Source: Thraustochytrium sp. TN22
Lineage: Eukaryota; Sar; Bigyra; Thraustochytrida; Thraustochytriidae
Assembly: GCA_013306675.1 (NCBI GenBank)
Contig: JABLUY010000004.1
Location: 248,001-312,000 of the forward strand
Direction of reading: 5' to 3'
DNA: 64,000 nt
This document shows, piece after piece, positions 1 through 64,000 of the stretch. How positions within the stretch are numbered: position 1 is the first letter of the stretch; every line of letters begins with the position of its first letter. The notes under the pieces are model-generated. The model was given only the letters and a program-made list of their open reading frames with translations, searched no databases and was not told the origin of the DNA. Both the position numbers and the translations under genes were made by a program.

Positions 1-255
1 CTGCCGCTGCTCCTGCGCGGCCGCGAGATCCGCGCGGCTGAGCGATCGCTCGCTAGCGATGCGCCAGGTGAACGGCAAGAATGTTGTGTAAGTCGGCAGC
101 TCCATGTTGCGTGTCTGCTGCTCTGGGCGCGCGCCCGCCCGGCCGCCCATCGGCCGGCCGCGTTCCGCGCGCGCACGAATCGCACGAATAGAGCAATAGC
201 TGTACTATACAGTGCGTACCACTTTTGGAAGCGGCGAGAGCGCCGTGGGAGCGCG
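1..255. other. Left edge, no gene seen
   Basis: GC-rich sequence with runs of CGCGC and GCCGGCC type. No coding frame, RNA gene or element could be supported. It is probably the upstream flank of the interrupted gene that follows. Confidence 0.4.
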
Positions 256-1605
256 ATGAGATCGCCGCAGCAGCCGCAGCTCACGCCAGCCATGCGCAGC
301 TACCTCGAGTGCATCGAGCTGGGCGACAGGCACGTCAAGTTCCCGTACAACGGGCTCGACAAGGCGGTCAAGTGCCTCGCAGAGCGCCACATGAGCCCGT
401 GCAACATGCGGCACAAGTACGAGTTCCTGGTCCGCGCCGCAACAGCGGCCAGGAGAGGCCCATCATCTGGCACAACGACAAGGACCTGGACACGGACAGC
501 TTCTGCGAGCGCCTATCGAGGTACCTCGCCGCGCTGCTCGAGATAGACCGCGTAGCCAAGACCGGCGTCACGCCGGCGGAGGTGCTCCATGTGGCATTCA
601 TGCGCAATCGCCCCGAGCACACGGTGCTCACGGACTTTCGCTGCACCGTGCGCTTTGAGCACATCGGGCGAAACGCCCAGCCCGCGCTGGTCGGCGAGGC
701 GACCGTGGCGACCGAGCTGGCGCGAGCATGTGGCGCAGGAACAGCGCGACGAGACGCGCCAGGCGCTCGCGCGCAACTTCAAGACCTGGATCGCCACGAG
801 CGTCGACCTGGAGCCCGAGCTCATCATCAGCACTATGCACGGGACCACACTCCTCAAGACGGCCAGGCAGGCCGAGGCCCGGGCCTGGGATGCGTCGCAG
901 ACGCGCATCGAGTACGGCACATCGTGCACCATGTACAAGAGGCCGGCCAACTGGGTCGACGACCGTGTCCCGAGCTACGTGTCCGACTTCGCGGACGTCG
1001 TCCGCGCGCTCATCAAGCCGACGCTCGAAGCCGGCGCGCCGCGCCTGACGCCCTCCATGAGCGAGGTCATCGAGTCGCTGCGGCGCACGCGCCGGAACAT
1101 CGCGGCGAGCCACGAACTCAAGATCCAGCAGACCGAGCTCAAGAAGCAGTACGAGCGCGAGCGGCTCTCCAACGCGGATACCAAGCGGCTGCAGCAGCAA
1201 ATCGAGCAGGTGCGCGCGGACATCGCCGCTGAGCGCCGCTCTGACCAGGTCCTCCGCGACACGTACCGCGAGCTGAACATGATGCTCATCAAGCTGCTCG
1301 AGAAAAGGAGCACGCACCTGAAGGTGAACGTGGCCCGATTCAAGAACTGTCGCGCCGAGCGCGAGGCGATGTTCGACAAGATCTTCAACGCGTGCGTCAA
1401 GGACCTGCGCACCAGCTGGCTGCCAGCCCGCGTTGATGACATTGACCGCGGCGAACTTGACTCGCGAATCTTCCAGTGTGTCACAGTCACCGTCGCGGGG
1501 CTCGTCCCGTGCCGCGATCCTCCCGCGATCCTCCGAGTCCACGGGCCCCGGCCTCCACGTCACGATGTCGTGCGGGCCAAGCAAGGCGCCCGCATGCCAA
1601 TTTGA
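256..1605 (+). pseudogene. Unrecognised gene with interrupted reading frame
   Basis: I do not recognise the family. Coding-like protein sequence is seen in a first block that starts MRSPQQPQLT, continues in another frame through a segment beginning RPIIWHNDKD, and returns to the first frame for the remainder, which carries a charged, probably coiled-coil stretch (ELKKQYERERLSNADTKRLQ). So the frame changes about twice within roughly 300 bases; the net length would still be about 440 residues. The changes are too small to be introns, so this is either a recently broken gene or a sequence error. The end at the TGA at 1603-1605 is tentative because the last 40 or so residues look less coding-like. 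There is no signal peptide or membrane segment, and nothing links it to the 7TM genes downstream. Confidence 0.45.
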
Positions 1606-1609
1606 GGGA

Positions 1610-1687
1610 GAGGCCGCCTTCGCGGCCGCCGCGGCCATGGTTGTGCTCGAGGCCGCCCACGCGGCCGTCGCGGCCATGGTTGTGCTC
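1610..1687. repeat. 39-bp tandem duplication
   Basis: Two adjacent 39-bp units (1610-1648 and 1649-1687) differ at only a few positions. Each ends with GCGGCCATGGTTGTGCTC. The second is followed by the first bases of a third unit. Because 39 is divisible by 3, one frame reads through it as an alanine-rich repeat ending AMVVL, but that frame has no recognisable protein around it. Confidence 0.85.
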
Positions 1688-2014
1688 GAGCACATGCGCG
1701 TGGTTGTCGAAAGTCCACTGCAAACCCGTGTCCGTTCGCAAACGAAGATGGCTGGCATGCTGACGCCGCCAGGTGATTGATACTCGCTCGAACAGGTCGG
1801 GCACTCTGAAACGGCTCGCTTGATTCCTGCCTGGCACAGTGGCAGTGCCTGCACAGGCGACTCGATCAAGCATCAACGGCATAAAGAGCAGCAAAGGCCT
1901 GAACTGCGTGGACAGCGCGGACCGTCGAGGAGAGCGCGGAGGCAAGTAGCATGCAGGACGAGGATGCCAGGCGCGCAAAGCGGATTGCGGTCGACACGGC
2001 GGCCGCGCAGCGCC
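1688..2014. other. Upstream region of the first 7TM gene
   Basis: No gene seen. The ORF of the next gene is open upstream to 1820, but the conserved family N-terminus begins at 2015, so this is treated as 5' flank. Confidence 0.4.
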
Positions 2015-3163
2015 ATGTCCTTCGCAGACAAGTACATCGTGCGCAACTACACCACGACGGTGGAGTTCGCAGAGGCCGAGATCACGGACGGCGCGAGAGC
2101 GGTGTTGCTGGTGCAGAGCATGACGGCGTCGCTGACGCTGACGATTGGCTTGGCGGCGCTCGCCCTGCTTGCGCGCACGCGAGTCGCGCGATGGCGTGGT
2201 CTCCGGCCAGCACAAAAGAAGATCTTTTACCTGGTGCTGGGCCATGTGATCGCTTCTACGGTAGGCGTAGCCTTCATTGTGATGTTCGCACGGGCGCGCT
2301 TCTTCACGCCGCAGCAGTGGGCCGTGTGCTCGTACCTTAGCCTGGTCCCGTCGACAGGCTACATTGTCAGCACGGCACTGACGTATGCCATTTTCATCGT
2401 CCGCGCGTCGGCGACGCGCAGGATTGGGAGCCTCCCTTTGGCTGACAAGATCGTCTGGCAAGTCGTGGTCCTGGGCACCTACGGCATGGGAGGCTTTCTG
2501 GTGGTCTCGTGGCTACTCATGAAGGGCAAGGTTGCCTTCGGCAGCGTGTGCCACCAAGACTTTCCGCACTGGCTCTCACTTGTCTTCATCACCGGCGACA
2601 CCACGCTCTCGCTCGGCTTCCTCTACCTCTTCCTCGCGCCCGTGCTGCGCCAGCTGCGCTCCATGCGCGTGCACTCGCAGATCTCCAGCGGCAAGGAGCA
2701 GATGCACCGCATCGCCAAGCACAACCTCAAGTGGACCGCGGTCACGCTTGCCACAACCTCGGTTTTCATGCTCGGCGTGGCGGTCGTGCCACGAGAGAAC
2801 CCGACACTGGCGGACTACCACACACGCATGATGACATGGGCCATGCAGCCTGTCGATATGCTGGTCAAGATGGCCGGCACGCTCGCCATCACCACCGTGG
2901 TCTGGGACCCAAGAAGCAACAAGTACCGCAAGGACGCACGTCGCAGCTCCGCCTCGGTGCACCACGCGGGTTCGTCGCTCGTTCAGCACCGCGGAAGCGC
3001 CTCCCTCGAGAAGACCGTTCCGAACTCCCTCGAGCGCGTCGCCAGCGCTCCCTCCGACGACCTCGCGCCCGTCAAGACCTCCATAGAGAACGCGCTCGAT
3101 CAGACGCTCAAGGAGGGACGCCTCGAGAAAAAGCATACCGAATTGACTAGCTTCCATGCATGA
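2015..3163 (+). CDS. 7TM GPCR-like membrane protein, paralogue 1
   Basis: Putative receptor-like integral membrane protein of 382 residues; ligand and partner are unknown. The ATG at 2015 was chosen because all six paralogues begin with the same block, here MSFADKYIVRNYTTT, although the frame is open to 1820. Seven hydrophobic segments follow at about residues 30-52, 70-92, 107-128, 147-168, 186-212, 237-256 and 272-296. Family signatures are present: VPSTGYIVS before TM3, FGSVC after TM4, DTTLSLGFLYLFLAPVL in TM5 and QPVDM..MAGTLAITT in TM7. An N-glycosylation sequon (NYT, residue 11) sits in the short N-terminus, which fits an extracellular N-terminus. The C-terminal tail of about 85 residues is the longest of the set, rich in Ser, Arg and Lys. 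It is the most divergent paralogue: where copies 2-4 have LKRA after TM3 it has VRAS. Confidence 0.85.
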   Translation: MSFADKYIVRNYTTTVEFAEAEITDGARAVLLVQSMTASLTLTIGLAALALLARTRVARWRGLRPAQKKIFYLVLGHVIASTVGVAFIVMFARARFFTPQQWAVCSYLSLVPSTGYIVSTALTYAIFIVRASATRRIGSLPLADKIVWQVVVLGTYGMGGFLVVSWLLMKGKVAFGSVCHQDFPHWLSLVFITGDTTLSLGFLYLFLAPVLRQLRSMRVHSQISSGKEQMHRIAKHNLKWTAVTLATTSVFMLGVAVVPRENPTLADYHTRMMTWAMQPVDMLVKMAGTLAITTVVWDPRSNKYRKDARRSSASVHHAGSSLVQHRGSASLEKTVPNSLERVASAPSDDLAPVKTSIENALDQTLKEGRLEKKHTELTSFHA

Positions 3164-4117
3164 TCGAACTTTGAGCCTGCCAACCTCAGCTCCACCAGGT
3201 AGCGGACCAAACTCGTTGTTCAAACTTGAAGGGAAGACAAGATAAGATGGGAAGCTTGACTTTCTTCCTCGGTGCCGTAACGCTTATCCTGCGAGTTCTG
3301 CCAGGAAGTGGCCGCCCAGCTCGCTGTGTCCAGCGACTGGTAGTAGTAAGCTGGCACATCACCTGACTTAGTCCCGGCCTCTCTTGTGCTGCTTCCTGTG
3401 CGAGACTCGGACGGTCACGCGTGTCCCGATGACGAAGAAGTGCGCCGCGCGCTTCTCGTTCTGTGTGGAGCAGTAGAATTGCGCAAACCTGACACCGTTT
3501 CGCCAGCCAGACGTGATGACGACACTTGGCCAAGGGCTTGGCAGGTGCACCCCACAAATAGCCTTAAGAAGAGGCCCAACGGATACTTGGCTTGATCTCT
3601 ACTTCAGTCTGACAGAGGGTCGATCTGGCCTTTTGCTCATCGCTCTGGCCTTTTGCTCCGCCAGGACCTTTGAGAGAACCCTCCCGAAACAGACAGCGCG
3701 ACGCAGCTCTGTCGGTCGGAACGGTCCGGCCCCACTGCACGTGCGGAGACGGAGATCACCTTCTCGGAAGTGTTTGGCAAACCACAAGGAGGCGCCCGGC
3801 ACTATGCAGGGGACTGAACCGCTTTACTGTTAGTGCGCTGCACCGGACAGCGGGCAGGCCCAGCCAGCCTTTAAAGCAGGCGAATGGCGCCACCTGCTCC
3901 ATCTAGCGGTCGCTACTTCGTTGCTACTTCAGAGCTGCAGCTCGCTCCTGCAACGGACGGCGCCTGGAAAAAAAGTACCGGACACCTCAAAAGGCCAGGC
4001 GGTTGCGTCTCGAAGTGCGTGGAGTAACTTTTTCCTTGGATTCCATCCGAGTCGCAGCAGACTTGCATCAGCTGGCCGTCCGTCGACTGCCTGGCCGTCT
4101 GTGCCGAGCGTGTCATC
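3164..4117. other. Intergenic between 7TM paralogues 1 and 2
   Basis: No gene recognised in 950 bp. A short direct repeat (TCTGGCCTTTTGCTC, twice at about 3622-3660) and one CACGTG box at 3738-3743 are visible. Unlike the gap before paralogue 6, I saw no decayed 7TM copy. Confidence 0.4.
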
Positions 4118-5125
4118 ATGACGTTCTGGGCGGAATTTCGCGGCCACATCGCACGCACGTACAATACAACCGTGGACGAGAGGCAATGGCCCGTGACAGC
4201 GGAGGTAGAGCAGTTCCTCACGATCCAAGCAGCTATCAGCGCCATCGCGCTGCTTATTGACCTCGGCGTGATTGCCTACTTTCTGGTGGTGAGTCTGCGG
4301 CAGAAGCGGAGCCCCGCGCAGGAAGTCATCTTCCGGCTCACCCTAGGCCATGTGGTCTTTTTCGCGCTGAGCAATGCTTTTATCCTTGGCTTTTCGCTGG
4401 CCCGAACGCCGCCGGAGGACTGGCGCTGGTGCTCGTACGGCGCCACCTTCCCGTCGACCACGTATGTGCTGGGCAACGGGCTCATCTATGCGATCTTTCT
4501 AAAGCGAGCGGGCGTCGCCGGCATCGAGCGGAGCCGCCTCGGCAAGATCTTGTGGAAGTTCTGCCTCATCATGGTGTACAACTTGCCGGGCCTTCCCATT
4601 GTCATGTGGCTGGAGATCAAGGGCAGGATCACATACGACTCGGTGTGCTTCCAAGACCACTCCTGGGAGGTGGCTTCCATCTTCACCTTCATGGACACCA
4701 CGCTCTCTGCAGGCTTCCTCTTTCTCTTCTTGGAGCCCGTCCTGCAGCACATGAGGTTGATGCGCGGTTCCGCGGGAGGCGCCGCGAGCGCCGAGGCCAT
4801 GGCCAGGACGGCGCGGAAGAACCTCTTCTGGTCTTCCATCAACATTGTGTCCACGCTCGGGTATATGCTCAGCACAACTCTCTCGCCCAAGCTCATCAAA
4901 AAGGAGCCCGATACCTACCACTGGTACATGCTCGTCTGGATCCTCATGCCAGTGGACGGCCTCATCAACATGGTTGGCACGCTCGCTATCACTTCGGTAG
5001 CCTGGACGAGGCAGACCCGAGGCAAGAAAGGCAGGCACTCCATTACGACCACCTTGGCCAGAAACTCCAGCAAACGAAGCTCCCTCCAAGCCACCACCCA
5101 GGCCTCAGATGACAACAACAAGTGA
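4118..5125 (+). CDS. 7TM GPCR-like membrane protein, paralogue 2
   Basis: 335-residue member of the tandem family. The N-terminus MTFWAEFRGHIARTYNTTVD carries an NTT sequon near residue 16. Seven hydrophobic segments are spaced as in the paralogues. Signatures: FPSTTYVLGNGLIYAIFLKR around TM3, YDSVCFQDHSW in the TM4-TM5 loop (the usual HPWW is altered to HSWE), DTTLSAGFLFLFLEPVL in TM5 and MPVDGLINMVGTLAITS in TM7. The tail is about 45 residues, basic and Ser/Thr-rich, ending DDNNK, similar to the MDNK end of paralogue 4. The family is probably GPCR-like by topology, but no classical class A, B or C motif is visible, so function is inference. Confidence 0.85.
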   Translation: MTFWAEFRGHIARTYNTTVDERQWPVTAEVEQFLTIQAAISAIALLIDLGVIAYFLVVSLRQKRSPAQEVIFRLTLGHVVFFALSNAFILGFSLARTPPEDWRWCSYGATFPSTTYVLGNGLIYAIFLKRAGVAGIERSRLGKILWKFCLIMVYNLPGLPIVMWLEIKGRITYDSVCFQDHSWEVASIFTFMDTTLSAGFLFLFLEPVLQHMRLMRGSAGGAASAEAMARTARKNLFWSSINIVSTLGYMLSTTLSPKLIKKEPDTYHWYMLVWILMPVDGLINMVGTLAITSVAWTRQTRGKKGRHSITTTLARNSSKRSSLQATTQASDDNNK

Positions 5126-5741
5126 GCAAGCGCGACGAGCGCTCACCTCACAGCCCAGTCTGCGATGAATGAGGAGGTAAGGCACGACGAACGCAAAGGA
5201 CATCGCAAAGGGTTTACGGTGGGTCTCGCGCCCTCCGCCCATCCACATTCTTTGACAAAAAACAAACAAGTCTACCATGGTACTGGTTGGGTTCCACGCA
5301 TGCCACATTCTGTTCCTTTTCTTCCTGTGTCGAAGAGTCGAGCAGTAGGACATGAGTTTTTTGCCGCTTGCCAGGGCTCGCGCACAAGCAAAACACAATC
5401 GCTTGAGGCGCCATTTCCGTGCTCGTCCGGGCCCGGGGTGGATCCTAAAAATGGGCGACGCGTCGCTAAGGTGAACGGGCAAGACCGCCATATGCCAATG
5501 GCTTGCCAGTGGCCTGCCTGCTGCACTGACTGTGAGCAGGCACGTGCTGGTTGCACCGCACCGCCACTTTTCAGTGTCCGAACACGTGAACGGCTCTCAT
5601 CATGTGTTCTGGTCATGGCAAAACACTAAGCAGATCGCTGGACACGGAGGAGTTTCCTAGCGCACGTGCGGCCTGAGCGGACTGCTCGCTGCGCGCGCGC
5701 GCGCGCGCGCAGGGGCACGCGCGTGTGGCGCCACGGCTGTC
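5126..5741. other. Intergenic between 7TM paralogues 2 and 3
   Basis: No gene seen. It contains a CG dinucleotide run at about 5692-5711 and three CACGTG boxes listed separately. Confidence 0.4.
5541..5668. promoter_or_regulatory. Cluster of three CACGTG boxes upstream of 7TM paralogue 3
   Basis: CACGTG occurs at 5541-5546, 5583-5588 and 5663-5668, that is 74 to 201 bp before the start codon at 5742. CACGTG is the E-box/G-box bound by bHLH and bZIP factors in many eukaryotes. Three in 128 bp is dense even for GC-rich DNA. A regulatory role is inference. Confidence 0.3.
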
Positions 5742-6692
5742 ATGAAGTTCGCTGACGAGTATGTCGCGCGCACGGAGGCCATGCTCACAGAGCATGTGCA
5801 CGAGAGCGCGCCTGCTCGTGTACTCAGGTTCAGGGCCGTCGCGGCAGCGCTGAGTGGCATTGGGGTCGCCATCGGTGCCGTGGTGCTCTGCGCGTTGATG
5901 GTCCTGTACTTGAAGAACCCGGACCGGCCGTCGGGCCAGGCGGTACTCTTTCGCATGGTCCTGTGGCACGTTTTCTTCATGCTGATCAGCAATGCCGCCA
6001 TTCTCTACCCATCCACAACGAACTTTTCAAGCGACGAGTGGCAACTCTGCTCCTGGGCAGGTGGGGTCCCGCCAGCCTTTTACGTTGCGGCCAACGGGAT
6101 GAGCTATGCCATTTTCCTCAAGCGTGCCAGCACGACCAACGCGATCCGACAGCGTTCTCGCTTCGCGGCAGTGCTTTGGAAATTCGCGCTCTTGGGCACC
6201 TATTCGATCCCCCCCTTCTTCATCGCGATGCCCGTCTTCATTCGTGGCAAACTCGCTTTTGGGTCGGTGTGCACGCAGACTCACCCATGGTGGATGGCGG
6301 CCGTGTTCACCTTTCTCGATTCGTCCATTTCGCTCGCCTTTCTATACCTCTTCCTCGAGCCGGTGCTGCAACAAATGCGGCTCTCTTCGGACGCAACGAG
6401 CGCAGCTGTACGGATGCGAAAGACGGCGCGGTCCAACTTTTTTTGGACAGCGCTCACGATCTTCTCGACCTTCATCATCATGGTCATCATCACCATTCTG
6501 CCAACGAAGGAACAGTCCCTGAGCCTGTACCACACCCAAGTCATTCCTTGGGTGCTACAGCCGATGGACTCATTCGTTAACATGACAGGCACCTTGGCCA
6601 TCACGGCGTCCGTCTGGAAGCCCAAGAAGCCCCTGCTCCCGTCGACACACTTTGTCGCCACCAGCACCAAAATGGTCTCTGCCGACAAGTAA
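5742..6692 (+). CDS. 7TM GPCR-like membrane protein, paralogue 3
   Basis: 316-residue member, the shortest. It starts MKFADEYVARTEAMLTEHV, keeping the conserved EYVAR block but lacking the N-glycosylation sequon found in the other five. Seven hydrophobic segments are present. Signatures: VPPAFYVAANGMSYAIFLKR around TM3, FGSVCTQTHPWW in the TM4-TM5 loop, DSSISLAFLYLFLEPVL in TM5 and QPMDSFVNMTGTLAITASVW in TM7. The tail is short (about 28 residues). It resembles paralogue 4 most closely (shared HPWW, LEPVLQQMR). Putative surface receptor or sensor; ligand unknown. Confidence 0.85.
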   Translation: MKFADEYVARTEAMLTEHVHESAPARVLRFRAVAAALSGIGVAIGAVVLCALMVLYLKNPDRPSGQAVLFRMVLWHVFFMLISNAAILYPSTTNFSSDEWQLCSWAGGVPPAFYVAANGMSYAIFLKRASTTNAIRQRSRFAAVLWKFALLGTYSIPPFFIAMPVFIRGKLAFGSVCTQTHPWWMAAVFTFLDSSISLAFLYLFLEPVLQQMRLSSDATSAAVRMRKTARSNFFWTALTIFSTFIIMVIITILPTKEQSLSLYHTQVIPWVLQPMDSFVNMTGTLAITASVWKPKKPLLPSTHFVATSTKMVSADK

Positions 6693-7235
6693 TTAGTAAA
6701 AGTAAAGGCGCAGATTCCGTGGTGGGTCCCACCCTCTTTAACCGTGCACCTCCATTTACCCGTGGTACCCCACGTGTCCTGAAGGAGAGGGGCAGCGCAG
6801 CCGGGCTCGGCCGCCTGCAGCCGCCGCTCTCCGCCGCTCTCCGCCGCTCTCCGCGACACAGACCCCCGGCAGGCCCGGGACCGTGACAACGGCCCCAGTC
6901 GGCCGAACACCGTACTCCGGGGTGCACGAGCCGACAAGCCGACAGTGAGACTGGCTTGGAGCTGATCGAGATTCGGCGGCGTGCGAAGAGTGCAGACCGA
7001 GCCGTTCAGGTTGAGTTGGCGTCGTCCACCACCAGCTGTACTTTTGTCTTGACACAAACTGCACCGGCGAACACGAGGGACAGAGAGGTCCGTTGCAGCG
7101 GCTCATACACAGCCAATGCACCTTCCTCCGTATCGGACAAACGTAGGGTTCGACTGGCGTACGTGAAGCTGACAGCTTGTGGCGGGCGTCCCGCAAAGCG
7201 CTTGTTCTAAGGCTTCGGCCAGCGCCTTGGGAAGG
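6693..7235. other. Intergenic between 7TM paralogues 3 and 4
   Basis: No gene seen. Holds three tandem copies of a CCGCCGCTCT decamer at about 6820-6851 and one CACGTG at 6771-6776. Confidence 0.4.
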
Positions 7236-8213
7236 ATGAGCTTCTTCGATGAGTACATCGCGCGCAACGCGAACACCACGCTCGATGTCTGGGACACAGA
7301 CCCGACACCAAAGGCGCTGAGGTACAGGAGGGCCCAGGTAATCACGAGCACCGTGGCGACTCTCTATGGTGTGCCAGCACTCACGATGCTGGTGTATCTG
7401 TACTGCAAAGCTAAAGGCATGACACACGGAAAGAAGATCATATTCCGCATCCTGTTGCTGCACGTCAGCTTCATGGTCATCAGCAACGCGCTAATTCTCT
7501 ATTTTGCATTGACAGACATACCGAACGAGCAGTACAAGCTTTGCTCGTGGCTCGGCACGGTGCCTTCGACCTTCTACGTGGCCGGGAACGGGTGGAACTA
7601 TGCCATCTTCCTCAAGCGCGCCAGGTCCGCGCAGGCCTTTGGCAAGCAGACCCGCTTCGCCACCATGCTTTACAAGTTCGCATACATCGGTACCATGGGC
7701 ATCCCCTTCTTTTTCGGTATCATGTGGCTGTTCATGCACGGCAGGCTCATTTTCGGCTCCATCTGCATGGTTGAGCACCCGTGGTGGCTAGCGGCCGTCT
7801 TCGCCTCCATTGACACCACCGTGTCGCTGGCCTTTCTTTATCTCTTCCTTGAGCCAGTGCTGCAGCAGATGCGTGTGGTCTCCACGTGCAGCTCGGCTTC
7901 CTCCGGCACGAGACTCATGATGCGCCACACGGCGCGCAAAAACCTGTTCTGGTCCTTCGTCACCATTGCGTCCACCTTCATGTTCATGCTCACCGTCACC
8001 TTTGTCCCATTGAAGTCCCGGACGGTGGAGACCTATCACACTCACATCATCAGCTGGCTCGCACAACCCTTGGACTCGCTCACCAACATGATTGGGACCA
8101 TGGCCATCACATCCTCCGTCTGGATCCCCAACGCCAGGGTGTCAGGCGTTCCAAAGCAGATCCAAGCCAGCTACAGAGTCAGCAGCGGTAGAAAATCCAT
8201 GGACAACAAATAG
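7236..8213 (+). CDS. 7TM GPCR-like membrane protein, paralogue 4
   Basis: 325 residues from the ATG at 7236, where the conserved start MSFFDEYIARNANTTLD lies; the frame is open upstream to 7179 but without family similarity. The NTT sequon near residue 13 fits an outside N-terminus. Seven hydrophobic segments. Signatures: VPSTFYVAGNGWNYAIFLKR around TM3, FGSICMVEHPWW after TM4, DTTVSLAFLYLFLEPVL in TM5 and QPLDSLTNMIGTMAITSSVW in TM7. The C-terminal tail is short, basic and Ser-rich, ending MDNK. It groups with paralogue 3. Confidence 0.87.
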   Translation: MSFFDEYIARNANTTLDVWDTDPTPKALRYRRAQVITSTVATLYGVPALTMLVYLYCKAKGMTHGKKIIFRILLLHVSFMVISNALILYFALTDIPNEQYKLCSWLGTVPSTFYVAGNGWNYAIFLKRARSAQAFGKQTRFATMLYKFAYIGTMGIPFFFGIMWLFMHGRLIFGSICMVEHPWWLAAVFASIDTTVSLAFLYLFLEPVLQQMRVVSTCSSASSGTRLMMRHTARKNLFWSFVTIASTFMFMLTVTFVPLKSRTVETYHTHIISWLAQPLDSLTNMIGTMAITSSVWIPNARVSGVPKQIQASYRVSSGRKSMDNK

Positions 8214-8288
8214 TCGGAGCATTCCTTTTCATCTCCTGTGCTTCCTCGTCAATGGATCTTTTTCATCGCCAAAGTTGAAGCACATGTG

Positions 8289-8387
<99 letters not shown>

Positions 8388-9181
8388 CCTGAGACTCGGG
8401 CTGACTCGGATTCCAGACAATGCCTCCGCGAACGCACGGCCCAGGTCCCGGCCTTGCCGATCGTCAACTCGTCATCATCCCTCGTCACAGTCAGGGCCCA
8501 GGTGAAGCGGAATATCCCTCAAGAGCGAAAAAGTCGGAATCCCCAGCGATGAGGCAGGCAATGGGTGCCGTGGCGGTTGCTTGTGGCTGCATCAATTGCT
8601 CGTACAGAGATAGTCCCGCCTCCCCCACCCACCCCCAGTCCGAAGCCTATTCAAAACGAAGGAACGCCAGGATGCGTGGCAGAGCGGTCACTCGCGGGCC
8701 GCGCCAGTTGCTCTTACGCCTGTCTTTGCCGGCCCGTAGAGGTCGCGCGCACTTGCCCGTCGCTTCCAGGACGATGCACGCTTCCACTTGGCCCTCGGAC
8801 GCGCCGTCGCTGGTGTCCGGTGAAATGTCCGGTTTCCAAATTGCTGCTGGGCCACTGGCAGTGGGTGACGACGTTTCGCGTCACATCTGCGAACAGAAAG
8901 ACGCTGCTCAGCAGCCGCCCTGACTCTCCAGACGCTAAGCAATCCGCCGAAACTGTTCGAGATGTGGCAGGGTGCAAGCAAACTTGTCCGGCGGTGCCGG
9001 GTTGGACCAGAACAGCAAGTGACCGCGCGGTGGAACGGTAGGACGTGCGCTGCGCGACGAGAGGGAGGCGCGGCCAGGCGGAGCAAGAGCTCCTCGCTGC
9101 GCTGGGCGAGGCGAGACAAGGAAAGTGCGAAGCGGCGCGACGGGGAGAACCAAGAGAGAGCTGATCGCGCAAATTCAACAC
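8214..9181. other. Intergenic between 7TM paralogues 4 and 5
   Basis: Contains a long GA microsatellite (listed separately) soon after the stop codon. The rest has short open frames without recognisable proteins. No decayed 7TM copy was seen. Confidence 0.4.
8288..8385. repeat. GA microsatellite, about 98 bp
   Basis: Nearly pure GA dinucleotide run interrupted twice by an extra A (GAAAGA). It lies about 75 bp after the stop of 7TM paralogue 4, so it may be transcribed in its 3' end. Confidence 0.97.
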
Positions 9182-10276
9182 ATGAGCTGGTTTGTGGCAG
9201 AGTACTTGGCACGGAACGAGAATGTGACAGTGGACGCCGCAGATGAATCCATCACAGAAGCGCTAGAGCAGAACATCGTCATCACGACGTTCACAGGCGG
9301 CGTAGGAACTTTCATCGGCCTATGCTTTGTGGTGTATCTGCTTCTGATCAGTTGCCGCGCGCATTGTCTGCGTCCGTCACAGCGCTGGATTTTGCTGCTG
9401 GTGTCCGCGCAGGTCGGCTGCATGACCACAGGTTGCGCTGTCATCCTTGGCTTTGCAGTTCTTCCCCTCAAATCTACGTCATGGAAACTCTGCAACTATC
9501 TTGGGGCGGCTCCTGCGCTCTGCTATTGCTTTGGCAACTACTTCAGCTACCTGATCTTCCTCATTCGCGCCAAGGGCTCCTACCGCATGGATACGAGCTG
9601 GCTAACGCACACTCTGTGGAAGCTTGCCGTTCTTGGGACCTACAGCATGCCGCTGCTGCTCGTCTTTCTCATCGTAACAGTGAATGGCAAGCTCGTGCAC
9701 GGGAAGGTGTGCGTGCAGGACCACCCATGGTGGCTTGCACTAGTCTTCTCCATTCTCGACACGGGTCTGTCCTCCATCTTCTTATATCTCTTCCTCGCGC
9801 CAGTGCTCTCCCACATGCGCTCGATGCGCAAGGCTCAAGTTTCCCTCGCACATAGTGCACAGCGCATGCAGGCTGTGGCCAGGCGCAACTTGATGTGGAG
9901 CTCCTTTTCCATCTTCTCGACCATGGTCACACTGCTGACCGTCTCTATTGCGCCGGCGCTCGAGAGCGGCACGCAGACCTACCACCTGTTGCAGCTTACC
10001 TGGGTCGTCCAGCCCGTTGACTCCGTCTGCAACATGGTCGCCGTACTTGCCATCACCAGCAATGCATGGGCGCATCGCACCACCAGCGATGGCGGCGGCA
10101 GTAACGTTAGCACTGGTTCGGGTGTGTCTCGCAGATTCTCTGCAATCAGCATCATGTCTCGCAAGCACCTCTCCCGGGTCAATAGCACGAAAGACCCTAC
10201 CAATCAACCGACCACCTCTTCGCCGCCCGATCAACTGCACAACGAGTCCATCCTCGCAGCGTCGAGTGCGAAATAG
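9182..10276 (+). CDS. 7TM GPCR-like membrane protein, paralogue 5
   Basis: 364 residues from the ATG at 9182 (MSWFVAEYLARNENVTVD), the conserved family start; the NVT sequon is near residue 14. Predicted membrane segments lie at about 39-61, 80-103, 113-136, 155-178, 196-220, 246-268 and 281-306. Signatures: NYFSYLIFLIRAKGSYRM after TM3, VHGKVCVQDHPWW after TM4, DTGLSSIFLYLFLAPVL in TM5, TYHLLQLTWVVQPVDSVCNM in TM7. The Ser/Thr-rich tail is about 60 residues long. With paralogue 6 and the decayed copy it forms a distinct subgroup marked by RPSQRWILLLV at TM2 and IRAKGSYRM. Confidence 0.87.
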   Translation: MSWFVAEYLARNENVTVDAADESITEALEQNIVITTFTGGVGTFIGLCFVVYLLLISCRAHCLRPSQRWILLLVSAQVGCMTTGCAVILGFAVLPLKSTSWKLCNYLGAAPALCYCFGNYFSYLIFLIRAKGSYRMDTSWLTHTLWKLAVLGTYSMPLLLVFLIVTVNGKLVHGKVCVQDHPWWLALVFSILDTGLSSIFLYLFLAPVLSHMRSMRKAQVSLAHSAQRMQAVARRNLMWSSFSIFSTMVTLLTVSIAPALESGTQTYHLLQLTWVVQPVDSVCNMVAVLAITSNAWAHRTTSDGGGSNVSTGSGVSRRFSAISIMSRKHLSRVNSTKDPTNQPTTSSPPDQLHNESILAASSAK

Positions 10277-10794
10277 TCACGCCCTTTGAGAAATGAAAAG
10301 TTGCAATGGCACTCCAACTGCACTGCTTTTGTGCGCAAGCGTGGCGCTATTTGCCGCCCCTGCTCTGCTTGTGAGAGGGAAAGCTACCGGTAGGCCCTCC
10401 ACGAACGAAAAGTTGCCTCTTTTCCTGACCAGGCAGGAGATCCAGGCGAAGCGAAGCCAGCCTGGGTGGTTTCTTTGCAATTGATTGCTGGCAGCAGCAG
10501 CGTGTCCCGTTTTGCAGCGAGACCTCAGCGAGCCTCACGCCTTCTTCTACCTTGGGCCTTTGAAAAGAGCAGGTGGTGCGCTCTGCAAGATGTAAAAGGC
10601 GACTGCAATGGAAGAGTCAAGAGCCGAGCGCAGAGAGAAAGCTTGCACCGTGGAAGCCCCGCGCTCCTCGAGAAAAGAGCGTTGCGCTGCTTGCCTGAGC
10701 TTCACGAGGCGAGGAGGCAAGGCGATGAGAGGGAAAGCCAAGGCAGGGCTCACGCTCCAAGCACGCAGACGAAAAATGGGGTATCAAGGTGCTG
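10277..10794. other. Intergenic upstream of decayed 7TM copy
   Basis: No convincing gene. A short open frame at 10293-10484 has a hydrophobic N-terminus (LLLCASVALFAAPALLV) but no recognised family. The 5' part of the decayed 7TM copy may extend weakly into this stretch. Confidence 0.35.
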
Positions 10795-11360
10795 CACTCC
10801 GATCGAGAACTGATTGGCGACAGAGTTCCAGACGCGAACTACTTCGTATCAGCGCGGTCCCTCGGCCAGAGCTTTGGTATCTGCGTTGCAAGCGTCTCCC
10901 TCATCGCGCCAAGGCACCTCAAGAAAGCTCGCGAACAAGCTGCATTAGACAGCCAGGATTGAGATCCTCAGCTCTGCGGTCGTCCTCATCACCCTCGTCC
11001 TCGCGGTACGCTCGCGCATGGCAGCGTGCATGTGCAGGACCGAACGCCCCGAGCGGCCAGCCGACTTTAGCGTGGAGGCAGTGCTATCCGCGTCAAGTTT
11101 GCTGTTGGCGCAAATGCGCTTCCTGCGCAGGGCTTCTGTCGCTGCTGTGCTCCGTTAGCAGCCCATTGTGCAACCCAACCTCGGACGTCCTTGGCCACGG
11201 GCCACCTTCTCCACCAACCATGATCTTCCTCCTGCCCGTGACGACTGCACCGGAGCTCCAAGATGACAACAAGATGCTACCATTTGCTGCAGCCCACCTG
11301 GCATTCCTTGTTTGTAGTCGCCATCTGTTTGGGTTCTTCCGCATCTGCACCCTGGTTTCT
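10795..11360 (+). pseudogene. Decayed 7TM paralogue (subgroup of paralogues 5 and 6)
   Basis: Nucleotide similarity to paralogue 6 runs in the same order for about 560 bp but is scattered over shifted frames with stops. Matching stretches include AACTACTTCG...CTCGGCCAGAGCTTTGG (against the TM3 region), CTCCCTCATCGCGCCAAGGC (IFLIRAKG region), ATTGAGATCCT...GTCCTCATCACCCTCGTCCT (TM4), GCATGGCAGCGTGCATGTGC (the VHGSVCVQD block), TTGGCGCAAATGCGCTTCCT (LAQMRSLR), AACCTCGGACGTCCTT and CCACCTTCTCCACCA (TM6) and CTACCATTTGCTGCAGCCCA (YHLLQ, TM7). Fragments of the protein such as LLLAQMRFLRRASVAAVL are still legible. The N-terminal third is not recognisable. It lies between paralogues 5 and 6, as expected for a local tandem duplicate. 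Confidence 0.8.
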
Positions 11361-11937
11361 GCTCTTGCACATGGACAAAAGCGGGTCGCGCGGACCCAAG
11401 CGTCGACAGGAGCATCACCTCAGCACAGCCAACTTTTCACAACGAGAAGAGGCCAATCTCGGCATTGACTCCTGCGAGTGCGAGCGGAAGTTGGCAGAAG
11501 CGCCCTCTGCTCTCGCGGCCTATACACAACCGCAATGAGCACCTGGCCTGCCTCATTTGCCCTTGAAGAGCATTTCCTTGCCTTCACCCATGGCTCGCTG
11601 CAGGGGAGATCCGTTCGATCGCTCGAGTCAAGCGCAGCCAGGCTGTGTGACCTTTTTGTGTACATGGTAGTGAAAGTTCCGTTGATGGTCCTCTGTCCAG
11701 GTCAACCGCACCCTGCCAGCGGCGTGCGAGCAAAGATAACGTTAGCGTACTCGAGCGAGGCACTGGCTCTTGCGTACCTGCATACACTGGTGTTCACTTC
11801 GAGCTGGCTGGCGCGGCGGCGCGGCCCGCACCCTGGCTGTACTGGCTAGTGTGACAGGTCGAGACGAAGAGAGAAAAAGCGAGCCTGGTGCCGCAGAGCT
11901 TAATGGACGCAAAGGCGGCGGCATCGCCGCGCCGCGC

Positions 11938-11970
11938 AAGGCGAGGCGAGGCGAGGCGAGGCGAGGCGAG
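11938..11970. repeat. GGCGA pentamer microsatellite
   Basis: Six or so tandem GGCGA units, about 155-190 bp before the start of 7TM paralogue 6. Confidence 0.9.
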
Positions 11971-11977
11971 AAGTGGT

Positions 11978-12009
11978 GTGACGTGGCGTGACGTGGCGTG
12001 ACGCGGCGA
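11978..12009. promoter_or_regulatory. Tandem TGACGTGG (CRE/G-box-like) motifs
   Basis: Three 10-bp units (GTGACGTGGC, GTGACGTGGC, GTGACGCGGC), about 120-150 bp upstream of the ATG at 12126. TGACGTGG is the hybrid C-box/G-box site recognised by bZIP factors. The same 10-mer occurs inverted (CCACGTCACG, 1555-1564) about 450 bp before 7TM paralogue 1. The regulatory role is inferred from motif only. Confidence 0.35.
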
Positions 12010-12125
12010 GAGGAAGCGGAGCGAGGCTACCTGAGCCGAGGCGAGGCGAGGCACAGGAGGCTTCGTCTTAATTAAAGGCGGTGCTCATCTCTTCGTTGAC
12101 AAGGTGTAGACGCCTCGCTAGGTAG

Positions 12126-13208
12126 ATGAGCTCGTTTGTGGCCGAGTATTTAGCACGCAACGAGAATGTGACGGTGGATGTGGCTGATGTGCCCATCCCA
12201 GAGGCGCTGGAACAGAGCCTCTGGTACACGAAATGGACGGCTGGCATCACAAGCGTGTTCGGTGTTTTCGTTCTGATATATTTACTCTCCTTTAGCTGTC
12301 GTATGCGGTGCCTGAAGCCGTCGCAGCGGTGGATTCTGCTGCTAGTCTTCGTGCTGGTTACCTCCATGACATTAGGGTGCGTCCTTATCTTCGGCTTTGC
12401 GCTCTTTCGCCTCGAGCCGACATCCTGGGCGCTGTGCAACTATCTCGGTTCGGTGCCTTCCTTCGGCTACTGCTTCGGAAACTATATCAGCTATCGCATC
12501 TTCCTCATTCGCGCAAAAGGCTCTTACCGCATGGAGACAAGCAGACTATCGTACGCGCTGTGGCGAACAGCAGTGATTGGGACCTATGGCATGCCGGTAT
12601 TGCTGCTCATACTGGTTTGCACGGTCAACGGCAAGCTCGTGCATGGTAGCGTGTGCGTTCAGGACCACCCGTGGTGGCTCGCGCTCTCCTTCTCCATTAT
12701 GGACACGGGTCTGTCCACGATCTTTCTCTACCTCTTCCTCGCACCGGTCCTGGCGCAGATGCGCTCTTTGCGCGAGGCTCGTGTCGCCGCCACGCTCAGC
12801 AGCCAGCGCGTGCGGACCGTGGCTCAGCGTAACCTCTTTTGGACGTCCTTCACCATCTTCTCCACCATGGCCTTCCTCTTGACGGTCTCCATCGCGCCTG
12901 CGCTCGAGAGCGGCACCAAGGCGTACCATCTGTTGCAGCTCACGTGGGTCACACAGCCCGTGGATTCTCTCTGCAACATGATTGGCGTCCTTGCCATCAC
13001 TAGCAACGTCTGGGCGACCCCGGGCACCAGCCGCATTATCATCTGGAGTAAGCCGCGGAAGTACCCTGCTGCCAGCACCAGGCTCCGCAAGGTCTATTCC
13101 CAGTTGACCAGCAGCGGTACCAGCCACCACCACCGCACCTTGCCGAAGGACGGCCCGCACAGCGAGCCCATTCTTGCACGGCCACCGTGCTCCGGTCAAG
13201 GTCCGTAG
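12126..13208 (+). CDS. 7TM GPCR-like membrane protein, paralogue 6
   Basis: 360 residues. It starts MSSFVAEYLARNENVTVD, nearly identical to paralogue 5, with the NVT sequon near residue 14. Seven hydrophobic segments have the same spacing as paralogue 5. Signatures: KPSQRWILLLVFVLV at TM2, NYISYRIFLIRAKGSYRM after TM3, VHGSVCVQDHPWW after TM4, DTGLSTIFLYLFLAPVLAQM in TM5 and QPVDSLCNMIGVLAITSNVW in TM7. The tail is Arg/Ser/His-rich. The close match to paralogue 5 indicates a fairly recent duplication; the decayed copy between them belongs to the same subgroup. Confidence 0.87.
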   Translation: MSSFVAEYLARNENVTVDVADVPIPEALEQSLWYTKWTAGITSVFGVFVLIYLLSFSCRMRCLKPSQRWILLLVFVLVTSMTLGCVLIFGFALFRLEPTSWALCNYLGSVPSFGYCFGNYISYRIFLIRAKGSYRMETSRLSYALWRTAVIGTYGMPVLLLILVCTVNGKLVHGSVCVQDHPWWLALSFSIMDTGLSTIFLYLFLAPVLAQMRSLREARVAATLSSQRVRTVAQRNLFWTSFTIFSTMAFLLTVSIAPALESGTKAYHLLQLTWVTQPVDSLCNMIGVLAITSNVWATPGTSRIIIWSKPRKYPAASTRLRKVYSQLTSSGTSHHHRTLPKDGPHSEPILARPPCSGQGP

Positions 13209-14274
13209 ATTGACAGAGAACAGCAACACTCGTAGCATGCTTGCCAAGCCTGTGTCACAGTGAAGAGATCGGAGACTCGCGAGGAGATCCTGGCTAACTT
13301 TTATGCCTCGGAGAGAGTCACTGACTCAGCAGACCAGTGCGCGACTGACTGCCAACTGCCAGTGGCACAGGCAGACCCGCCGGAGAACAACAAGCTCAAC
13401 CTCCGCGCCGGCGCGAGCCACCTCGCACCGGCAGGAGAAGGACGCACGACGGCGAGGACCGGCAGCCTTCAGAGTCTGCGCTGCAGGACCGTGACCAGGA
13501 CAAGAACTTGCAGCGGAACCTCGACTGGCCGGGCCTTGACTGGCGCTGGCTGGCTACCAGCTTTCGCTCTAGCCAGGATGGCTCCAGCTCGAGCCGGCCG
13601 TGGCCGACGTGGACCCATACTGGCTCTACTACCCGCACTGCACGGCCACGTGCCGCGACGTTCGCGGCCTCGAGCCAACAAAACTCGAGTCGGCCTCTAG
13701 CTCGCTAGCCAGGCAGCCAGCTAGCTGGGCCGAGCTGCTGCGCCTTGCCGTGCAGGCTCCGCGCCGTGGCGGCCGTGCGCGCGCTGGGCCTGGCGCCTCT
13801 CCGAGTCCTGCACTGCGGCCGCTTAGTAAGTTAGTTAGTACCGCCGGCAGGCCGTCTGGCTGCAGTGAGCGCAAGTCCAGGCTGAGTCGGCGCAAGTGAA
13901 CAAAACCTGAGCTGCCGTGGTGGGCGGCGGAAGCTCGACTTGGAGCGGCTGAGTCAAGCTTCCTTCCCTCCCTCCCCCGTCAAGGTCCCGCGGCCTGGAG
14001 GCGCGCGCGCGGCAGTCCTCCATCCCGCGCGGCGCGGCGCAGCGCGGCGCGGCGCGAGCGAGCGCGGCGCGGCGGGCGCCCCCGCGGAGCGCAGGCCTCG
14101 CGCGGCGCTGCCGGCGCGCGCGGCGCATCCGGCGCGGCGAGGCGCGCGCGGGCATCCACGCCGGCCTGAGGCGGCGCGCGCAGGGCGCGAGGTGTGCGCG
14201 GCGGGGCGCGCGGCGCGGCGAGCGCGCGCGCGAGGCGGAGGCGGCGAAGCGCGGCGCGGCGCGGCGCGGCGCGC
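13209..14274. other. GC-rich upstream region of UBL3-like gene
   Basis: No gene recognised. The first 700 bp has open frames by composition only. From about 14000 to 14274 it is almost pure G and C with GCGCGGCGCGG repeats running directly into the next start codon. Confidence 0.4.
14028..14274. repeat. GCGCG/GGCGC low-complexity tract abutting a start codon
   Basis: Repeated GCGGC pentamers (clear runs at about 14028-14076 and 14250-14274) just before the ATG at 14275. Similar tracts sit before CYRI, dynein and TsaE. Confidence 0.8.
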
Positions 14275-14652
14275 ATGCTGGAGGGAAGCATGGGCAAGGA
14301 GGGCGACCGACTGAACCTGAGGTTCCTGTTTGCGAACTATGACGGCGTGTACGTGATCCTGGACTTCGCGCTGGACGCCGCGCAGGATGAGGTGAAGCAG
14401 AAGCTGCTCGACAACTGGCCGGCGCAGGTCGAGAAGCCCACGGACCCGAGGCGCATCCGGCTGCTGTGCATGGGCAAGGAGCTGGAGAGCTCCTCGTCCA
14501 AAACGCTCAAGCAGGCCAAAATCCCCTTTTACGAGACGCACCCGACGCCCGTCAACGTGTCCGTGCTGCCCAAGCAGTTCTCGCCGTCCGTGGCGGCCAC
14601 GACCGAGAGCCCCGTGAGCAGTAAGGCCGGTCCCTGCTGTCTGCTCATGTGA
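14275..14652 (+). CDS. UBL3/MUB-type membrane-anchored ubiquitin-fold protein
   Basis: 125-residue ubiquitin-like protein expected at membranes through C-terminal lipids. The fold block resembles animal UBL3 and plant MUBs: LNLRFLFANYDG, a LLDNWPAQ segment matching the DNWP of human UBL3, IRLLCMGKELE, and LKQAKIPF followed by a terminal beta strand. It ends SKAGPCCLLM: the last four residues CLLM form a CaaX box for prenylation, and the preceding Cys is a likely palmitoylation site, the same CC arrangement as UBL3 (CCVIL). In animals UBL3 acts as a sorting modifier for extracellular vesicles and in plants MUBs recruit E2 enzymes; which applies here is unknown. The start could also be the ATG at 14290 (MGKEG). 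Confidence 0.88.
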   Translation: MLEGSMGKEGDRLNLRFLFANYDGVYVILDFALDAAQDEVKQKLLDNWPAQVEKPTDPRRIRLLCMGKELESSSSKTLKQAKIPFYETHPTPVNVSVLPKQFSPSVAATTESPVSSKAGPCCLLM

Positions 14653-14994
14653 AGAGACAACGCAGACGAGCCAGCCTGACGGTGAGGCGCGGCCGCGCCA
14701 CGGGCTGGCCGTGGCCGCTCGCTCACCAACTCACTGTCAGCGCCAGGCGAGACACGCAAGAGTCTTCGAGACACGCAAGGGGCTTCGAGCCGTCCGTGGG
14801 AAGTGAACCTGGGTGGAGAGGGGAGGAGTTGCTACAGCCAGCTCGATCGAGTACATAACAAACGACAAGGAAGGAGGGGCAAGTTCGTGTGGCGATGAGA
14901 TCAACAAAATTTCGGTGTGTATTTGTGTCGCGATGTGTGATTTTCTTCTTTACTCGGGCCATGCCATGGCCCGACATGTCATGCCATGTCCTCC
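14653..14994. other. Convergent 3' region between UBL3-like and tubby genes
   Basis: No gene. Short palindromes such as GGGCCATGCCATGGCCC are seen near 14957. It is likely shared 3' ends. Confidence 0.4.
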
Positions 14995-17088
14995 TCAGAG
15001 CGACATGCGCCGACTCAGCTTGGACCGGTACGAGTTGGTGGAGTCGAACTTGGAGATGCAGACTGCAAAGGCCTCAAAGGGCGAGAACGGGTGGCGCGCA
15101 AGCACGAAGAAGCGCTCCTTGCCGATGCGCGCCAGGCCGAGCTCCGGCGCAGACGACTGGTCCACGGGCGCCTGGCCCAGCTCAAAGTTCTTGATGCTGG
15201 GCGCCACCGGGAAGCGCGACTCGTTCGAGACGGCCAGGCGCTTCTTGGTGCCCATGGGGATGTTGCGCATGGACAAAAACGTATTCTCGGCCGTCTGTAG
15301 GAACGGGTGGTGCTCGAGGTCCTCCTCGGCCTCCATGACGCGCTCCTGGATGGAGAAGTTGTGGCACTTGGCCAGCGTCTTGAACTGCGTGCGCAGCGGG
15401 TCCATCGACGCCTCCACCTGGTCCTTGGGCAGACGGGGCGCCTTGGGCAGCGCCACAGTCATGGCGAGGTCCTCCGAGATGCCGCGCGCGTCCTCGTACA
15501 CGACCGAGGCCAGCAGCTTGCGCGCGAAGCCCACAGGTGGCTCGCCGCGGCCGCCGCCCACGCGGTTCGGGTTGTACCCGTCGTCGTACACCACGTACTG
15601 CATCGGCCCGGCCAGGCCCAGGGCGTCCGCGCCCCGGATCAGCTGCACCTTGCCAAAGTACCGCTCCGACCGCCCCGAGCACCGCTTCTTGAAGTCCACC
15701 GGCTCCAGCGAGATCACGTACGTCGGCTTCATGGTCAGACCCCCGCGGCACTTGGCGATCATCAGCGTCATGCGTTTGTCGCGCATCCCGTCGCCGCGCT
15801 CCACCGGCAAAATGAACGAGTAATATACGCTCCCGGAATGATCGTAGTGCCGGTCGATCTGCGCCTTGAGCGTCACGCCCTCCGGCACCGGCTCGTAGAG
15901 CAGCTTGCGCAGCTTGCGGATGCGCTCTGCCATCTCCTGCGACGGGTCCTGCACGCCCGAAAACTCGTCCACGTACAGATCGTCGCGCACCGCCGCCGGG
16001 AGCTTCGGGTTCCACGCCGTGTGCGCGCCCTGCGCACCGTGCGCCCCGCAGTCATCCTCGTCCTCGTCCTCCTCTCCCTCCTCCCCCTCCTCCTCCTCCT
16101 CCTCCTCGTCCTCCTCCTCGTCCTCCTGGACATCGTGCATGGCGTGACTGCCCTCCAGGTCCTCCTCGATGAGGTCGTCCTCTTCCGCGCTGGACATGCG
16201 CTGCGCACGCCGCTCGCGATGGGCTGCCTCGAGCGCCTCAAACGACCCGGGCGCCGGCGCCCTGGTCGGCGCCTCCACGTCTTCCGCCTCCGCGTCGCTA
16301 CCGCCCTTTTCTTCTTCTTCCTCGGACGCCTTGGCCTCCTCGTCCTTCTTGCTGTGCCGCGAGCTCTTCTTCGACTTGCGCGCCTTGCGCTCTGCGGCGG
16401 TCTCCTCGTCCGAACTCGCCAGCGGCTCGTCCTGCAGCACGCTCTGCTCGCACAAGGTCTGCGGCTTCTCCTTCTTCTTCTTCTTGTCCTTCTTCTTCTT
16501 CTTCTTGTCCTTGTCCGCGTCGGCGTCCTTGTCGTGCTTCTTCTTCTTCTTCTTGTCATGCTTCTTCTCCGAGGAGGACGAACGGTGCTTGGACGACCGC
16601 CGCGCCTCCCGGTCCTCGCCCGCGTCGTCGTTGTCATCGTCGGAGCCCTCCTCGCGCCGCCGCCGCCGCTCCTCGCGCCGTCGCTCGCGTCGCAGCTGCG
16701 CCTCCTCGTCCTCCTCCTCGTCCTCCGCGCCCTCCTTCTTCTCGCGCTTCTTGTGCTTCTTGTCCTTGCTCTTGTGCTTCTTCTCCTTCTCCTCGCCCTC
16801 CTCGCCGTCGCGCTTGCGGTGCTTGCGGTCCTTCTTCTCCTCCTCCTCCGCCCCCTCCCCCTCCGCGCCCTCGCGGTTATTGCCGGCCTTGGCCGAGGAT
16901 GACGACGAGGACTTCTTCTTCTTCTTGCTCTTCTTGCCGTCATCCGTCTCGCCCTCGCCCTTGTCCTTGTGCCGGTGCTTGCGCTCCTTCTTGCGCCCCT
17001 CCTGGTCCTCCTCGCGCCGCTCCGAGCGCTCCTTGCGCGACGCCGGCCCGTCCAGCTCCTCGCCCGCCATGGCCACCGTTTCCGCCAT
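14995..17088 (-). CDS. Tubby-domain (TULP-like) protein with charged N-terminus
   Basis: 697 residues. About residues 1-390 are low-complexity and highly charged: long Lys/Glu/Asp runs (KKKKKKHDKDADADKDKKK, an acidic block of over 25 Glu/Asp). About residues 405-690 form a tubby domain: KCRGGLTMKPTYVISLEP, ERYFGKVQLI, MQYVVYDDGYNPNR, RKLLASVVYEDARGI, SRFPVAPSIKNFELGQ and, at the end, RIGKERFFVLARHPFSPFEAFAVCISKFDS, matching the tubby C-terminal QFG+...F..D...P....AFAIALSSFDS pattern. Tubby proteins bind phosphoinositides and in many eukaryotes deliver membrane receptors to cilia. The basic N-terminus could serve nuclear import or RNA binding. The domain is near the C-terminus, as usual for the family. 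Confidence 0.85.
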   Translation of the reverse strand: MAETVAMAGEELDGPASRKERSERREEDQEGRKKERKHRHKDKGEGETDDGKKSKKKKKSSSSSSAKAGNNREGAEGEGAEEEEKKDRKHRKRDGEEGEEKEKKHKSKDKKHKKREKKEGAEDEEEDEEAQLRRERRREERRRRREEGSDDDNDDAGEDREARRSSKHRSSSSEKKHDKKKKKKHDKDADADKDKKKKKKDKKKKKEKPQTLCEQSVLQDEPLASSDEETAAERKARKSKKSSRHSKKDEEAKASEEEEEKGGSDAEAEDVEAPTRAPAPGSFEALEAAHRERRAQRMSSAEEDDLIEEDLEGSHAMHDVQEDEEEDEEEEEEEGEEGEEDEDEDDCGAHGAQGAHTAWNPKLPAAVRDDLYVDEFSGVQDPSQEMAERIRKLRKLLYEPVPEGVTLKAQIDRHYDHSGSVYYSFILPVERGDGMRDKRMTLMIAKCRGGLTMKPTYVISLEPVDFKKRCSGRSERYFGKVQLIRGADALGLAGPMQYVVYDDGYNPNRVGGGRGEPPVGFARKLLASVVYEDARGISEDLAMTVALPKAPRLPKDQVEASMDPLRTQFKTLAKCHNFSIQERVMEAEEDLEHHPFLQTAENTFLSMRNIPMGTKKRLAVSNESRFPVAPSIKNFELGQAPVDQSSAPELGLARIGKERFFVLARHPFSPFEAFAVCISKFDSTNSYRSKLSRRMSL

Positions 17089-17519
17089 CCTGCCGAGCGT
17101 TCAACTTGGACAAGGTTTTGCCTGCCTGCCTGCCAGAGCCTGCCTCGCGTTCTTCTGCACGCGCTCTCGACTCTTTGACGGCAAGCAAGCTACCGGCCGC
17201 AGCGCCAGGCCGAGGCACTGCCACGGTCATCGCCCCAGCGCGCACGGGGGCTCACGGGAAGTTTTTTAAGTGCACGTGCACTAATGCGCATTATTCGACA
17301 TGTGGATCCGAGCGGCCGTACCGTGAAAAACTTGCGCACTGACCCCCTAGGTATGCGTTGACGCCGTCAAGAGGCTCGGCCCGGGCCTTGCTCTCTTTGG
17401 AACGATGAACAGGAAGCTGACTCTCTCTCTCTCTCCGTCTCCGTCTCTGTCACTGTCTCTGCCTCTGCCTCTCTCTCTAAGCGAACCCTGAGAGTGAATG
17501 ATGGTACACATGAAGCTGT
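17089..17519. other. Intergenic with CT-rich tract
   Basis: No gene. Contains a CT-rich imperfect microsatellite at about 17420-17480 near the 3' end of the methyltransferase gene. Confidence 0.45.
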
Positions 17520-19316
17520 TTAGCTCTTGGGCCGACGAGGCTTGTGGTGGCTGTTGGTGGCCTTCTTCTTGGACTTGCTGCGCTTGGCAGGCTGCTCGAG
17601 CTGCAGCACCAAGGGGCGCTTCCGGGCCTCGCTTGGTTTTTTTGGCCGAGGGGGGTCTCGATGGGACTCGCCGGGGCGACCCTTGCCTGTCAGTGAGCGG
17701 CTTTCATTTTTTTCATCACTGGAGCGGCGTTTGCTGGAGCGAGGGTCGGCTTGGCTCTCCTTGTTCTTCGTTGAGACTGGCACACTCTTGTAGGGCCAGG
17801 GGAGCGCGTCAAAATCTGAAGCAAAAATCTGGTCGACCTCGACGCCGAGTTCGGGCGCGAGGAGACCACGCAAGGAGTGCTGCCTGCGCCACTGGTCCTG
17901 GCCGGCCTGGAGGCAGGCGCTCGAGCAGAAGCTAATGGCGCGCGTAGCCGCGCAGCGACGCAGCTGCGGCGTCTCGCCCAGAGACAAGCTGCACGCTGCA
18001 CAACACAGGGCCTGGTGCGCGACGGGCGTGGTGTCCGCGATGGCCTGAGCGCGGCGGCGCCAAAGAGTGAGGTCGTTGGCCGTGTTGGGCCAGTTGGGCA
18101 GCTCGATGCGCTCCTCGAGCGCGAAGCTCCGCTGCAGATCCAGCTCGAAGACATGCGTGCCCGTGGTGCCGATCCACTCGCCGGCGACGGCAACAAAGTC
18201 GCCCTTGAACTCGCGCAGCGCGCGCTCTGCCATGGGCGTACCGGGCGGCGGGTAGCACAGAAAGAGCACGTCGCGCGCGGCCCAGCCAGGTGCAAAGCAG
18301 GGACCCTGCGGCCCGCGGGCCATGGGCTCCACGGCGGTGTAGGCCGGGAGCTGGCCATGGTACTCGTTGGCTCGAACCCGAGCGCGGCCTTTGCTGGTCT
18401 TTCGGTAGGGGAGCGGCGCAACGTCGGCCGCCACGACGTCGGCGCCGATGGAGCGGAGCAAGGAGGCCCAGTAGCCCGTCCCGGCGCCGATCTCGAGCAC
18501 GGTGCCGCGCCGGGAGATGGCGCGCAGCGCGCTCGGCGTGGGCACTGCGTAGGCGTACAGGTGGGCTGGCCAGTCGCGCAGCAGGTCGAACCAGACCTGA
18601 GCGTCCGCGGTGCTGAGCGGCGGGCGGCCTTGGCCGGCCCAGTCCGCGGCGGGCACGCGGCGCGCCGAGGCGTGCACGTCGCAGTCGACGAGGTTCGCGC
18701 CGCGCCGCAGATGCTCACCGAGGCGCGCCCGCCACAGGCGTAGCAGCGCGTTCTCGTGGTTGCTGCGCGGAAAGGCCTCGGCCAGCGCGGTGTGGTCGCC
18801 GTTGAGCTCCGTCTCGGCGCGCTCGAAGAAGGAGTCGGGCGCCCAGCGCCGCGGGACGGCGCCGCCGTCGACGCGCGTCTCGTAGACCAGCGAGAAGTAC
18901 GCCTCGTCGAGCGCGCGCACGAGCTCAAGGGCTCGCGACGGGCCGAGCTTGCGCTGGCCAGTCGCGGCCGCCGAGAGCGCGGCCCTCTGCGCCGCGAGCA
19001 GCTTGTCGAGGCGGTGCGGCTGCGGCAGCGTGCGCCAGCAGGCGGCCAGGCCGTGGAGCCACCGCTGCGCGTCCTCCTCGATCGCGAGCCTCGTGGCGGC
19101 GAGCAGGGCGAAGGCGGCCTTGCGAGCCTCGCCCCGCGGCTCGCGCCAGCGCACCTGGACCTCGTGCTGCGCGAGCGTGCGGCCGCAGGCTGCGCATGTC
19201 GCGCGGAGCCCAGGCCGACCGGTCGGCGACGCGCCGGGCGCGGGCGGCGACGCGGGCTCAAAGGCGTGCGCCACGCAGCGCGCCTCCAAGACGTCGCTCG
19301 CCACAACGCCGTCCAT
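17520..19316 (-). CDS. Class I methyltransferase with MYND-like zinc finger
   Basis: 598 residues from the ATG at 19316 (MDGVVASDVLEARC); a longer frame to 19415 adds a His/Trp-rich stretch that looks untranslated. About residues 55-65 hold a CAACG zinc-ribbon-like pair. The SAM-binding motif I is VLEIGAGTGYW at about 273-283, followed by ADVVAADVAP. Further family blocks are DVLFLCYPPPGTPMAERALREF, VAGEWIGTTGTHVFE and ELPNWPNTANDLTLWRR. At about 436-482 a Cys/His cluster (CCAACSLSLG...RRCAA...FCSSACLQ...QWRRQH) resembles a degenerate MYND finger. The tail is Lys/Arg-rich with likely nuclear localisation signals. The target is unknown; the MYND-like finger and basic tail suggest a protein substrate in the nucleus, which is inference. 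Confidence 0.75.
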   Translation of the reverse strand: MDGVVASDVLEARCVAHAFEPASPPAPGASPTGRPGLRATCAACGRTLAQHEVQVRWREPRGEARKAAFALLAATRLAIEEDAQRWLHGLAACWRTLPQPHRLDKLLAAQRAALSAAATGQRKLGPSRALELVRALDEAYFSLVYETRVDGGAVPRRWAPDSFFERAETELNGDHTALAEAFPRSNHENALLRLWRARLGEHLRRGANLVDCDVHASARRVPAADWAGQGRPPLSTADAQVWFDLLRDWPAHLYAYAVPTPSALRAISRRGTVLEIGAGTGYWASLLRSIGADVVAADVAPLPYRKTSKGRARVRANEYHGQLPAYTAVEPMARGPQGPCFAPGWAARDVLFLCYPPPGTPMAERALREFKGDFVAVAGEWIGTTGTHVFELDLQRSFALEERIELPNWPNTANDLTLWRRRAQAIADTTPVAHQALCCAACSLSLGETPQLRRCAATRAISFCSSACLQAGQDQWRRQHSLRGLLAPELGVEVDQIFASDFDALPWPYKSVPVSTKNKESQADPRSSKRRSSDEKNESRSLTGKGRPGESHRDPPRPKKPSEARKRPLVLQLEQPAKRSKSKKKATNSHHKPRRPKS

Positions 19317-19707
19317 CGTGTGGTGGTAGTGCCAGTGGTGGTGGCACCTCGGGTGGTGGTACCTGGTCACCACGGGCCACCACCAACCGGGTTTGCACGC
19401 GAGCGCCGCGAGCACTACTACACCGCCAGTGGCAGGCGAGCAAGCAAGTCAATGCATGTGAGATGAGCGTGAAAACGTACTAGCAAGCTAGCTAGGCCTA
19501 GCTCTCTAGAGCTAGAGCTTGAGCGTGTCCTCCTGTCACTGGCAGGGCCTCCGAGTCCGCTGCCAGGCAGTCATGGTCGAGCAAAGTGGTCATCCAAGGC
19601 ATACACGTATGTTGGTGTCGTGGTTTGTCTTCCTCTATGCTACTACCCGGCATGCTTGTGTGGAAAGAAAGAGTAGGGTCACGTGTGAGGCGAGCCTCTC
19701 CCCAGTT
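19317..19707. other. Intergenic, palindrome-rich
   Basis: No gene. GTGG repeats near 19320-19370 and nested CTAG/AGCTAG palindromes at about 19484-19516 (AGCTAGGCCTAGCT). Confidence 0.4.
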
Positions 19708-21174
19708 TTAAAAGTCGTCGTCGTCCTGGAGGTCGGCAGGGCCACCGCGGATGCCGAGCTTGGTGCGCTTCTTGGCCTCGGCGGCGACGCGGCACTTGTC
19801 GATGCGGTGGGCAATGGCGCCGACCACGTCGTCATCGGAGACCAGCTTGCGGATATGGGGAAGGTTGATGAGCTTCTCCTGGGGGCTCATGGCAGTCGGG
19901 TCGGTCTCAGCAGTGGCATGGAGCTTCTCCTGGATCTGGCGCTGGAGCTCGGCCTTGTGCTCGAGCGCACGCTGCTGGCGGAGGTTGGCCATGCGCTTCT
20001 CCTCGGCGAGGGCATGGCGAGCGTCGGCCTTGTAGGCCTCGGCAAAGATAGCCTCAGCCTCGCGCAGCTTGGCGTCGCGGTCGCGGGCAATGGCGATCTG
20101 GTCGGCGAGCGCCTCGTTGAGCTTGACCTTGTCCTCTTCGCGGCGGCGGAGCTGGGCCTGGTGGCGCTCCTCGGCCTCGCGCGCGAGCTGCTCCTGGTAG
20201 GCGAGGGCGCGCGCCTCGACCTCGCGGTCATGGGCGTTCTTGGCAGCGGTGGCAGCGACATACATGGCCTGGTTGTTGGAGGACTTGGCCTTCATGCGCG
20301 CGTAAGTCTCCTCGCGCATGCGCTCCTGCTCGTCGAGGCGGCGCGCGTACTCGGCCTGGAGCTTCTTCTCCTCCTCCTGCTCGCGCTCGCGCTCGGCGGC
20401 GCGCACGGCCTTGTTCTTGAGGTTGGCGGCCTGCACGCGCTCCATGTACTCGCGCTGCTCGCGCGTCTTGCGCTTCTGGGTCTCCTCCTCGCGCTTGATG
20501 TCGGCCAGGGCCTTCTCGATGAGGGCGGCCTCCTGCTCGCGCTCGCGGCGGGCGGCCTTCTCGCGGCGCACCTGCAGCTCGGCCAGCTGGCGGTCGCGCT
20601 CCTCCTTGATAATGCGCTGGCGCTCGGCCTCCTGCTGGCGCTTGGACTTCTCAGTGTCCAGGTGCGCGGCGTACTGGGCGCGCACGTGCTGCGCGTAGTC
20701 CTCCTCGATGCGAATGTACTCGGAGTTCTTGTTGCGCGACTCGTCCACCTGCTGGTCGAGCTCCTCCTTCATCTTGCGCTGCTTGGCCCGCATCTCGCGC
20801 AGCCGCTCGCGCTCCGCCTTTTGGTGCTCGTACTCGGACGCCGTCGCGAACACCAGGTAGCTGTCGAGCGGAATGTCTGGCTTGGCCTCGCCCTCCGCCT
20901 TCTTGCTCTCCTCCTGCGCGCGCTCCTTGGCGAGCACCACGTCCTCCATGACGGCCTCGCCGCGCGCGCGCGCCTCGTTCGCGCGCTTCAGCTCCTTGAT
21001 GCCGGCCTCCAGCTTGCGCTCCAGCTGCTGGATGTCCGACGCGCACAGCTTGCGCCCGGACTTGCTTGCCAGGAACTTGCGCGTCTCCTTTACGATGTAC
21101 TCGCTCGCGTCCGCGTCACCCTTGGCGTACCGCTCCGCCAGCTTGTTCGCTAGCACATCCTCCTTGGCGCTCAT
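19708..21174 (-). CDS. Trichohyalin-plectin-homology (TPH) coiled-coil protein, probably axonemal
   Basis: 488 residues, almost entirely charged alpha helix and coiled coil. After a short N-terminal helical part (MSAKEDVLANKLAERYAKGD) come long Glu/Arg/Lys/Gln heptads: KQRKMKEELDQQVDESRNKN, RIIKEERDRQLAELQVRREK, IKREEETQKRKTREQREYME. This matches the TPH domain of ciliary proteins such as MNS1, CFAP45 and CFAP53 in composition and length. The end is acidic (ADLQDDDDF). A role in flagellar doublets fits a zoospore-forming protist but is inference, since coiled coils are easily over-assigned. It lies head-to-head with CYRI across a 1.3-kb GC-rich gap. Confidence 0.7.
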   Translation of the reverse strand: MSAKEDVLANKLAERYAKGDADASEYIVKETRKFLASKSGRKLCASDIQQLERKLEAGIKELKRANEARARGEAVMEDVVLAKERAQEESKKAEGEAKPDIPLDSYLVFATASEYEHQKAERERLREMRAKQRKMKEELDQQVDESRNKNSEYIRIEEDYAQHVRAQYAAHLDTEKSKRQQEAERQRIIKEERDRQLAELQVRREKAARREREQEAALIEKALADIKREEETQKRKTREQREYMERVQAANLKNKAVRAAEREREQEEEKKLQAEYARRLDEQERMREETYARMKAKSSNNQAMYVAATAAKNAHDREVEARALAYQEQLAREAEERHQAQLRRREEDKVKLNEALADQIAIARDRDAKLREAEAIFAEAYKADARHALAEEKRMANLRQQRALEHKAELQRQIQEKLHATAETDPTAMSPQEKLINLPHIRKLVSDDDVVGAIAHRIDKCRVAAEAKKRTKLGIRGGPADLQDDDDF

Positions 21175-22492
21175 TCTCGCTCCCGCTCGCTGCTGCTGCT
21201 GCTGCGCGTGCGCTCGCGTCTGCCTCTGCGCCTGCTGCGCCTGCGGCTTCTACGTCGTCTGCGTCGTCTGCGTCTCGCGCGCGCGCGCCACCGCAACCGC
21301 ACGACAGGCCGAAATGCAGCAAGCGAGCAAGCGAGCAAGCGAGCTAGCTCACTGTCGCCGATGCAGCTCCGGCCTCGCCTCGAGTCGAATGTCCGCCACA
21401 GCCAGCGACTCACGTCACGCTCGGCGCGTGGCGCACACCACCGCCTCGCTCCCGTTGCCTTCACGTCTCCTCGCCTCAGTGCCAGCCAGCAACGCAAGAT
21501 CACTCGAAAGAGATCAGGCAGACTCAAGCAAGCCGATGCATCCGCCAGTCTTCGCCCGCGCCGCACCGCCGCGCCGCGCCGCCGCGCCGGATGGATTCAC
21601 GGTCACCTGCGCGAGCCTCGCGCGCGTCCGAGGCGCAACTCCCAAAAACCGAGCCATTGCCCTGCACGCGCTCCCTCTCAGGTCAACGCCTAGTTCCTGC
21701 GTTCCATCGTTCCACGCCTCGTAAGAACGCTCGAGGCTCAGGCTCGGCCTCCCCGTTCCTCCGTTCTCCCCGCCGTTCTCTTGTGCAGTCTTGCCTTTGC
21801 AGTCTTTTGCAGTGACTGACTCATGTTACCGCGCGCACTGCAGGCATGACATGTGATGGCCAGACCAGACCGCTAGGCGCGAGCCCAGGAGAGAGGGAAG
21901 AGACGAGCCGCGGCCGGGCGTGGTCCGCCGCGCGAGGCGCAGCGCCCTCTCGCCCTCGCCCTCCCTGGCAGCAGGAGGGGCTCAGGCTGGCTCCGGAGCG
22001 CACACGTGTTGGGCTTCGGCGCCCGAACACTGAGCGCTCGCCCGCCTCGCCTTGCCTGAAAGTCGCAAAGCCCAAACCCGGCCTGCGCGCGCGCGGCGAG
22101 AGGGCGGCGGCGCGAGCGCGGCGCGGCGCGGCGCGGCGCGGCGGCTGCCTGGCTGGCCGCCTGCCGGCGCGCTCGGCGCGGCGGCGGCGGCGGAGGCGGC
22201 GGCGAGCGGGCGGCGGCCAGAGGCAGGCGCACGGTTTTCGAGGAGCCCCGTTTGACCGCCTTCACTCGCGGGCGGCGGCGGCGCAGGCCGAGCGGCGCGC
22301 GCGCGGCGGCGGCGGAGGCGGAGGCGGCGGCAGGCGCGCGCCCCCCACCCCCCGCGCGGCACAGCCCGCGAGCGCGCGGCGTCGAGGCGGCACGCAGAGC
22401 CTGGTGGGCAGCAGCGGTCTACGCAACCCGAGGGCGCGCGCGCACCTGAACCTGCTGGAGGAGGAGGAGGAGGAGGCGCAGCAGGCGGCAGC
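21175..22492. other. Divergent GC-rich promoter region, TPH gene and CYRI
   Basis: No gene recognised. It contains GCAAGCGA repeats near 21320-21345, GCCGCGCC runs near 21560-21595 and GCGCGGCGCGG runs near 22116-22145. Open frames here are compositional. Confidence 0.45.
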
Positions 22493-23443
22493 ATGGGCTC
22501 TCTGCTGTCGACGCTGCTGCCGTCGTCCGGGAGCGGCGGCGGGAACCTGCTGGAGCTGCGCAACGCGGACCCGCCGAGCGAGTCGCAGACGGTGGCCATG
22601 GCCGCGTACAGGCACGCAGAGGCGGCGCTGGGCCGGTGGGAGGAGTCGATTGCCTTCCTCAAGTCGTACCAGGCGAACGACCGCCTGGTGCAGCAGGCGC
22701 TGTCGTCGCCGAACGACGTCAAGGTGCGGCAAGAGGCCTTCGAGGGCATGTTCCGCAACGTGAGCGCCATCAAGGGCTTTTACGAGCTGTCCCAGGAGAT
22801 CGACAGCGCCGTGGGCGAGATTTTGCGCATCCTGGTGCCGGCGACCGAGCAGGGCACCGGGCGGGCCTCGGCCGAGGCCGCGCTGCTGGCGCGCCTGGCG
22901 GCGCTGCTGGAGGCCATCTTCCTCTTTGACTGGGCCAAGATGTCTCAGCCCGCCGTGCAGAATGACTTCAGCTTCTACCGCCGCGAGCTCCAAAAGAACA
23001 CGCACAATCCGCACATCCCGGTGGACGACTCCGAGGCTTCAGCCATCTCCATGTTTGTGGCGCAGGGCAGCCCGTTGCTCTCGGCGCTCTCCAACGATCT
23101 GACGCTCCTCTCCCGGTCGCTGCCGGGGCTGCCGGCCTTCCTCGGCGAGTTTGCCAACCTCACGGCCAAGAGCGCGCCGCGCTATTCGGCCAAGGGCCCC
23201 CTGCCGGACTCGGACGGCCACCAGACGCTGCTGCTCGGCTCCGTCATCGCCACTGTGCTCTTCGACAAGGTGGACCCTGTTGGCTCCTACGCCAAGGGCT
23301 CGCCGGTCAACGTCAAGCGCCTCGTGCTGCAGCTTCGCGCCTGGGACGACCCGCTCAGCTCCGCCGCGCTCAGCACGCTGCACTACTCCTCGCGCACCTT
23401 TGCCACTTCGGCCCCGGCCGGCCTCCGCAAGCTCTTTCCATGA
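22493..23443 (+). CDS. CYRI/FAM49 family Rac1-interacting protein
   Basis: 316 residues, the usual length of the family (human CYRI-B about 324). The N-terminus MGSLLSTLL has the Gly-2 expected for myristoylation, as in CYRI proteins. Matching blocks: ELRNADPPSESQ (FENAQPTESE in animals), FYELSQEIDSAVGEIL, LFDWAKMSQPAVQNDFSFYR (the most diagnostic), ISMFVAQGSPLLSALS, and VLFDKVDPVGSYAKGSPVNVK (HPVGAFAKTSKIDMK). In animals and Dictyostelium CYRI binds active Rac1 and restrains the Scar/WAVE complex, limiting Arp2/3-driven protrusions. A role in cell or ectoplasmic-net protrusion here is inference. It begins with ATG directly after a GAG/GCAG-repeat leader. Confidence 0.88.
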   Translation: MGSLLSTLLPSSGSGGGNLLELRNADPPSESQTVAMAAYRHAEAALGRWEESIAFLKSYQANDRLVQQALSSPNDVKVRQEAFEGMFRNVSAIKGFYELSQEIDSAVGEILRILVPATEQGTGRASAEAALLARLAALLEAIFLFDWAKMSQPAVQNDFSFYRRELQKNTHNPHIPVDDSEASAISMFVAQGSPLLSALSNDLTLLSRSLPGLPAFLGEFANLTAKSAPRYSAKGPLPDSDGHQTLLLGSVIATVLFDKVDPVGSYAKGSPVNVKRLVLQLRAWDDPLSSAALSTLHYSSRTFATSAPAGLRKLFP

Positions 23444-23612
23444 GCCAGCGAACCGCGAGACATCAGATGATTCTGTGCGTGCGTGCCCTGAGCGTCTCAG
23501 GTACACGAGCGTCCCAAGTGGCCTCGTGAGCCAGCGAACCGCGAGATATCAGATGATTCTGTGCGTGCGTGCCCTGAGCGTCTCAGGTGCACGAGCGTCC
23601 CAAGTGGCCCGT
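23441..23612. repeat. 86-bp tandem duplication starting at the CYRI stop codon
   Basis: Two units (23441-23526 and 23527-23612) beginning TGAGCCAGCGAACCGCGAGA differ at a few bases. The first unit starts with the TGA stop of CYRI. A weaker partial third unit (GAGCGCCCCAAGTG) follows. The duplication therefore lies in the 3' UTR and copies the stop codon. Confidence 0.9.
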
Positions 23613-23966
23613 GAGCAGCCCCTGGGTGCCCCGAGTTGCGCTCCAGGTGCTCGAGCGCCCCAAGTGCCCCGAGAGCCCCAAGCCTTCGGAGCATCCCAAC
23701 AACATCCAGACCATACGTATTTCCCCCTCCTGTTTCCTTTTCTTTGGTGCACCGCAGCAACCAAACCAAGTAGCACCGTCCCCAGTACCACGCAAAACAT
23801 CCTTTTCTGTACCCCAGCGCCAAGACGACTTGCGATCGCGACGTGTAGCAACTCGATGCTCTTTTACGATGTCCATGCGCAAGCTAGCAAGCAAGCCTTC
23901 GTGGGCACACAAGGTCCTCTTGATCGTGACAGAAACGTCGCCCAAGCTCGCACGGTAGTGCGCCGT
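23613..23966. other. Convergent 3' region between CYRI and uL29m
   Basis: No gene seen; ordinary lower-GC sequence. Confidence 0.4.
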
Positions 23967-24422
23967 TTACTCTTTTACGTCAGCAGAAGGCCCCCTCGCG
24001 CGCTGGAGCTCGAGCTTGAAGGTCTCCTCCTGAGCCTGCTTGATGGTGAGGTTGGCCTTGTGCACGCGTGACCGCTCGTTGACGACCGTCTTGAGGCGCG
24101 CCATGCTGGTCTTGACCTTGCGCAGGCGGTCGGCGCCCACCATGGGCTGGCCGAGCGAGCGCGAGGTGTGGCGCTCGGTGAGCAGCATGTTCTTCTCCTT
24201 GAGCAGCACGAACCAGAGCTTGTGCAGGTCCTCGTACGACTTGAGCCGCAGCTCGTCCACCGCCCAGGCCCGGCCGGTCTCGAGCTCGCCCGTCGTCGCC
24301 GCCTCGGCGCGGCGGTCGAAGAAGTCCTCGATGCCGCGCTGCAGGCCGCGCGCCGCGCGCCCGCGCACCGCGCCGCGCGCGCCCGCCGCGGCGCGCGCCG
24401 CGCTCTGCCCCGCGCGAAGCAT
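23967..24422 (-). CDS. MRPL47: Mitochondrial large-subunit ribosomal protein uL29m (MRPL47)
   Basis: 151 residues. The N-terminus (MLRAGQSAARAAAGARGAVR) is Arg/Ala-rich without acidic residues, typical of a mitochondrial presequence. The core RAWAVDELRLKSYEDLHKLW followed by FVLLKEKNMLLTER matches the MRPL47 signature (R.W...ELR.KS..DLHKLWYVLLKE.NML). A helical C-terminal part with RLRKVKTSMARLKTVVNER corresponds to the uL29 two-helix bundle. It acts near the exit tunnel of the mitoribosome. A CT microsatellite lies about 75 bp upstream of its start. Confidence 0.9.
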   Translation of the reverse strand: MLRAGQSAARAAAGARGAVRGRAARGLQRGIEDFFDRRAEAATTGELETGRAWAVDELRLKSYEDLHKLWFVLLKEKNMLLTERHTSRSLGQPMVGADRLRKVKTSMARLKTVVNERSRVHKANLTIKQAQEETFKLELQRARGPSADVKE

Positions 24423-24497
24423 CCCGCCGCGCCCTCGCCGCCGCCGCCGCCGCCGCCGCTCTGCCGCGCGCGCCGCCGCCCCGCGCAGCGCCGCCAG

Positions 24498-24498
<1 letters not shown>

Positions 24499-24541
<43 letters not shown>
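24499..24541. repeat. CT microsatellite
   Basis: About 21 tandem CT units, 77 bp upstream of the uL29m start (GA in the sense direction of that gene). Confidence 0.97.
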
Positions 24542-24542
<1 letters not shown>

Positions 24543-25379
24543 GCGCCGCCAAGCATCCGCGCGGCGTTTCGGACGGTCCGCGACGCGTCCGCGACCGGTC
24601 CGCGACAGGTCCGCGACAAGTCAGGCTCTCGCCGTGCGCAGCCTCGCGCAGAGGAAGGAGCCCGCCGTGGAGCGCCGGGGAGCGACGTCTGGCGCCGCCA
24701 GGACGACTTTTGATGCCTGCCTGCCATGCGGCAATCTTAGTAACTTTTAATTAAGAGTTGAGAGCGCCGAGACTTGGAGTTTGAGGCCTCGCTCAGGCTG
24801 GACTTGGAGAAGATCGCGTGCAAGCTCGCCGTGGCACGCTCGAGGTCGAGACGATGCGCTCGAGGTCGAGATGAAGCTTGACGAAGAGAGGCTTGAAGAG
24901 AGGCTTGCCAAGAAAGGCCTGAAGACAAGAGAGAGAGAAATAGCCCGCCAGCTAGGCAGCTGCACCGCCAAGCACATGTGTTAGCCAAGGAGCAGCACCA
25001 AGCACCTGCCTTTTATACGGTCCGGGACGGTCGCCGCCCATGGCGAGGTTTTTGGACGGAGTCTCGGACCCCATCAACTTCAAGCTCGAGCTCAAGCTCA
25101 AGCTCAAGCTCATCAAGCTCGCCGCCACCGGCGCGATCGTCGAGCAAGGCTGGCGGCCAACCCTGGCTGCACTGCGTGGCAGGCGGAACCGGCCTCGTGC
25201 GGCGCACGGGCGGCGGCGGCCTGGCGCGAGCGGCCCGGACGTGGGAAGGAAGCGCAGCCTGCCAACTTGGCTCGGAGGCTCTCGACGGAGCGCGCCCTCG
25301 GCCAGCCAGCGGCTGCGGCTCGGCCTCGGAGCTGCCGCGGCCAGGCCGGCAGCCGGGTCGGCGGGCTCGGTCCCGCGGC

Positions 25380-25443
25380 CTCGCCGAGCTCGCCGAGCTC
25401 GCCGAGCTCGCGACGCTCGCGATGCTCGCGACGCTCGCGACGT
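25380..25443. repeat. 9-bp minisatellite upstream of HSP70
   Basis: Three GCCGAGCTC units followed by about four GCGACGCTC-type units, directly adjoining. Confidence 0.85.
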
Positions 25444-25811
25444 TGAACTTGTCCGCGTCATTGTGATCCGAGGCGCGCCGCGATCCGAGCACTGCACAAT
25501 GCACATGCCATGACGCGGCCAGCGGCGGTTGAGTGGGGAATCAGCGCCTCGAACTTGCTGGGCCTTGCTGGTTGAAGGATCTGAACGAGGCCGGCCAGCG
25601 GCGACGAAGATGACGATAAACAACCCGGGCTCTGACAGTGAGTTAGTGACAGACAGAGTCTCTTCTTACTCGCTGTGACAGCTGTCCGAGTCCGAGTCAT
25701 GATCTTGCTTGTCTGGCCTGATGACGGCGCTGCGATCTTCTCGACGGCCAGCTTGTGCATCTCTCTCGAAAGGTCCGGTCGGAGGTACGGCGGCGCGGTG
25801 TCCCGGTTGGG

Positions 25812-25861
25812 CTTCGGGAATGTGCACGAAGTGGCGGGTGCCAACGTAGACATTCGCGAAG
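25812..25861 (+). promoter_or_regulatory. Candidate heat-shock elements of HSP70
   Basis: A gapped element cTTCggGAAt-gtgca-cGAAg spans 25812-25831 (nTTCn, nGAAn, five-base gap, nGAAn). A second TTCGCGAA lies at 25853-25860. These are about 170-220 bp before the HSP70 start, in the usual range for HSF binding. Presence is direct; function is inference from the HSF consensus. Confidence 0.5.
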
Positions 25862-25979
25862 GGCGGGGCCTAGGCGCCTCGTAGCGAGAACGGTAGGGCG
25901 GCGGATCCTGGGCGGCGGCGGCCCTGGTGGCGGGGAGAGAGCGAGAGGAGCGGGGCGGCAACGGCAGAACAGAATCGAT

Positions 25980-26028
25980 CGAGCAGCAGGAGCAGAAGAG
26001 CAGCAAGCAGCAGCAGCAGCAGCAGCAA
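25980..26028. repeat. CAG-rich 5' leader of HSP70
   Basis: GCAG/CAG repeats end with seven uninterrupted CAG-type units immediately before the ATG; probably in the 5' UTR. Confidence 0.8.
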
Positions 26029-26029
26029 G

Positions 26030-27300
26030 ATGTCGGTGGAGGGCATTGGCATCGGCATTGACCTCGGCACCACGTACTCGTGCGTGGGCTGCTGGCAGAA
26101 CGACAGCGTGGAGATCATCGCCAACGACCAGGGCAACCGCACGACGCCCAGCTATGTCGCGTTCACGAGCACCGAGCGCCTGATCGGCGACGCCGCCAAG
26201 TCGCAGGTGTCGATGAACCCGCACAACACCATCTTCGACGCCAAGCGCCTCATCGGCCGCAAGTTCTCGGACGCGTCGACCCAGTCGGACCTCAAGTACT
26301 TCCCGTTCAAGGTCGAGGCCGGCCCCAACGACAAGCCCATCATCAAGGTCGAGTACAAGGGCGAGGAGAAGACCTTCGCCGCCGAGGAGATCTCCTCGAT
26401 GGTGCTTACCAAGATGAAGCAGACGGCCGAGAGCTACCTCGGCGAGGAGGTCAAGAACGCCGTCATCACCGTGCCGGCGTACTTTAACGACTCGCAGCGC
26501 CAGGCCACCAAGGACGCCGGCGTGATCGCGGGCCTCAACGTGCTCCGCATCATCAACGAGCCGACCGCGGCCGCCATCGCCTACGGCCTCGACAAGAAGG
26601 AGGGCGAGCGCAACGTGCTCATCTTCGACCTCGGCGGCGGCACCTTCGATGTCTCGCTCCTCACCATCGAGGAGGGCATCTTCGAGGTCAAGGCCACCGC
26701 CGGCGACACCCACCTGGGCGGCGAGGACTTCGACAACCGCCTGGTCGAGTACTTCATGCAGGAGTTCAAGCGCAAGTTCAAGAAGGACATGAGCAACAAC
26801 GAGCGCGCCAAGCGCCGCCTGCGCACCGCCTGCGAGCGCGCCAAGCGCACGCTCTCGGCCTCGGCCCAGGCCCACATTGAGATCGACGGCCTCTTCGAGG
26901 GCATCGACTTCACCTCGTCCATCTCGCGCGCCCGCTTCGAGGACCTCAACATGGACTACTTCAAGGCCACCATGGAGCCCGTCGAGAAGGTGCTCCGCGA
27001 CGCCAAGATGAGCAAGGGCTCCGTCCACGAGATCGTCCTCGTCGGCGGCTCCACCCGCATCCCCAAGGTGCAGGCCATGCTCAAGGAGTTCTTCAACGGC
27101 AAGGAGCCGTGCCGCAGCATCAACCCGGATGAGGCCGTCGCCTACGGCGCCACCGTCCAGGCTGCCATCCTCACCACCGGCTCGGACTCGGCCAAGCTCA
27201 ACGACCTCCTCCTCCTCGACGTGACCGCGCTCTCGCTCGGCCTCGAGACCGCCGGCGGTGTCATGACCAAGCTCATCGAGCGCAACACCACCATCCCCTG

Positions 27301-27333
<33 letters not shown>

Positions 27334-27979
27334 CAACCAGCCCGGTGTGCTCATCCAGGTCTTCGAGGGCGAGCGCCCGCTCACCAAGGACAACAACCTC
27401 CTCGGCAAGTTCCACCTCGACGGCATCCCCCCCATGCCGCGCGGCGTGCCCCAGATCGAGGTCACCTACGATCTCGACGCCAACGGCATCCTCAACGTCT
27501 CCGCCGTCGAGAAGAGCACCGGCAAGGAGAACAAGATCACCATCACCAACGACAAGGGCCGCCTCTCCAAGGAGGAGGTCGAGCGCATGGTCGCCGAGGC
27601 CGAGAAGTACGCCCAGGAGGACAACGCCGTCAAGGAGCGCATCGAGGCCCGCAACACCCTCGAGAACACCACCTACTCGCTCAAGTCCTCCCTCAACGAG
27701 GAGAAGCTCAAGTCCGCCATCCCGGAGGCCGACCTCAAGAAGCTCAACGACAAGATCGACGAGGTCCTCGCCTTCCTCGAGCAGAACCCCGAGGGCGACA
27801 ACAAGGAGATGTTCGAGGAGAAGCAGAAGGAGCTCGACGCCATCTCCCACCCCATCCTCCAGGCCGCCATGGGCGGCGCCGGCGGCATGCCCGGTGGCAT
27901 GCCGGGTGGCATGCCGGGCGCTGGCGCTCCGGGCGCGGGCAACCCGACCACTGAGGCCACCGTCGAGGAGGTCGACTAA
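26030..27979 (+). CDS. HSP70: Cytosolic HSP70 chaperone
   Basis: 649 residues, standard length. ATP-dependent chaperone that binds unfolded polypeptides with J-protein and exchange-factor partners. All three signatures are present: [11 protein letters not shown] (near residue 10), [14 protein letters not shown] (near 200) and [13 protein letters not shown] (near 340). The linker [20 protein letters not shown] leads to the substrate-binding domain ([20 protein letters not shown]). The C-terminal lid ends in GGMP repeats and EEVD, the tetrapeptide bound by TPR co-chaperones and diagnostic of the cytosolic class. There is no targeting signal and no intron. Start: first ATG after the CAG leader. 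Confidence 0.98.
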
Positions 27980-28976
27980 GTTCCCCCGCCCCCTCTCTCG
28001 ATCGAACGTGACATAACTTAGCTGCTGCGCATTGTGCAACATCAACACCATGTCTTTTGCCTTTTGACTTTTCTCTGCTTCCCTGTTTCATTCCTTTCTT
28101 GTCTTGTTGGGAGGCGCGCTCTTCTGCCTCGCGCCGCTTCGCCGCGCGCCTTGCGAGTCCCTCTGTCGGCCCAGCCAGGCATGGCTAAGCCGAGCGCCGT
28201 CAGGCTAGAGGAGGCGTAGAGGAGGCGTAGAGGAGGCGTAGAGGAGGCGTAGAGGAGGCGGGCGGCTGGGCCTGGCGCGACGCGGGCCTGCCTACTTGTC
28301 GTCTGAGGAGGAGGTCGCGAGTGATGCAGATCAGATCAGCTGCAGCGCTCTGCCAGTGTGGCACTGCGTGGCACGCGTCCGAGTCGGCGAGTCGCCCTCC
28401 TGCAACTTGAACTTGAAGACAACCACTCCAAGTCACTCGGCACTCGTCGATCCTCTTCCAGGCTCGACTCAGGCTCGCAGTCTGCTAGCCTACTCGCCGG
28501 CGTGGCTGACTCGCACCGCGATTGCACCCGTGCACGGCGTGCAGTGCCCTCACTGTCAGTGGCGGTGCAATTGCAGTGCAGCGCAGCGCTCTGCTTCGCG
28601 GTCAAGTCGGCTGCCGCTGGTCGTGCCCGGCGCGCCCGTGACCAGCGGCAGCGGCAGCAGCGGCAGCAGCGCGCTCCGAGCGTGCCGCTCCGAGTCGTGC
28701 CAGTGCCCGTGCCGGCGCCGCGGCACTGGCGCTGCACTTCAGTGGTGACCGTGACACGCGCGCTCACGCATCCACGGTCACGCGCGGCGCCAGCTGCTGT
28801 GCAGTGGTAAGTTGCGAGCCGAGAGCCGAGTTGGAGAGCGGCCACGAGCGAGGGAGGGCGCGAGCCCGCGCGGCGCGCTGGCAACGCAGAAGCCGCCGGC
28901 GAGCGGCAGAAGCGTAACCGGGCCAGCGCGGATCGGCGGCAGGCACGGCGCGCGAGCGAGCGGCGAGCGAGCAAGC
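27980..28976. other. Intergenic between HSP70 and TPR gene
   Basis: No gene recognised. A 12-bp minisatellite lies at about 28203-28262. The frame of the TPR gene is open upstream to 28812 but is not family-like there. Confidence 0.4.
28203..28262. repeat. 12-bp minisatellite
   Basis: About five tandem copies of GAGGAGGCGTAG, 220 bp after the HSP70 stop. Confidence 0.92.
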
Positions 28977-31900
28977 ATGGCCGAGCGAACCGGCGGCGGG
29001 GGCCGCGCAAGGGCGCTCTTGCGCCTCGCGCGCAGCAAAAGCCTGCGCAGGGCGGCGGCCTCGCTGCGAGGCGAGGCAGGGAGGACGAGGCAGCTGCCGC
29101 AGCCGGAGCCGCGCAATGAAATCGTGTGGTTCTGCGGCATGAGCGTGGCAGCGCTGCAACAGTTCTGGAAGCGCATTCTGGAGGAGGAGCTGGAGCCCGG
29201 CCTGGAGCTCTTCGAGGTGCAGAGGGAGGACCTCTTGCTCGGGGATGTGCTCGCGAACACGCTGGAGCCCCTGGACGAAGGGGACCAGGAGCAGCTGCTC
29301 AAGCTGCTCCGCGACGAGGGCATCGCCACGCTCACGGCCGCCGTGCAGGACCCGGGCGACGCTGAGGTGCTGGTCGGCAAACTCGTGCACCATCACGCCA
29401 CGCCCGTCTACTTCAAGCGCTCCCTTGCAGTCCCGAAGCCGCGCGAGCGGTGGTCGATTGAGGACATTTGCGAGTACGTCGTGCTCGCCGAGACCTTCCA
29501 GGAAACCTCGCACCAGTCCTCCATCTTCCTCGAGGTGCTCCTGGCCGAGGACCCCGCCGCAGTGGGACGGCCCTTTCAGGGCGCCTTCGTGAGCCAGGCT
29601 CGCCAGTGCAGCTTTGGCGACCTGGTCGAGGCCATTGTCGCGCACTACATCACCCTCGGCAAGGACCTTCGGCAGACTTTTGTCTGGCTGGACATCTTCT
29701 GTGCCAACCAGCCCAAGCTCGACAACATCGACGGGGCGTCACCGCAGGTGCACCAGGAGCGCTACGACCTGCTGACGCAGGGCCTGCACGCGGCCATCGA
29801 TGCGTTCGAAGAGGTGCTCTTCTTCTTCGACAGCTGGGATGCACCCAAGCCCATCAGGCGCATGTGGTGCGTTTGGGAGCTCTACGGCGCCATCATGAGC
29901 GGTCGCGACCTCAACATCATCTTTCCCGCTGGCCAGGATGCGCACTTCATCGACCTCATGCTGGACAAGTCGCCCGAGGCCGTCACCGAGGTCCTCGCCG
30001 GCTTCGACGCTCGCACGGCCAACTGCTTCAACCCGGACGAGAAGGCCATGATCGTAAGCACCGTCGAGAAGATGCAGGGCGGTTTCGTCAAGCTGAACAC
30101 GACTGTGCTCGACCAGCTTCGCGCCTGGCTGCGGGGCACTGCGCAGCGGGTGGTCGCGGAGCAGGTTCAGACGGACGGCCGCTCCCTCCACACGGCCAAG
30201 CTCATGAACAGCGTCGGCTGGCTGCTCCACGACCAGAGCTTCCACGCCGAGGCAATGCAGATGCTCGACGACGCGCTCCAGATTCGGAAACGCCAGCTCG
30301 GTCCGTCGCACCCCGACGTGGCCGCGACCCTTCACAACATGGCTGTCGTCGACAAGGACCTCGGCAAAAACGCCGAGGCCCTGGCCAGGTTCGAGGAAGC
30401 CCTGCGCATCCGCCAGGCGCAGTCTGGCACGGACCAAGTCGAAGAGGAAGCCGCTCTCACTGTGGCCTGCATCGGAGAGATTTTGCAGGCGCAGGGCGAC
30501 TACGAGGGTGCCATGGAGCGCTTCCGCGAGGCGCTTCAGATCCAGGAGACCCACCTCGGTCCGGACGACCCCGCCACCCTCCTGACCATGTCAAGGCTGG
30601 TCTACGCTCTCAAGCTCCAGGGCAGATACGAGGAGTCGCTCGAGCTCGCCCGCAAGGTCTTGCAGCTCACGCGCGACCACTACGAAGGCCACGGAGACGG
30701 CCCCAGCGCGCACCGGCACCCGCAGGTAGCCATCGCCCTCAGCAACGAGGCCACCGTGCTGCAGGCCATGGGCGACTATGACGCCGCCCTGCAGAGGTTC
30801 AAAGAAGCCTTGGACATTCAGAGAGAGCAACTTGGCGACCGCCATCCGTTCGTGGCAACCACGAAGCACTGCATTGCTCAGGTCCTCCAGGAGAAGGGCG
30901 ACCTCGATGCTGCCATGGAGCTCTACCAGAGCGCTCTCGAGATCCGCAAGGAGCAGCTCGGGATGACCGACCCGGGCGTGGCCACTGCCATGTCGTGCAT
31001 CGCCAGCGTCCAGCAGGCCCGGGGCCAATTTGCCGACGCCCAGGCGTCCTACGAGGCGGTCCTCGCCTTGCAGAAGGACAGCCTCGGTCCAGAGCATCCG
31101 GACGTGGCTTCCACCATGGCCAGCATTGGCAGCGTGCTGGACGCTCGCGGCCACACGGAGGAAGCCCTCGCCCTCTTCCAAGAGGTCCTCGCCATTCGGG
31201 AGCGCGTCCTCAAGCCGCAACACCCCTTCGTCGCCGCCACTATGCTGCACATTGCGCGCGCGCGCCAGGAGATGGGTCAGTACGATGCTGCACTGGCGCT
31301 CTTTTATAGGGTGCTCGAGATCTACACGGCCCAGTATGGCCCAGAGCACCCCCAGACCGAGAAGAGCATGCTTCTTGTCGCGCGAGCCCTGCAGGACAAG
31401 GGCGAGTATGACGCGGCTCTCTCTTACCTCGAGAACGTCGTCAAGATCCGTGAGACCCGCTACGGGCCCCAGCACACCAGCGTTGCCGCGGCCCTCTTCA
31501 ACGCCGCGCTCGCCTACCAGGCGAAGGGCGACTTCGACGAGGCACTTCCGCGCATGGAGTCTGCGCTCGAAACCTACTCGAACCGTCTCGATGGCGCGCA
31601 CCCGACTGTGGGCGTCACCAAGTACCGTCTCTCGCTTCTCCTCTCCGACATGGCCCGCTACGACGACGCGCTCAAGCAGGCTGACGAGGCGTTGGCCATC
31701 CTCAAGGCCGCCTACGCGCTGGAACCATCTCACCGCCGTCTTGCCGCCGCGTACCTCGCGCGCGGCCGCGCGCTGCAGGGCCTCGCCAAGAAGACCGACG
31801 CCACCGCGGCACTCAAGCAGGCGCTCAAGATCTACGAAGCGTCCATGGGTCCTACGCACCCGGACACTGCCGCCTGCCTCTACTGGCTCGCCGAGACCTC

Positions 31901-32021
31901 CCGCGACGCGAACCTTGCGACGAAGGCGCTCAACATCCGCCGCCAGAGCCTCGGCCCTGCGCACCCGCTCACCATCGCCTCTCAGGACCAGCTCGCGCGC
32001 CTCCGTCGATCCCGCAAGTGA
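28977..32021 (+). CDS. Kinesin-light-chain-like TPR protein with HET/TIR-like N-terminal region
   Basis: 1014 residues from the ATG at 28977 (MAERTGGGG); an upstream ATG at 28812 would add a Gly/Arg-rich stretch. After a basic N-terminus, residues about 45-390 form a globular region with RNEIVWFCGM, FVWLDIFCANQPK (about 236), VLFFFDSWDAPKPIRRMWCV and WELYGAI (about 285-300). The W-x-D-x-F-C-x-N-Q and R-x-W-C-x-W-E pattern resembles HET/TIR-type domains of signalling proteins and recurs in protist genes often labelled kinesin light chain. From about 400 to the end are about 14 TPRs of 42 residues of the KLC/NPHP3 type (consensus LGP.HPDVA....A.V....G.Y..AL..F.EAL.I+). It is probably a scaffold or sensor; there is no motor-binding evidence. 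No NACHT or NB-ARC ATPase lies between the two parts. Confidence 0.8.
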   Translation: MAERTGGGGRARALLRLARSKSLRRAAASLRGEAGRTRQLPQPEPRNEIVWFCGMSVAALQQFWKRILEEELEPGLELFEVQREDLLLGDVLANTLEPLDEGDQEQLLKLLRDEGIATLTAAVQDPGDAEVLVGKLVHHHATPVYFKRSLAVPKPRERWSIEDICEYVVLAETFQETSHQSSIFLEVLLAEDPAAVGRPFQGAFVSQARQCSFGDLVEAIVAHYITLGKDLRQTFVWLDIFCANQPKLDNIDGASPQVHQERYDLLTQGLHAAIDAFEEVLFFFDSWDAPKPIRRMWCVWELYGAIMSGRDLNIIFPAGQDAHFIDLMLDKSPEAVTEVLAGFDARTANCFNPDEKAMIVSTVEKMQGGFVKLNTTVLDQLRAWLRGTAQRVVAEQVQTDGRSLHTAKLMNSVGWLLHDQSFHAEAMQMLDDALQIRKRQLGPSHPDVAATLHNMAVVDKDLGKNAEALARFEEALRIRQAQSGTDQVEEEAALTVACIGEILQAQGDYEGAMERFREALQIQETHLGPDDPATLLTMSRLVYALKLQGRYEESLELARKVLQLTRDHYEGHGDGPSAHRHPQVAIALSNEATVLQAMGDYDAALQRFKEALDIQREQLGDRHPFVATTKHCIAQVLQEKGDLDAAMELYQSALEIRKEQLGMTDPGVATAMSCIASVQQARGQFADAQASYEAVLALQKDSLGPEHPDVASTMASIGSVLDARGHTEEALALFQEVLAIRERVLKPQHPFVAATMLHIARARQEMGQYDAALALFYRVLEIYTAQYGPEHPQTEKSMLLVARALQDKGEYDAALSYLENVVKIRETRYGPQHTSVAAALFNAALAYQAKGDFDEALPRMESALETYSNRLDGAHPTVGVTKYRLSLLLSDMARYDDALKQADEALAILKAAYALEPSHRRLAAAYLARGRALQGLAKKTDATAALKQALKIYEASMGPTHPDTAACLYWLAETSRDANLATKALNIRRQSLGPAHPLTIASQDQLARLRRSRK

Positions 32022-32186
32022 GAAGGATAGCGACTTCGAGTCGCAAGCGGATGAAAGATCATCCTTGTGCATCTCCCAAAATCTACCGCTCTGATTCTAA
32101 TCAAACCAACTACGTCCCTTCAAACCTATCGGGGTGGTGCCGCTCCTTTCTCGAATTTCTCAAGCCTTTGCAGCGTGGCCACTCTT

Positions 32187-32245
32187 TCTCTCTTTCTCTC
32201 TCTCGCTCTCTATCTCTCGCTCTCGCTCTCGCGCTTCTCTTGGCC
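32187..32245. repeat. CT-rich tract overlapping the NUDT22 C-terminus
   Basis: Imperfect CT/CTCGCT run. On the minus strand it encodes the final EKRESESER of the Nudix protein and continues past its stop codon. Confidence 0.85.
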
Positions 32246-33070
32246 TGCGAACCATCGCAAACCATAGGCTGCCTGGGGCGTGAGTCCTTGGTCCATCTTG
32301 GCGTCGGGCGGCACGAAGAGGAGGTTGACGGACTCGTCGGCCTCCTCCTGGTCGCCGCGCTCGTAGCGACTGCGGACTTCTTCGCGGGACAGAGCGCAGC
32401 GAATGACAAAGAGGGCGCTGGGTTTGCCGCGGGAGGCGCCGGGCTGGCGCAAGACGGCCACAAGCTGTGGTGCGCTCAGGTGCTCCTCGGGGATGTTGAT
32501 CTCGGCGCGCACCTCGTCCAGGATGGACGCGAAGAGCTCGCGTGCGACGGCGTCGGCGCCCGCATCCTCCGTGACGCGGCTCGGCTCTGGGTGCCCGCCC
32601 GGCAAGTCCAAAAAGCCCTGGTACTCGCCCGTGGTCTTGCTTCGCCGGATGAGCAGCATCTCCTGTGCGCCGCCCTCCTCGCCGACCAGCACGACGGCCG
32701 CCACGCCGAGCGGGTCTGCCATGAGCGCGCGCTCGTCGCCGGCGTTCGCGGCTCCGAGCGCGCGCAGCTCCGCGGCCGCCGCCTCGTCCGCGAGCGCGTT
32801 CGACCCAATAAAGCTCTTGTAGTCCGTCAGCGAGAGCACCAAGCGCAGTCGCTGCGGCCCGGGCTCGCAAGCGTCCAACCTATACTTGGTCGCGTTGAAG
32901 AGTTTCGGGTTCGCCTCCAGGCGCCGCGCCCACTCCTGGTCTGCGAGCTCTACGGCCCGCTCATGCGTCGCCGTGCGCGTCGCGAGCTCGCACGAGACCT
33001 GCGCCGCGGCGAGCGCCTCGCCCTTGCCTGCAGCGAACTCTACGACCGCGGCCTCCGACGCCAACATCAT
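32210..33070 (-). CDS. NUDT22: NUDT22-type UDP-sugar pyrophosphatase (Nudix)
   Basis: 286 residues from the first ATG of a double Met at 33070 (human NUDT22 about 303); the frame is open to 33322 but the extra part is Pro/Arg-rich and unlike the family. NUDT22 hydrolyses UDP-glucose or UDP-galactose to UMP and sugar phosphate. Family blocks: WARRLEANPKLFNATKYRLD, LVLSLTDYKSFIGSN, MADPLGVAAVVLVGE, then GFLDLPGGHPEPSR and ELFASILDEVRAEINIP, corresponding to human DVPGGHPEP and ELFSSVLQEICDEVN. As in that subfamily, the canonical Nudix box is altered (ELFxSxLxEV in place of REUXEE), so this supports the NUDT22 group rather than a generic Nudix. RYERGDQEEADES matches the C-terminal block of the human protein. 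Confidence 0.88.
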   Translation of the reverse strand: MMLASEAAVVEFAAGKGEALAAAQVSCELATRTATHERAVELADQEWARRLEANPKLFNATKYRLDACEPGPQRLRLVLSLTDYKSFIGSNALADEAAAAELRALGAANAGDERALMADPLGVAAVVLVGEEGGAQEMLLIRRSKTTGEYQGFLDLPGGHPEPSRVTEDAGADAVARELFASILDEVRAEINIPEEHLSAPQLVAVLRQPGASRGKPSALFVIRCALSREEVRSRYERGDQEEADESVNLLFVPPDAKMDQGLTPQAAYGLRWFAGQEKRESESER

Positions 33071-33607
33071 GATGGCGCGGGGCGGGCCGGGAGGACCTGG
33101 TACACCTCGTCCCTGTGCTCGTGCTCGTCCGCGCCGCCCAGGTTCACCAACTGGGGAAAGCGCGAGAGAGCGGTGGGGCAGACAGCGCCAGCGTCGTCGA
33201 CTGCCGGTCTGCGCAGGCGTCGCTCCGCGCCCAGGCGTCGCGCTGGCAGGTCGGGCGCCTGACGGGGTGCTTGCTGGCTGCCGTCTTGCACTGCAAGTAG
33301 TCGAGCAAGCACTGGGACGCATGCACGGCGCGCCTGCCCGCCTCCGAGCCCCGCAACAGCGCCGGGGCGGCGGACGAGGCGCAGGGCCGCCTCACCGCGC
33401 GCCCTCGCCGGGCCTGGCCGCGGCGTAGGCTTCTGGTTCTGCAGACCAACGTCGGCGGCGCCATGGCCGGCCGAGCACCCCCCCCCCCTGCTCCGTCCGA
33501 ACCGCCTCGCACCAAACCCCAAACCGACAAAGGCGCTGCCGCGGCGGCGCAAGGCGAGGGCCCGGCGCAGACCCCGCCGCCGCGCGCGCAGAGACTACCA
33601 CGCCCCG
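33071..33607. other. Divergent promoter region, NUDT22 and FG-GAP gene
   Basis: No gene seen; GC-rich with a run of ten C at about 33479-33488. Open frames on both strands here are upstream extensions or compositional. Confidence 0.4.
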
Positions 33608-36600
33608 ATGGCCGTCGTGGCCGCGCGGCGGCTGGGCCAGGGTCTCCTCCTCCTCCTCGTCCTGGGCCTGGCCGTGGCGGTAGCCAAGGTCGCGGCGTAC
33701 GAGTGCGCGGTGCGGCAGCGCGAGGCGGGCGAGAACGGCACGTGCGGTGCGTGCAGGCAGGGCTTTACGGCGGCCACGAACGCCCAAGGCGCGTTCTTTT
33801 GCCGGCACGAGGCGTCCCCGGGCCGCGCGGTGGTCTACGAAACGCGCCAGGGCGACGAGGGCTACGTGGACGTGAACAGGCTGCGCAACGAGACGGAAGA
33901 CGCCCTAGGCGACGATTCTGTGGTCTTTGTCGGCTTGGCGGACCTTGTCGGGGATAGCCTGGATGACTTTGTTTTCGTCATCCCAAGGTCAGCGCATGAG
34001 TACGACCTGAGCTTAATCACGCCGCTCCTGTTCGTGGTACGCAATGAGGGCCCACACACAAAGGCGAGCGTGGACACCATACACAACGTGTCGCTCTCCT
34101 TTGGCGACGGCGTGAGCGAGGTGCGGCAAGCCGGGGGCTTCTCGACCGTCTCGGTTGTGGACGCGGACGGGGACGACAAGCCGGACCTGGTCTTGACCGA
34201 GCACAGCTATGGGGAGGTGGCCTTAAGCACTTACGAGCTCGTCAAGACCCAGATGCTCCTTCAGAATCGCGGCGATCGCTCGTCGCCCGCCTTTGAGGCC
34301 ATCTGGGCACACGAGGGCGTCGCAGTCGTGGATCTCGACCAGGACGGTGCGCTGGACATCTTCATGAGCTCCGCACAGGACGGCATCCTCTACATGCACA
34401 ACGAGGGATCCTCGACGGTGCCCGTCTTCGAGCTGTCCGACGAGAACCCGCTGGCCGAATTCATCGCGCCCAGCCTTGAAGTTCACCTGGACTTCGCCGA
34501 TCTCGATGGTGACGGCGACCTCGACGTCCTGCTCTTTCCACATTACCTGGAGAACATCGACGCCGGCAGAGGTCCCAGCTTTTACTTTGTGGACACCGCG
34601 CAGAGCCCGCTCGCCTACGCCGCAACGGGCGCCGAGTGGTCTCTGCGCATTGGCAATTTCACCGGCGGCTCGACGATGGACGTGGTCTTCGTGTACCAGC
34701 CCACCTACCGTGCTGCCGAATCCCCGGTTCGCCAGGGGACCGTCCAGCCCGGGTTTCCCGGCGAGCAGCGCGGTACCCTGTCGACACTGGAGTCCGGCGA
34801 GGTCTCCTTGGTCGTTGAAGATCCGGACGTGCTTGCCGGCATGTCTGTCACGCGCACAGGGGATGCCCATGTCCTGCTCGTCTACTACACACACGAGACG
34901 AACTTTGCACGCAGACGGCTGCAGGACAGCAGCGATGATCCACTGTCTACCCAAGTCTTGGTCTACTTGCTGAATGTGACCGGCCAGCCAGCGACCGCGC
35001 TCGGCCTCGAGCTCACCGACATGGACTTTGAGCTCTTCATGGAGGGTCTATACCTGCGGCATTTGCAGCTGGTCCACCTCCGCGACCGGCCCGACCCGCC
35101 AGCCAACAGCTCGAGCGCCCTCTGGGATCCTGACGCCGTCTTCATCGCGATCAACACGTCGTCCTACGTATGGCATGAATGGGACGAGGTGGTGCCCATC
35201 GGCTTTCGCGAGGGTACGGGCACCAGCTTTCACCAGGGTGGTGCGCCTCGCTTTGTCTGCTTCGACTGCTCGACCGCGAACGACCGGTCCAACCCCTTCG
35301 AGACGCTCGCCCTCCGTGGGCCCATCGCGATGCTCTTCGAGGACCTCACTGGGGACGGCTTGGCCGACTTCGTGGTGCTCGGGCGCGACGGCATCACCTT
35401 CGTGCCCAATGAGGGAAATGCGACCCACCCGTGGTATACCAATCCGACGGAATTAGCGGCCATGGGGGACATTCTGGCCATCGCAAAGACGTCCTTTGCC
35501 AACCGAGCCGGCCTGACGCTCTTTGATGTGGATCGCGACGGCGAGCAAGACATTGTCGTGTGGGACGATACCCACGGCGCCATGGCGTACCTGCGATGGG
35601 TCGAAAAGGAGACCGCCGGTGCGCCAGTCTACGCACTGCGCCCTCTCGTGCTGTCGCCCACGCTGAACAAGACCCTCGCGCTGTGGGACCTTCATGGTGA
35701 TGGCGATCTGGACGCGCTCGGCATTTCCATGGAATTCAACCCGGGAGGCGGCCTCGCCTTCATGCAGAGCACTGCTAGTGACTGCCTGTCGCACTGCTCC
35801 TTCCGGGGCACCTGCATTGAGCCAGCGGGCACCGTCATCACCGCGCTCACGCAGGCCGACCGTGCCCTCCTGGGCGTCGGCGACGCCGCCGTGGACGCCA
35901 GCGAGCGCTGGGCCAAGGTTGGCACCTGCGCTTGCACCGATGACACGGCCTTTGCTGGCGTGGCCTGCGAGCGCTGCGCACGCGACGACGTCTATGGCCT
36001 GAACTGCGATCTCACGTGTCCCAGATTCTCCCACACTCTGACCAAGCCCGCCTTTCCGATCGCGCTTGCCCTCGACGACTGCGTCTGCGACGAGGGCTTC
36101 ATGCGCACGGCGCTTGGCGGGCCCACGCCGACTTTTCGCTGCGACTGTCCCGCCGGCACCTACCTGGACGAGGTGGCTGGCCGCTGCACGAGCTGCCCAC
36201 TCGGCAGCTTCAGCGACGCCACCGACAACGCAACTACGTGCACCGCCTGCTCGCCCGCCGGGGCGCTCACGTCCCGTGTCGGCGCCATGAGCGTGGACGA
36301 GTGCGCCTGCGCCGGCGACCGCGAGGCCATGCGCGGCGTCTGCGTCTGTGCGCGCGGCTTCTACCGCCACCCGGAGGACGACGCCCTGTGCAACAAGTGC
36401 CCGGAGGAGTTTCCAGAGACGCTGCAGGCCGGTGTTACCAGCGTCGCGGACTGCGTAGTGGCCGCCGGCCGGATCGAACTCGACGGTCGCGCCCAGGTCT
36501 GCGACGCCGCGCTCGACTGCTCGCTGCCCGGCCGCACGCTCCAGAACGTGCCGCTTCGTGCCGACTACTGGCGCATCACCAACCAGAGCGATGACTTCCT

Positions 36601-38215
36601 CCAGTGCGAGCCGGCGGCCTGCTCAGGAGGCAACTACCCCGACTATTGCGCCCCGCACCGCCAGGGCGTGCTCTGCGTCGCGTGCGAGTCAGGCTACAGC
36701 CTGCAAGGTGTGCTTTGCGAAGCCTGCACGCCCGCGAGGGAGCGCCGCGACCGCGCCGTGGTCGGTGTCCTCGGGGCGCTTTTTGCAGTCGTCCTCGTCC
36801 TGCCGGCAGTCCTCACGGCGCGCACGTACCTCGTGGCGGCGCGCGCCGCCACGGCCGCGCCAGCGACGGCGCCGCGGCCCGGCCTCCTGGCGCGCCTCCG
36901 CGCGAAGCTCTTCCCGCGTCGGGAACCCACTGTGTCCGAGGAGCCTGGGGCCAAGCCCGCAAGCCTCGCGGGCCGTGCCTCGTCAGCCTGGCGCTCTGTG
37001 GGCGAGAAGGTGCGCATCGTCATCGCCTTCTCGCAGCTCTCCTCGCTCTTCATCACCACAGCGGGCTTGCGCAAGGCGACCCCGCGGTCGTCCAATTCGG
37101 CAGCCAGCGGCTTCATCGAGGCCAACGTTGCGCGCTTCTCCACGCCACTTCAGGTGGGCTGCGCGTGGCACCCGACGCACGTGCAGGAGCTCCTCCTCGT
37201 CACCCTTTTGCCGCTCGCCAGTCTCGCGCTCATGGGCTCCGTGGTCTGCGTGGCCGCGAGGCTACGTCCTCGCGCCGCGCCAACGCTCGCGGCGCTCGGT
37301 TTCGCCTCTTGGCTCGCCTTCCAGCTCCTCATCTTTTTTTACATTGGCATTGCCAACGCGCTCACCGAGGCCTTTTTGTATCAGGAACTCCCGCACTACC
37401 CGGGCGACCCGGAGCCCCTTCGCGCACTGCGCGCCGACTACACCATCGACTACGCCTCGCCCGAAGCTCGCTTCGAGCGCGTCTACGCCGGCGTCATGTT
37501 CTTGGTCTACCCGGTCGGCACAGCCGTGCTCTTCGTGCTTGGCACGCGCTTTGGCCACGCGCACGCGGATGACGCCGCTGACTCCTACGCCACCGCGCTT
37601 GCCAAGGCCACCGCCTTTTTGCGCAAGCCCTTTTGCGCCGGCCGCGAGTGGTTTGCAAGCTTCGACCTTTTCCGCCGATTCGCGCTCTCTTCGCTCTTTC
37701 TCATAGCCTTTCAGGCCTCTGCTGCGGGTGGCATCATCTTCTTCACCGTGTGCACAACCGCCTTCATGTACCTCACCGACAAGCTCTGCCCTTACGTCGA
37801 CTTCTCGGACCAATTCGTTGCTGTCGCCTCGCTCACGCTGCTCAGCGCGCTCGGCTGGGTCGGTCTCGCACGCGCTGTTGAATCCATCTCCGATTCGAAC
37901 GTACGCGCATTCGTTGGTGTCATCTTTGCACTCGAAGCCATCGTCGTCCTTGTTGCGGTCTTTTACATGCCTGCTCGCTACCCTCACCTCAACAACCCCA
38001 TTGCAGACGAGACCGTCCGTTTCTCGACGAGCTCCTGTGATAAGGAGACCCCTACGGACAGTGAGTCCTCAACTCACGAAGTCAGCCGCGAGCAGCACCT
38101 GGATGCTGCAGGCCTCGTCAAGGCCGACTCGTACGAGCAACGAGACGCGGACGCGACAACCGATCCAGCGACCGCCATGGGCCTTGGTGCTCAGACTGCC
38201 ATAGATCGGTGTTGA
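33608..38215 (+). CDS. Large FG-GAP/cysteine-rich multi-span membrane protein
   Basis: 1535 residues. Residues about 9-30 (GQGLLLLLVLGLAVAVAKV) form a signal peptide or anchor. The ectodomain has six FG-GAP/VCBS-type calcium loops: DADGDDKPD (about 184), DLDQDGALD (241), DLDGDGDLD (299), DLTGDGLAD (578), DVDRDGEQD (639), DLHGDGDLD (694), predicting a beta-propeller, with many N-glycosylation sites. About residues 720-1030 are cysteine-rich with EGF-like and ephrin-receptor-like (GCC2/GCC3) patterns (CPAGTYLDEVAGRCTSCPLG). From about 1047 to 1460 there are about eight membrane spans, followed by an acidic Ser/Thr-rich cytoplasmic tail. This design is common in stramenopiles and suggests an adhesion or sensor protein; partner and function are unknown. 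Confidence 0.82.
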   Translation: MAVVAARRLGQGLLLLLVLGLAVAVAKVAAYECAVRQREAGENGTCGACRQGFTAATNAQGAFFCRHEASPGRAVVYETRQGDEGYVDVNRLRNETEDALGDDSVVFVGLADLVGDSLDDFVFVIPRSAHEYDLSLITPLLFVVRNEGPHTKASVDTIHNVSLSFGDGVSEVRQAGGFSTVSVVDADGDDKPDLVLTEHSYGEVALSTYELVKTQMLLQNRGDRSSPAFEAIWAHEGVAVVDLDQDGALDIFMSSAQDGILYMHNEGSSTVPVFELSDENPLAEFIAPSLEVHLDFADLDGDGDLDVLLFPHYLENIDAGRGPSFYFVDTAQSPLAYAATGAEWSLRIGNFTGGSTMDVVFVYQPTYRAAESPVRQGTVQPGFPGEQRGTLSTLESGEVSLVVEDPDVLAGMSVTRTGDAHVLLVYYTHETNFARRRLQDSSDDPLSTQVLVYLLNVTGQPATALGLELTDMDFELFMEGLYLRHLQLVHLRDRPDPPANSSSALWDPDAVFIAINTSSYVWHEWDEVVPIGFREGTGTSFHQGGAPRFVCFDCSTANDRSNPFETLALRGPIAMLFEDLTGDGLADFVVLGRDGITFVPNEGNATHPWYTNPTELAAMGDILAIAKTSFANRAGLTLFDVDRDGEQDIVVWDDTHGAMAYLRWVEKETAGAPVYALRPLVLSPTLNKTLALWDLHGDGDLDALGISMEFNPGGGLAFMQSTASDCLSHCSFRGTCIEPAGTVITALTQADRALLGVGDAAVDASERWAKVGTCACTDDTAFAGVACERCARDDVYGLNCDLTCPRFSHTLTKPAFPIALALDDCVCDEGFMRTALGGPTPTFRCDCPAGTYLDEVAGRCTSCPLGSFSDATDNATTCTACSPAGALTSRVGAMSVDECACAGDREAMRGVCVCARGFYRHPEDDALCNKCPEEFPETLQAGVTSVADCVVAAGRIELDGRAQVCDAALDCSLPGRTLQNVPLRADYWRITNQSDDFLQCEPAACSGGNYPDYCAPHRQGVLCVACESGYSLQGVLCEACTPARERRDRAVVGVLGALFAVVLVLPAVLTARTYLVAARAATAAPATAPRPGLLARLRAKLFPRREPTVSEEPGAKPASLAGRASSAWRSVGEKVRIVIAFSQLSSLFITTAGLRKATPRSSNSAASGFIEANVARFSTPLQVGCAWHPTHVQELLLVTLLPLASLALMGSVVCVAARLRPRAAPTLAALGFASWLAFQLLIFFYIGIANALTEAFLYQELPHYPGDPEPLRALRADYTIDYASPEARFERVYAGVMFLVYPVGTAVLFVLGTRFGHAHADDAADSYATALAKATAFLRKPFCAGREWFASFDLFRRFALSSLFLIAFQASAAGGIIFFTVCTTAFMYLTDKLCPYVDFSDQFVAVASLTLLSALGWVGLARAVESISDSNVRAFVGVIFALEAIVVLVAVFYMPARYPHLNNPIADETVRFSTSSCDKETPTDSESSTHEVSREQHLDAAGLVKADSYEQRDADATTDPATAMGLGAQTAIDRC

Positions 38216-39366
38216 ACGCCAAATCATGTGGCGAAAAAAAAGGTCCAGGACCGAAGACAGGAAAGGTCAACCACCGAAGACAGGATCAAGCACCGAGACA
38301 GGAAAGGTCAGGCACCGAAGACAGGAAAGCTCAAGCACCGAAGACAGGAAAGGTCAGGCACCGAAGACAGGAAAGGTCAACCACCGAAGACAGGTCCTTC
38401 GCTCACAGGTACTCTACCGCCCGATGTCTACTCGTCGGCCACAGAAAATCGGTGCCGTTGAACTCTGTAAGACATGGCGTTTGCCACGCCGTGAAGCCCT
38501 GCTGGTGTCGTCACCGTCCTCTACCATCTTGTTGAGGTGGTTTGCTTGGAAGCAACTTCCAAAGTTCCATCTCGGCGTGTGAGGGCCAGTAGGGCGAGTA
38601 ACATGAAGCAAACAAAGAAAACACGAAGAGCATGTGGGGTCGTAAAGGGCACGTTTGAAACATCGTTGTGAAAGAAGTGAAGAGCCATTGCGAAAGAACT
38701 GAAGCGCCCTTGCGAAAAGGACTCGTACCACCTGGCCAATCTTCCATTGCGAATTGGAGATGCGAGGGAGAGAGAGAGAAAGAGAGAAAGAGAGAGACAG
38801 GGACAGAGAAGGGGCCGCGCCCTGCCTCACAAGCGCTGGCGAATCTCAACAACCCCCGTCCTGCTGCACAATTGACCCGCGTGCCACCGCCGACTCGCGC
38901 TAGAAGGTCTCTCCGCATGTCCGCACGTTGACACCTCTTGGAATTCAAAGTGGAACTCCCCACATTGGGCTCACGCGCCGCCCACGCTGTTGTCTCGCGG
39001 TTCTCGCACTCATCGCTCATTTTGCTCCTTTCCTGCAGTGACCCGGACAGTACTTGTGAGCGCGCACGGCGCTGCGCCGCGCGGACCCGGCACGCGCCAC
39101 AGGTCCGTTCGGCGCGCACTCCCAGGACAGAGCTTGCATGTCCCGGTATTGGCACGCGCGGTCAAACGGCGAGGCCGAAAACGTGACATGTGAGTCCAGA
39201 GTGTCGAGTCAAGTCAGAGAGCATCCAACCGTGCCAACGGGCCTGTAGAGCGGCGCGGCCGCGTACTGGCGGCCGCTCGCGCCCGAGCGCCCGTGCGCCT
39301 CAGAACCCAGGCAGGCAGGCAGGCAGGCATCCAGGCGCCTCGCGCGGCCCGCGCGCGTTGGCCTGC
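38216..39366. other. Intergenic with minisatellite
   Basis: No gene supported. It includes the 24-bp minisatellite, a GAGA-rich stretch at about 38765-38800, and GCAG repeats at 39309-39331 just upstream of the next start. Confidence 0.45.
38250..38397. repeat. 24-bp minisatellite after the FG-GAP gene
   Basis: About six copies of a unit with core CCGAAGACAGGAAAGGTCA, some shortened. The period is mostly 24, so all three forward frames stay open through it, which creates false small proteins. Confidence 0.93.
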
Positions 39367-41901
39367 ATGGAGCACGAGGTCGCAAGGGCGCCTTTGGCGT
39401 CGCCGCACGCGGAGGCCGATGCGCCGCGCGTGTCCTGGTCCAGCGAGCCAGGGCGCATGCGCGAGACGCTTCGCACCATGGACGCGCTCGTAGCGCCGCG
39501 CATGAATTCCATCGCAGACCGCGCCTCCTCCGTCCTCGAGCTGCTCCTGATGGGGGGCGCGGATGCCGAGGATTTGGAGGTTGCTGACGACGGCGACACT
39601 GAGCTCAAATCGGGCCGCCTTAGCCGCACGCCGTCCAACAAAGCAGGCAGCGCGAGCATCAGCGACGTCCACATGGCAAAGCAATACGATATTGAGTCCA
39701 AGGATGAGGACGTTTTCACAGCGGTGCCAGCCGAAGGACAGCGCGTGGATTCCGAGCAAAACATCCTCGAGGAGCCGGAGAGCATGCAACATCAAGAGGC
39801 TTGCGCCATGCCGGAGGGCCGGCGCCTGGGCGGGAAGGAGGACGCGAAAGGCGCCAAGCGCGAGGATGCTTGGGTACATGAGGACGCCATGCGCGAGGAT
39901 GCTTTGGATCATGAAGACGCCAACCGCGAGGACGCTTTGGTTCACGATCTCTTTGCAGTGGAGTCACCAGCGAACGAGCTCCTGCGCAGTGACTCGAGCG
40001 GACGCCGGGGGCGTCATCGTCGTACGCAGCCGCTCCTTGGCTTGCCGAGCCTGATGCGTGCCGAGTCAGCTCCGCCCGACCGACTGTCTGCGCAGCTCGC
40101 CGAGGAGCAGCTCGACGGGTACGAGCAGGCCGCGGGTAGTGTTGGCTCCACCTTCGGGCCTGAGAAGGACGCGAGCGTGCTTGACTTCTTCTGTGCGCGC
40201 GAAGAGACCTTGTCCACCGTCCCAGAGGGCAGTCTCGGCAACGCGTCGTCCGAGTGCGACGTTGCCTCGATGCGCTCGACAGCCTCCTTGCGCTCAATGA
40301 CCTACATGAGCGACGTGGACGAGCCTCCCCCACTTCCAGAGAGGCCTACCTGCGTCGTGCAGAAAACCATCATCAACGATCCTATTGTGGAGGTGTCCAC
40401 GGCCGAGGAAAAGGTTCCTTCGAAGGGAGAGCAAGCCTTTTTGGACTTTTTCCAGAAAACCTACGGGCCCTCTGAGCGCGAGACGGACGACGTCTCGCAG
40501 GCGCGTGGTGCCGAAGCACTCCAGCCTGTTCACGAAGAAGAGGAAGAGGACCTCCTGTCGCCCGGAACGCCCAAGTCCAGCGCGGCTGCATGCGACAGCG
40601 CAAGTCTCGCGACGCTGCAGCTGAGCGCAGAGGGTACTACTGACTGCGGCCTGGAGGCGGTCCGGGGTTCACCGCTCTCGCTGCCTCCGAGCGCAGAGCG
40701 TACCGAGTGCGCTTTGGAGGCGGTCCCGAGGCCGCCGCTCACGCTGCCTCCGAGCGCAGAGCGTACCGAGTGCGCTTTGGAGGCGGTCCCGAGGCCACCG
40801 CCCACGCTGCCTCAGCGCCCCGACGCAAGCTGGCACCATTCAATGGAAAAGGACGACCGTCAAACCGAAGAAGATTTCTCCAGCTGGGCGATGACCTCGA
40901 GTGAGGACGGCGCAAGCACTTGCGACGGCCCGCTCGAGGTGTCCGCGTCGCAAGGCGCAAGTGATCCCAGCGGCAATGTGGAGCGCGACCTCGGGACAGC
41001 GTCCAGCTACGATTTTGTGTCCGCGTCCGAGCGCGAGCTCTGGCAGCAGACGCTGGCGACAGCCGCCGCTGCGGCCGAGAAGGACCGCGAACTAATCATG
41101 TTTTTCACGAAGGAGACCCGCGAGCTGCGACAGCGCGTGGACGGGCTCATCGAGCAGCACAAGGAAACGGAGCGCGACAACGAGACCCTGCGACACGAGT
41201 GCGACAAGTTGCGCGCACAGGTAGCGCAGGGCAGCGATGCCCGGCTCCTCGACGACGCCGCGCACGTCCAGCTACAGGATCAGCGCGATCAGGTGCAGCG
41301 TGCAAACGAGAGCTTGTGCATGGAACGCGACGAGCTGCGCGCACAGCTGGAGCTAGAGCGCCTGCACCACCGCATGTCACCGCCGCCCCCGGAAACAACG
41401 AGCATTGAGACGGCGCGGACGCTAGCGCGCGTCGACAAGGAGTTCTACGAGAGCGCGCTGGAGGCGGCTCAGCTCCGCATCGAGACGCTCGAGCAGCGTT
41501 GTGCCGACCTTGGCGAGCAGCTGGTGAGCGCCAGCGCGGGCCGCGACGCGGCCTCGGGCCACATCGGCCAGATCCTCACTGACTTCAAGGACGAGCTGCG
41601 CGACATGCTTACGGAAGGCGGGTCTTCGCCGCTGTCGTCACCGCGTGCGCCATTGTCACCGCGCGCCTTTTCGCGCTCGCGGGCAGGCTCGGGGTCAACG
41701 CCGCCTGCGCCCTCCGTGCTCGCATCGGCCCGCTCGCTCTCGCCCCACAGCCCGACGACCGGCCGCCGGAGGCATCTCTCCCGCACCCTCAACCGCGTCT
41801 CGGACCGCGCGCGCCTGCGTTTGTCTCTGGGCCGCTGGCGCCAGCACTCCGACGACGACGACCACTGCGTCCCCGGCGGCAGCTCCGCAGCCTTTGAGTG
41901 A
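39367..41901 (+). CDS. Unrecognised disordered and coiled-coil protein with internal repeats
   Basis: 844 residues from the ATG at 39367 (MEHEVARAPL); the frame is open to 39190 but upstream is Arg-rich without character. I do not recognise a family. About residues 1-540 are acidic and disordered. Two tandem repeats are visible: a decamer-like unit (KREDAWVHED, MREDALDHED, NREDALVHD) at about 163-195, and a 21-residue unit LPPSAERTECALEAVPRPPL, about three copies near 430-490. About residues 555-730 are coiled coil (RQRVDGLIEQHKETERDNET). The C-terminus is Ser/Pro/Arg-rich with several SP sites, possible kinase targets (SPLSSPRAPLSPR). There are no membrane segments. It is possibly a cytoskeletal or scaffold protein, by composition only. 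Confidence 0.75.
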   Translation: MEHEVARAPLASPHAEADAPRVSWSSEPGRMRETLRTMDALVAPRMNSIADRASSVLELLLMGGADAEDLEVADDGDTELKSGRLSRTPSNKAGSASISDVHMAKQYDIESKDEDVFTAVPAEGQRVDSEQNILEEPESMQHQEACAMPEGRRLGGKEDAKGAKREDAWVHEDAMREDALDHEDANREDALVHDLFAVESPANELLRSDSSGRRGRHRRTQPLLGLPSLMRAESAPPDRLSAQLAEEQLDGYEQAAGSVGSTFGPEKDASVLDFFCAREETLSTVPEGSLGNASSECDVASMRSTASLRSMTYMSDVDEPPPLPERPTCVVQKTIINDPIVEVSTAEEKVPSKGEQAFLDFFQKTYGPSERETDDVSQARGAEALQPVHEEEEEDLLSPGTPKSSAAACDSASLATLQLSAEGTTDCGLEAVRGSPLSLPPSAERTECALEAVPRPPLTLPPSAERTECALEAVPRPPPTLPQRPDASWHHSMEKDDRQTEEDFSSWAMTSSEDGASTCDGPLEVSASQGASDPSGNVERDLGTASSYDFVSASERELWQQTLATAAAAAEKDRELIMFFTKETRELRQRVDGLIEQHKETERDNETLRHECDKLRAQVAQGSDARLLDDAAHVQLQDQRDQVQRANESLCMERDELRAQLELERLHHRMSPPPPETTSIETARTLARVDKEFYESALEAAQLRIETLEQRCADLGEQLVSASAGRDAASGHIGQILTDFKDELRDMLTEGGSSPLSSPRAPLSPRAFSRSRAGSGSTPPAPSVLASARSLSPHSPTTGRRRHLSRTLNRVSDRARLRLSLGRWRQHSDDDDHCVPGGSSAAFE

Positions 41902-42664
41902 TGATCAGCGCGCACGACCTCCGCCCGTGCCAAGCCGGAGAGCAAGCAAAACAGACCGCAAGGCTTCGGCAAGACCCCTGACTCTTTCGACGCCGAGCGT
42001 GACGACACACCGCAACGAGCCGACACCCACGGCTAGACCTTTCCCATACCAGCCTTTTAATCTAAAAGCCAGCACCGATCGCGAGGAGCCTCTCTCGCCC
42101 TGACCCTTCTCCATTCGCCAGCGCGCCGTTCCCCGCTCGCCCACGCGGGCCTTGGAAAATCCCCTCCAGCGCCGCCGTTGGCCCCGATCCGCGCGGCGGC
42201 CCTGGGCCCGCGGCCGTCCGCTTCGCAGCGCCTCGCCGCGCCTCGCCGCGCTGCGCCGCGCGACCTCCCGCCACGTTTCGCCGCGCGCGCGCCGCCTGCC
42301 GCGCGCCCCGGCGCCGGGGCGTCGCGGCGGCTGCCTGGGCCCGGCCTGGCCTGGCTCGCGGCTGGGCTCCTCTCCTCTCCTCCCGCCCGGCCCGGCCGCG
42401 CGCGCGCGCGCGCCGGGGCGGAGCGGGCGGCGCGCGGCGCGCGGGCGCGGCGCGCGGCCGGCCCGCGGGAGGCCGCCCGGCCGCGCGCCGCCGCGAGAGC
42501 CGCGCGGCGCAGCGCGGCGCGGCGCATCGCCGGGGCGCGGGCGGCGATGATAGGCGACTAGCAGGCGCGATGGATAACGGGCGAGCTCGACCCGCGCGGC
42601 GCGTTCAAAAAGGCGGGCGGGGCGCGCGGCGCGCGCGGCAGAGCCGGAAGCGCGGGCGGGCGCG
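41902..42664. other. GC-rich upstream region of dynein heavy chain
   Basis: No gene. From about 42180 to 42664 it is nearly all G and C, with GCCGCGCC and GCGCGGCGC runs and a CG dinucleotide run near 42396. Minus-strand open frames here are compositional. Confidence 0.45.
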
Positions 42665-45600
42665 ATGGAGGCGCTGCGCGCGTACGTGGAGGCGGTGGTG
42701 CCCGCGACGCTGGGCGCGAGCGCGGCGGCCGTGCGCGCGGCGCTGGATGCGGAGGCGGGCGGCGAGGATGGCGGCGGCGCGGGCGGCGAGGAGGACGAGC
42801 GCGCCGTGGAGGGCTTCGTGCGCGAGGCCGGGCAGCAGACGCTGTACGTGGAGCGCACGGCGGACGGGGCGGTGCGGTTCGCGAGCGAGGTGGGATACGG
42901 CGGACCCGGGTGCGCGGGCGCCGTGCTGCTGAAGCGCCGCGCAGTGGCGCTCGAGGAGGCGGACGCGCTCCACGAGGAGCTGCGATTTGCGGTCATTCAT
43001 AGCAGGGCGGCGGCGGCGGCGGCGGCGGCGGCTGCAGCCCCGGCCACGCCGCCCACGGACGGCCCGGACGGCGCGGCCATTGACCCGTCCGCAGGTCCTG
43101 CTCCGGCGGCGGCGCCGGCGCCGGCGCCGGCGACCAACGATGACGTAGTGAGCGGCGTGTACGACCTGCTGCACCTCGGGCTGGGCCCTTTGCTGCGGTC
43201 CTACGGCAGCGTGGTGACGCGCGCGGGCGGCGAGGCCGCGGGCGACGAGGAAGCCGCCGGGCTGGCGGCGCCAGAGGCGCTGCGGCAAGCGCTCCCGCTC
43301 ATCAGCAAGCGCGTGAACGAGCTCGAGTACGCGATGCGGTCCTGCCTGCAGAGCATGGAGATCCCCGAGGTGCGCCTCGCCGTGGACCCTGTAGTCTCGG
43401 AGGCGCTGGCCGGCGCCGGCGGGTCCGCCGAAGGCAAGTCGCTCGAGGAGCTCGGCCTGGGCGAGGAGACGCGCGACGCCAAGACGCTGAACCGCCTGCA
43501 GGCCGGCGTGAACCGCTGGGTCAAGGAGATCCAGAAGGTGACCAAACTGGACCGCGACGCCGGCGCCGGCAGCGTCTCGCAGGAGGTGCAGTTCTGGCGC
43601 AACCTGGAGCGCGCGCTGCAGCAGATCCAGCGGCAGGTGGACGGGCCCGAGGTGCGGCTCACGCTCGACATCCTCAAGCAGAGCCGGCGCGCGCTGGCCA
43701 CCATCCTGTTCGAGAACGACACCGGCCTACAGACCGCCACCAAGCGCGTCAACAACTACATGATCCTCATGCAGGACTTTCCGATCGGGGCCCTCCTCGC
43801 AGCCACGGACGTTCCGCAGATCGAGGAGGCCGTGGACCAGATCTTCACGCACCTCAAGAAAATCAAGTCGGCCGACGAGTATCCGCTCACGCAGGCGATG
43901 CGGCTCGTGGAGAGCCTCTCGCGTGACATGAACACGCAGCTGCTGGGCGTGCTGTCAGCCCGCCGCCTCATGCAGATGCCATACGCGGACTTTGAGCAGG
44001 TCGCGCGTGCCGCGCAGTCACTCTTTCGCACCTGGGACGATAACGTGCGCAGCTTCCGCGAGCTGGCGCGCGAGCTGGCCAAGCGCCGCGGCGCCGAACG
44101 CCTGCCGCCCAAGCTCGCGCTCGAGCACCTCGCGCTGCAGGAACGCCTCGAGGACCTACGCGCCTTCCGCGCCGCGCACGACAAGCTCCAGACCGTACTG
44201 GAGAAGGTCGTCCTACAGCCGCAGGCCAGCGAGAGCCTCGGCGCCGACGAGGACGCTGAGAACCCGGCCGAGGGCGCAGACGAGGCCAAGGGCGCCGACG
44301 CGTCCGGGTCCGGGTCAGGGTCGGCGATGGACGACGCTGAGAACCGGCCCTCGAACACCGCCATGGCCTCCGCCGCCAAGGGCACCAAGTCCGCCGCTAC
44401 CGCCGCCGGCGTGCCCATTCAGGGCGCCTACGAGGCGGTGGCATCTGCGGACGTCCTGGACCTCACGCGCGAGGGCGCGGCCGGCTGGGAGGCTGCAAAG
44501 ACGCTGTACGAGCGGCGCGTGGACCGCATCGAGCGGCGCATCATCGAACACCTGACGGACCGCCTGGGCGCCGCCAAGACGGCAGACGAGATGTTCCGCG
44601 TCTTCGCGCGATTCAACGCGCTCTTCTTCCGGCCTCGCATCCGCGGCGCGATCCAGCAGTTCCAGACGCGCCTCATCGGCACCGTAGAGGAGGACATTGA
44701 GGCGCTGCAGCGCGCCTTCAAGCGCAGCTACGGCCAGTCCGAGGCCAGTCTGATGAGTCGCGTGCGCGACGTGCCGCCCGTATCGGGCGCCATCATCTGG
44801 GCGCGCCAGATCGAGCGACAGCTGGACCAGCTGCTGGCGCGCGTCGAGGCGGTTTTGGGTGCCGGCTGGGAGCAGCACATCGAGGGCCGCCGCCTCAAGG
44901 AGACCGGCGCCGCCTTTAAAAAGAAGCTCAACACGCAGGCCATGTTCGACCAGTGGATGCGCAACATCCAGAACGCGCCCAGCTTCGAGGTCAGCGGCCG
45001 CCTCTTCCGAGTCGACGAGAACGCCGCCGGCACCTCGCTGGCGCTTGCCGTGAACTTCGACCCGGAGATCGTGCAGCTCTTCAAGGAGGTGCGCAACCTG
45101 CAGTGGCTCGGCTTCCGCATCCCGTACACGCTCAAGGTCATCTCGGACGAGGCCAAGGAAAAGTACCCCTTTGCCATGTCGCTGCAGTCCTCCCTCGACG
45201 CCTACAAGCACACGGTGGCGCACATGGACAACGAGCTCACGGCGCTGTTGGCCAACTACGTGGCGGAGGCACAGGCCGCCATCGAGGCGTCTTTCGACAA
45301 GGGCCCCAAGAGCGTCACGTGGGATTCGGACGCCCTGCGCGACTACGCCGCTGACCTCGCGCAGCGCGTGCAGACGCTGCAGGACCGCGTCGTGGCCGCC
45401 TCTGAGAAGACCCACGCCGTCTCGGAGCAGCTCGTGGAGCTCAAGTCCTGCGCGTACGCGCCCGAGGCGCTGTCCGCCTGCCTGGACGCCATTCAGCGCC
45501 TGGTCGACGAGATGAACCTTGCCTCCTACACCGGTCTGGACGCCTGGGTGCGCAACCTCGAGGCGCGCATCGACGCGGTCCTGCGCGAGCGCCTCGACGC

Positions 45601-48600
45601 CACGCTGCAGGACTGGCTGCAGCGCTTCCACGCCGGCAAGACCGCGCACTCGTGGCACGAGATCGTCCTGCGCAAGCACGCGCTCTATCTGGACCCGCCC
45701 CTGCAGGACGCGCGCCTGGCCTGCGTGCGCTCGCTGCACGAGTGCGTCGACATCGTCGCGGACCTGCCGCGCATTCACAGCGCGCGCTACGACACGGACA
45801 ACGCCGTGGCCACCACGCGTCGCAGCTCGCTGCTCAACGACGCTGCCGGCCTCGCGCTGCTGCAGGCCGCCTACACGCAGATCGAAGCGCGCATCCGCGA
45901 GGTGGACGCCTACGTGGCTACCTGGCTCCAGTACCAGGCGCTCTGGGAGATGGAGTCCAACCAGGTCTTCGAGGCCGTCGGCGACGCTTTCGACCACTGG
46001 CACCAGTTGCTCAAGGACGTGCACGCGGCGCGCACCACCTTCGACACGGCCGACCACATGCGCCGCTTCGGCCCGGTCACGGTCGACTTCCAGCAGGTGC
46101 AGGCGCAGATCAGCCTGCGCTACGACGCATGGCACAAGGAACTCCTCGGGCGCTTCGGACTGCTCCTGGGCGACGCCATCAAGGCCTTCTACGACGACGT
46201 CTCGCACATGCGCTCGGACCTCGAGGCCGGCTCTTTCGATGCGCCCACCGCCGACGTCGTCATCTTCATCACGGTGCTGCGCAAGGTGCAGGCGCGCCGT
46301 CCAGCGCTGGCGGACCAGCTCCACAGCTTCGTCGACGCCGAGCGCCTCGCGCAGCGCCAGCGCATGGCCTTCCCGTCCAACTGGCTCTGGGTCGCCAACC
46401 TGCAGGGCGAGTGGGACGCGCTCGAGCAAATTCTCGCGCGCAAGGAGCGCGTGCTCGAGGCGGAGCTGCCCTCGCTGCAGTCCAAGATCCAGGCCGAGGA
46501 CCGCGCCGTAGCGGCGCGCGTCGACCAGCTGGCCACCGACTGGGCCGACCAGCGGCCCGTCGGCGGAGACGCGCGGCCGGGCGACGCGCTCGAGGTTCTC
46601 GCGCTCTTCGCCACGCGCAAGGCGCGCCTGCAGGACGAGTGGGACCGTCTGGCGCTCGCCAAGGACGCGCTGCAGACCGACGCCGCGGCGCCGGCGCTCG
46701 CGGAGGGCGACAAGCAGCCGCATCCCGTGCTGGACAGCGTCGGCTCGGAGATTGAGAGCCTGCAGGAGGTCTGGCGCGCTCTCGCCGACGTCGCCGAGGC
46801 GCTAGCGCGTCTGCGCGAGCTCCCGTGGACCGCCGTCGTGCCCAAGAAGCTGCGCGCCTCCCTCGACGAGATCCTGCAGGAGCTGCGCAAGCTTCCGAGC
46901 CGCGTGCGCCAGTACGAGGCCTTTGAGTATATCCAGGACACCGTGCGCGACTACAAGAAGACGCAGCCGCTCATCATCGAGCTGCGCTCCGAGGCGCTAA
47001 AGGAGAGGCACTGGCGCAAGATCAAGGCGGAGCTTGGCCTCAAGTCCACGACCGACCTCTCGCTCGGCGACCTCTGGGCCACGGACCTCAAGCGCCACCA
47101 GAAGCCGCTGCAGGACATCTTTCGCACGGCGCAGGGCGAGATGGGGCTTGAGGAGTTCCTACGCCAGATTCGCGAGTTCTGGACCACCTACGAGCTGGAC
47201 CTGATCAACTTTCAGAACCGCTGCCGCATCATTCGCGGCTGGGACGAGCTGTTCTCGCAGCTCGACGAGCACACGAACAGCTTGGCGTCCATGAAGCAGA
47301 GCCCGTACTTTAAGGTCTTCGAGGAGGACGCCGCCGCCTGGGAGGACAAGCTCCTGCGCATCCGCGTCGTCCTCGACATTTGGATCGACGTGCAGCGCCG
47401 CTGGGTGTACCTGGGCACCATCCTGCTCGGCAGCGCTGACATCAAGCAGCAGCTTCCCAACGAGTATAGCCGCTTCTCCTCCATTGACGGCGAGTTCGTC
47501 ACGCTCATGCGCAAGGTCTCGCGCAGCCCGCGCCTGGTCGACCTCATTCAGGCCATGCCCAACCTGGATCACTCGCTGGGCCGCCTCGCGGACCTGCTCG
47601 AGAAGATCCAGCGCGCCCTCGGTGACTACCTGGAGCGCCAGCGCCAGAGCTTCTCGCGCTTCTACTTTGTGGGCGACGAGGACCTGCTCGAGATCATCGG
47701 CAACTCCAAGGACCCGGTCAAGATCCAGCGCCATATGAGCAAGATGTTCGCCGGCATCGTCGCACTCCGTCTCGAGGGCGGCGGCGGCCCGGACGACATC
47801 GGCAGCGGTGGCGCCGCCGCCGCTGCCGCCGCGCCCACGGCCACTGCCATGACGTCCCGCGAGGGTGAGGTCGTGCCCTTCGCGCCGGGCCCGGTTGTCA
47901 TCGCCGGCAAGGTCAACGACTGGCTGCGGGCCGTGGAGCGCGCCATGCAGACCACCTTGGCCACGCTCCTGCGCTCGGCCAACGAGGCCAACCCGCTGGC
48001 GGCCATTGGCAATGGCGACGAGGCCGACGCCGACGCCGACGCCGCTTTTGCGCCCTGGCTCGACCGCTTCCCGGCGCAGATCCTCATTCTGGCCAGCCAG
48101 GTTTCGTGGTGCGCCAATATGGAGGCAGCGCTGGCCGGGTCGGCCGACGCCGCCCCCGGCGCGCTCGACCAGCTGTGCGGTCGCGCCGAGCACTGGCTCG
48201 GTATTCTGGCCCAGCGCGTCCTCTCCGGCGCGCTCTCCGTGGAGGCGCGCAAGAAGCACGAGCAGATCATCACCGAGATGGTGCACCAGCGCGACGTGCT
48301 GCGCAAGCTGGCCGGGCGCGCGCGGTCGGATGGCGCGGTGGCGGCCAGCAGCGCCTTCGAGTGGCTTAGCCAGATCCGCTATCAGCTGCAGCAGGACAAG
48401 CTCTCGCTTCACGTGGCGAGTGCATCCTTCGACTACGGCTTCGAGTACCAGGGCGTGGGCGAGCGCCTCGTGCAGACGCCGCTCACGGACCGCTGCTACC
48501 TGGCGCTCACGCAGGCGCTGCACTTTCGCCTGGGCGGCAACCCGTTCGGCCCGGCCGGCACGGGCAAGACGGAGTCCGTCAAGGCGCTCGGCGCACAACT

Positions 48601-51600
48601 CGGCCGCTTCGTGCTGGTTTTCAACTGCGACGAGCAGTTTGACCTCAAGTCCATGGGCCGCATCTTCGTCGGTCTGTGCCAGGTCGGCGCCTGGGGCTGC
48701 TTCGACGAGTTCAACCGCCTCGAGGAGCGCATCTTGTCGGCCGTCTCGCAGCAGATCCTCGACATCCAGCGCGGCCTGCTGGAGCACCAGAAGGAGATCG
48801 CGCTGCTGGGGCGCCCGGTCTCGTTGAACCCCAACGTCGGCATCTTCGTCACCATGAACCCGGGCTACGCGGGCCGGTCCAACCTGCCGGACAACCTGAA
48901 GCAGCTCTTCCGTGCCATTGCCATGATCGAGCCGGACCGCGACCTGATCGCGCAGGTCATGCTCTTCTCGCAGGGCTTCTCGACCGCGGAGCGCCTGGCC
49001 GGCAAGATCGTGCTGCTCTTCAAGCTGTGCGCGGACCAGCTCTCGCAGCAGCCGCACTACGACTTTGGTCTGCGCGCCGTCAAGTCCGTGCTGCTCAGCG
49101 CCGGCAACCTGAAGCGCGCGGCGGCCTCGGGCGCCGCCGGGAACGCCGACGACGAGACTGCCATCCTCATTCGCAGCCTGTGCGAGAACGTCGTGCCCAA
49201 GCTCGTGTCCGAGGACGTGGCGCTCTTCCAGACGCTGCTTGGTGGCGTCTTCCCCGGCGCCACCGTGGCGCCGGCAGAGGCCCGCGAGCTGCGCCGCGCC
49301 ATCCAGCGCGTGTGCGAGGCGTGGTGCCTGGAGCCCAGCGAGCGCTGGGTCAACAAGGTACTGCAGCTGGACCAGGTGCAGGAGATGCGCCACGGCATCA
49401 TGATGGTGGGGCCGTCCGGCTCGGGCAAGTCCTCCTCGTGGCGCGTGCTGCTTGAGGCCAAGGAGCTCGTGGATGGGCAAAAGGGCCAAGCGCACGTGAT
49501 TGACCCCAAGGCCATCTCCAAGGAGGCGCTCTATGGTCAGCTCGACCCCAACACGCTCGAGTGGACCAACGGCATCTTCACGCACACGTTGCGCACCATT
49601 CTCAACAACGTGCGCGGCGAGAAGGACAAGCGCCACTGGATCATCTTCGACGGCGACGTCGACCCGGAGTGGGCCGAGAACCTCAACTCGGTTCTCGACG
49701 ACAACAAGCTGCTCACGCTGCCCAACGGCGAGCGCCTGAGCATTCCGGACAACGTGCGCATAGTGTTCGAGGTGGAAACGCTCAAGTATGCCACGCTCGC
49801 CACCGTCAGTCGCTGCGGCATGGTCTGGTACAGTGACGACACGCTCCCCGTGGGCGATATCTTCACCAGCCGCATCCGCCTGCTGGAGCAGGGCCGCACG
49901 CGCGCCGAAGCGCCCTCGCACTGGCCCTCGGTCGCGGGTCTCGCTCCCGGTGGCGACAAGGGCGGCGCCGGGCCCGAGGCGTTCTCGCAGCAGCAACAGG
50001 AGGAGACTAAGGACGATGGCATCGAGGCGGACGAGCTCGATGAGGTCTCCATCGAGACGCGGTGCGCCGACATGGTGCGTCCGCTGCTGGCGCCCGGCGC
50101 CCTCATGCAGGAGGTGCTCCCGCTAGCTATGAAGCAGCCGCACGTCATGGATGTGACCCAAATGCGGCTGATTGTCTCGTTCTTCTCGCTTCTCGGGCGC
50201 GGCTTCGCGGCGGTGAGTGAGTACAACCAGAACCGGCCCGACTTTCCCATGGAGGAGGAGCACATGCGGCGTTTCCTGTCGCGCTGGACGCTCTTCTCGG
50301 CGCTGTGGGGCCTGGGCGGGTCCATGGCCTTTGAGGCGCGCCGCGCACTGGCCGTGGCCATCGGCTCGCGCACCACGATCGAGCTGCCCACCGGGGATCC
50401 GGCGGACCTGTGGGACTTTGAGGTCAACATCGAGGACGGCAACTGGCGCGCGTGGCAGGAGAGCGTGCCCAAGATGGAGATTGACCCGCACCGCGTCATG
50501 GACACGGACCTGGTCATCCCGACCGTCGACACGGTGCGCCACGCGCGCGTGCTGCACGCCTGGCTGGACGAGCATCGGCCGCTCATCCTGTGCGGCCCGC
50601 CCGGCTCAGGCAAGACCATGTCGCTGACGAGCGTGCTCCAAAGCATGCCAAACTTTGAGCTGGCCTCGCTCAACTTCAGCTCCGCCACCACGCCCGAGCT
50701 CATCCTCAAGACCTTCGAGCAATACTGCACGTACAAGACGACGCGCACGGGCGTCGTGCTGGCGCCGCCGCAGCCGGACCGCTGGCTGGTGGTCTTTTGC
50801 GACGAGGTCAACCTGCCGGCGGCCGACGCCTACGGCACGCAGCACGTCATCACCTTTATGCGACAGATCGTGGAGCAGGGCGGCTTTTGGCGGCCGCGCG
50901 ACCTAGCCTGGGTCGCGGTGGAGCGCATTCAGTTCGTGAGCGCGTGCAACCCGCCCACGGACCCTGGGCGCGTGCCTCTCTCGCACCGCTTCCTGCGCCA
51001 TACCCCGCTGCTGCTGGTGGACTACCCGGTGGCGAGCTCGATGAGGCAGATCTACGGCACCTTCAACCGAGCGCTGCTCAAGCTGCAGCCTTCGCTGCGC
51101 GCGCACGGCGACGCGCTCACGGACGCCATGGTGGACGTGTACGCGGCCAACAAGGCGCGCTTCTCGGCGGACGTGGCGCCGCACTACGTCTACAGCCCGC
51201 GCGAGCTGACGCGTTGGATGCGCGCTCTGTACGAGGCGCTGGGCCAGATGGAAGGCGCCTCCGAGGATCAGCTCGTGCGGCTCTGGCTGCACGAGGGCCT
51301 GCGGCTCTTTCACGACCGCCTCATTACGCGCGAGGAGCGGGCGTGGTGCGCTGACCACCTGGACGAAGTCGCGCGCGCGCGTTTCCCGGCGGCAGACCAC
51401 GCCGAGGCGCTGCAGCGGCCGGTCCTCTTCGCGAACTGGATCTCCAAGCACTACGTGAGCGTGGACCCCGTCGAGTTGCGCGACCACGTGGAGGCCCGCC
51501 TGCGCGTGTTTTACGAGGAGGAGCTCAACGTGCCGCTCGTGGTCTTCGACGACGTGCTGGAGCACGTGCTGCGCATTGACCGCGTGCTGCGGCAGCCGCT

Positions 51601-54600
51601 GGGTCACCTGCTGCTGGTGGGCAAGTCGGGCGCGGGCAAGACGGTCCTGTCGCGCTTCGTGGCGTGGATGAACGGTCTGCGCGTCTTCCAGATCAAGCTC
51701 TCGCGCAAGTACTCGCTCGAGGACTTTGACGAGGACCTGCGGTACATTATGAAGCAGGCCGGCTGCCAGGGTGAGAAGGTGTGCTTCATCTTCGACGAGA
51801 GCAACGTGCTTGAGTCCGCCTTTCTGGAGCGCATGAACGCGCTCCTGGCGAGCGGCGAGGTGCCGGGCCTGTTCGAGGGCGACGAGTACAACGCGCTCAT
51901 GAGCGCGTTCCGCGACGCGATGCAGCGCGACGGGACCTCGGGCGCCGTCATCGACACGGACGACGACGAGGAGGTCTTCAAGGCGTTCACGCGCAACGTG
52001 CAGCGCAACCTGCACGTGGTCTTCACGATGAATCCGGCGTCGAGTGACCTGAAGAACCGCGCGGCCACCTCGCCGGCACTCTTCAACCGCTGCGTGGTGG
52101 ACTGGTTCGGCGACTGGTCTGGCCAGGCGCTGGCGCAGGTGGCGCACGAGTTCACGCGCACGCTGGACCTCGACGCGAGCGCGCCCGCGTACGCGCCGCC
52201 GGCTCTGGACGCGGAGGACGAGATCCGCGGGCGCCTGGCCGGCGCGCGCACCGCGGCCGCGGTCGAGGGCGAGCCGCTCCGCTACCGCGACGCCGTGGTT
52301 GCGGCGCTCGTGACGGTGCACGAGTCCGTGCAGGCGGTGGCGACGACGCAGGCGGCGCAGCACGAGCTGCACACCTTTGTATCGCCCCGCGACTACCTGG
52401 ACCTCATCAAGCACTACGTGGATCTGTACAACGATAAGCGTGAGCACCTCGAGGAGCAGCAGCTGCACCTGAACGTGGGTCTGGACAAGCTGCGCGAGAC
52501 GGCCGACAAGGTGGAGGAGCTCGGCAAGAGCTTGGCGGTCAAGGAGACCGAGCTGGAGGCCAAGAACAAGGAGGCGAACGCGAAGCTGCAGCAGATGGTG
52601 AGCGACCAGAACGAGGCGGAGAAGAAGAAGTCCGACGCGGAGCGCATGGGCCGTGAGCTGGACGAGCGCAACGCCAAGGTCGACGTGCAGCGCGCCGAGG
52701 CAGAGGCGGAGCTTAGCCAGGCCAAGCCGGCGCTGGAGGAGGCCGAGAAGGCGGTGAGCGACATTCGGCGCGCGCACCTGGACGAGATGCGCGCGCTCAA
52801 CAACCCGCCGGCCGCCGTCAAGCTCACGCTGGAGGCCGTCTGCCTCATGCTGGGCCTCACCTTCTCCTCGTGGGCCGACATCCGCCGCATTCTGCAGCGG
52901 CGCGAGTTCATCCCGGACGTGGTCAACTTCCGGTCCGAGGACCTGACCGAGGACCGTCGCGCCAAGGTGAAGCAGATGCTGGAGAACCCGGACTTTGTCG
53001 AGGAGCGCGTCATGCATGCCAACAAGGCGTGCGTGGCGCTCTTCAAGTGGATCGTGTCGCAGCTGGACTACGCCGGCATCTTGCTGCGCATTCAGCCGCT
53101 GCGCGAGGAGATTGACCAGCTCGCGCAGGAGTCCGAGACGCTGCGCGAGCGCCAGGCGGAGGAGATGGCCAAGGTGGAAGAGCTGGAGGGCCAGATCGCG
53201 CAGCTCAAGGAGGAGTACGCCGTGCTGATTGCCGAGACCGAGACCATCAAGGCGGAGATGAACACGGTCAAGGCGCGCGTGGAGCGGTCCTCGGCGCTGC
53301 TCGACTCGCTGTCGCAGGAGAACGAGCGCTGGTCCGCCGCGCGCGTCGGCTTCGCGGACCAGATGGCCACGCTCGTGGGCGACGTCGTGCTGGCGGCCTC
53401 CTTTGTCACGTACGGCGGCTTCTTTGGCTTCCAGCAGCGGCAGACCTTTGTTGCAGACTGGCGCGACCTGCTGGAGCGCTTCGGCATTCAGTTCCGCCGC
53501 GACATCTCGCTGGTGGAGTACATGAGCCGGCCGGCGGACCGCCTGCGCTGGCACGCGCAGGGCCTGCCCAAGGACAACCTGTGCGAGGAGAACGCGGTCA
53601 TTCTGGGCACGTACAACCGCTTCCCGCTCGTCGTGGACCCGTCTGGCCAGGCGTCGGACTTCCTCATGAAGCACCTGGAGGAGCGCAAGGTGGTCAAGAC
53701 GAGCTTTCTGGACGCCGCCTTTATGAAACAGCTGGAGAGCGCGCTGCGCTTTGGCACCTGTCTGGTCATCACCGATGTGGAGAACATCGACCCGATCCTG
53801 AACCCGGTGCTGAACCGCGAGATCCACCGCACGGGCGGCCGCACGCTGGTCCGCCTGGGCGACCAGGACATCGACTTCAGCCCGAGCTTCTCCATGTACC
53901 TGACGACGCGCGACTCGACCTTCCAGTTCGCTCCGGACGTGTGCTCCCGTGTGACCTTTGTGAACTTTACGGTGACGCCGGCCAGTCTGGAGGCGCTCTG
54001 TCTGGGCAAGGTGCTGCGCGCGGAGAGGCCCGACGTGGAGAAGCAGCGCGAGGACCTGCTCAAGTTGCAGGGCGAGTTCCAGGCGCGCCTCCGCGAGCTC
54101 GAGGACCGCCTGCTCGACTCCATCAACGAGGCGCAGGGCAACATCCTGGACGACGACTCCATCATTCACACGCTCGAGAGCCTCAAGCAGGAGGCGCGCC
54201 AGATCCAGCAAAAGGCCGCCGAGGCCGACGAGGTGCTGGTCACGGTCGCCAAGACGTCGGCCTTTTACGCGGACTTTGCCGCCATGTGCTCGCGCGCCTT
54301 CTTCGCGCTGGGCCGCCTCGTCGACGTCCACTTCACCTACCACTTCTCGCTCGCGTTCTACTTTGAGATCTTGGACGGTTTGCTGCAGGCAGGCCCGGCG
54401 GCCTCCTCGTCCGCCTCTCACGAGGCGCGCCTCGCGGAACTGCGCGCGCGCTTCCTGGCGGAGCTCTTTCGCCGCGTCAAGCACTCTCTGCTGGAGCGCG
54501 ACGAGCTGCTCTTTGCGGTCGTCCTGGCTGGCGCTGCCGACCCGGCGCTGGGGGCGCGCCTCACGGCGGCCCTCGGGGTGGACCCGGCCGCAGACCTGAG

Positions 54601-56800
54601 CGCGGCGCGGGCGCTTCTGGAGAAGCTGCCGGCCGAGGTGCAGGGGGAGGTGGACGTGCCTGCGCTCGCGCAGGCGCTGCGCGCGCGGCCTGAGCTGGCA
54701 CAGAGCATCGGCGAGGACCCGGCGCCTTGGGCGGCCATGGCAACCGCGGAGGCGCCCGAGTCGGCGGTCCCGGCGGTGGGCGACGCGGCCGCCAGCCCGG
54801 TGGACCGAGTGCTGGCGCTGCGCATCCTGCGACCGGATCGCGCCTTTGCCGGCCTGCGCGGCGTCGTGGAGGCGGCCTTTGGAGCCAGTTTCCTCGACCC
54901 GCAGCGCACGATGCTGGACCTGGCGCACGCCATCGAGACCGAGGCGGGCTCCGGCACGCCCGTGCTGATGCTGAGCACGCGCGGCTTTGACATGAGCGGG
55001 CGCGTGGACCGCCTGGCTGCCGGATCTGGCGTGCGCTGCCGCAGCGTTGCGCTCGGGTCTGTGGAGGGCTTCCGCGACGCGGACGCGGCCATTGCCGCTG
55101 CGACGCAGGAGGGCGGCTGGGTGCTGCTCAAGAACGTGCACCTGGCCGGCGACTGGCTGCAGGCGCTGGAGAAGCGCATTTTCGGCATGCGCGCCCGCGC
55201 CGACTTCCGGCTGATCCTCACGTCGGAGCTCAGCGAGGGCTTGCCCAAGACCTTGCTGCGCCAGAGCCACAAGCTCATGTTCGAGGCGCCCAAGGGCGTC
55301 AAGGCCAGCCTGCTGCGCTCGCTGCAGGCCATGCCGGCGGACCGCATGGAGCGCGCGCCGCGCGAGCGCTCGCGCCTCTACTTTGCGCTGGCCTGGTTCC
55401 ACGCCGTCCTGCTGGAGCGCCTGCGCTTTGCCCCCATGGGCTGGACCAAGACCTACGAGTTCAGCGATACCGACCAGACCTGCGCAATGGACGTCATCGA
55501 CGAGTGGGTGGACCGTGTCGCTAACGGCCGCGAGCACGTCGCGCCGGAAGAGCTGCCGTGGAGCGCCATCCGCTCCATTTTGGCCGAGTCCACCTACGGC
55601 GGCCGCATCGACAACGAGTTTGATCAGCAGGTGCTTGACACCATCCTGGCCAAGCTCTTCGTGCCGGCCATCTTCGAGTCGGACTTTGCGCTCGTGCCTG
55701 GCGCTGTGCAGGCGCCCGAGGGCGCCACCAAGGCTCGCCTCGAGGCCTGGGTGGCCGCCCTGCCGGCCTCCAACGACCCGTCCTGGCTTGGCCTCTCGCC
55801 CACCGCCGAGCACGTGCTGCTCAAGAACGAGGCAGCGCGCTTCCAGCGCGTCTTTCTCCGCCTCGAGGGCGCCTCCAGCGCCATCGTCACAGCCGAGGAG
55901 GACGAGGCTGGCAGCGGCGAAGCCAACGCCAGGGAGGAGGGCGCCTCGCGCCCGGCCTGGATGGCGGCTGCCCAGCACCAGGTGCAGGCCTGGGCCGAGA
56001 AGGCTGAAAAGGCCGCCTCGCTCGAGGCGCTCTGTGAGGAGCGCCTGCGCCGCACCGACGAGCTCGTGTCCAACCCGATCTTCCGCTGCTGGGAGCGCGA
56101 GGCGCGCACCGCCCTGGACACGCTGCGCTCGCTGCGCGCCATGAGCGCCGGCATGCTCGGCGTGCTGCGCGGCGAGCAGCGCATGACCAACGATCTCCAG
56201 CAGCTCGCCGATCATATTCAGCACAAGACCGTGCCTGCCGACTGGCGCGCCGTCATGCCAGCGGCCTCGCTCGACGCCTGGGTGCAAGACTTCTTCGCGC
56301 GCCTTGCCGCCTTTGAGCGCGTCTTGCAGCAGGGCGACGCCGCCTTTAGCCTCCCTCTCAAGCTCGACGTCGGCCTGCTCTTCTCTCCGGGCGCCTTTCT
56401 TACCGCCACGCGCCAGCACGTGGCCAAGGCTCTTGGTCTCGCGCTCGAGGAGCTCGCGCTCTTTGCCACCCTTGTGGATGATGGTGAGGGCGACGGCGGC
56501 GACGCGGGCCTCGCCAAGGATGCCGACGCCGCCCAGGGCTTCACCGCGCAGGTCATCCTGGAGGGCGGTCGCCAGAGCGGCGACGCCGCTGCCGCATCTT
56601 CCTCGCGAACCTCTACGCTATGCCACTTCGTCTGGCGCCAGGACGCCGACGCTGCGCAGACCGAGGCCGGACTCGTTCGCCTGCCCCTTTACGCCACGGC
56701 CTCGCGCGACCGCCTGCTCTCCGACACCTTCGTCCGCGCCGACCTCGGCGACGATGTCATTCTCCGCGGCGTGGCCCTCATCGCGCACCCGACCTTTTGA
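42665..56800 (+). CDS. DYNC1H1: Cytoplasmic dynein 1 heavy chain
   Basis: 4711 residues in one uninterrupted frame (human about 4646). Minus-end-directed microtubule motor. The tail and linker occupy about residues 1-1900, with an Ala/Pro-rich insert at about 115-160 and a Gly/Ala-rich one near 1700. P-loops: AAA1 GPAGTGKT at 1962-1969, AAA2 GPSGSGKS at 2249-2256, AAA3 GPPGSGKT at 2644-2651, AAA4 GKSGAGKT at 2986-2993. The AAA1 region reads [20 protein letters not shown] and [20 protein letters not shown], the cytoplasmic-1 form (axonemal chains have [14 protein letters not shown] and a different FNC block). [20 protein letters not shown] also fits. The stalk coiled coil starts near 3253, the microtubule-binding domain near 3380, and the second stalk strand ends near 3555. 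The long C-terminal domain is present. Confidence 0.95.
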   Translation: [4711 protein letters not shown]

Positions 56801-57271
56801 GTAGAGATCACATTTGATGCTGAGTTACTTTGATCATGATGACAGGCTGGAGACGCACCCAGCCTGAGATGTTTCGACCTGGAGTGAGGCGTTCGTACAG
56901 AGATTCCAGCCTGGCCCTGGGCGGAGTCGCGGCGAAGCGCGTTCCTGTAGTACTTGGCATCGATCGGCATGAATGAAGGTGTCTGCGGGTGGTGGAACCG
57001 CGTCTTGGCTTAGCTCAGGCTTGCATAGGGCTTGTCGAGTCGGCGCGCTCGAGTCGAGCTCGCTCTGGCAGTCGTCAGGTATCGCCAGCTCGACTCTCGA
57101 GCGCGATCGATCGCCGCGTCGAGCTGCTGGTACAGCGCGGCGCGCTGTGCCGCCTTGCGCCGCCGCGTCCTCTTCAAGTTCCTCTCCCGAGGCGTCCAGA
57201 CTCCAGAGACGACGGCTGCAGACTGCAGAGACGCGCGGCGCGGCGCGGCAGCAGCGCGGAGGCGAGACGGC
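56801..57271. other. Intergenic between dynein and TsaE
   Basis: No separate gene seen. The TsaE frame is open from 57032; its upstream part could be a targeting peptide (see TsaE). GCGCGGCGCGG repeats lie at about 57236-57250. Confidence 0.4.
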
Positions 57272-57886
57272 ATGGCCGCGCGCGGCGCGGCGCGATGGCG
57301 CGGCCTGGTGGCGTCGGCGAGCGGCATGGAGCTGCTCGGGGCGCGCATGGCGCAGCGGTGGCTGCGCGGCGGGGACGTGGTGCTGCTGCGCGGCGAGGTG
57401 GGCGGCGGCAAGAGCGTGTTCGCGCGAGGCGCAGTGCGAGGCGCGATGCGCGACGACGCGCTGGCCGTGCCGTCGCCAACCTTCTTGCTGGAACTCGTGT
57501 ACGGGCCGGTGCCGGAGGGCAGCAGGAGCGCAGGGGCGCTCTTCCGGCACTACGACCTGTACCGGCTGCCGGAGATCGCGCGTGAGGACGAGGCGGCCTT
57601 CGAGTGGGACACGGTGCTGCTGCGCAAGGACGTCTGCTTGATTGAGTGGCCCGATGCGGCGCGCGAGCTCATCCTGGAGCGCGCCAAGAGCGACCCGGCG
57701 CTCCCTGGGCGCGTGTGGGATGTGGAGATTGTAGAGGACGAGAACCTGGCAAACGAGGAGGAGTGGTCGCCGGAAGACGAGGACAGTCCGCGCAGTGTCG
57801 CGGTCGCTCTTTTGCACGGCGACGCTGAGGACCCGCTTCCCGTGCTGCTAGATGACGAGCATGCGGAGACCAGGACTGTCGCCTGA
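57272..57886 (+). CDS. TSAE: TsaE-type ATPase of tRNA t6A synthesis
   Basis: 204 residues from the ATG at 57272. TsaE (YjeE) is the P-loop ATPase of bacterial-type t6A37 tRNA modification, so in a eukaryote it is expected in mitochondria. Walker A is GEVGGGKS at 41-48 (usual GDLGAGKT). Next come AVPSPTFLLELVYG, matching the family SPTF..V..Y block, FRHYDLYRLPE (F.H.DLYRL) and CLIEWPD (.IEWPE), all characteristic. An acidic C-terminal extension of about 60 residues is not usual. The frame extends upstream to ATG 57032, adding 80 residues rich in Arg, Ser and Ala without much acid (AALRRRVLFKFLSRG), which would make a plausible mitochondrial presequence; the true start is therefore open. Confidence 0.88.
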   Translation: MAARGAARWRGLVASASGMELLGARMAQRWLRGGDVVLLRGEVGGGKSVFARGAVRGAMRDDALAVPSPTFLLELVYGPVPEGSRSAGALFRHYDLYRLPEIAREDEAAFEWDTVLLRKDVCLIEWPDAARELILERAKSDPALPGRVWDVEIVEDENLANEEEWSPEDEDSPRSVAVALLHGDAEDPLPVLLDDEHAETRTVA

Positions 57887-58072
57887 CGCGAGGACGCGGC
57901 GCGGCGCAACGTGCCACAAGTGCTTCGTTTCTGAAGCAGGCAGATCGTTACCTTTTCCTTTATACCCGAACAGAAGATCGGGAATTCAGCGCGCAAGTCT
58001 GGAACGAGCAATGAGCAATGTGTGTCAATGCCAAAGTGGCTTTTTCACGGTCAGGACTCTCGCTCGCATACA

Positions 58073-61000
58073 TCATGGCAAGGGCTGGCCATAGGCCGCC
58101 TCAAGGCGGCGCTGCGCCTTGGTTCGCTTCCGGGTGGCATCCGTAGGCACGCCGCATCCAGGAACTGCTGTTGCGGTGCAGGAGACTGCGCTGGTCGCGG
58201 CTCCGGCCGGGGGCGGGCTGCGCAGCGGGGGCAGCTTGTGGCCACCGTGTGTGGGCGAAATCCGGCCGCCGACATGCACGGGAGGTGGCGACCGCGAGGC
58301 GCGCAACGGCTGCGCCGCGCTGCTGCAGGAGGTGTCAATGTCGAGGCTGCGGACAGATGAAGCGACTGTGAGCGATGCTGCCGCGCGCGCGGCTGCCGCG
58401 TCTTCGCAGAGATCCCGCAAGCGCGTCTTCTCAGCATCCAGCAAGTTTAGGACAGCCTGCATGGCGTCCTCGTGCGCGGGGTAGAGCTGCTTGACGGCCT
58501 CAACAACCGGGTTGACGATGAAGTTGATAAAGTTGAGCGAGACCTTGGGGCTGCGGCCCTGCGTGCGGTCGCAGAACGGGGACACCTCCATGCGGCGGCG
58601 ACGCTCCTCGTCGCCCTGAAGGAAAAACTCGTCGACAACCCGCGTGGACCACGCCTCGGCGATGCGTGTTGGCTTGATTGGATTGGATACGTCCGCGACG
58701 CAGAGCAACAGCTTGAGCTGGAGCAGGTGGTCCGTGCTCCCCTCATTGACTTCCTTGAGCAGGCGCACGTGCTTGCTCACATCGGTGGCCAGGATAGACT
58801 CGACGACAATCTTGCGCATCTCGCGGCGGCCCACGGCATCTAGGTTTCCGTACATCTCGTCGCCGCTCTTGCGCATGATGCGAAAGACCGAGGCGGCGTG
58901 GAAGTTCTCCAGCACCGAATCGTCGTTGTAGCGCAGCGCCAGATCGGTGCCAGCCTTGATCTGGAAGACGTTGTTGAGCCCGGGGTGGCCAACGTCGTGA
59001 CCGAGCGCGGCGATGAGCACGGAGTAGCCCGACAGGTTCGGCACGCCGTGGCCCAGCGCGCACACCTCAAGGAGCAGGTAGGTGGTCTTCATGACGTCAA
59101 AGCCATGGAAGAGGTTGTGGTACGGGTTCTTGCTGCGGTACGCCTTGGTGAGCAGCGTGTAAAAGGAGCGGAAGGCGGTCTGCGGAACGCCAAAGACGTC
59201 GCGCATGCCGAACTGCATGAGCATTTCGAAGGCCTCCGCCATCATCTGCACCTCGCCGATTTTCCAGACGTCCCACTCTGACTCGTTCTCCAGCACCAGG
59301 CGCACCAGGAGGGCGGAACCAGCCTGAGGGAAGTCAACGCTGCGGGTGTCGTCGTCGCTTTCATCGTCATCCTTGCACTCGCACCTGAGCCCATGTGCCA
59401 TGTGCTGTGAGTCTTCGAAGCTACGTTCCACGGCTCGAAAGACCCGGGTCCAGCCGCGGTTGGTGCACGTGTGCAGCGACAGGCGGTGTGTGCCGCTGAG
59501 TGATCCGCTTGGCGACAGCGGACGAACCATGTCCACCACGGGTGGCGGGCTGCTGGGATCGCCAATGACAGAGGAGACGGAGGGGTTCTTCTTGCTGCGG
59601 ACCAGACCCAGGCCCAGGCTCGAAACGGATTGAGGGCTCAGAGGTGTCACGCTGGCACACTCGAAGCTGCTGCTGGGCTCCAGCGCACCCTCGCGGTCTA
59701 GATCCTTCCCACTGCTATCCGCGCTGCAGCTCTCCCCCTGCTTGGCGCCGCCCGGCTCCGCTGCGCCATAGTAGGAGCCGTCCAGGTCCTGATCCCCGCT
59801 TGCATCAGCGCGGTCGCGGTCACTGTTGGCATCATCATTGGCGTCTGCTTGCTCGTGGCCGTGCCCTTTGGTCGACGATGCCTGCTGGCCGAGATCAATG
59901 CCCGTATGCTGCGAGTGAAAGGTGTCGTCGAGCCACTTGCGCGTGCTCTGGTCCACCTCGACGTTCTCGAAGTCGCCGTGCTGCCTGGCAACGAGCCGCT
60001 GGATCTCGCGCATCGTGTCAAACAGGTTGGTGTCCTCGCAGGTCGGCACAGTGCCCCTGCTGACCTCCTCGCTATGTAGCAGGTCCGACACCTTGCCGAG
60101 CTCGGAGCGAACTTGCTGCACAAGTTCCTCCGTGCGAAGCCATCGCTGCGCCTCCGCCTTTTGCAGCGATAGCTGGTACTGCAGCTTGACCGACTTGCGT
60201 CGCAAGTAGTGCAGCTCGGTCTCCTGCTGGGAGGACTGGTATGTGGCGCGGACGAAGTCGTCCCGGGAGCTCATGCTGCTGCTCACGTCTGAACTGTGCG
60301 ACAACGCTGGTATCAGCAAGACGTCCTCTACCTTGTCCTCTCCTTCCTCCTCCTCCTGCAGCTGCTCCTGCAGCAGCTCACGCTGCACCTGCGGTTGCTG
60401 CTCGTCCTCGGCAGTTTGCTCTTGCCCGCCCTCGACAATCGACGGAGCGGCCCGGAGGAGCGCGCAATGCGAGTCAGATGCTTCGGCGGCAAGGTCTGCG
60501 GGTCCGGCGCGCGCACTCTTCATGTCGGCCTCTTCCTCCCCCGTTTCCCCTTCCTCCTCCTCGAAAAACACCTGGTCCTCCTCCCCTTCGCCTCCCTCCT
60601 CCTCCTTCTCAAAGTCACCTGGTGAGACGTGGCGCTCCTCTTTGTAGTCGCTCCCCAAAATGTGTATGAACGCCGCTTGGAGCGCGCCGTCAACCGTGCG
60701 CCGCGCCACATGGGCACTCGCGCTGAACTTGTCGCTGGACGTCTTGGCGCCGAGCTCCGCGGCCAGGGACGACTGGCGCCGTACCAACTTGGCATAGCCA
60801 TGCCTGCGCTCCAGAGACAGGCGGCGGAGCAGATTGCCGACGCGCCGGGTGAAGAGACGTGGGTCCACCATATCGTGCATGACGTCCGCGGCGCCCTTGC
60901 CGAGGCAGGACGAGATCTGGCCCTCGTCCTGAATCATGACGAAAACGGGGGTGTCCGAGATGCCCTCGGCAAGCAAGCCACTGTCTGACACGATGAGGTC

Positions 61001-61210
61001 GGCGTCCGCCGTGTCCACGCTGTCGTCCCGCCCGATTTTGATGACCTTGACGCTGGCGTTGAGCGGCAGCTGGTCGAGCGCCAGCAGCTCCGTGGTTGAC
61101 CCTTTCCTGGGCGGCGCTTGCAACGCCACGAGCACGGAGGCGCGCAGCGCTTCGCCGCTGCATCCGGCGCTGCTGCTGCTCGCCCGACGGGCGTCTGTGC
61201 CGGTCTTCAT
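58073..61210 (-). CDS. Cyclic nucleotide phosphodiesterase with receiver-like N-terminus (RegA-like layout)
   Basis: 1045 residues from ATG 61210 (MKTGTDARRASS); a longer frame to 61459 adds a very basic 83 residues. It is a class I PDE hydrolysing cAMP and/or cGMP. The catalytic domain, about 620-950, has NPYHNLFHGFDVMKT, then GHDVGHPGLNNVF with the metal-binding HD at 738-739, matching the PDE signature HDxxHxGxxN, and LLLCVADVSNPIKP with the third metal Asp. FINFIVNPVVEAVKQLYP follows. Residues about 25-130 look like a degenerate receiver domain: ADLIVSDSGLL (D76 at the phospho-acceptor position), TPVFVMIQDEG, GKGAADVMHDMVDPRLFTRR; the conserved Thr and Lys are absent. The middle is acidic and Gln-rich with a coiled coil. 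Dictyostelium RegA has the same order (receiver, PDE). Confidence 0.87.
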   Translation of the reverse strand: MKTGTDARRASSSSAGCSGEALRASVLVALQAPPRKGSTTELLALDQLPLNASVKVIKIGRDDSVDTADADLIVSDSGLLAEGISDTPVFVMIQDEGQISSCLGKGAADVMHDMVDPRLFTRRVGNLLRRLSLERRHGYAKLVRRQSSLAAELGAKTSSDKFSASAHVARRTVDGALQAAFIHILGSDYKEERHVSPGDFEKEEEGGEGEEDQVFFEEEEGETGEEEADMKSARAGPADLAAEASDSHCALLRAAPSIVEGGQEQTAEDEQQPQVQRELLQEQLQEEEEGEDKVEDVLLIPALSHSSDVSSSMSSRDDFVRATYQSSQQETELHYLRRKSVKLQYQLSLQKAEAQRWLRTEELVQQVRSELGKVSDLLHSEEVSRGTVPTCEDTNLFDTMREIQRLVARQHGDFENVEVDQSTRKWLDDTFHSQHTGIDLGQQASSTKGHGHEQADANDDANSDRDRADASGDQDLDGSYYGAAEPGGAKQGESCSADSSGKDLDREGALEPSSSFECASVTPLSPQSVSSLGLGLVRSKKNPSVSSVIGDPSSPPPVVDMVRPLSPSGSLSGTHRLSLHTCTNRGWTRVFRAVERSFEDSQHMAHGLRCECKDDDESDDDTRSVDFPQAGSALLVRLVLENESEWDVWKIGEVQMMAEAFEMLMQFGMRDVFGVPQTAFRSFYTLLTKAYRSKNPYHNLFHGFDVMKTTYLLLEVCALGHGVPNLSGYSVLIAALGHDVGHPGLNNVFQIKAGTDLALRYNDDSVLENFHAASVFRIMRKSGDEMYGNLDAVGRREMRKIVVESILATDVSKHVRLLKEVNEGSTDHLLQLKLLLCVADVSNPIKPTRIAEAWSTRVVDEFFLQGDEERRRRMEVSPFCDRTQGRSPKVSLNFINFIVNPVVEAVKQLYPAHEDAMQAVLNLLDAEKTRLRDLCEDAAAARAAASLTVASSVRSLDIDTSCSSAAQPLRASRSPPPVHVGGRISPTHGGHKLPPLRSPPPAGAATSAVSCTATAVPGCGVPTDATRKRTKAQRRLEAAYGQPLP

Positions 61211-62270
61211 CGAGCGCGCGCCACCGGAATGGACCGGCTCTGCTTCTCCGCTCCGCGTGCGAGGCCGGGCGGCAGCCGCCGCGCATTCACGCGCGAGGCG
61301 CTTGCGAGGCCTGCGCTTGCGATGCGGCCTTGCGCGCTGGCGCTGCCCCCTTCCCGTGGCCTTGTGGCCTGGCCAACTGGCTCGGCGTCTAATCGACTTC
61401 GGCGAGCGCCGCCAATGTGCTCCTCGATTGACCGCTGACCGGAAGTGCGAGCCGTGCAAGAGCCGTTTCGACGCATAAAATCACGGCGCACACCTCATTC
61501 ACTGTCAAGAGCTGGCGCGCGGCGGTCGTTGAGACGGCGCCTTTCCCCCTCCATCGCGAAGCGGCGAGGCCTCCAGTCGGGAGGGGGAGAAACGCCACTG
61601 GGAAGCTCGCCGCGTAGCACCGCGCGGGTACGGATTTCGTGGCCTCTTTGGGCCACAGTGTACGGAAGACGAGCTGGTGATGCAAACTGACCATGAGACA
61701 CTCGCTAACTCACGAACGGAAGGATGCGCCATCGCTCGTAGCCTTGCGCAGGGAACGAGAAGCCACGCGGCTGGCTCACAGCTTGCAGAAGAAAGGCCTT
61801 GCTTGCTGGAACAAGTCGGGCAGCCGGTGAGAGATGCTTGAAGTTCCGGAGAGCACAACTGTTGCGATTCTTGCTCAACGCAACCATCCGAGCATGAGAG
61901 TCGTCATGTGCGCAGACGTGCTGGCAGCTCCGAACGGGAAACCTGAAGAAGCGCCAACGTGGTCATCTGGCACCATCAGTCATGAAGCTTGCATTGATGC
62001 ACCAACCGTCCGTCAGTCAGCGGCTGCAGCACGCCAGCAACCCCCAAGGGCATTTCACGTCCGAGCTTGCCGCGGTAGGGTGTTGTGCACACGTTCACGT
62101 TGCGCGCACTTTCAATCCCCAGTGGTATGGTGGTATCTACCCCCACCCCCCCACCACTACAATTTATCGAAGAGGCACAGCCTCGTCCTCTGCGGCCAGT
62201 AGGTTGCGCGATGCACGCGAGCTTGCCAGCGCCGGCCTGCAAGGGTAGCTGGTGGTCGCTGCAGCTGGCG
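61211..62270. other. Upstream region of PDE, no gene seen
   Basis: About 1 kb without a recognisable coding frame. The long PDE frame is open to 61459; beyond that only short frames are found. Confidence 0.35.
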
Positions 62271-62510
62271 CGTACTGCTCTCGTCGTGGCAGTTCATCTC
62301 CTGCCTCCTTCGCGGCGGCCTTTGCTGACACGTTGGCCTCCGTCAGATCTTTCTCGAGTTGATCCGAGCGGTCTCGCTTGTTGGCCGACAGGAGCTTGCG
62401 CTCGTCCATCAAGTTGAATGTGGAGCTTCGTCTGCTCCTCAAGCGTCTGCATGCACTGCCTGCACTTTCGGCGGTATTTGGTGCCTGGGCGACCTCTTGC
62501 GATGACTCCA
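62271..62510 (-). pseudogene. Possible remnant of a coiled-coil coding sequence
   Basis: On the minus strand two adjacent frames read like protein: YRRKCRQCMQTLEEQTKLHI, then, in a neighbouring frame, MDERKLLSANKRDRSDQLEK with LTEANVSAKAAAKEAGDE. Both are charged and helical, with lower GC than chance open frames in this genome. It could be a fragment of a decayed gene or an exon of something spliced. I do not recognise the family. Confidence 0.3.
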
Positions 62511-62730
62511 CCGGCAGGATTGGCTGCGGAGCAGGCGACGACACGAAGCTGCGCGAAGCGACCCGCGGGCCAATGAATGCAATCCTGATCCTGAAAGGCT
62601 GCGCACGGAGAATGGATCGAACCGGACAAAGCGCTGCCCGGCTCGCTGGGCGAGGTGCTGGGGACCCTGAGCGCGAGAGCCGCGGGGCCCCAGGGGACAT
62701 TTGTGTTGTTCAACTTCAAGTTCCATGCAG

Positions 62731-63052
62731 TGGTACCCGTTCCAAGGTTAGTAGATTCCGCCCACCGGGCTGCAGCCAGCTGTGAGACTACTGCTTCTCG
62801 TCTCCCGCAACTATCTTACCGACCGGCACGGCACGCGCTGGCCAGCGCATTGAACGCGAGCCAGTACAGGCCAGCGCGTCGCAGAGGGTGGGTTCCGGTC
62901 AGCGCCATCGCCTGCCGCGCTCAGGTACATATGACTCCGGCCCTCCGAGTCCTGCGCGGCGCCCTTCCAAGGCTTCCCTGCCGCCGCCGCGCGTGCCCGC
63001 TAGCTCGGCTCCGGCACGCGCCGATTCGGGCGAGCGCCCAGCGAAAGGTCAT
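62731..63052. repeat. Large direct repeat, copy 1
   Basis: Matches 63391-63735 over about 320 bp with scattered differences. Shared stretches include CGCAGAGGGTGGGTTCCGGT, GACTCCGGCCCTCCGAGTCC and GATTCGGGCGAGCGCCCAG. No coding content recognised. Confidence 0.85.
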
Positions 63053-63390
63053 AGAAAGTCCACGCTGACGCTGCCCGTACTGCGCCGCGGCGACAGGCTC
63101 CGCCGCATGTTCAAGTTGTTCCTCTCTGTCCGTGCGTACCTCACCATGGTGCAGTGCTACGCTGCGCGAGGCCAGCTGAGCACGGGTACGCTTCGAGTGG
63201 GTAGCCCTAAGCCCTTGCATGCAGTGACCGACGAGCCAAAAGTGGCTCCTTTTGCCAGGCTTTGGCTGGCACGGCCGGTTGCAGTGCACGCCAGCACGGT
63301 CCGACTCCGCTGCGGCTGCGCGCGCTGTGCCCTCGTTTCGTCGCGCTCGCTGCTTCCCTTTTACTTTCTTGCTTACTACTTTCAGGGTAC
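63053..63390. other. Spacer between the two direct repeats
   Basis: No gene supported; the open frames here have no family features. Confidence 0.35.
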
Positions 63391-63735
63391 GTGGTACCGT
63401 ACCCGTACCGGTTCCGCCCACCGGCCAGCAGCCAGCTAGCTGTGCAGTGACACTACTCCTTCTCGGCTCTCGCAACTAACTTATCAACCGGCACTGCACG
63501 CGCAGGCCAGCGCGAGCCAGCACAGGCCAGCACGTCGCAGAGGGTGGGTTCCGGTCAGCGCCACCGCCTGCCGCGCTCAAGTACATCCGACTCCGGCCCT
63601 CCGAGTCCTGCCAGTGCGCGGCGCCCTTCTTGATTCCCTTCCCTGACTCCCTGCCGCGCCGCTCGTCACGGTGCATTGCCGCCAGCTCGGCTCCGGCACG
63701 TGCCGCTCCGATTCGGGCGAGCGCCCAGACCCGGC
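63391..63735. repeat. Large direct repeat, copy 2
   Basis: Second copy of the 62731-63052 repeat, in the same orientation and 660 bp downstream. It ends about 110 bp before a possible start codon at 63844, so it may be promoter or 5' leader sequence of that gene. Confidence 0.85.
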
Positions 63736-63843
63736 AGACCGGGATCGCGCGAGCGGCGGGCAGCGGCAGGCGCGCGGCGCGGAGGCGGCGAGCGGCGAGC
63801 GGGCGAGCGGGAGCGCGCGGGCGAAGAGCGGCGCAGCGGGATC

Positions 63844-64000
63844 ATGTGGAGCAGGATCTTCGGGGGCGCGCGGCGCAGCGACAGCCGCGCACAAGAGGCG
63901 GGCGAGACGAGGGCGGAGAGGGACCTGGGGGAGGACGGCGGCGGGGCCGCAGGCGCCGGCGAGGAGGGGAGCGGGAGGACGCAGCGCGGAGAGGAGCCGA
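63844..64000 (+). CDS. Possible 5' end of a gene running off the window
   Basis: An ATG at 63844 (MWSRIFGGARRSDSRAQEAG) opens a frame without stop to the window end, 52 residues, Gly/Glu/Arg-rich. The start is preceded by GC-rich leader sequence like that of other genes here. No family can be recognised from so short a stretch; it could also be compositional. Confidence 0.35.
   Translation, partial: MWSRIFGGARRSDSRAQEAGETRAERDLGEDGGGAAGAGEEGSGRTQRGEEP

Follow-up and report, generated by a model that had tools for sequence, protein, structure and literature searches.

A tandem array of six genes in Thraustochytrium sp. TN22 belongs to a family of about 28 genes that probably encodes divergent GPCRs

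GPCRs of class A are marked by the motifs DRY, CWxP and NPxxY, and the cysteines of the disulfide between TM3 and ECL2 are a hallmark of GPCRs. Class E, with the cAMP receptors of Dictyostelium, consists of seven-helix proteins of protists with a short N terminus. Other protist GPCR families fall outside those previously characterized, including RSF, GPRch1-3, Hi-GOLD and GPCR-TKL/K of choanoflagellates, as described in PMC12716839. For thraustochytrids, another report describes an enrichment of GPCR domains together with numerous genes for G-alpha proteins (PMC6050695).

We analyzed a window of 64,000 nucleotides (contig JABLUY010000004.1, positions 248,001 to 312,000; here contig C398) that contains a tandem array of six paralogous genes, as follows.

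Copy 1, 2015-3163, + strand: 382 residues; predicted seven-helix receptor-like protein; GN absent from TM3; AlphaFold pLDDT 83.2
Copy 2, 4118-5125, + strand: 335 residues; paralogue
Copy 3, 5742-6692, + strand: 316 residues; paralogue; 47% identity to copy 4
Copy 4, 7236-8213, + strand: 325 residues; paralogue; closest relative a gene on contig C27, 58%
Copy 5, 9182-10276, + strand: 364 residues; paralogue; 62% identity to copy 6
Copy 6, 12126-13208, + strand: 360 residues; paralogue

As originally predicted, these are single-exon genes on the same strand between positions 2015 and 13208: each of the six ORFs was found on the + strand, opens with ATG and has no in-frame stop. For copy 1 we used an internal ATG at 2015 that aligns with the starts of the other copies, the start in the ORF list being an upstream ATG at 1964. 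Pairwise identity among the copies ranges from 35 to 62%, their alignment has 42 invariant columns, and a tblastn search of the window with 26 family proteins yielded 25 to 26 matched stretches on every copy; the six-gene family is thus not due to chance. Besides the six copies, this search found only one further stretch, located between copies 5 and 6 and hit by copy 6. The sequence blocks that had been proposed to be shared by all copies hold as a majority consensus in the alignment of the six but not as universal motifs. EYxAR is exact in four of the six copies, with KYIVR in copy 1 and an insertion followed by HIAR in copy 2. The GN of the TM3 block is missing from copies 1 and 3, and K replaces N in the TM7 block of copy 1. 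In the loop motif, three residues rather than two separate C from HPWW, and thus read it is exact in copy 3 only.

The stretch between copies 5 and 6, absent from the original prediction, is by its sequence a decayed seventh copy of the family.

Decayed seventh copy (pseudogene), core, 10844-11328, + strand: found by tblastn, local DNA alignment and blastn pieces; nearest to copy 6

In tblastn with copy 6 (E of 5.1e-5 in one search and 9.6e-7 in another), the match contains stops and a change of frame. When the first 891 bases of copy 6 were aligned locally with the DNA of the region, the score was 953. Reversing the query gave 679, and 100 shuffles that preserve dinucleotides gave 689 +/- 28 (maximum 774). 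With copy 5 as the query, the score was 821 (shuffles 704 +/- 26, maximum 784; reversed 734). Short colinear blastn pieces of copy 6 were found in the region with E up to 4.8e-4, two of the three being seen on repeat. The local DNA alignment gives a possible extent of 10362-11392, limits that are rough because the gap costs let shuffled sequence align at length, as the mean for the shuffles indicates.

The family extends beyond the window. A search of the assembly (37.9 Mb, 453 contigs) with copy 4 returned 29 rows over seven contigs: six on C398, one on C27, 14 on C55, two each on C255 and C229, three on C220 and one on C170. Queries from two other clusters (30 and 25 rows) returned the same loci and, in addition, a single 38-residue fragment on C55. 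The family therefore appears to be complete with about 28 genes, mostly clustered on the seven contigs. One C55 gene probably has two exons, represented by rows L029 and L020, with GTAAGT and CAG 118 bases apart between them. Another C55 gene, L022, has an interrupted frame with two stops in the extended match, and for the C220 gene L027 one match extends beyond the stop. We aligned the 26 of the approximately 28 members whose reading frame stays open through all seven helices, using start codons of our own choice. Glycosylation sequons occur in the N terminus of 11 of the 26 members and are therefore not a mark of the family, and the upstream 7-mers of 24 of the 26 genes, mostly G+C-rich words, gave no clear shared promoter motif. 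The same genome encodes two FabA domains within a single 1719-residue frame, a layout as in thraustochytrid PUFA synthase; no light-harvesting protein was found in it. Together with its numerous class C receptors and G-alpha genes, these features fit a thraustochytrid as the likely source.

In the tree of the family, the six window copies and the C27 gene form one group (96/97), and 10 of the 11 C55 genes form another (100/99), the eleventh being a long branch. The subgroups first proposed for the array were largely recovered: copies 5 and 6 pair together (100/100), and copy 3 joins copy 4 along with the C27 gene (99/98), to which copy 4 is closer than it is to copy 3 (58 and 47% identity). 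The proposal that copy 1 is the most divergent finds weaker backing, in that its branch is the longest (1.0, versus 0.73 for copy 2), but its identities to the rest of the array (35 to 41%) are near those of copy 2 (36 to 40%). The dN/dS ratio was 0.25 to 0.40 in all seven pairs sampled, which argues that the sampled genes are under constraint by purifying selection; the ratios are rough, as dS exceeded 1 in three of the seven pairs and YN00 failed for four.

Structure prediction gave confident seven-helix models for copy 4 (AlphaFold pLDDT 88.8, pTM 0.85) and copy 1 (pLDDT 83.2, pTM 0.77); the latter has a long C-terminal tail ending in a helix of low confidence. Among the 50 Foldseek matches listed against the PDB for each model, 49 had GPCR titles for copy 4, the remaining title being "a peptide receptor complex," and all 50 had GPCR titles for copy 1. 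Structure comparison gave 17.9 for the best class A receptor, 16.6 for Ste2 and 16.6 for GABA-B with the copy 4 model, and 17.4, 16.3 and 16.1, respectively, with the copy 1 model. A non-receptor transporter fold, which the original prediction had named as a possible refutation and which would fit polytopic proteins, is ruled against by both models, as they have seven helices and GPCR neighbors. The transporter-like Pfam matches of the 26 members are single and at chance level (E of 0.051 or weaker), making that fold highly improbable. The copies form one family and are not orthologues of different known families. By sequence, neither the family profile nor copy 6 by itself had a match among PDB chains up to E 10. 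Matches in a viral library, to herpesvirus and giant-virus proteins of which several are named GPCRs (best E 4.6e-4), reflect a general fold in common. A one-protein query, whose reach is close relatives only, found no relatives in viral and prokaryote collections.

We next considered the topology. Hydropathy of single proteins gave 7 to 17 peaks, too fragmented for use, and segments were therefore cut by hydropathy over the 26-member alignment, with charge counts averaged. This gave nine spans, with TM3 and TM4 each split, that were merged to seven; the TM3 peak is weak. Mean K+R counts over the 26 members are 5.3, 5.0 and 6.3 in the inner loops and 5.0 in the tail, versus 1.2, 0.2 and 1.2 in the outer loops. 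The N terminus, about 34 residues long, has on average 3.9 K+R and 5.8 D+E. This positive-inside pattern supports, at the level of sequence, an N terminus outside and a C terminus inside. The following codons of copy 4 mark the conserved cysteines and arginine.

Cys103 codon, copy 4, 7542-7544, + strand: cysteine in all 26 members; located at the outer end of TM3, corresponding to C3.25
Arg128 codon, copy 4, 7617-7619, + strand: arginine in 25 of 26 members; located at the inner end of TM3, corresponding to R3.50
Cys177 codon, copy 4, 7764-7766, + strand: cysteine in all 26 members; within the beta hairpin of the second outer loop

In the copy 4 model, strands 168-172 and 176-180 form the hairpin of the second outer loop that holds Cys177. 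Cys103 and Cys177 sit where the TM3-ECL2 disulfide of GPCRs lies, and they would form the same bond. The positions of Cys103 and Arg128 are 25 apart in all 26 members, as in L042, a class A receptor of the same genome used as a control; a spacing of 25 between C3.25 and R3.50 is that of class A. Together, the two confident folds with GPCR neighbors, the N-out charge pattern, the invariant cysteines and the near-invariant arginine uphold the view of the array genes as encoding seven-helix receptor-like proteins. They also bear on the idea of a light sensor or pump like the type I (microbial) rhodopsins, in which a lysine in TM7 binds retinal. The TM7 core is devoid of lysine in 22 of the 26 members, the family has the GPCR-type outer cysteine pair, the Pfam matches (E up to 0.15) include no rhodopsin model, and the 50 Foldseek matches listed per model include no microbial rhodopsin. 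We regard this reading as highly improbable.

By predicted fold the proteins thus appear to be of the GPCR kind, yet they go unrecognized by the Pfam models for classes A, C, D and E. Up to E 0.15, the 26 members matched 21 families, all of them listed, and no GPCR model was among them; the best E was 0.0013. None of the 26 matched PF00001 (class A), PF00003 (class C), PF05462 (class E) or the Ste2/Ste3 models of class D at that threshold, the last in a scan that had no class D positive control. The large ectodomain of class C is also absent, given the short N terminus. For the six window copies, no Pfam GPCR model matched up to E 10. With the limit set at E 1, the 26 members matched 32 families, of which 25 were listed. 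The positive controls from the same genome were readily recognized: L042 matched PF00001 at 3.5e-22, and its sequence search of the PDB found the beta-1 adrenergic receptor at 3.6e-16; the class E receptor L040 matched PF05462 at 2.2e-23 and 7tm_2 at 4.6e-16. DUF5665 (E 0.0013; 19.2 bits, versus a cut-off of 27), Orbi_NS3 (best E 0.0015) and DUF3792 were rejected as membrane-helix noise, scattered over the members. The motifs DRY, CWxP and NPxxY were each found in none of the 26 members. These results agree with the earlier failure to place the array in a classical GPCR class. They also weigh on the view that the family does not stand apart but belongs to class A, D or E as a very divergent branch, a view that would be compatible with our preferred explanation. 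The absence of Pfam GPCR matches where both controls score strongly speaks against such a branch, as does a profile comparison of the family with L042 and L040 that gave a probability of 0.2 to 0.3%, in a test of low power with one sequence on one side; we regard a branch of this type as rather unlikely.

In place of the class A switches, the family has an invariant asparagine in TM6, Asn236. In addition, Asp193 in TM5 is kept in 20 of the 26 members, and Asp280 and Asn284 in TM7 in 23 and 22, respectively. The inner halves of the helices are more conserved than the outer halves (2.09 versus 1.76 bits over 79 and 80 columns; p = 0.006, a value to be read with the caveat that columns are not independent and that the helix limits were set by us). 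The excess is strongest in TM6 and TM5 and absent in TM7. Such a distribution fits, as far as sequences can indicate, a coupling face on the inside that is common to the family and a pocket on the outside that varies.

The genome is well equipped for G-protein signaling, with 45 RGS domains and 15 G-alpha rows over the cut-off; of the G-alpha loci, 12 are nearly full-length, one of these in two rows. Among receptors, one class A locus, two class E loci and 37 class C loci scored over the cut-off, the class C receptors being separate genes from the array family. The three GPCR domains enriched in thraustochytrids are presumably those of class C. Because of its size, its GPCR fold and its hallmarks, the array family most likely feeds the G proteins of the genome. 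The contrary reading is that the proteins are GPCR-like and seven-helix but do not couple to G proteins, serving for instance as scaffolds or in lipid handling or trafficking at internal membranes. It draws on the absence of the usual class A activation motifs, and on the facts that a common fold proves no function and that no match assigns one to the family. However, the TM3 arginine and the outer cysteine pair are kept in 25 and 26 of the 26 members, respectively, the family comprises many diversified genes arranged in tandem, which sets it apart from most housekeeping proteins, and G-alpha and RGS proteins are plentiful. We therefore consider a role of this sort improbable.

Our preferred explanation, which we hold with reasonable confidence, is that the six genes are members of an approximately 28-gene GPCR family divergent from the classes modeled by Pfam. 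Each protein would have a short outer N terminus, seven helices, a TM3-ECL2 disulfide and a basic cytoplasmic face. Placed at the cell surface, as we infer, it would bind a small molecule or peptide from outside, and its helices would rearrange around the TM3 arginine. The rearranged receptor would then activate one of the many G-alpha proteins, which RGS proteins would turn off. The family is probably chemosensory. Its host is a single-celled, fungus-like heterotrophic protist, probably marine, and the putative ligands might be chemicals around the cell. Growth of the family would have occurred by tandem duplication, as in chemoreceptor repertoires; the expansion in tandem, the presence of a dead copy and the spread of clusters over several contigs are reminiscent of such families. 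Chemotaxis of thraustochytrid zoospores was reportedly the subject of work by Fan and co-workers in 2002 (cited in PMC12221091), to judge by its title. A bolder version of our explanation, which we put forward tentatively and consider somewhat short of an even chance, is that the genes represent a GPCR class of labyrinthulomycetes that is separate from the others and has not been described, with an arginine outside a DRY motif, the TM6 asparagine and, where NPxxY would stand, a TM7 DxxxN as its switches, deployed as a tandem chemosensory repertoire.

Searches of open-licence literature showed no published account of the family, and relatives may exist in other labyrinthulomycetes as unnamed proteins. 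A family of about 28 genes that is invisible to Pfam would be overlooked by receptor surveys that count with such models. If its members do signal through G proteins, they would represent an unclassified branch of the GPCR tree that retains few GPCR hallmarks, and they would be candidates for the receptors behind zoospore taxis and settlement in a group of ecological and industrial importance. If they form a separate chemosensory class, they would be a single-celled parallel to the odorant receptor clusters of animals.

Compared with described systems, the family differs from the class D fungal pheromone receptor Ste2, with 8% identity and no Ste2/Ste3 Pfam match up to E 0.15, the limit that also applies to the Pfam models named below. 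The class C receptors (metabotropic glutamate/GABA-B-like) are similarly expanded in this genome, but the array proteins differ from them by their short N terminus and their lack of PF00003. With class E the array family shares seven helices, occurrence in protists and a short N terminus, whereas PF05462 is found in none of the 26 members and the one-sequence, low-power comparison with L040 revealed no profile similarity. Class A receptors such as OXGR1, P2Y14, GPR3 and CXCR3 resemble it in predicted fold, N-out topology, the outer cysteine pair, a TM3 arginine 25 residues past the first cysteine and a beta-hairpin second outer loop, but differ in PF00001 and in the DRY, CWxP and NPxxY motifs, all absent from the 26 members. 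By their description, the choanoflagellate families RSF, GPRch1-3, Hi-GOLD and GPCR-TKL/K offer the parallel of protist receptors that, as the array family appears to do, lie outside the classical classes.

The array of six receptor-like paralogues contains a decayed seventh copy, whose nearest relative is copy 6, and adjoins two other genes (window positions):

10844-11328, possibly extending over 10362-11392: remnant of the seventh copy
14275-14652, + strand: ubiquitin-like protein gene (PF13881, E = 5.9e-12)
14995-17088, - strand: Tubby-family protein gene (PF01167, E = 1.2e-16)

The ubiquitin-like protein with the PF13881 match, which we take to be of the UBL3/MUB type, ends in CLLM, a prenylation-like C terminus. 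Elsewhere in the genome, three loci of the receptor family on contig C55 (L014, L017 and L019) are very recent duplicates with 87-91% identity, one of them inverted relative to the other two.

The G-protein system of this genome is large and spread over several contigs, with 12 nearly full-length G-alpha loci, and 37 class C GPCR loci and 45 RGS domains over the cut-off. A phosphodiesterase encoded in the window is possibly part of its signalling output:

58073-61210, - strand: cyclic nucleotide phosphodiesterase gene (PF00233, E = 1.5e-66)

Open frames lie opposite each other at two places in the window:

26030-27979, + strand: HSP70 gene (PF00012, E = 4.3e-257)
25697-28051, - strand: frame antisense to the HSP70 gene (PF10712, "NAD-specific glutamate dehydrogenase", E = 8.2e-140)
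42665-56800, + strand: open reading frame of 4711 residues with an ATG start

The PF10712 match looks like an antisense artefact inside that Pfam family. The - strand carries a 1770-residue frame that overlaps the 4711-residue one and had no Pfam match at E values up to 1e-4.

Outside the array family, contig C92 carries a locus, L042:

1114-2994 of L042: class A GPCR (PF00001, E = 3.5e-22)

A second match nearby, L044, is partial and below the cut-off. Judged by its sequence matches, among them the beta-1 adrenergic receptor in the PDB (E = 3.6e-16), L042 is a clear class A GPCR in this protist.
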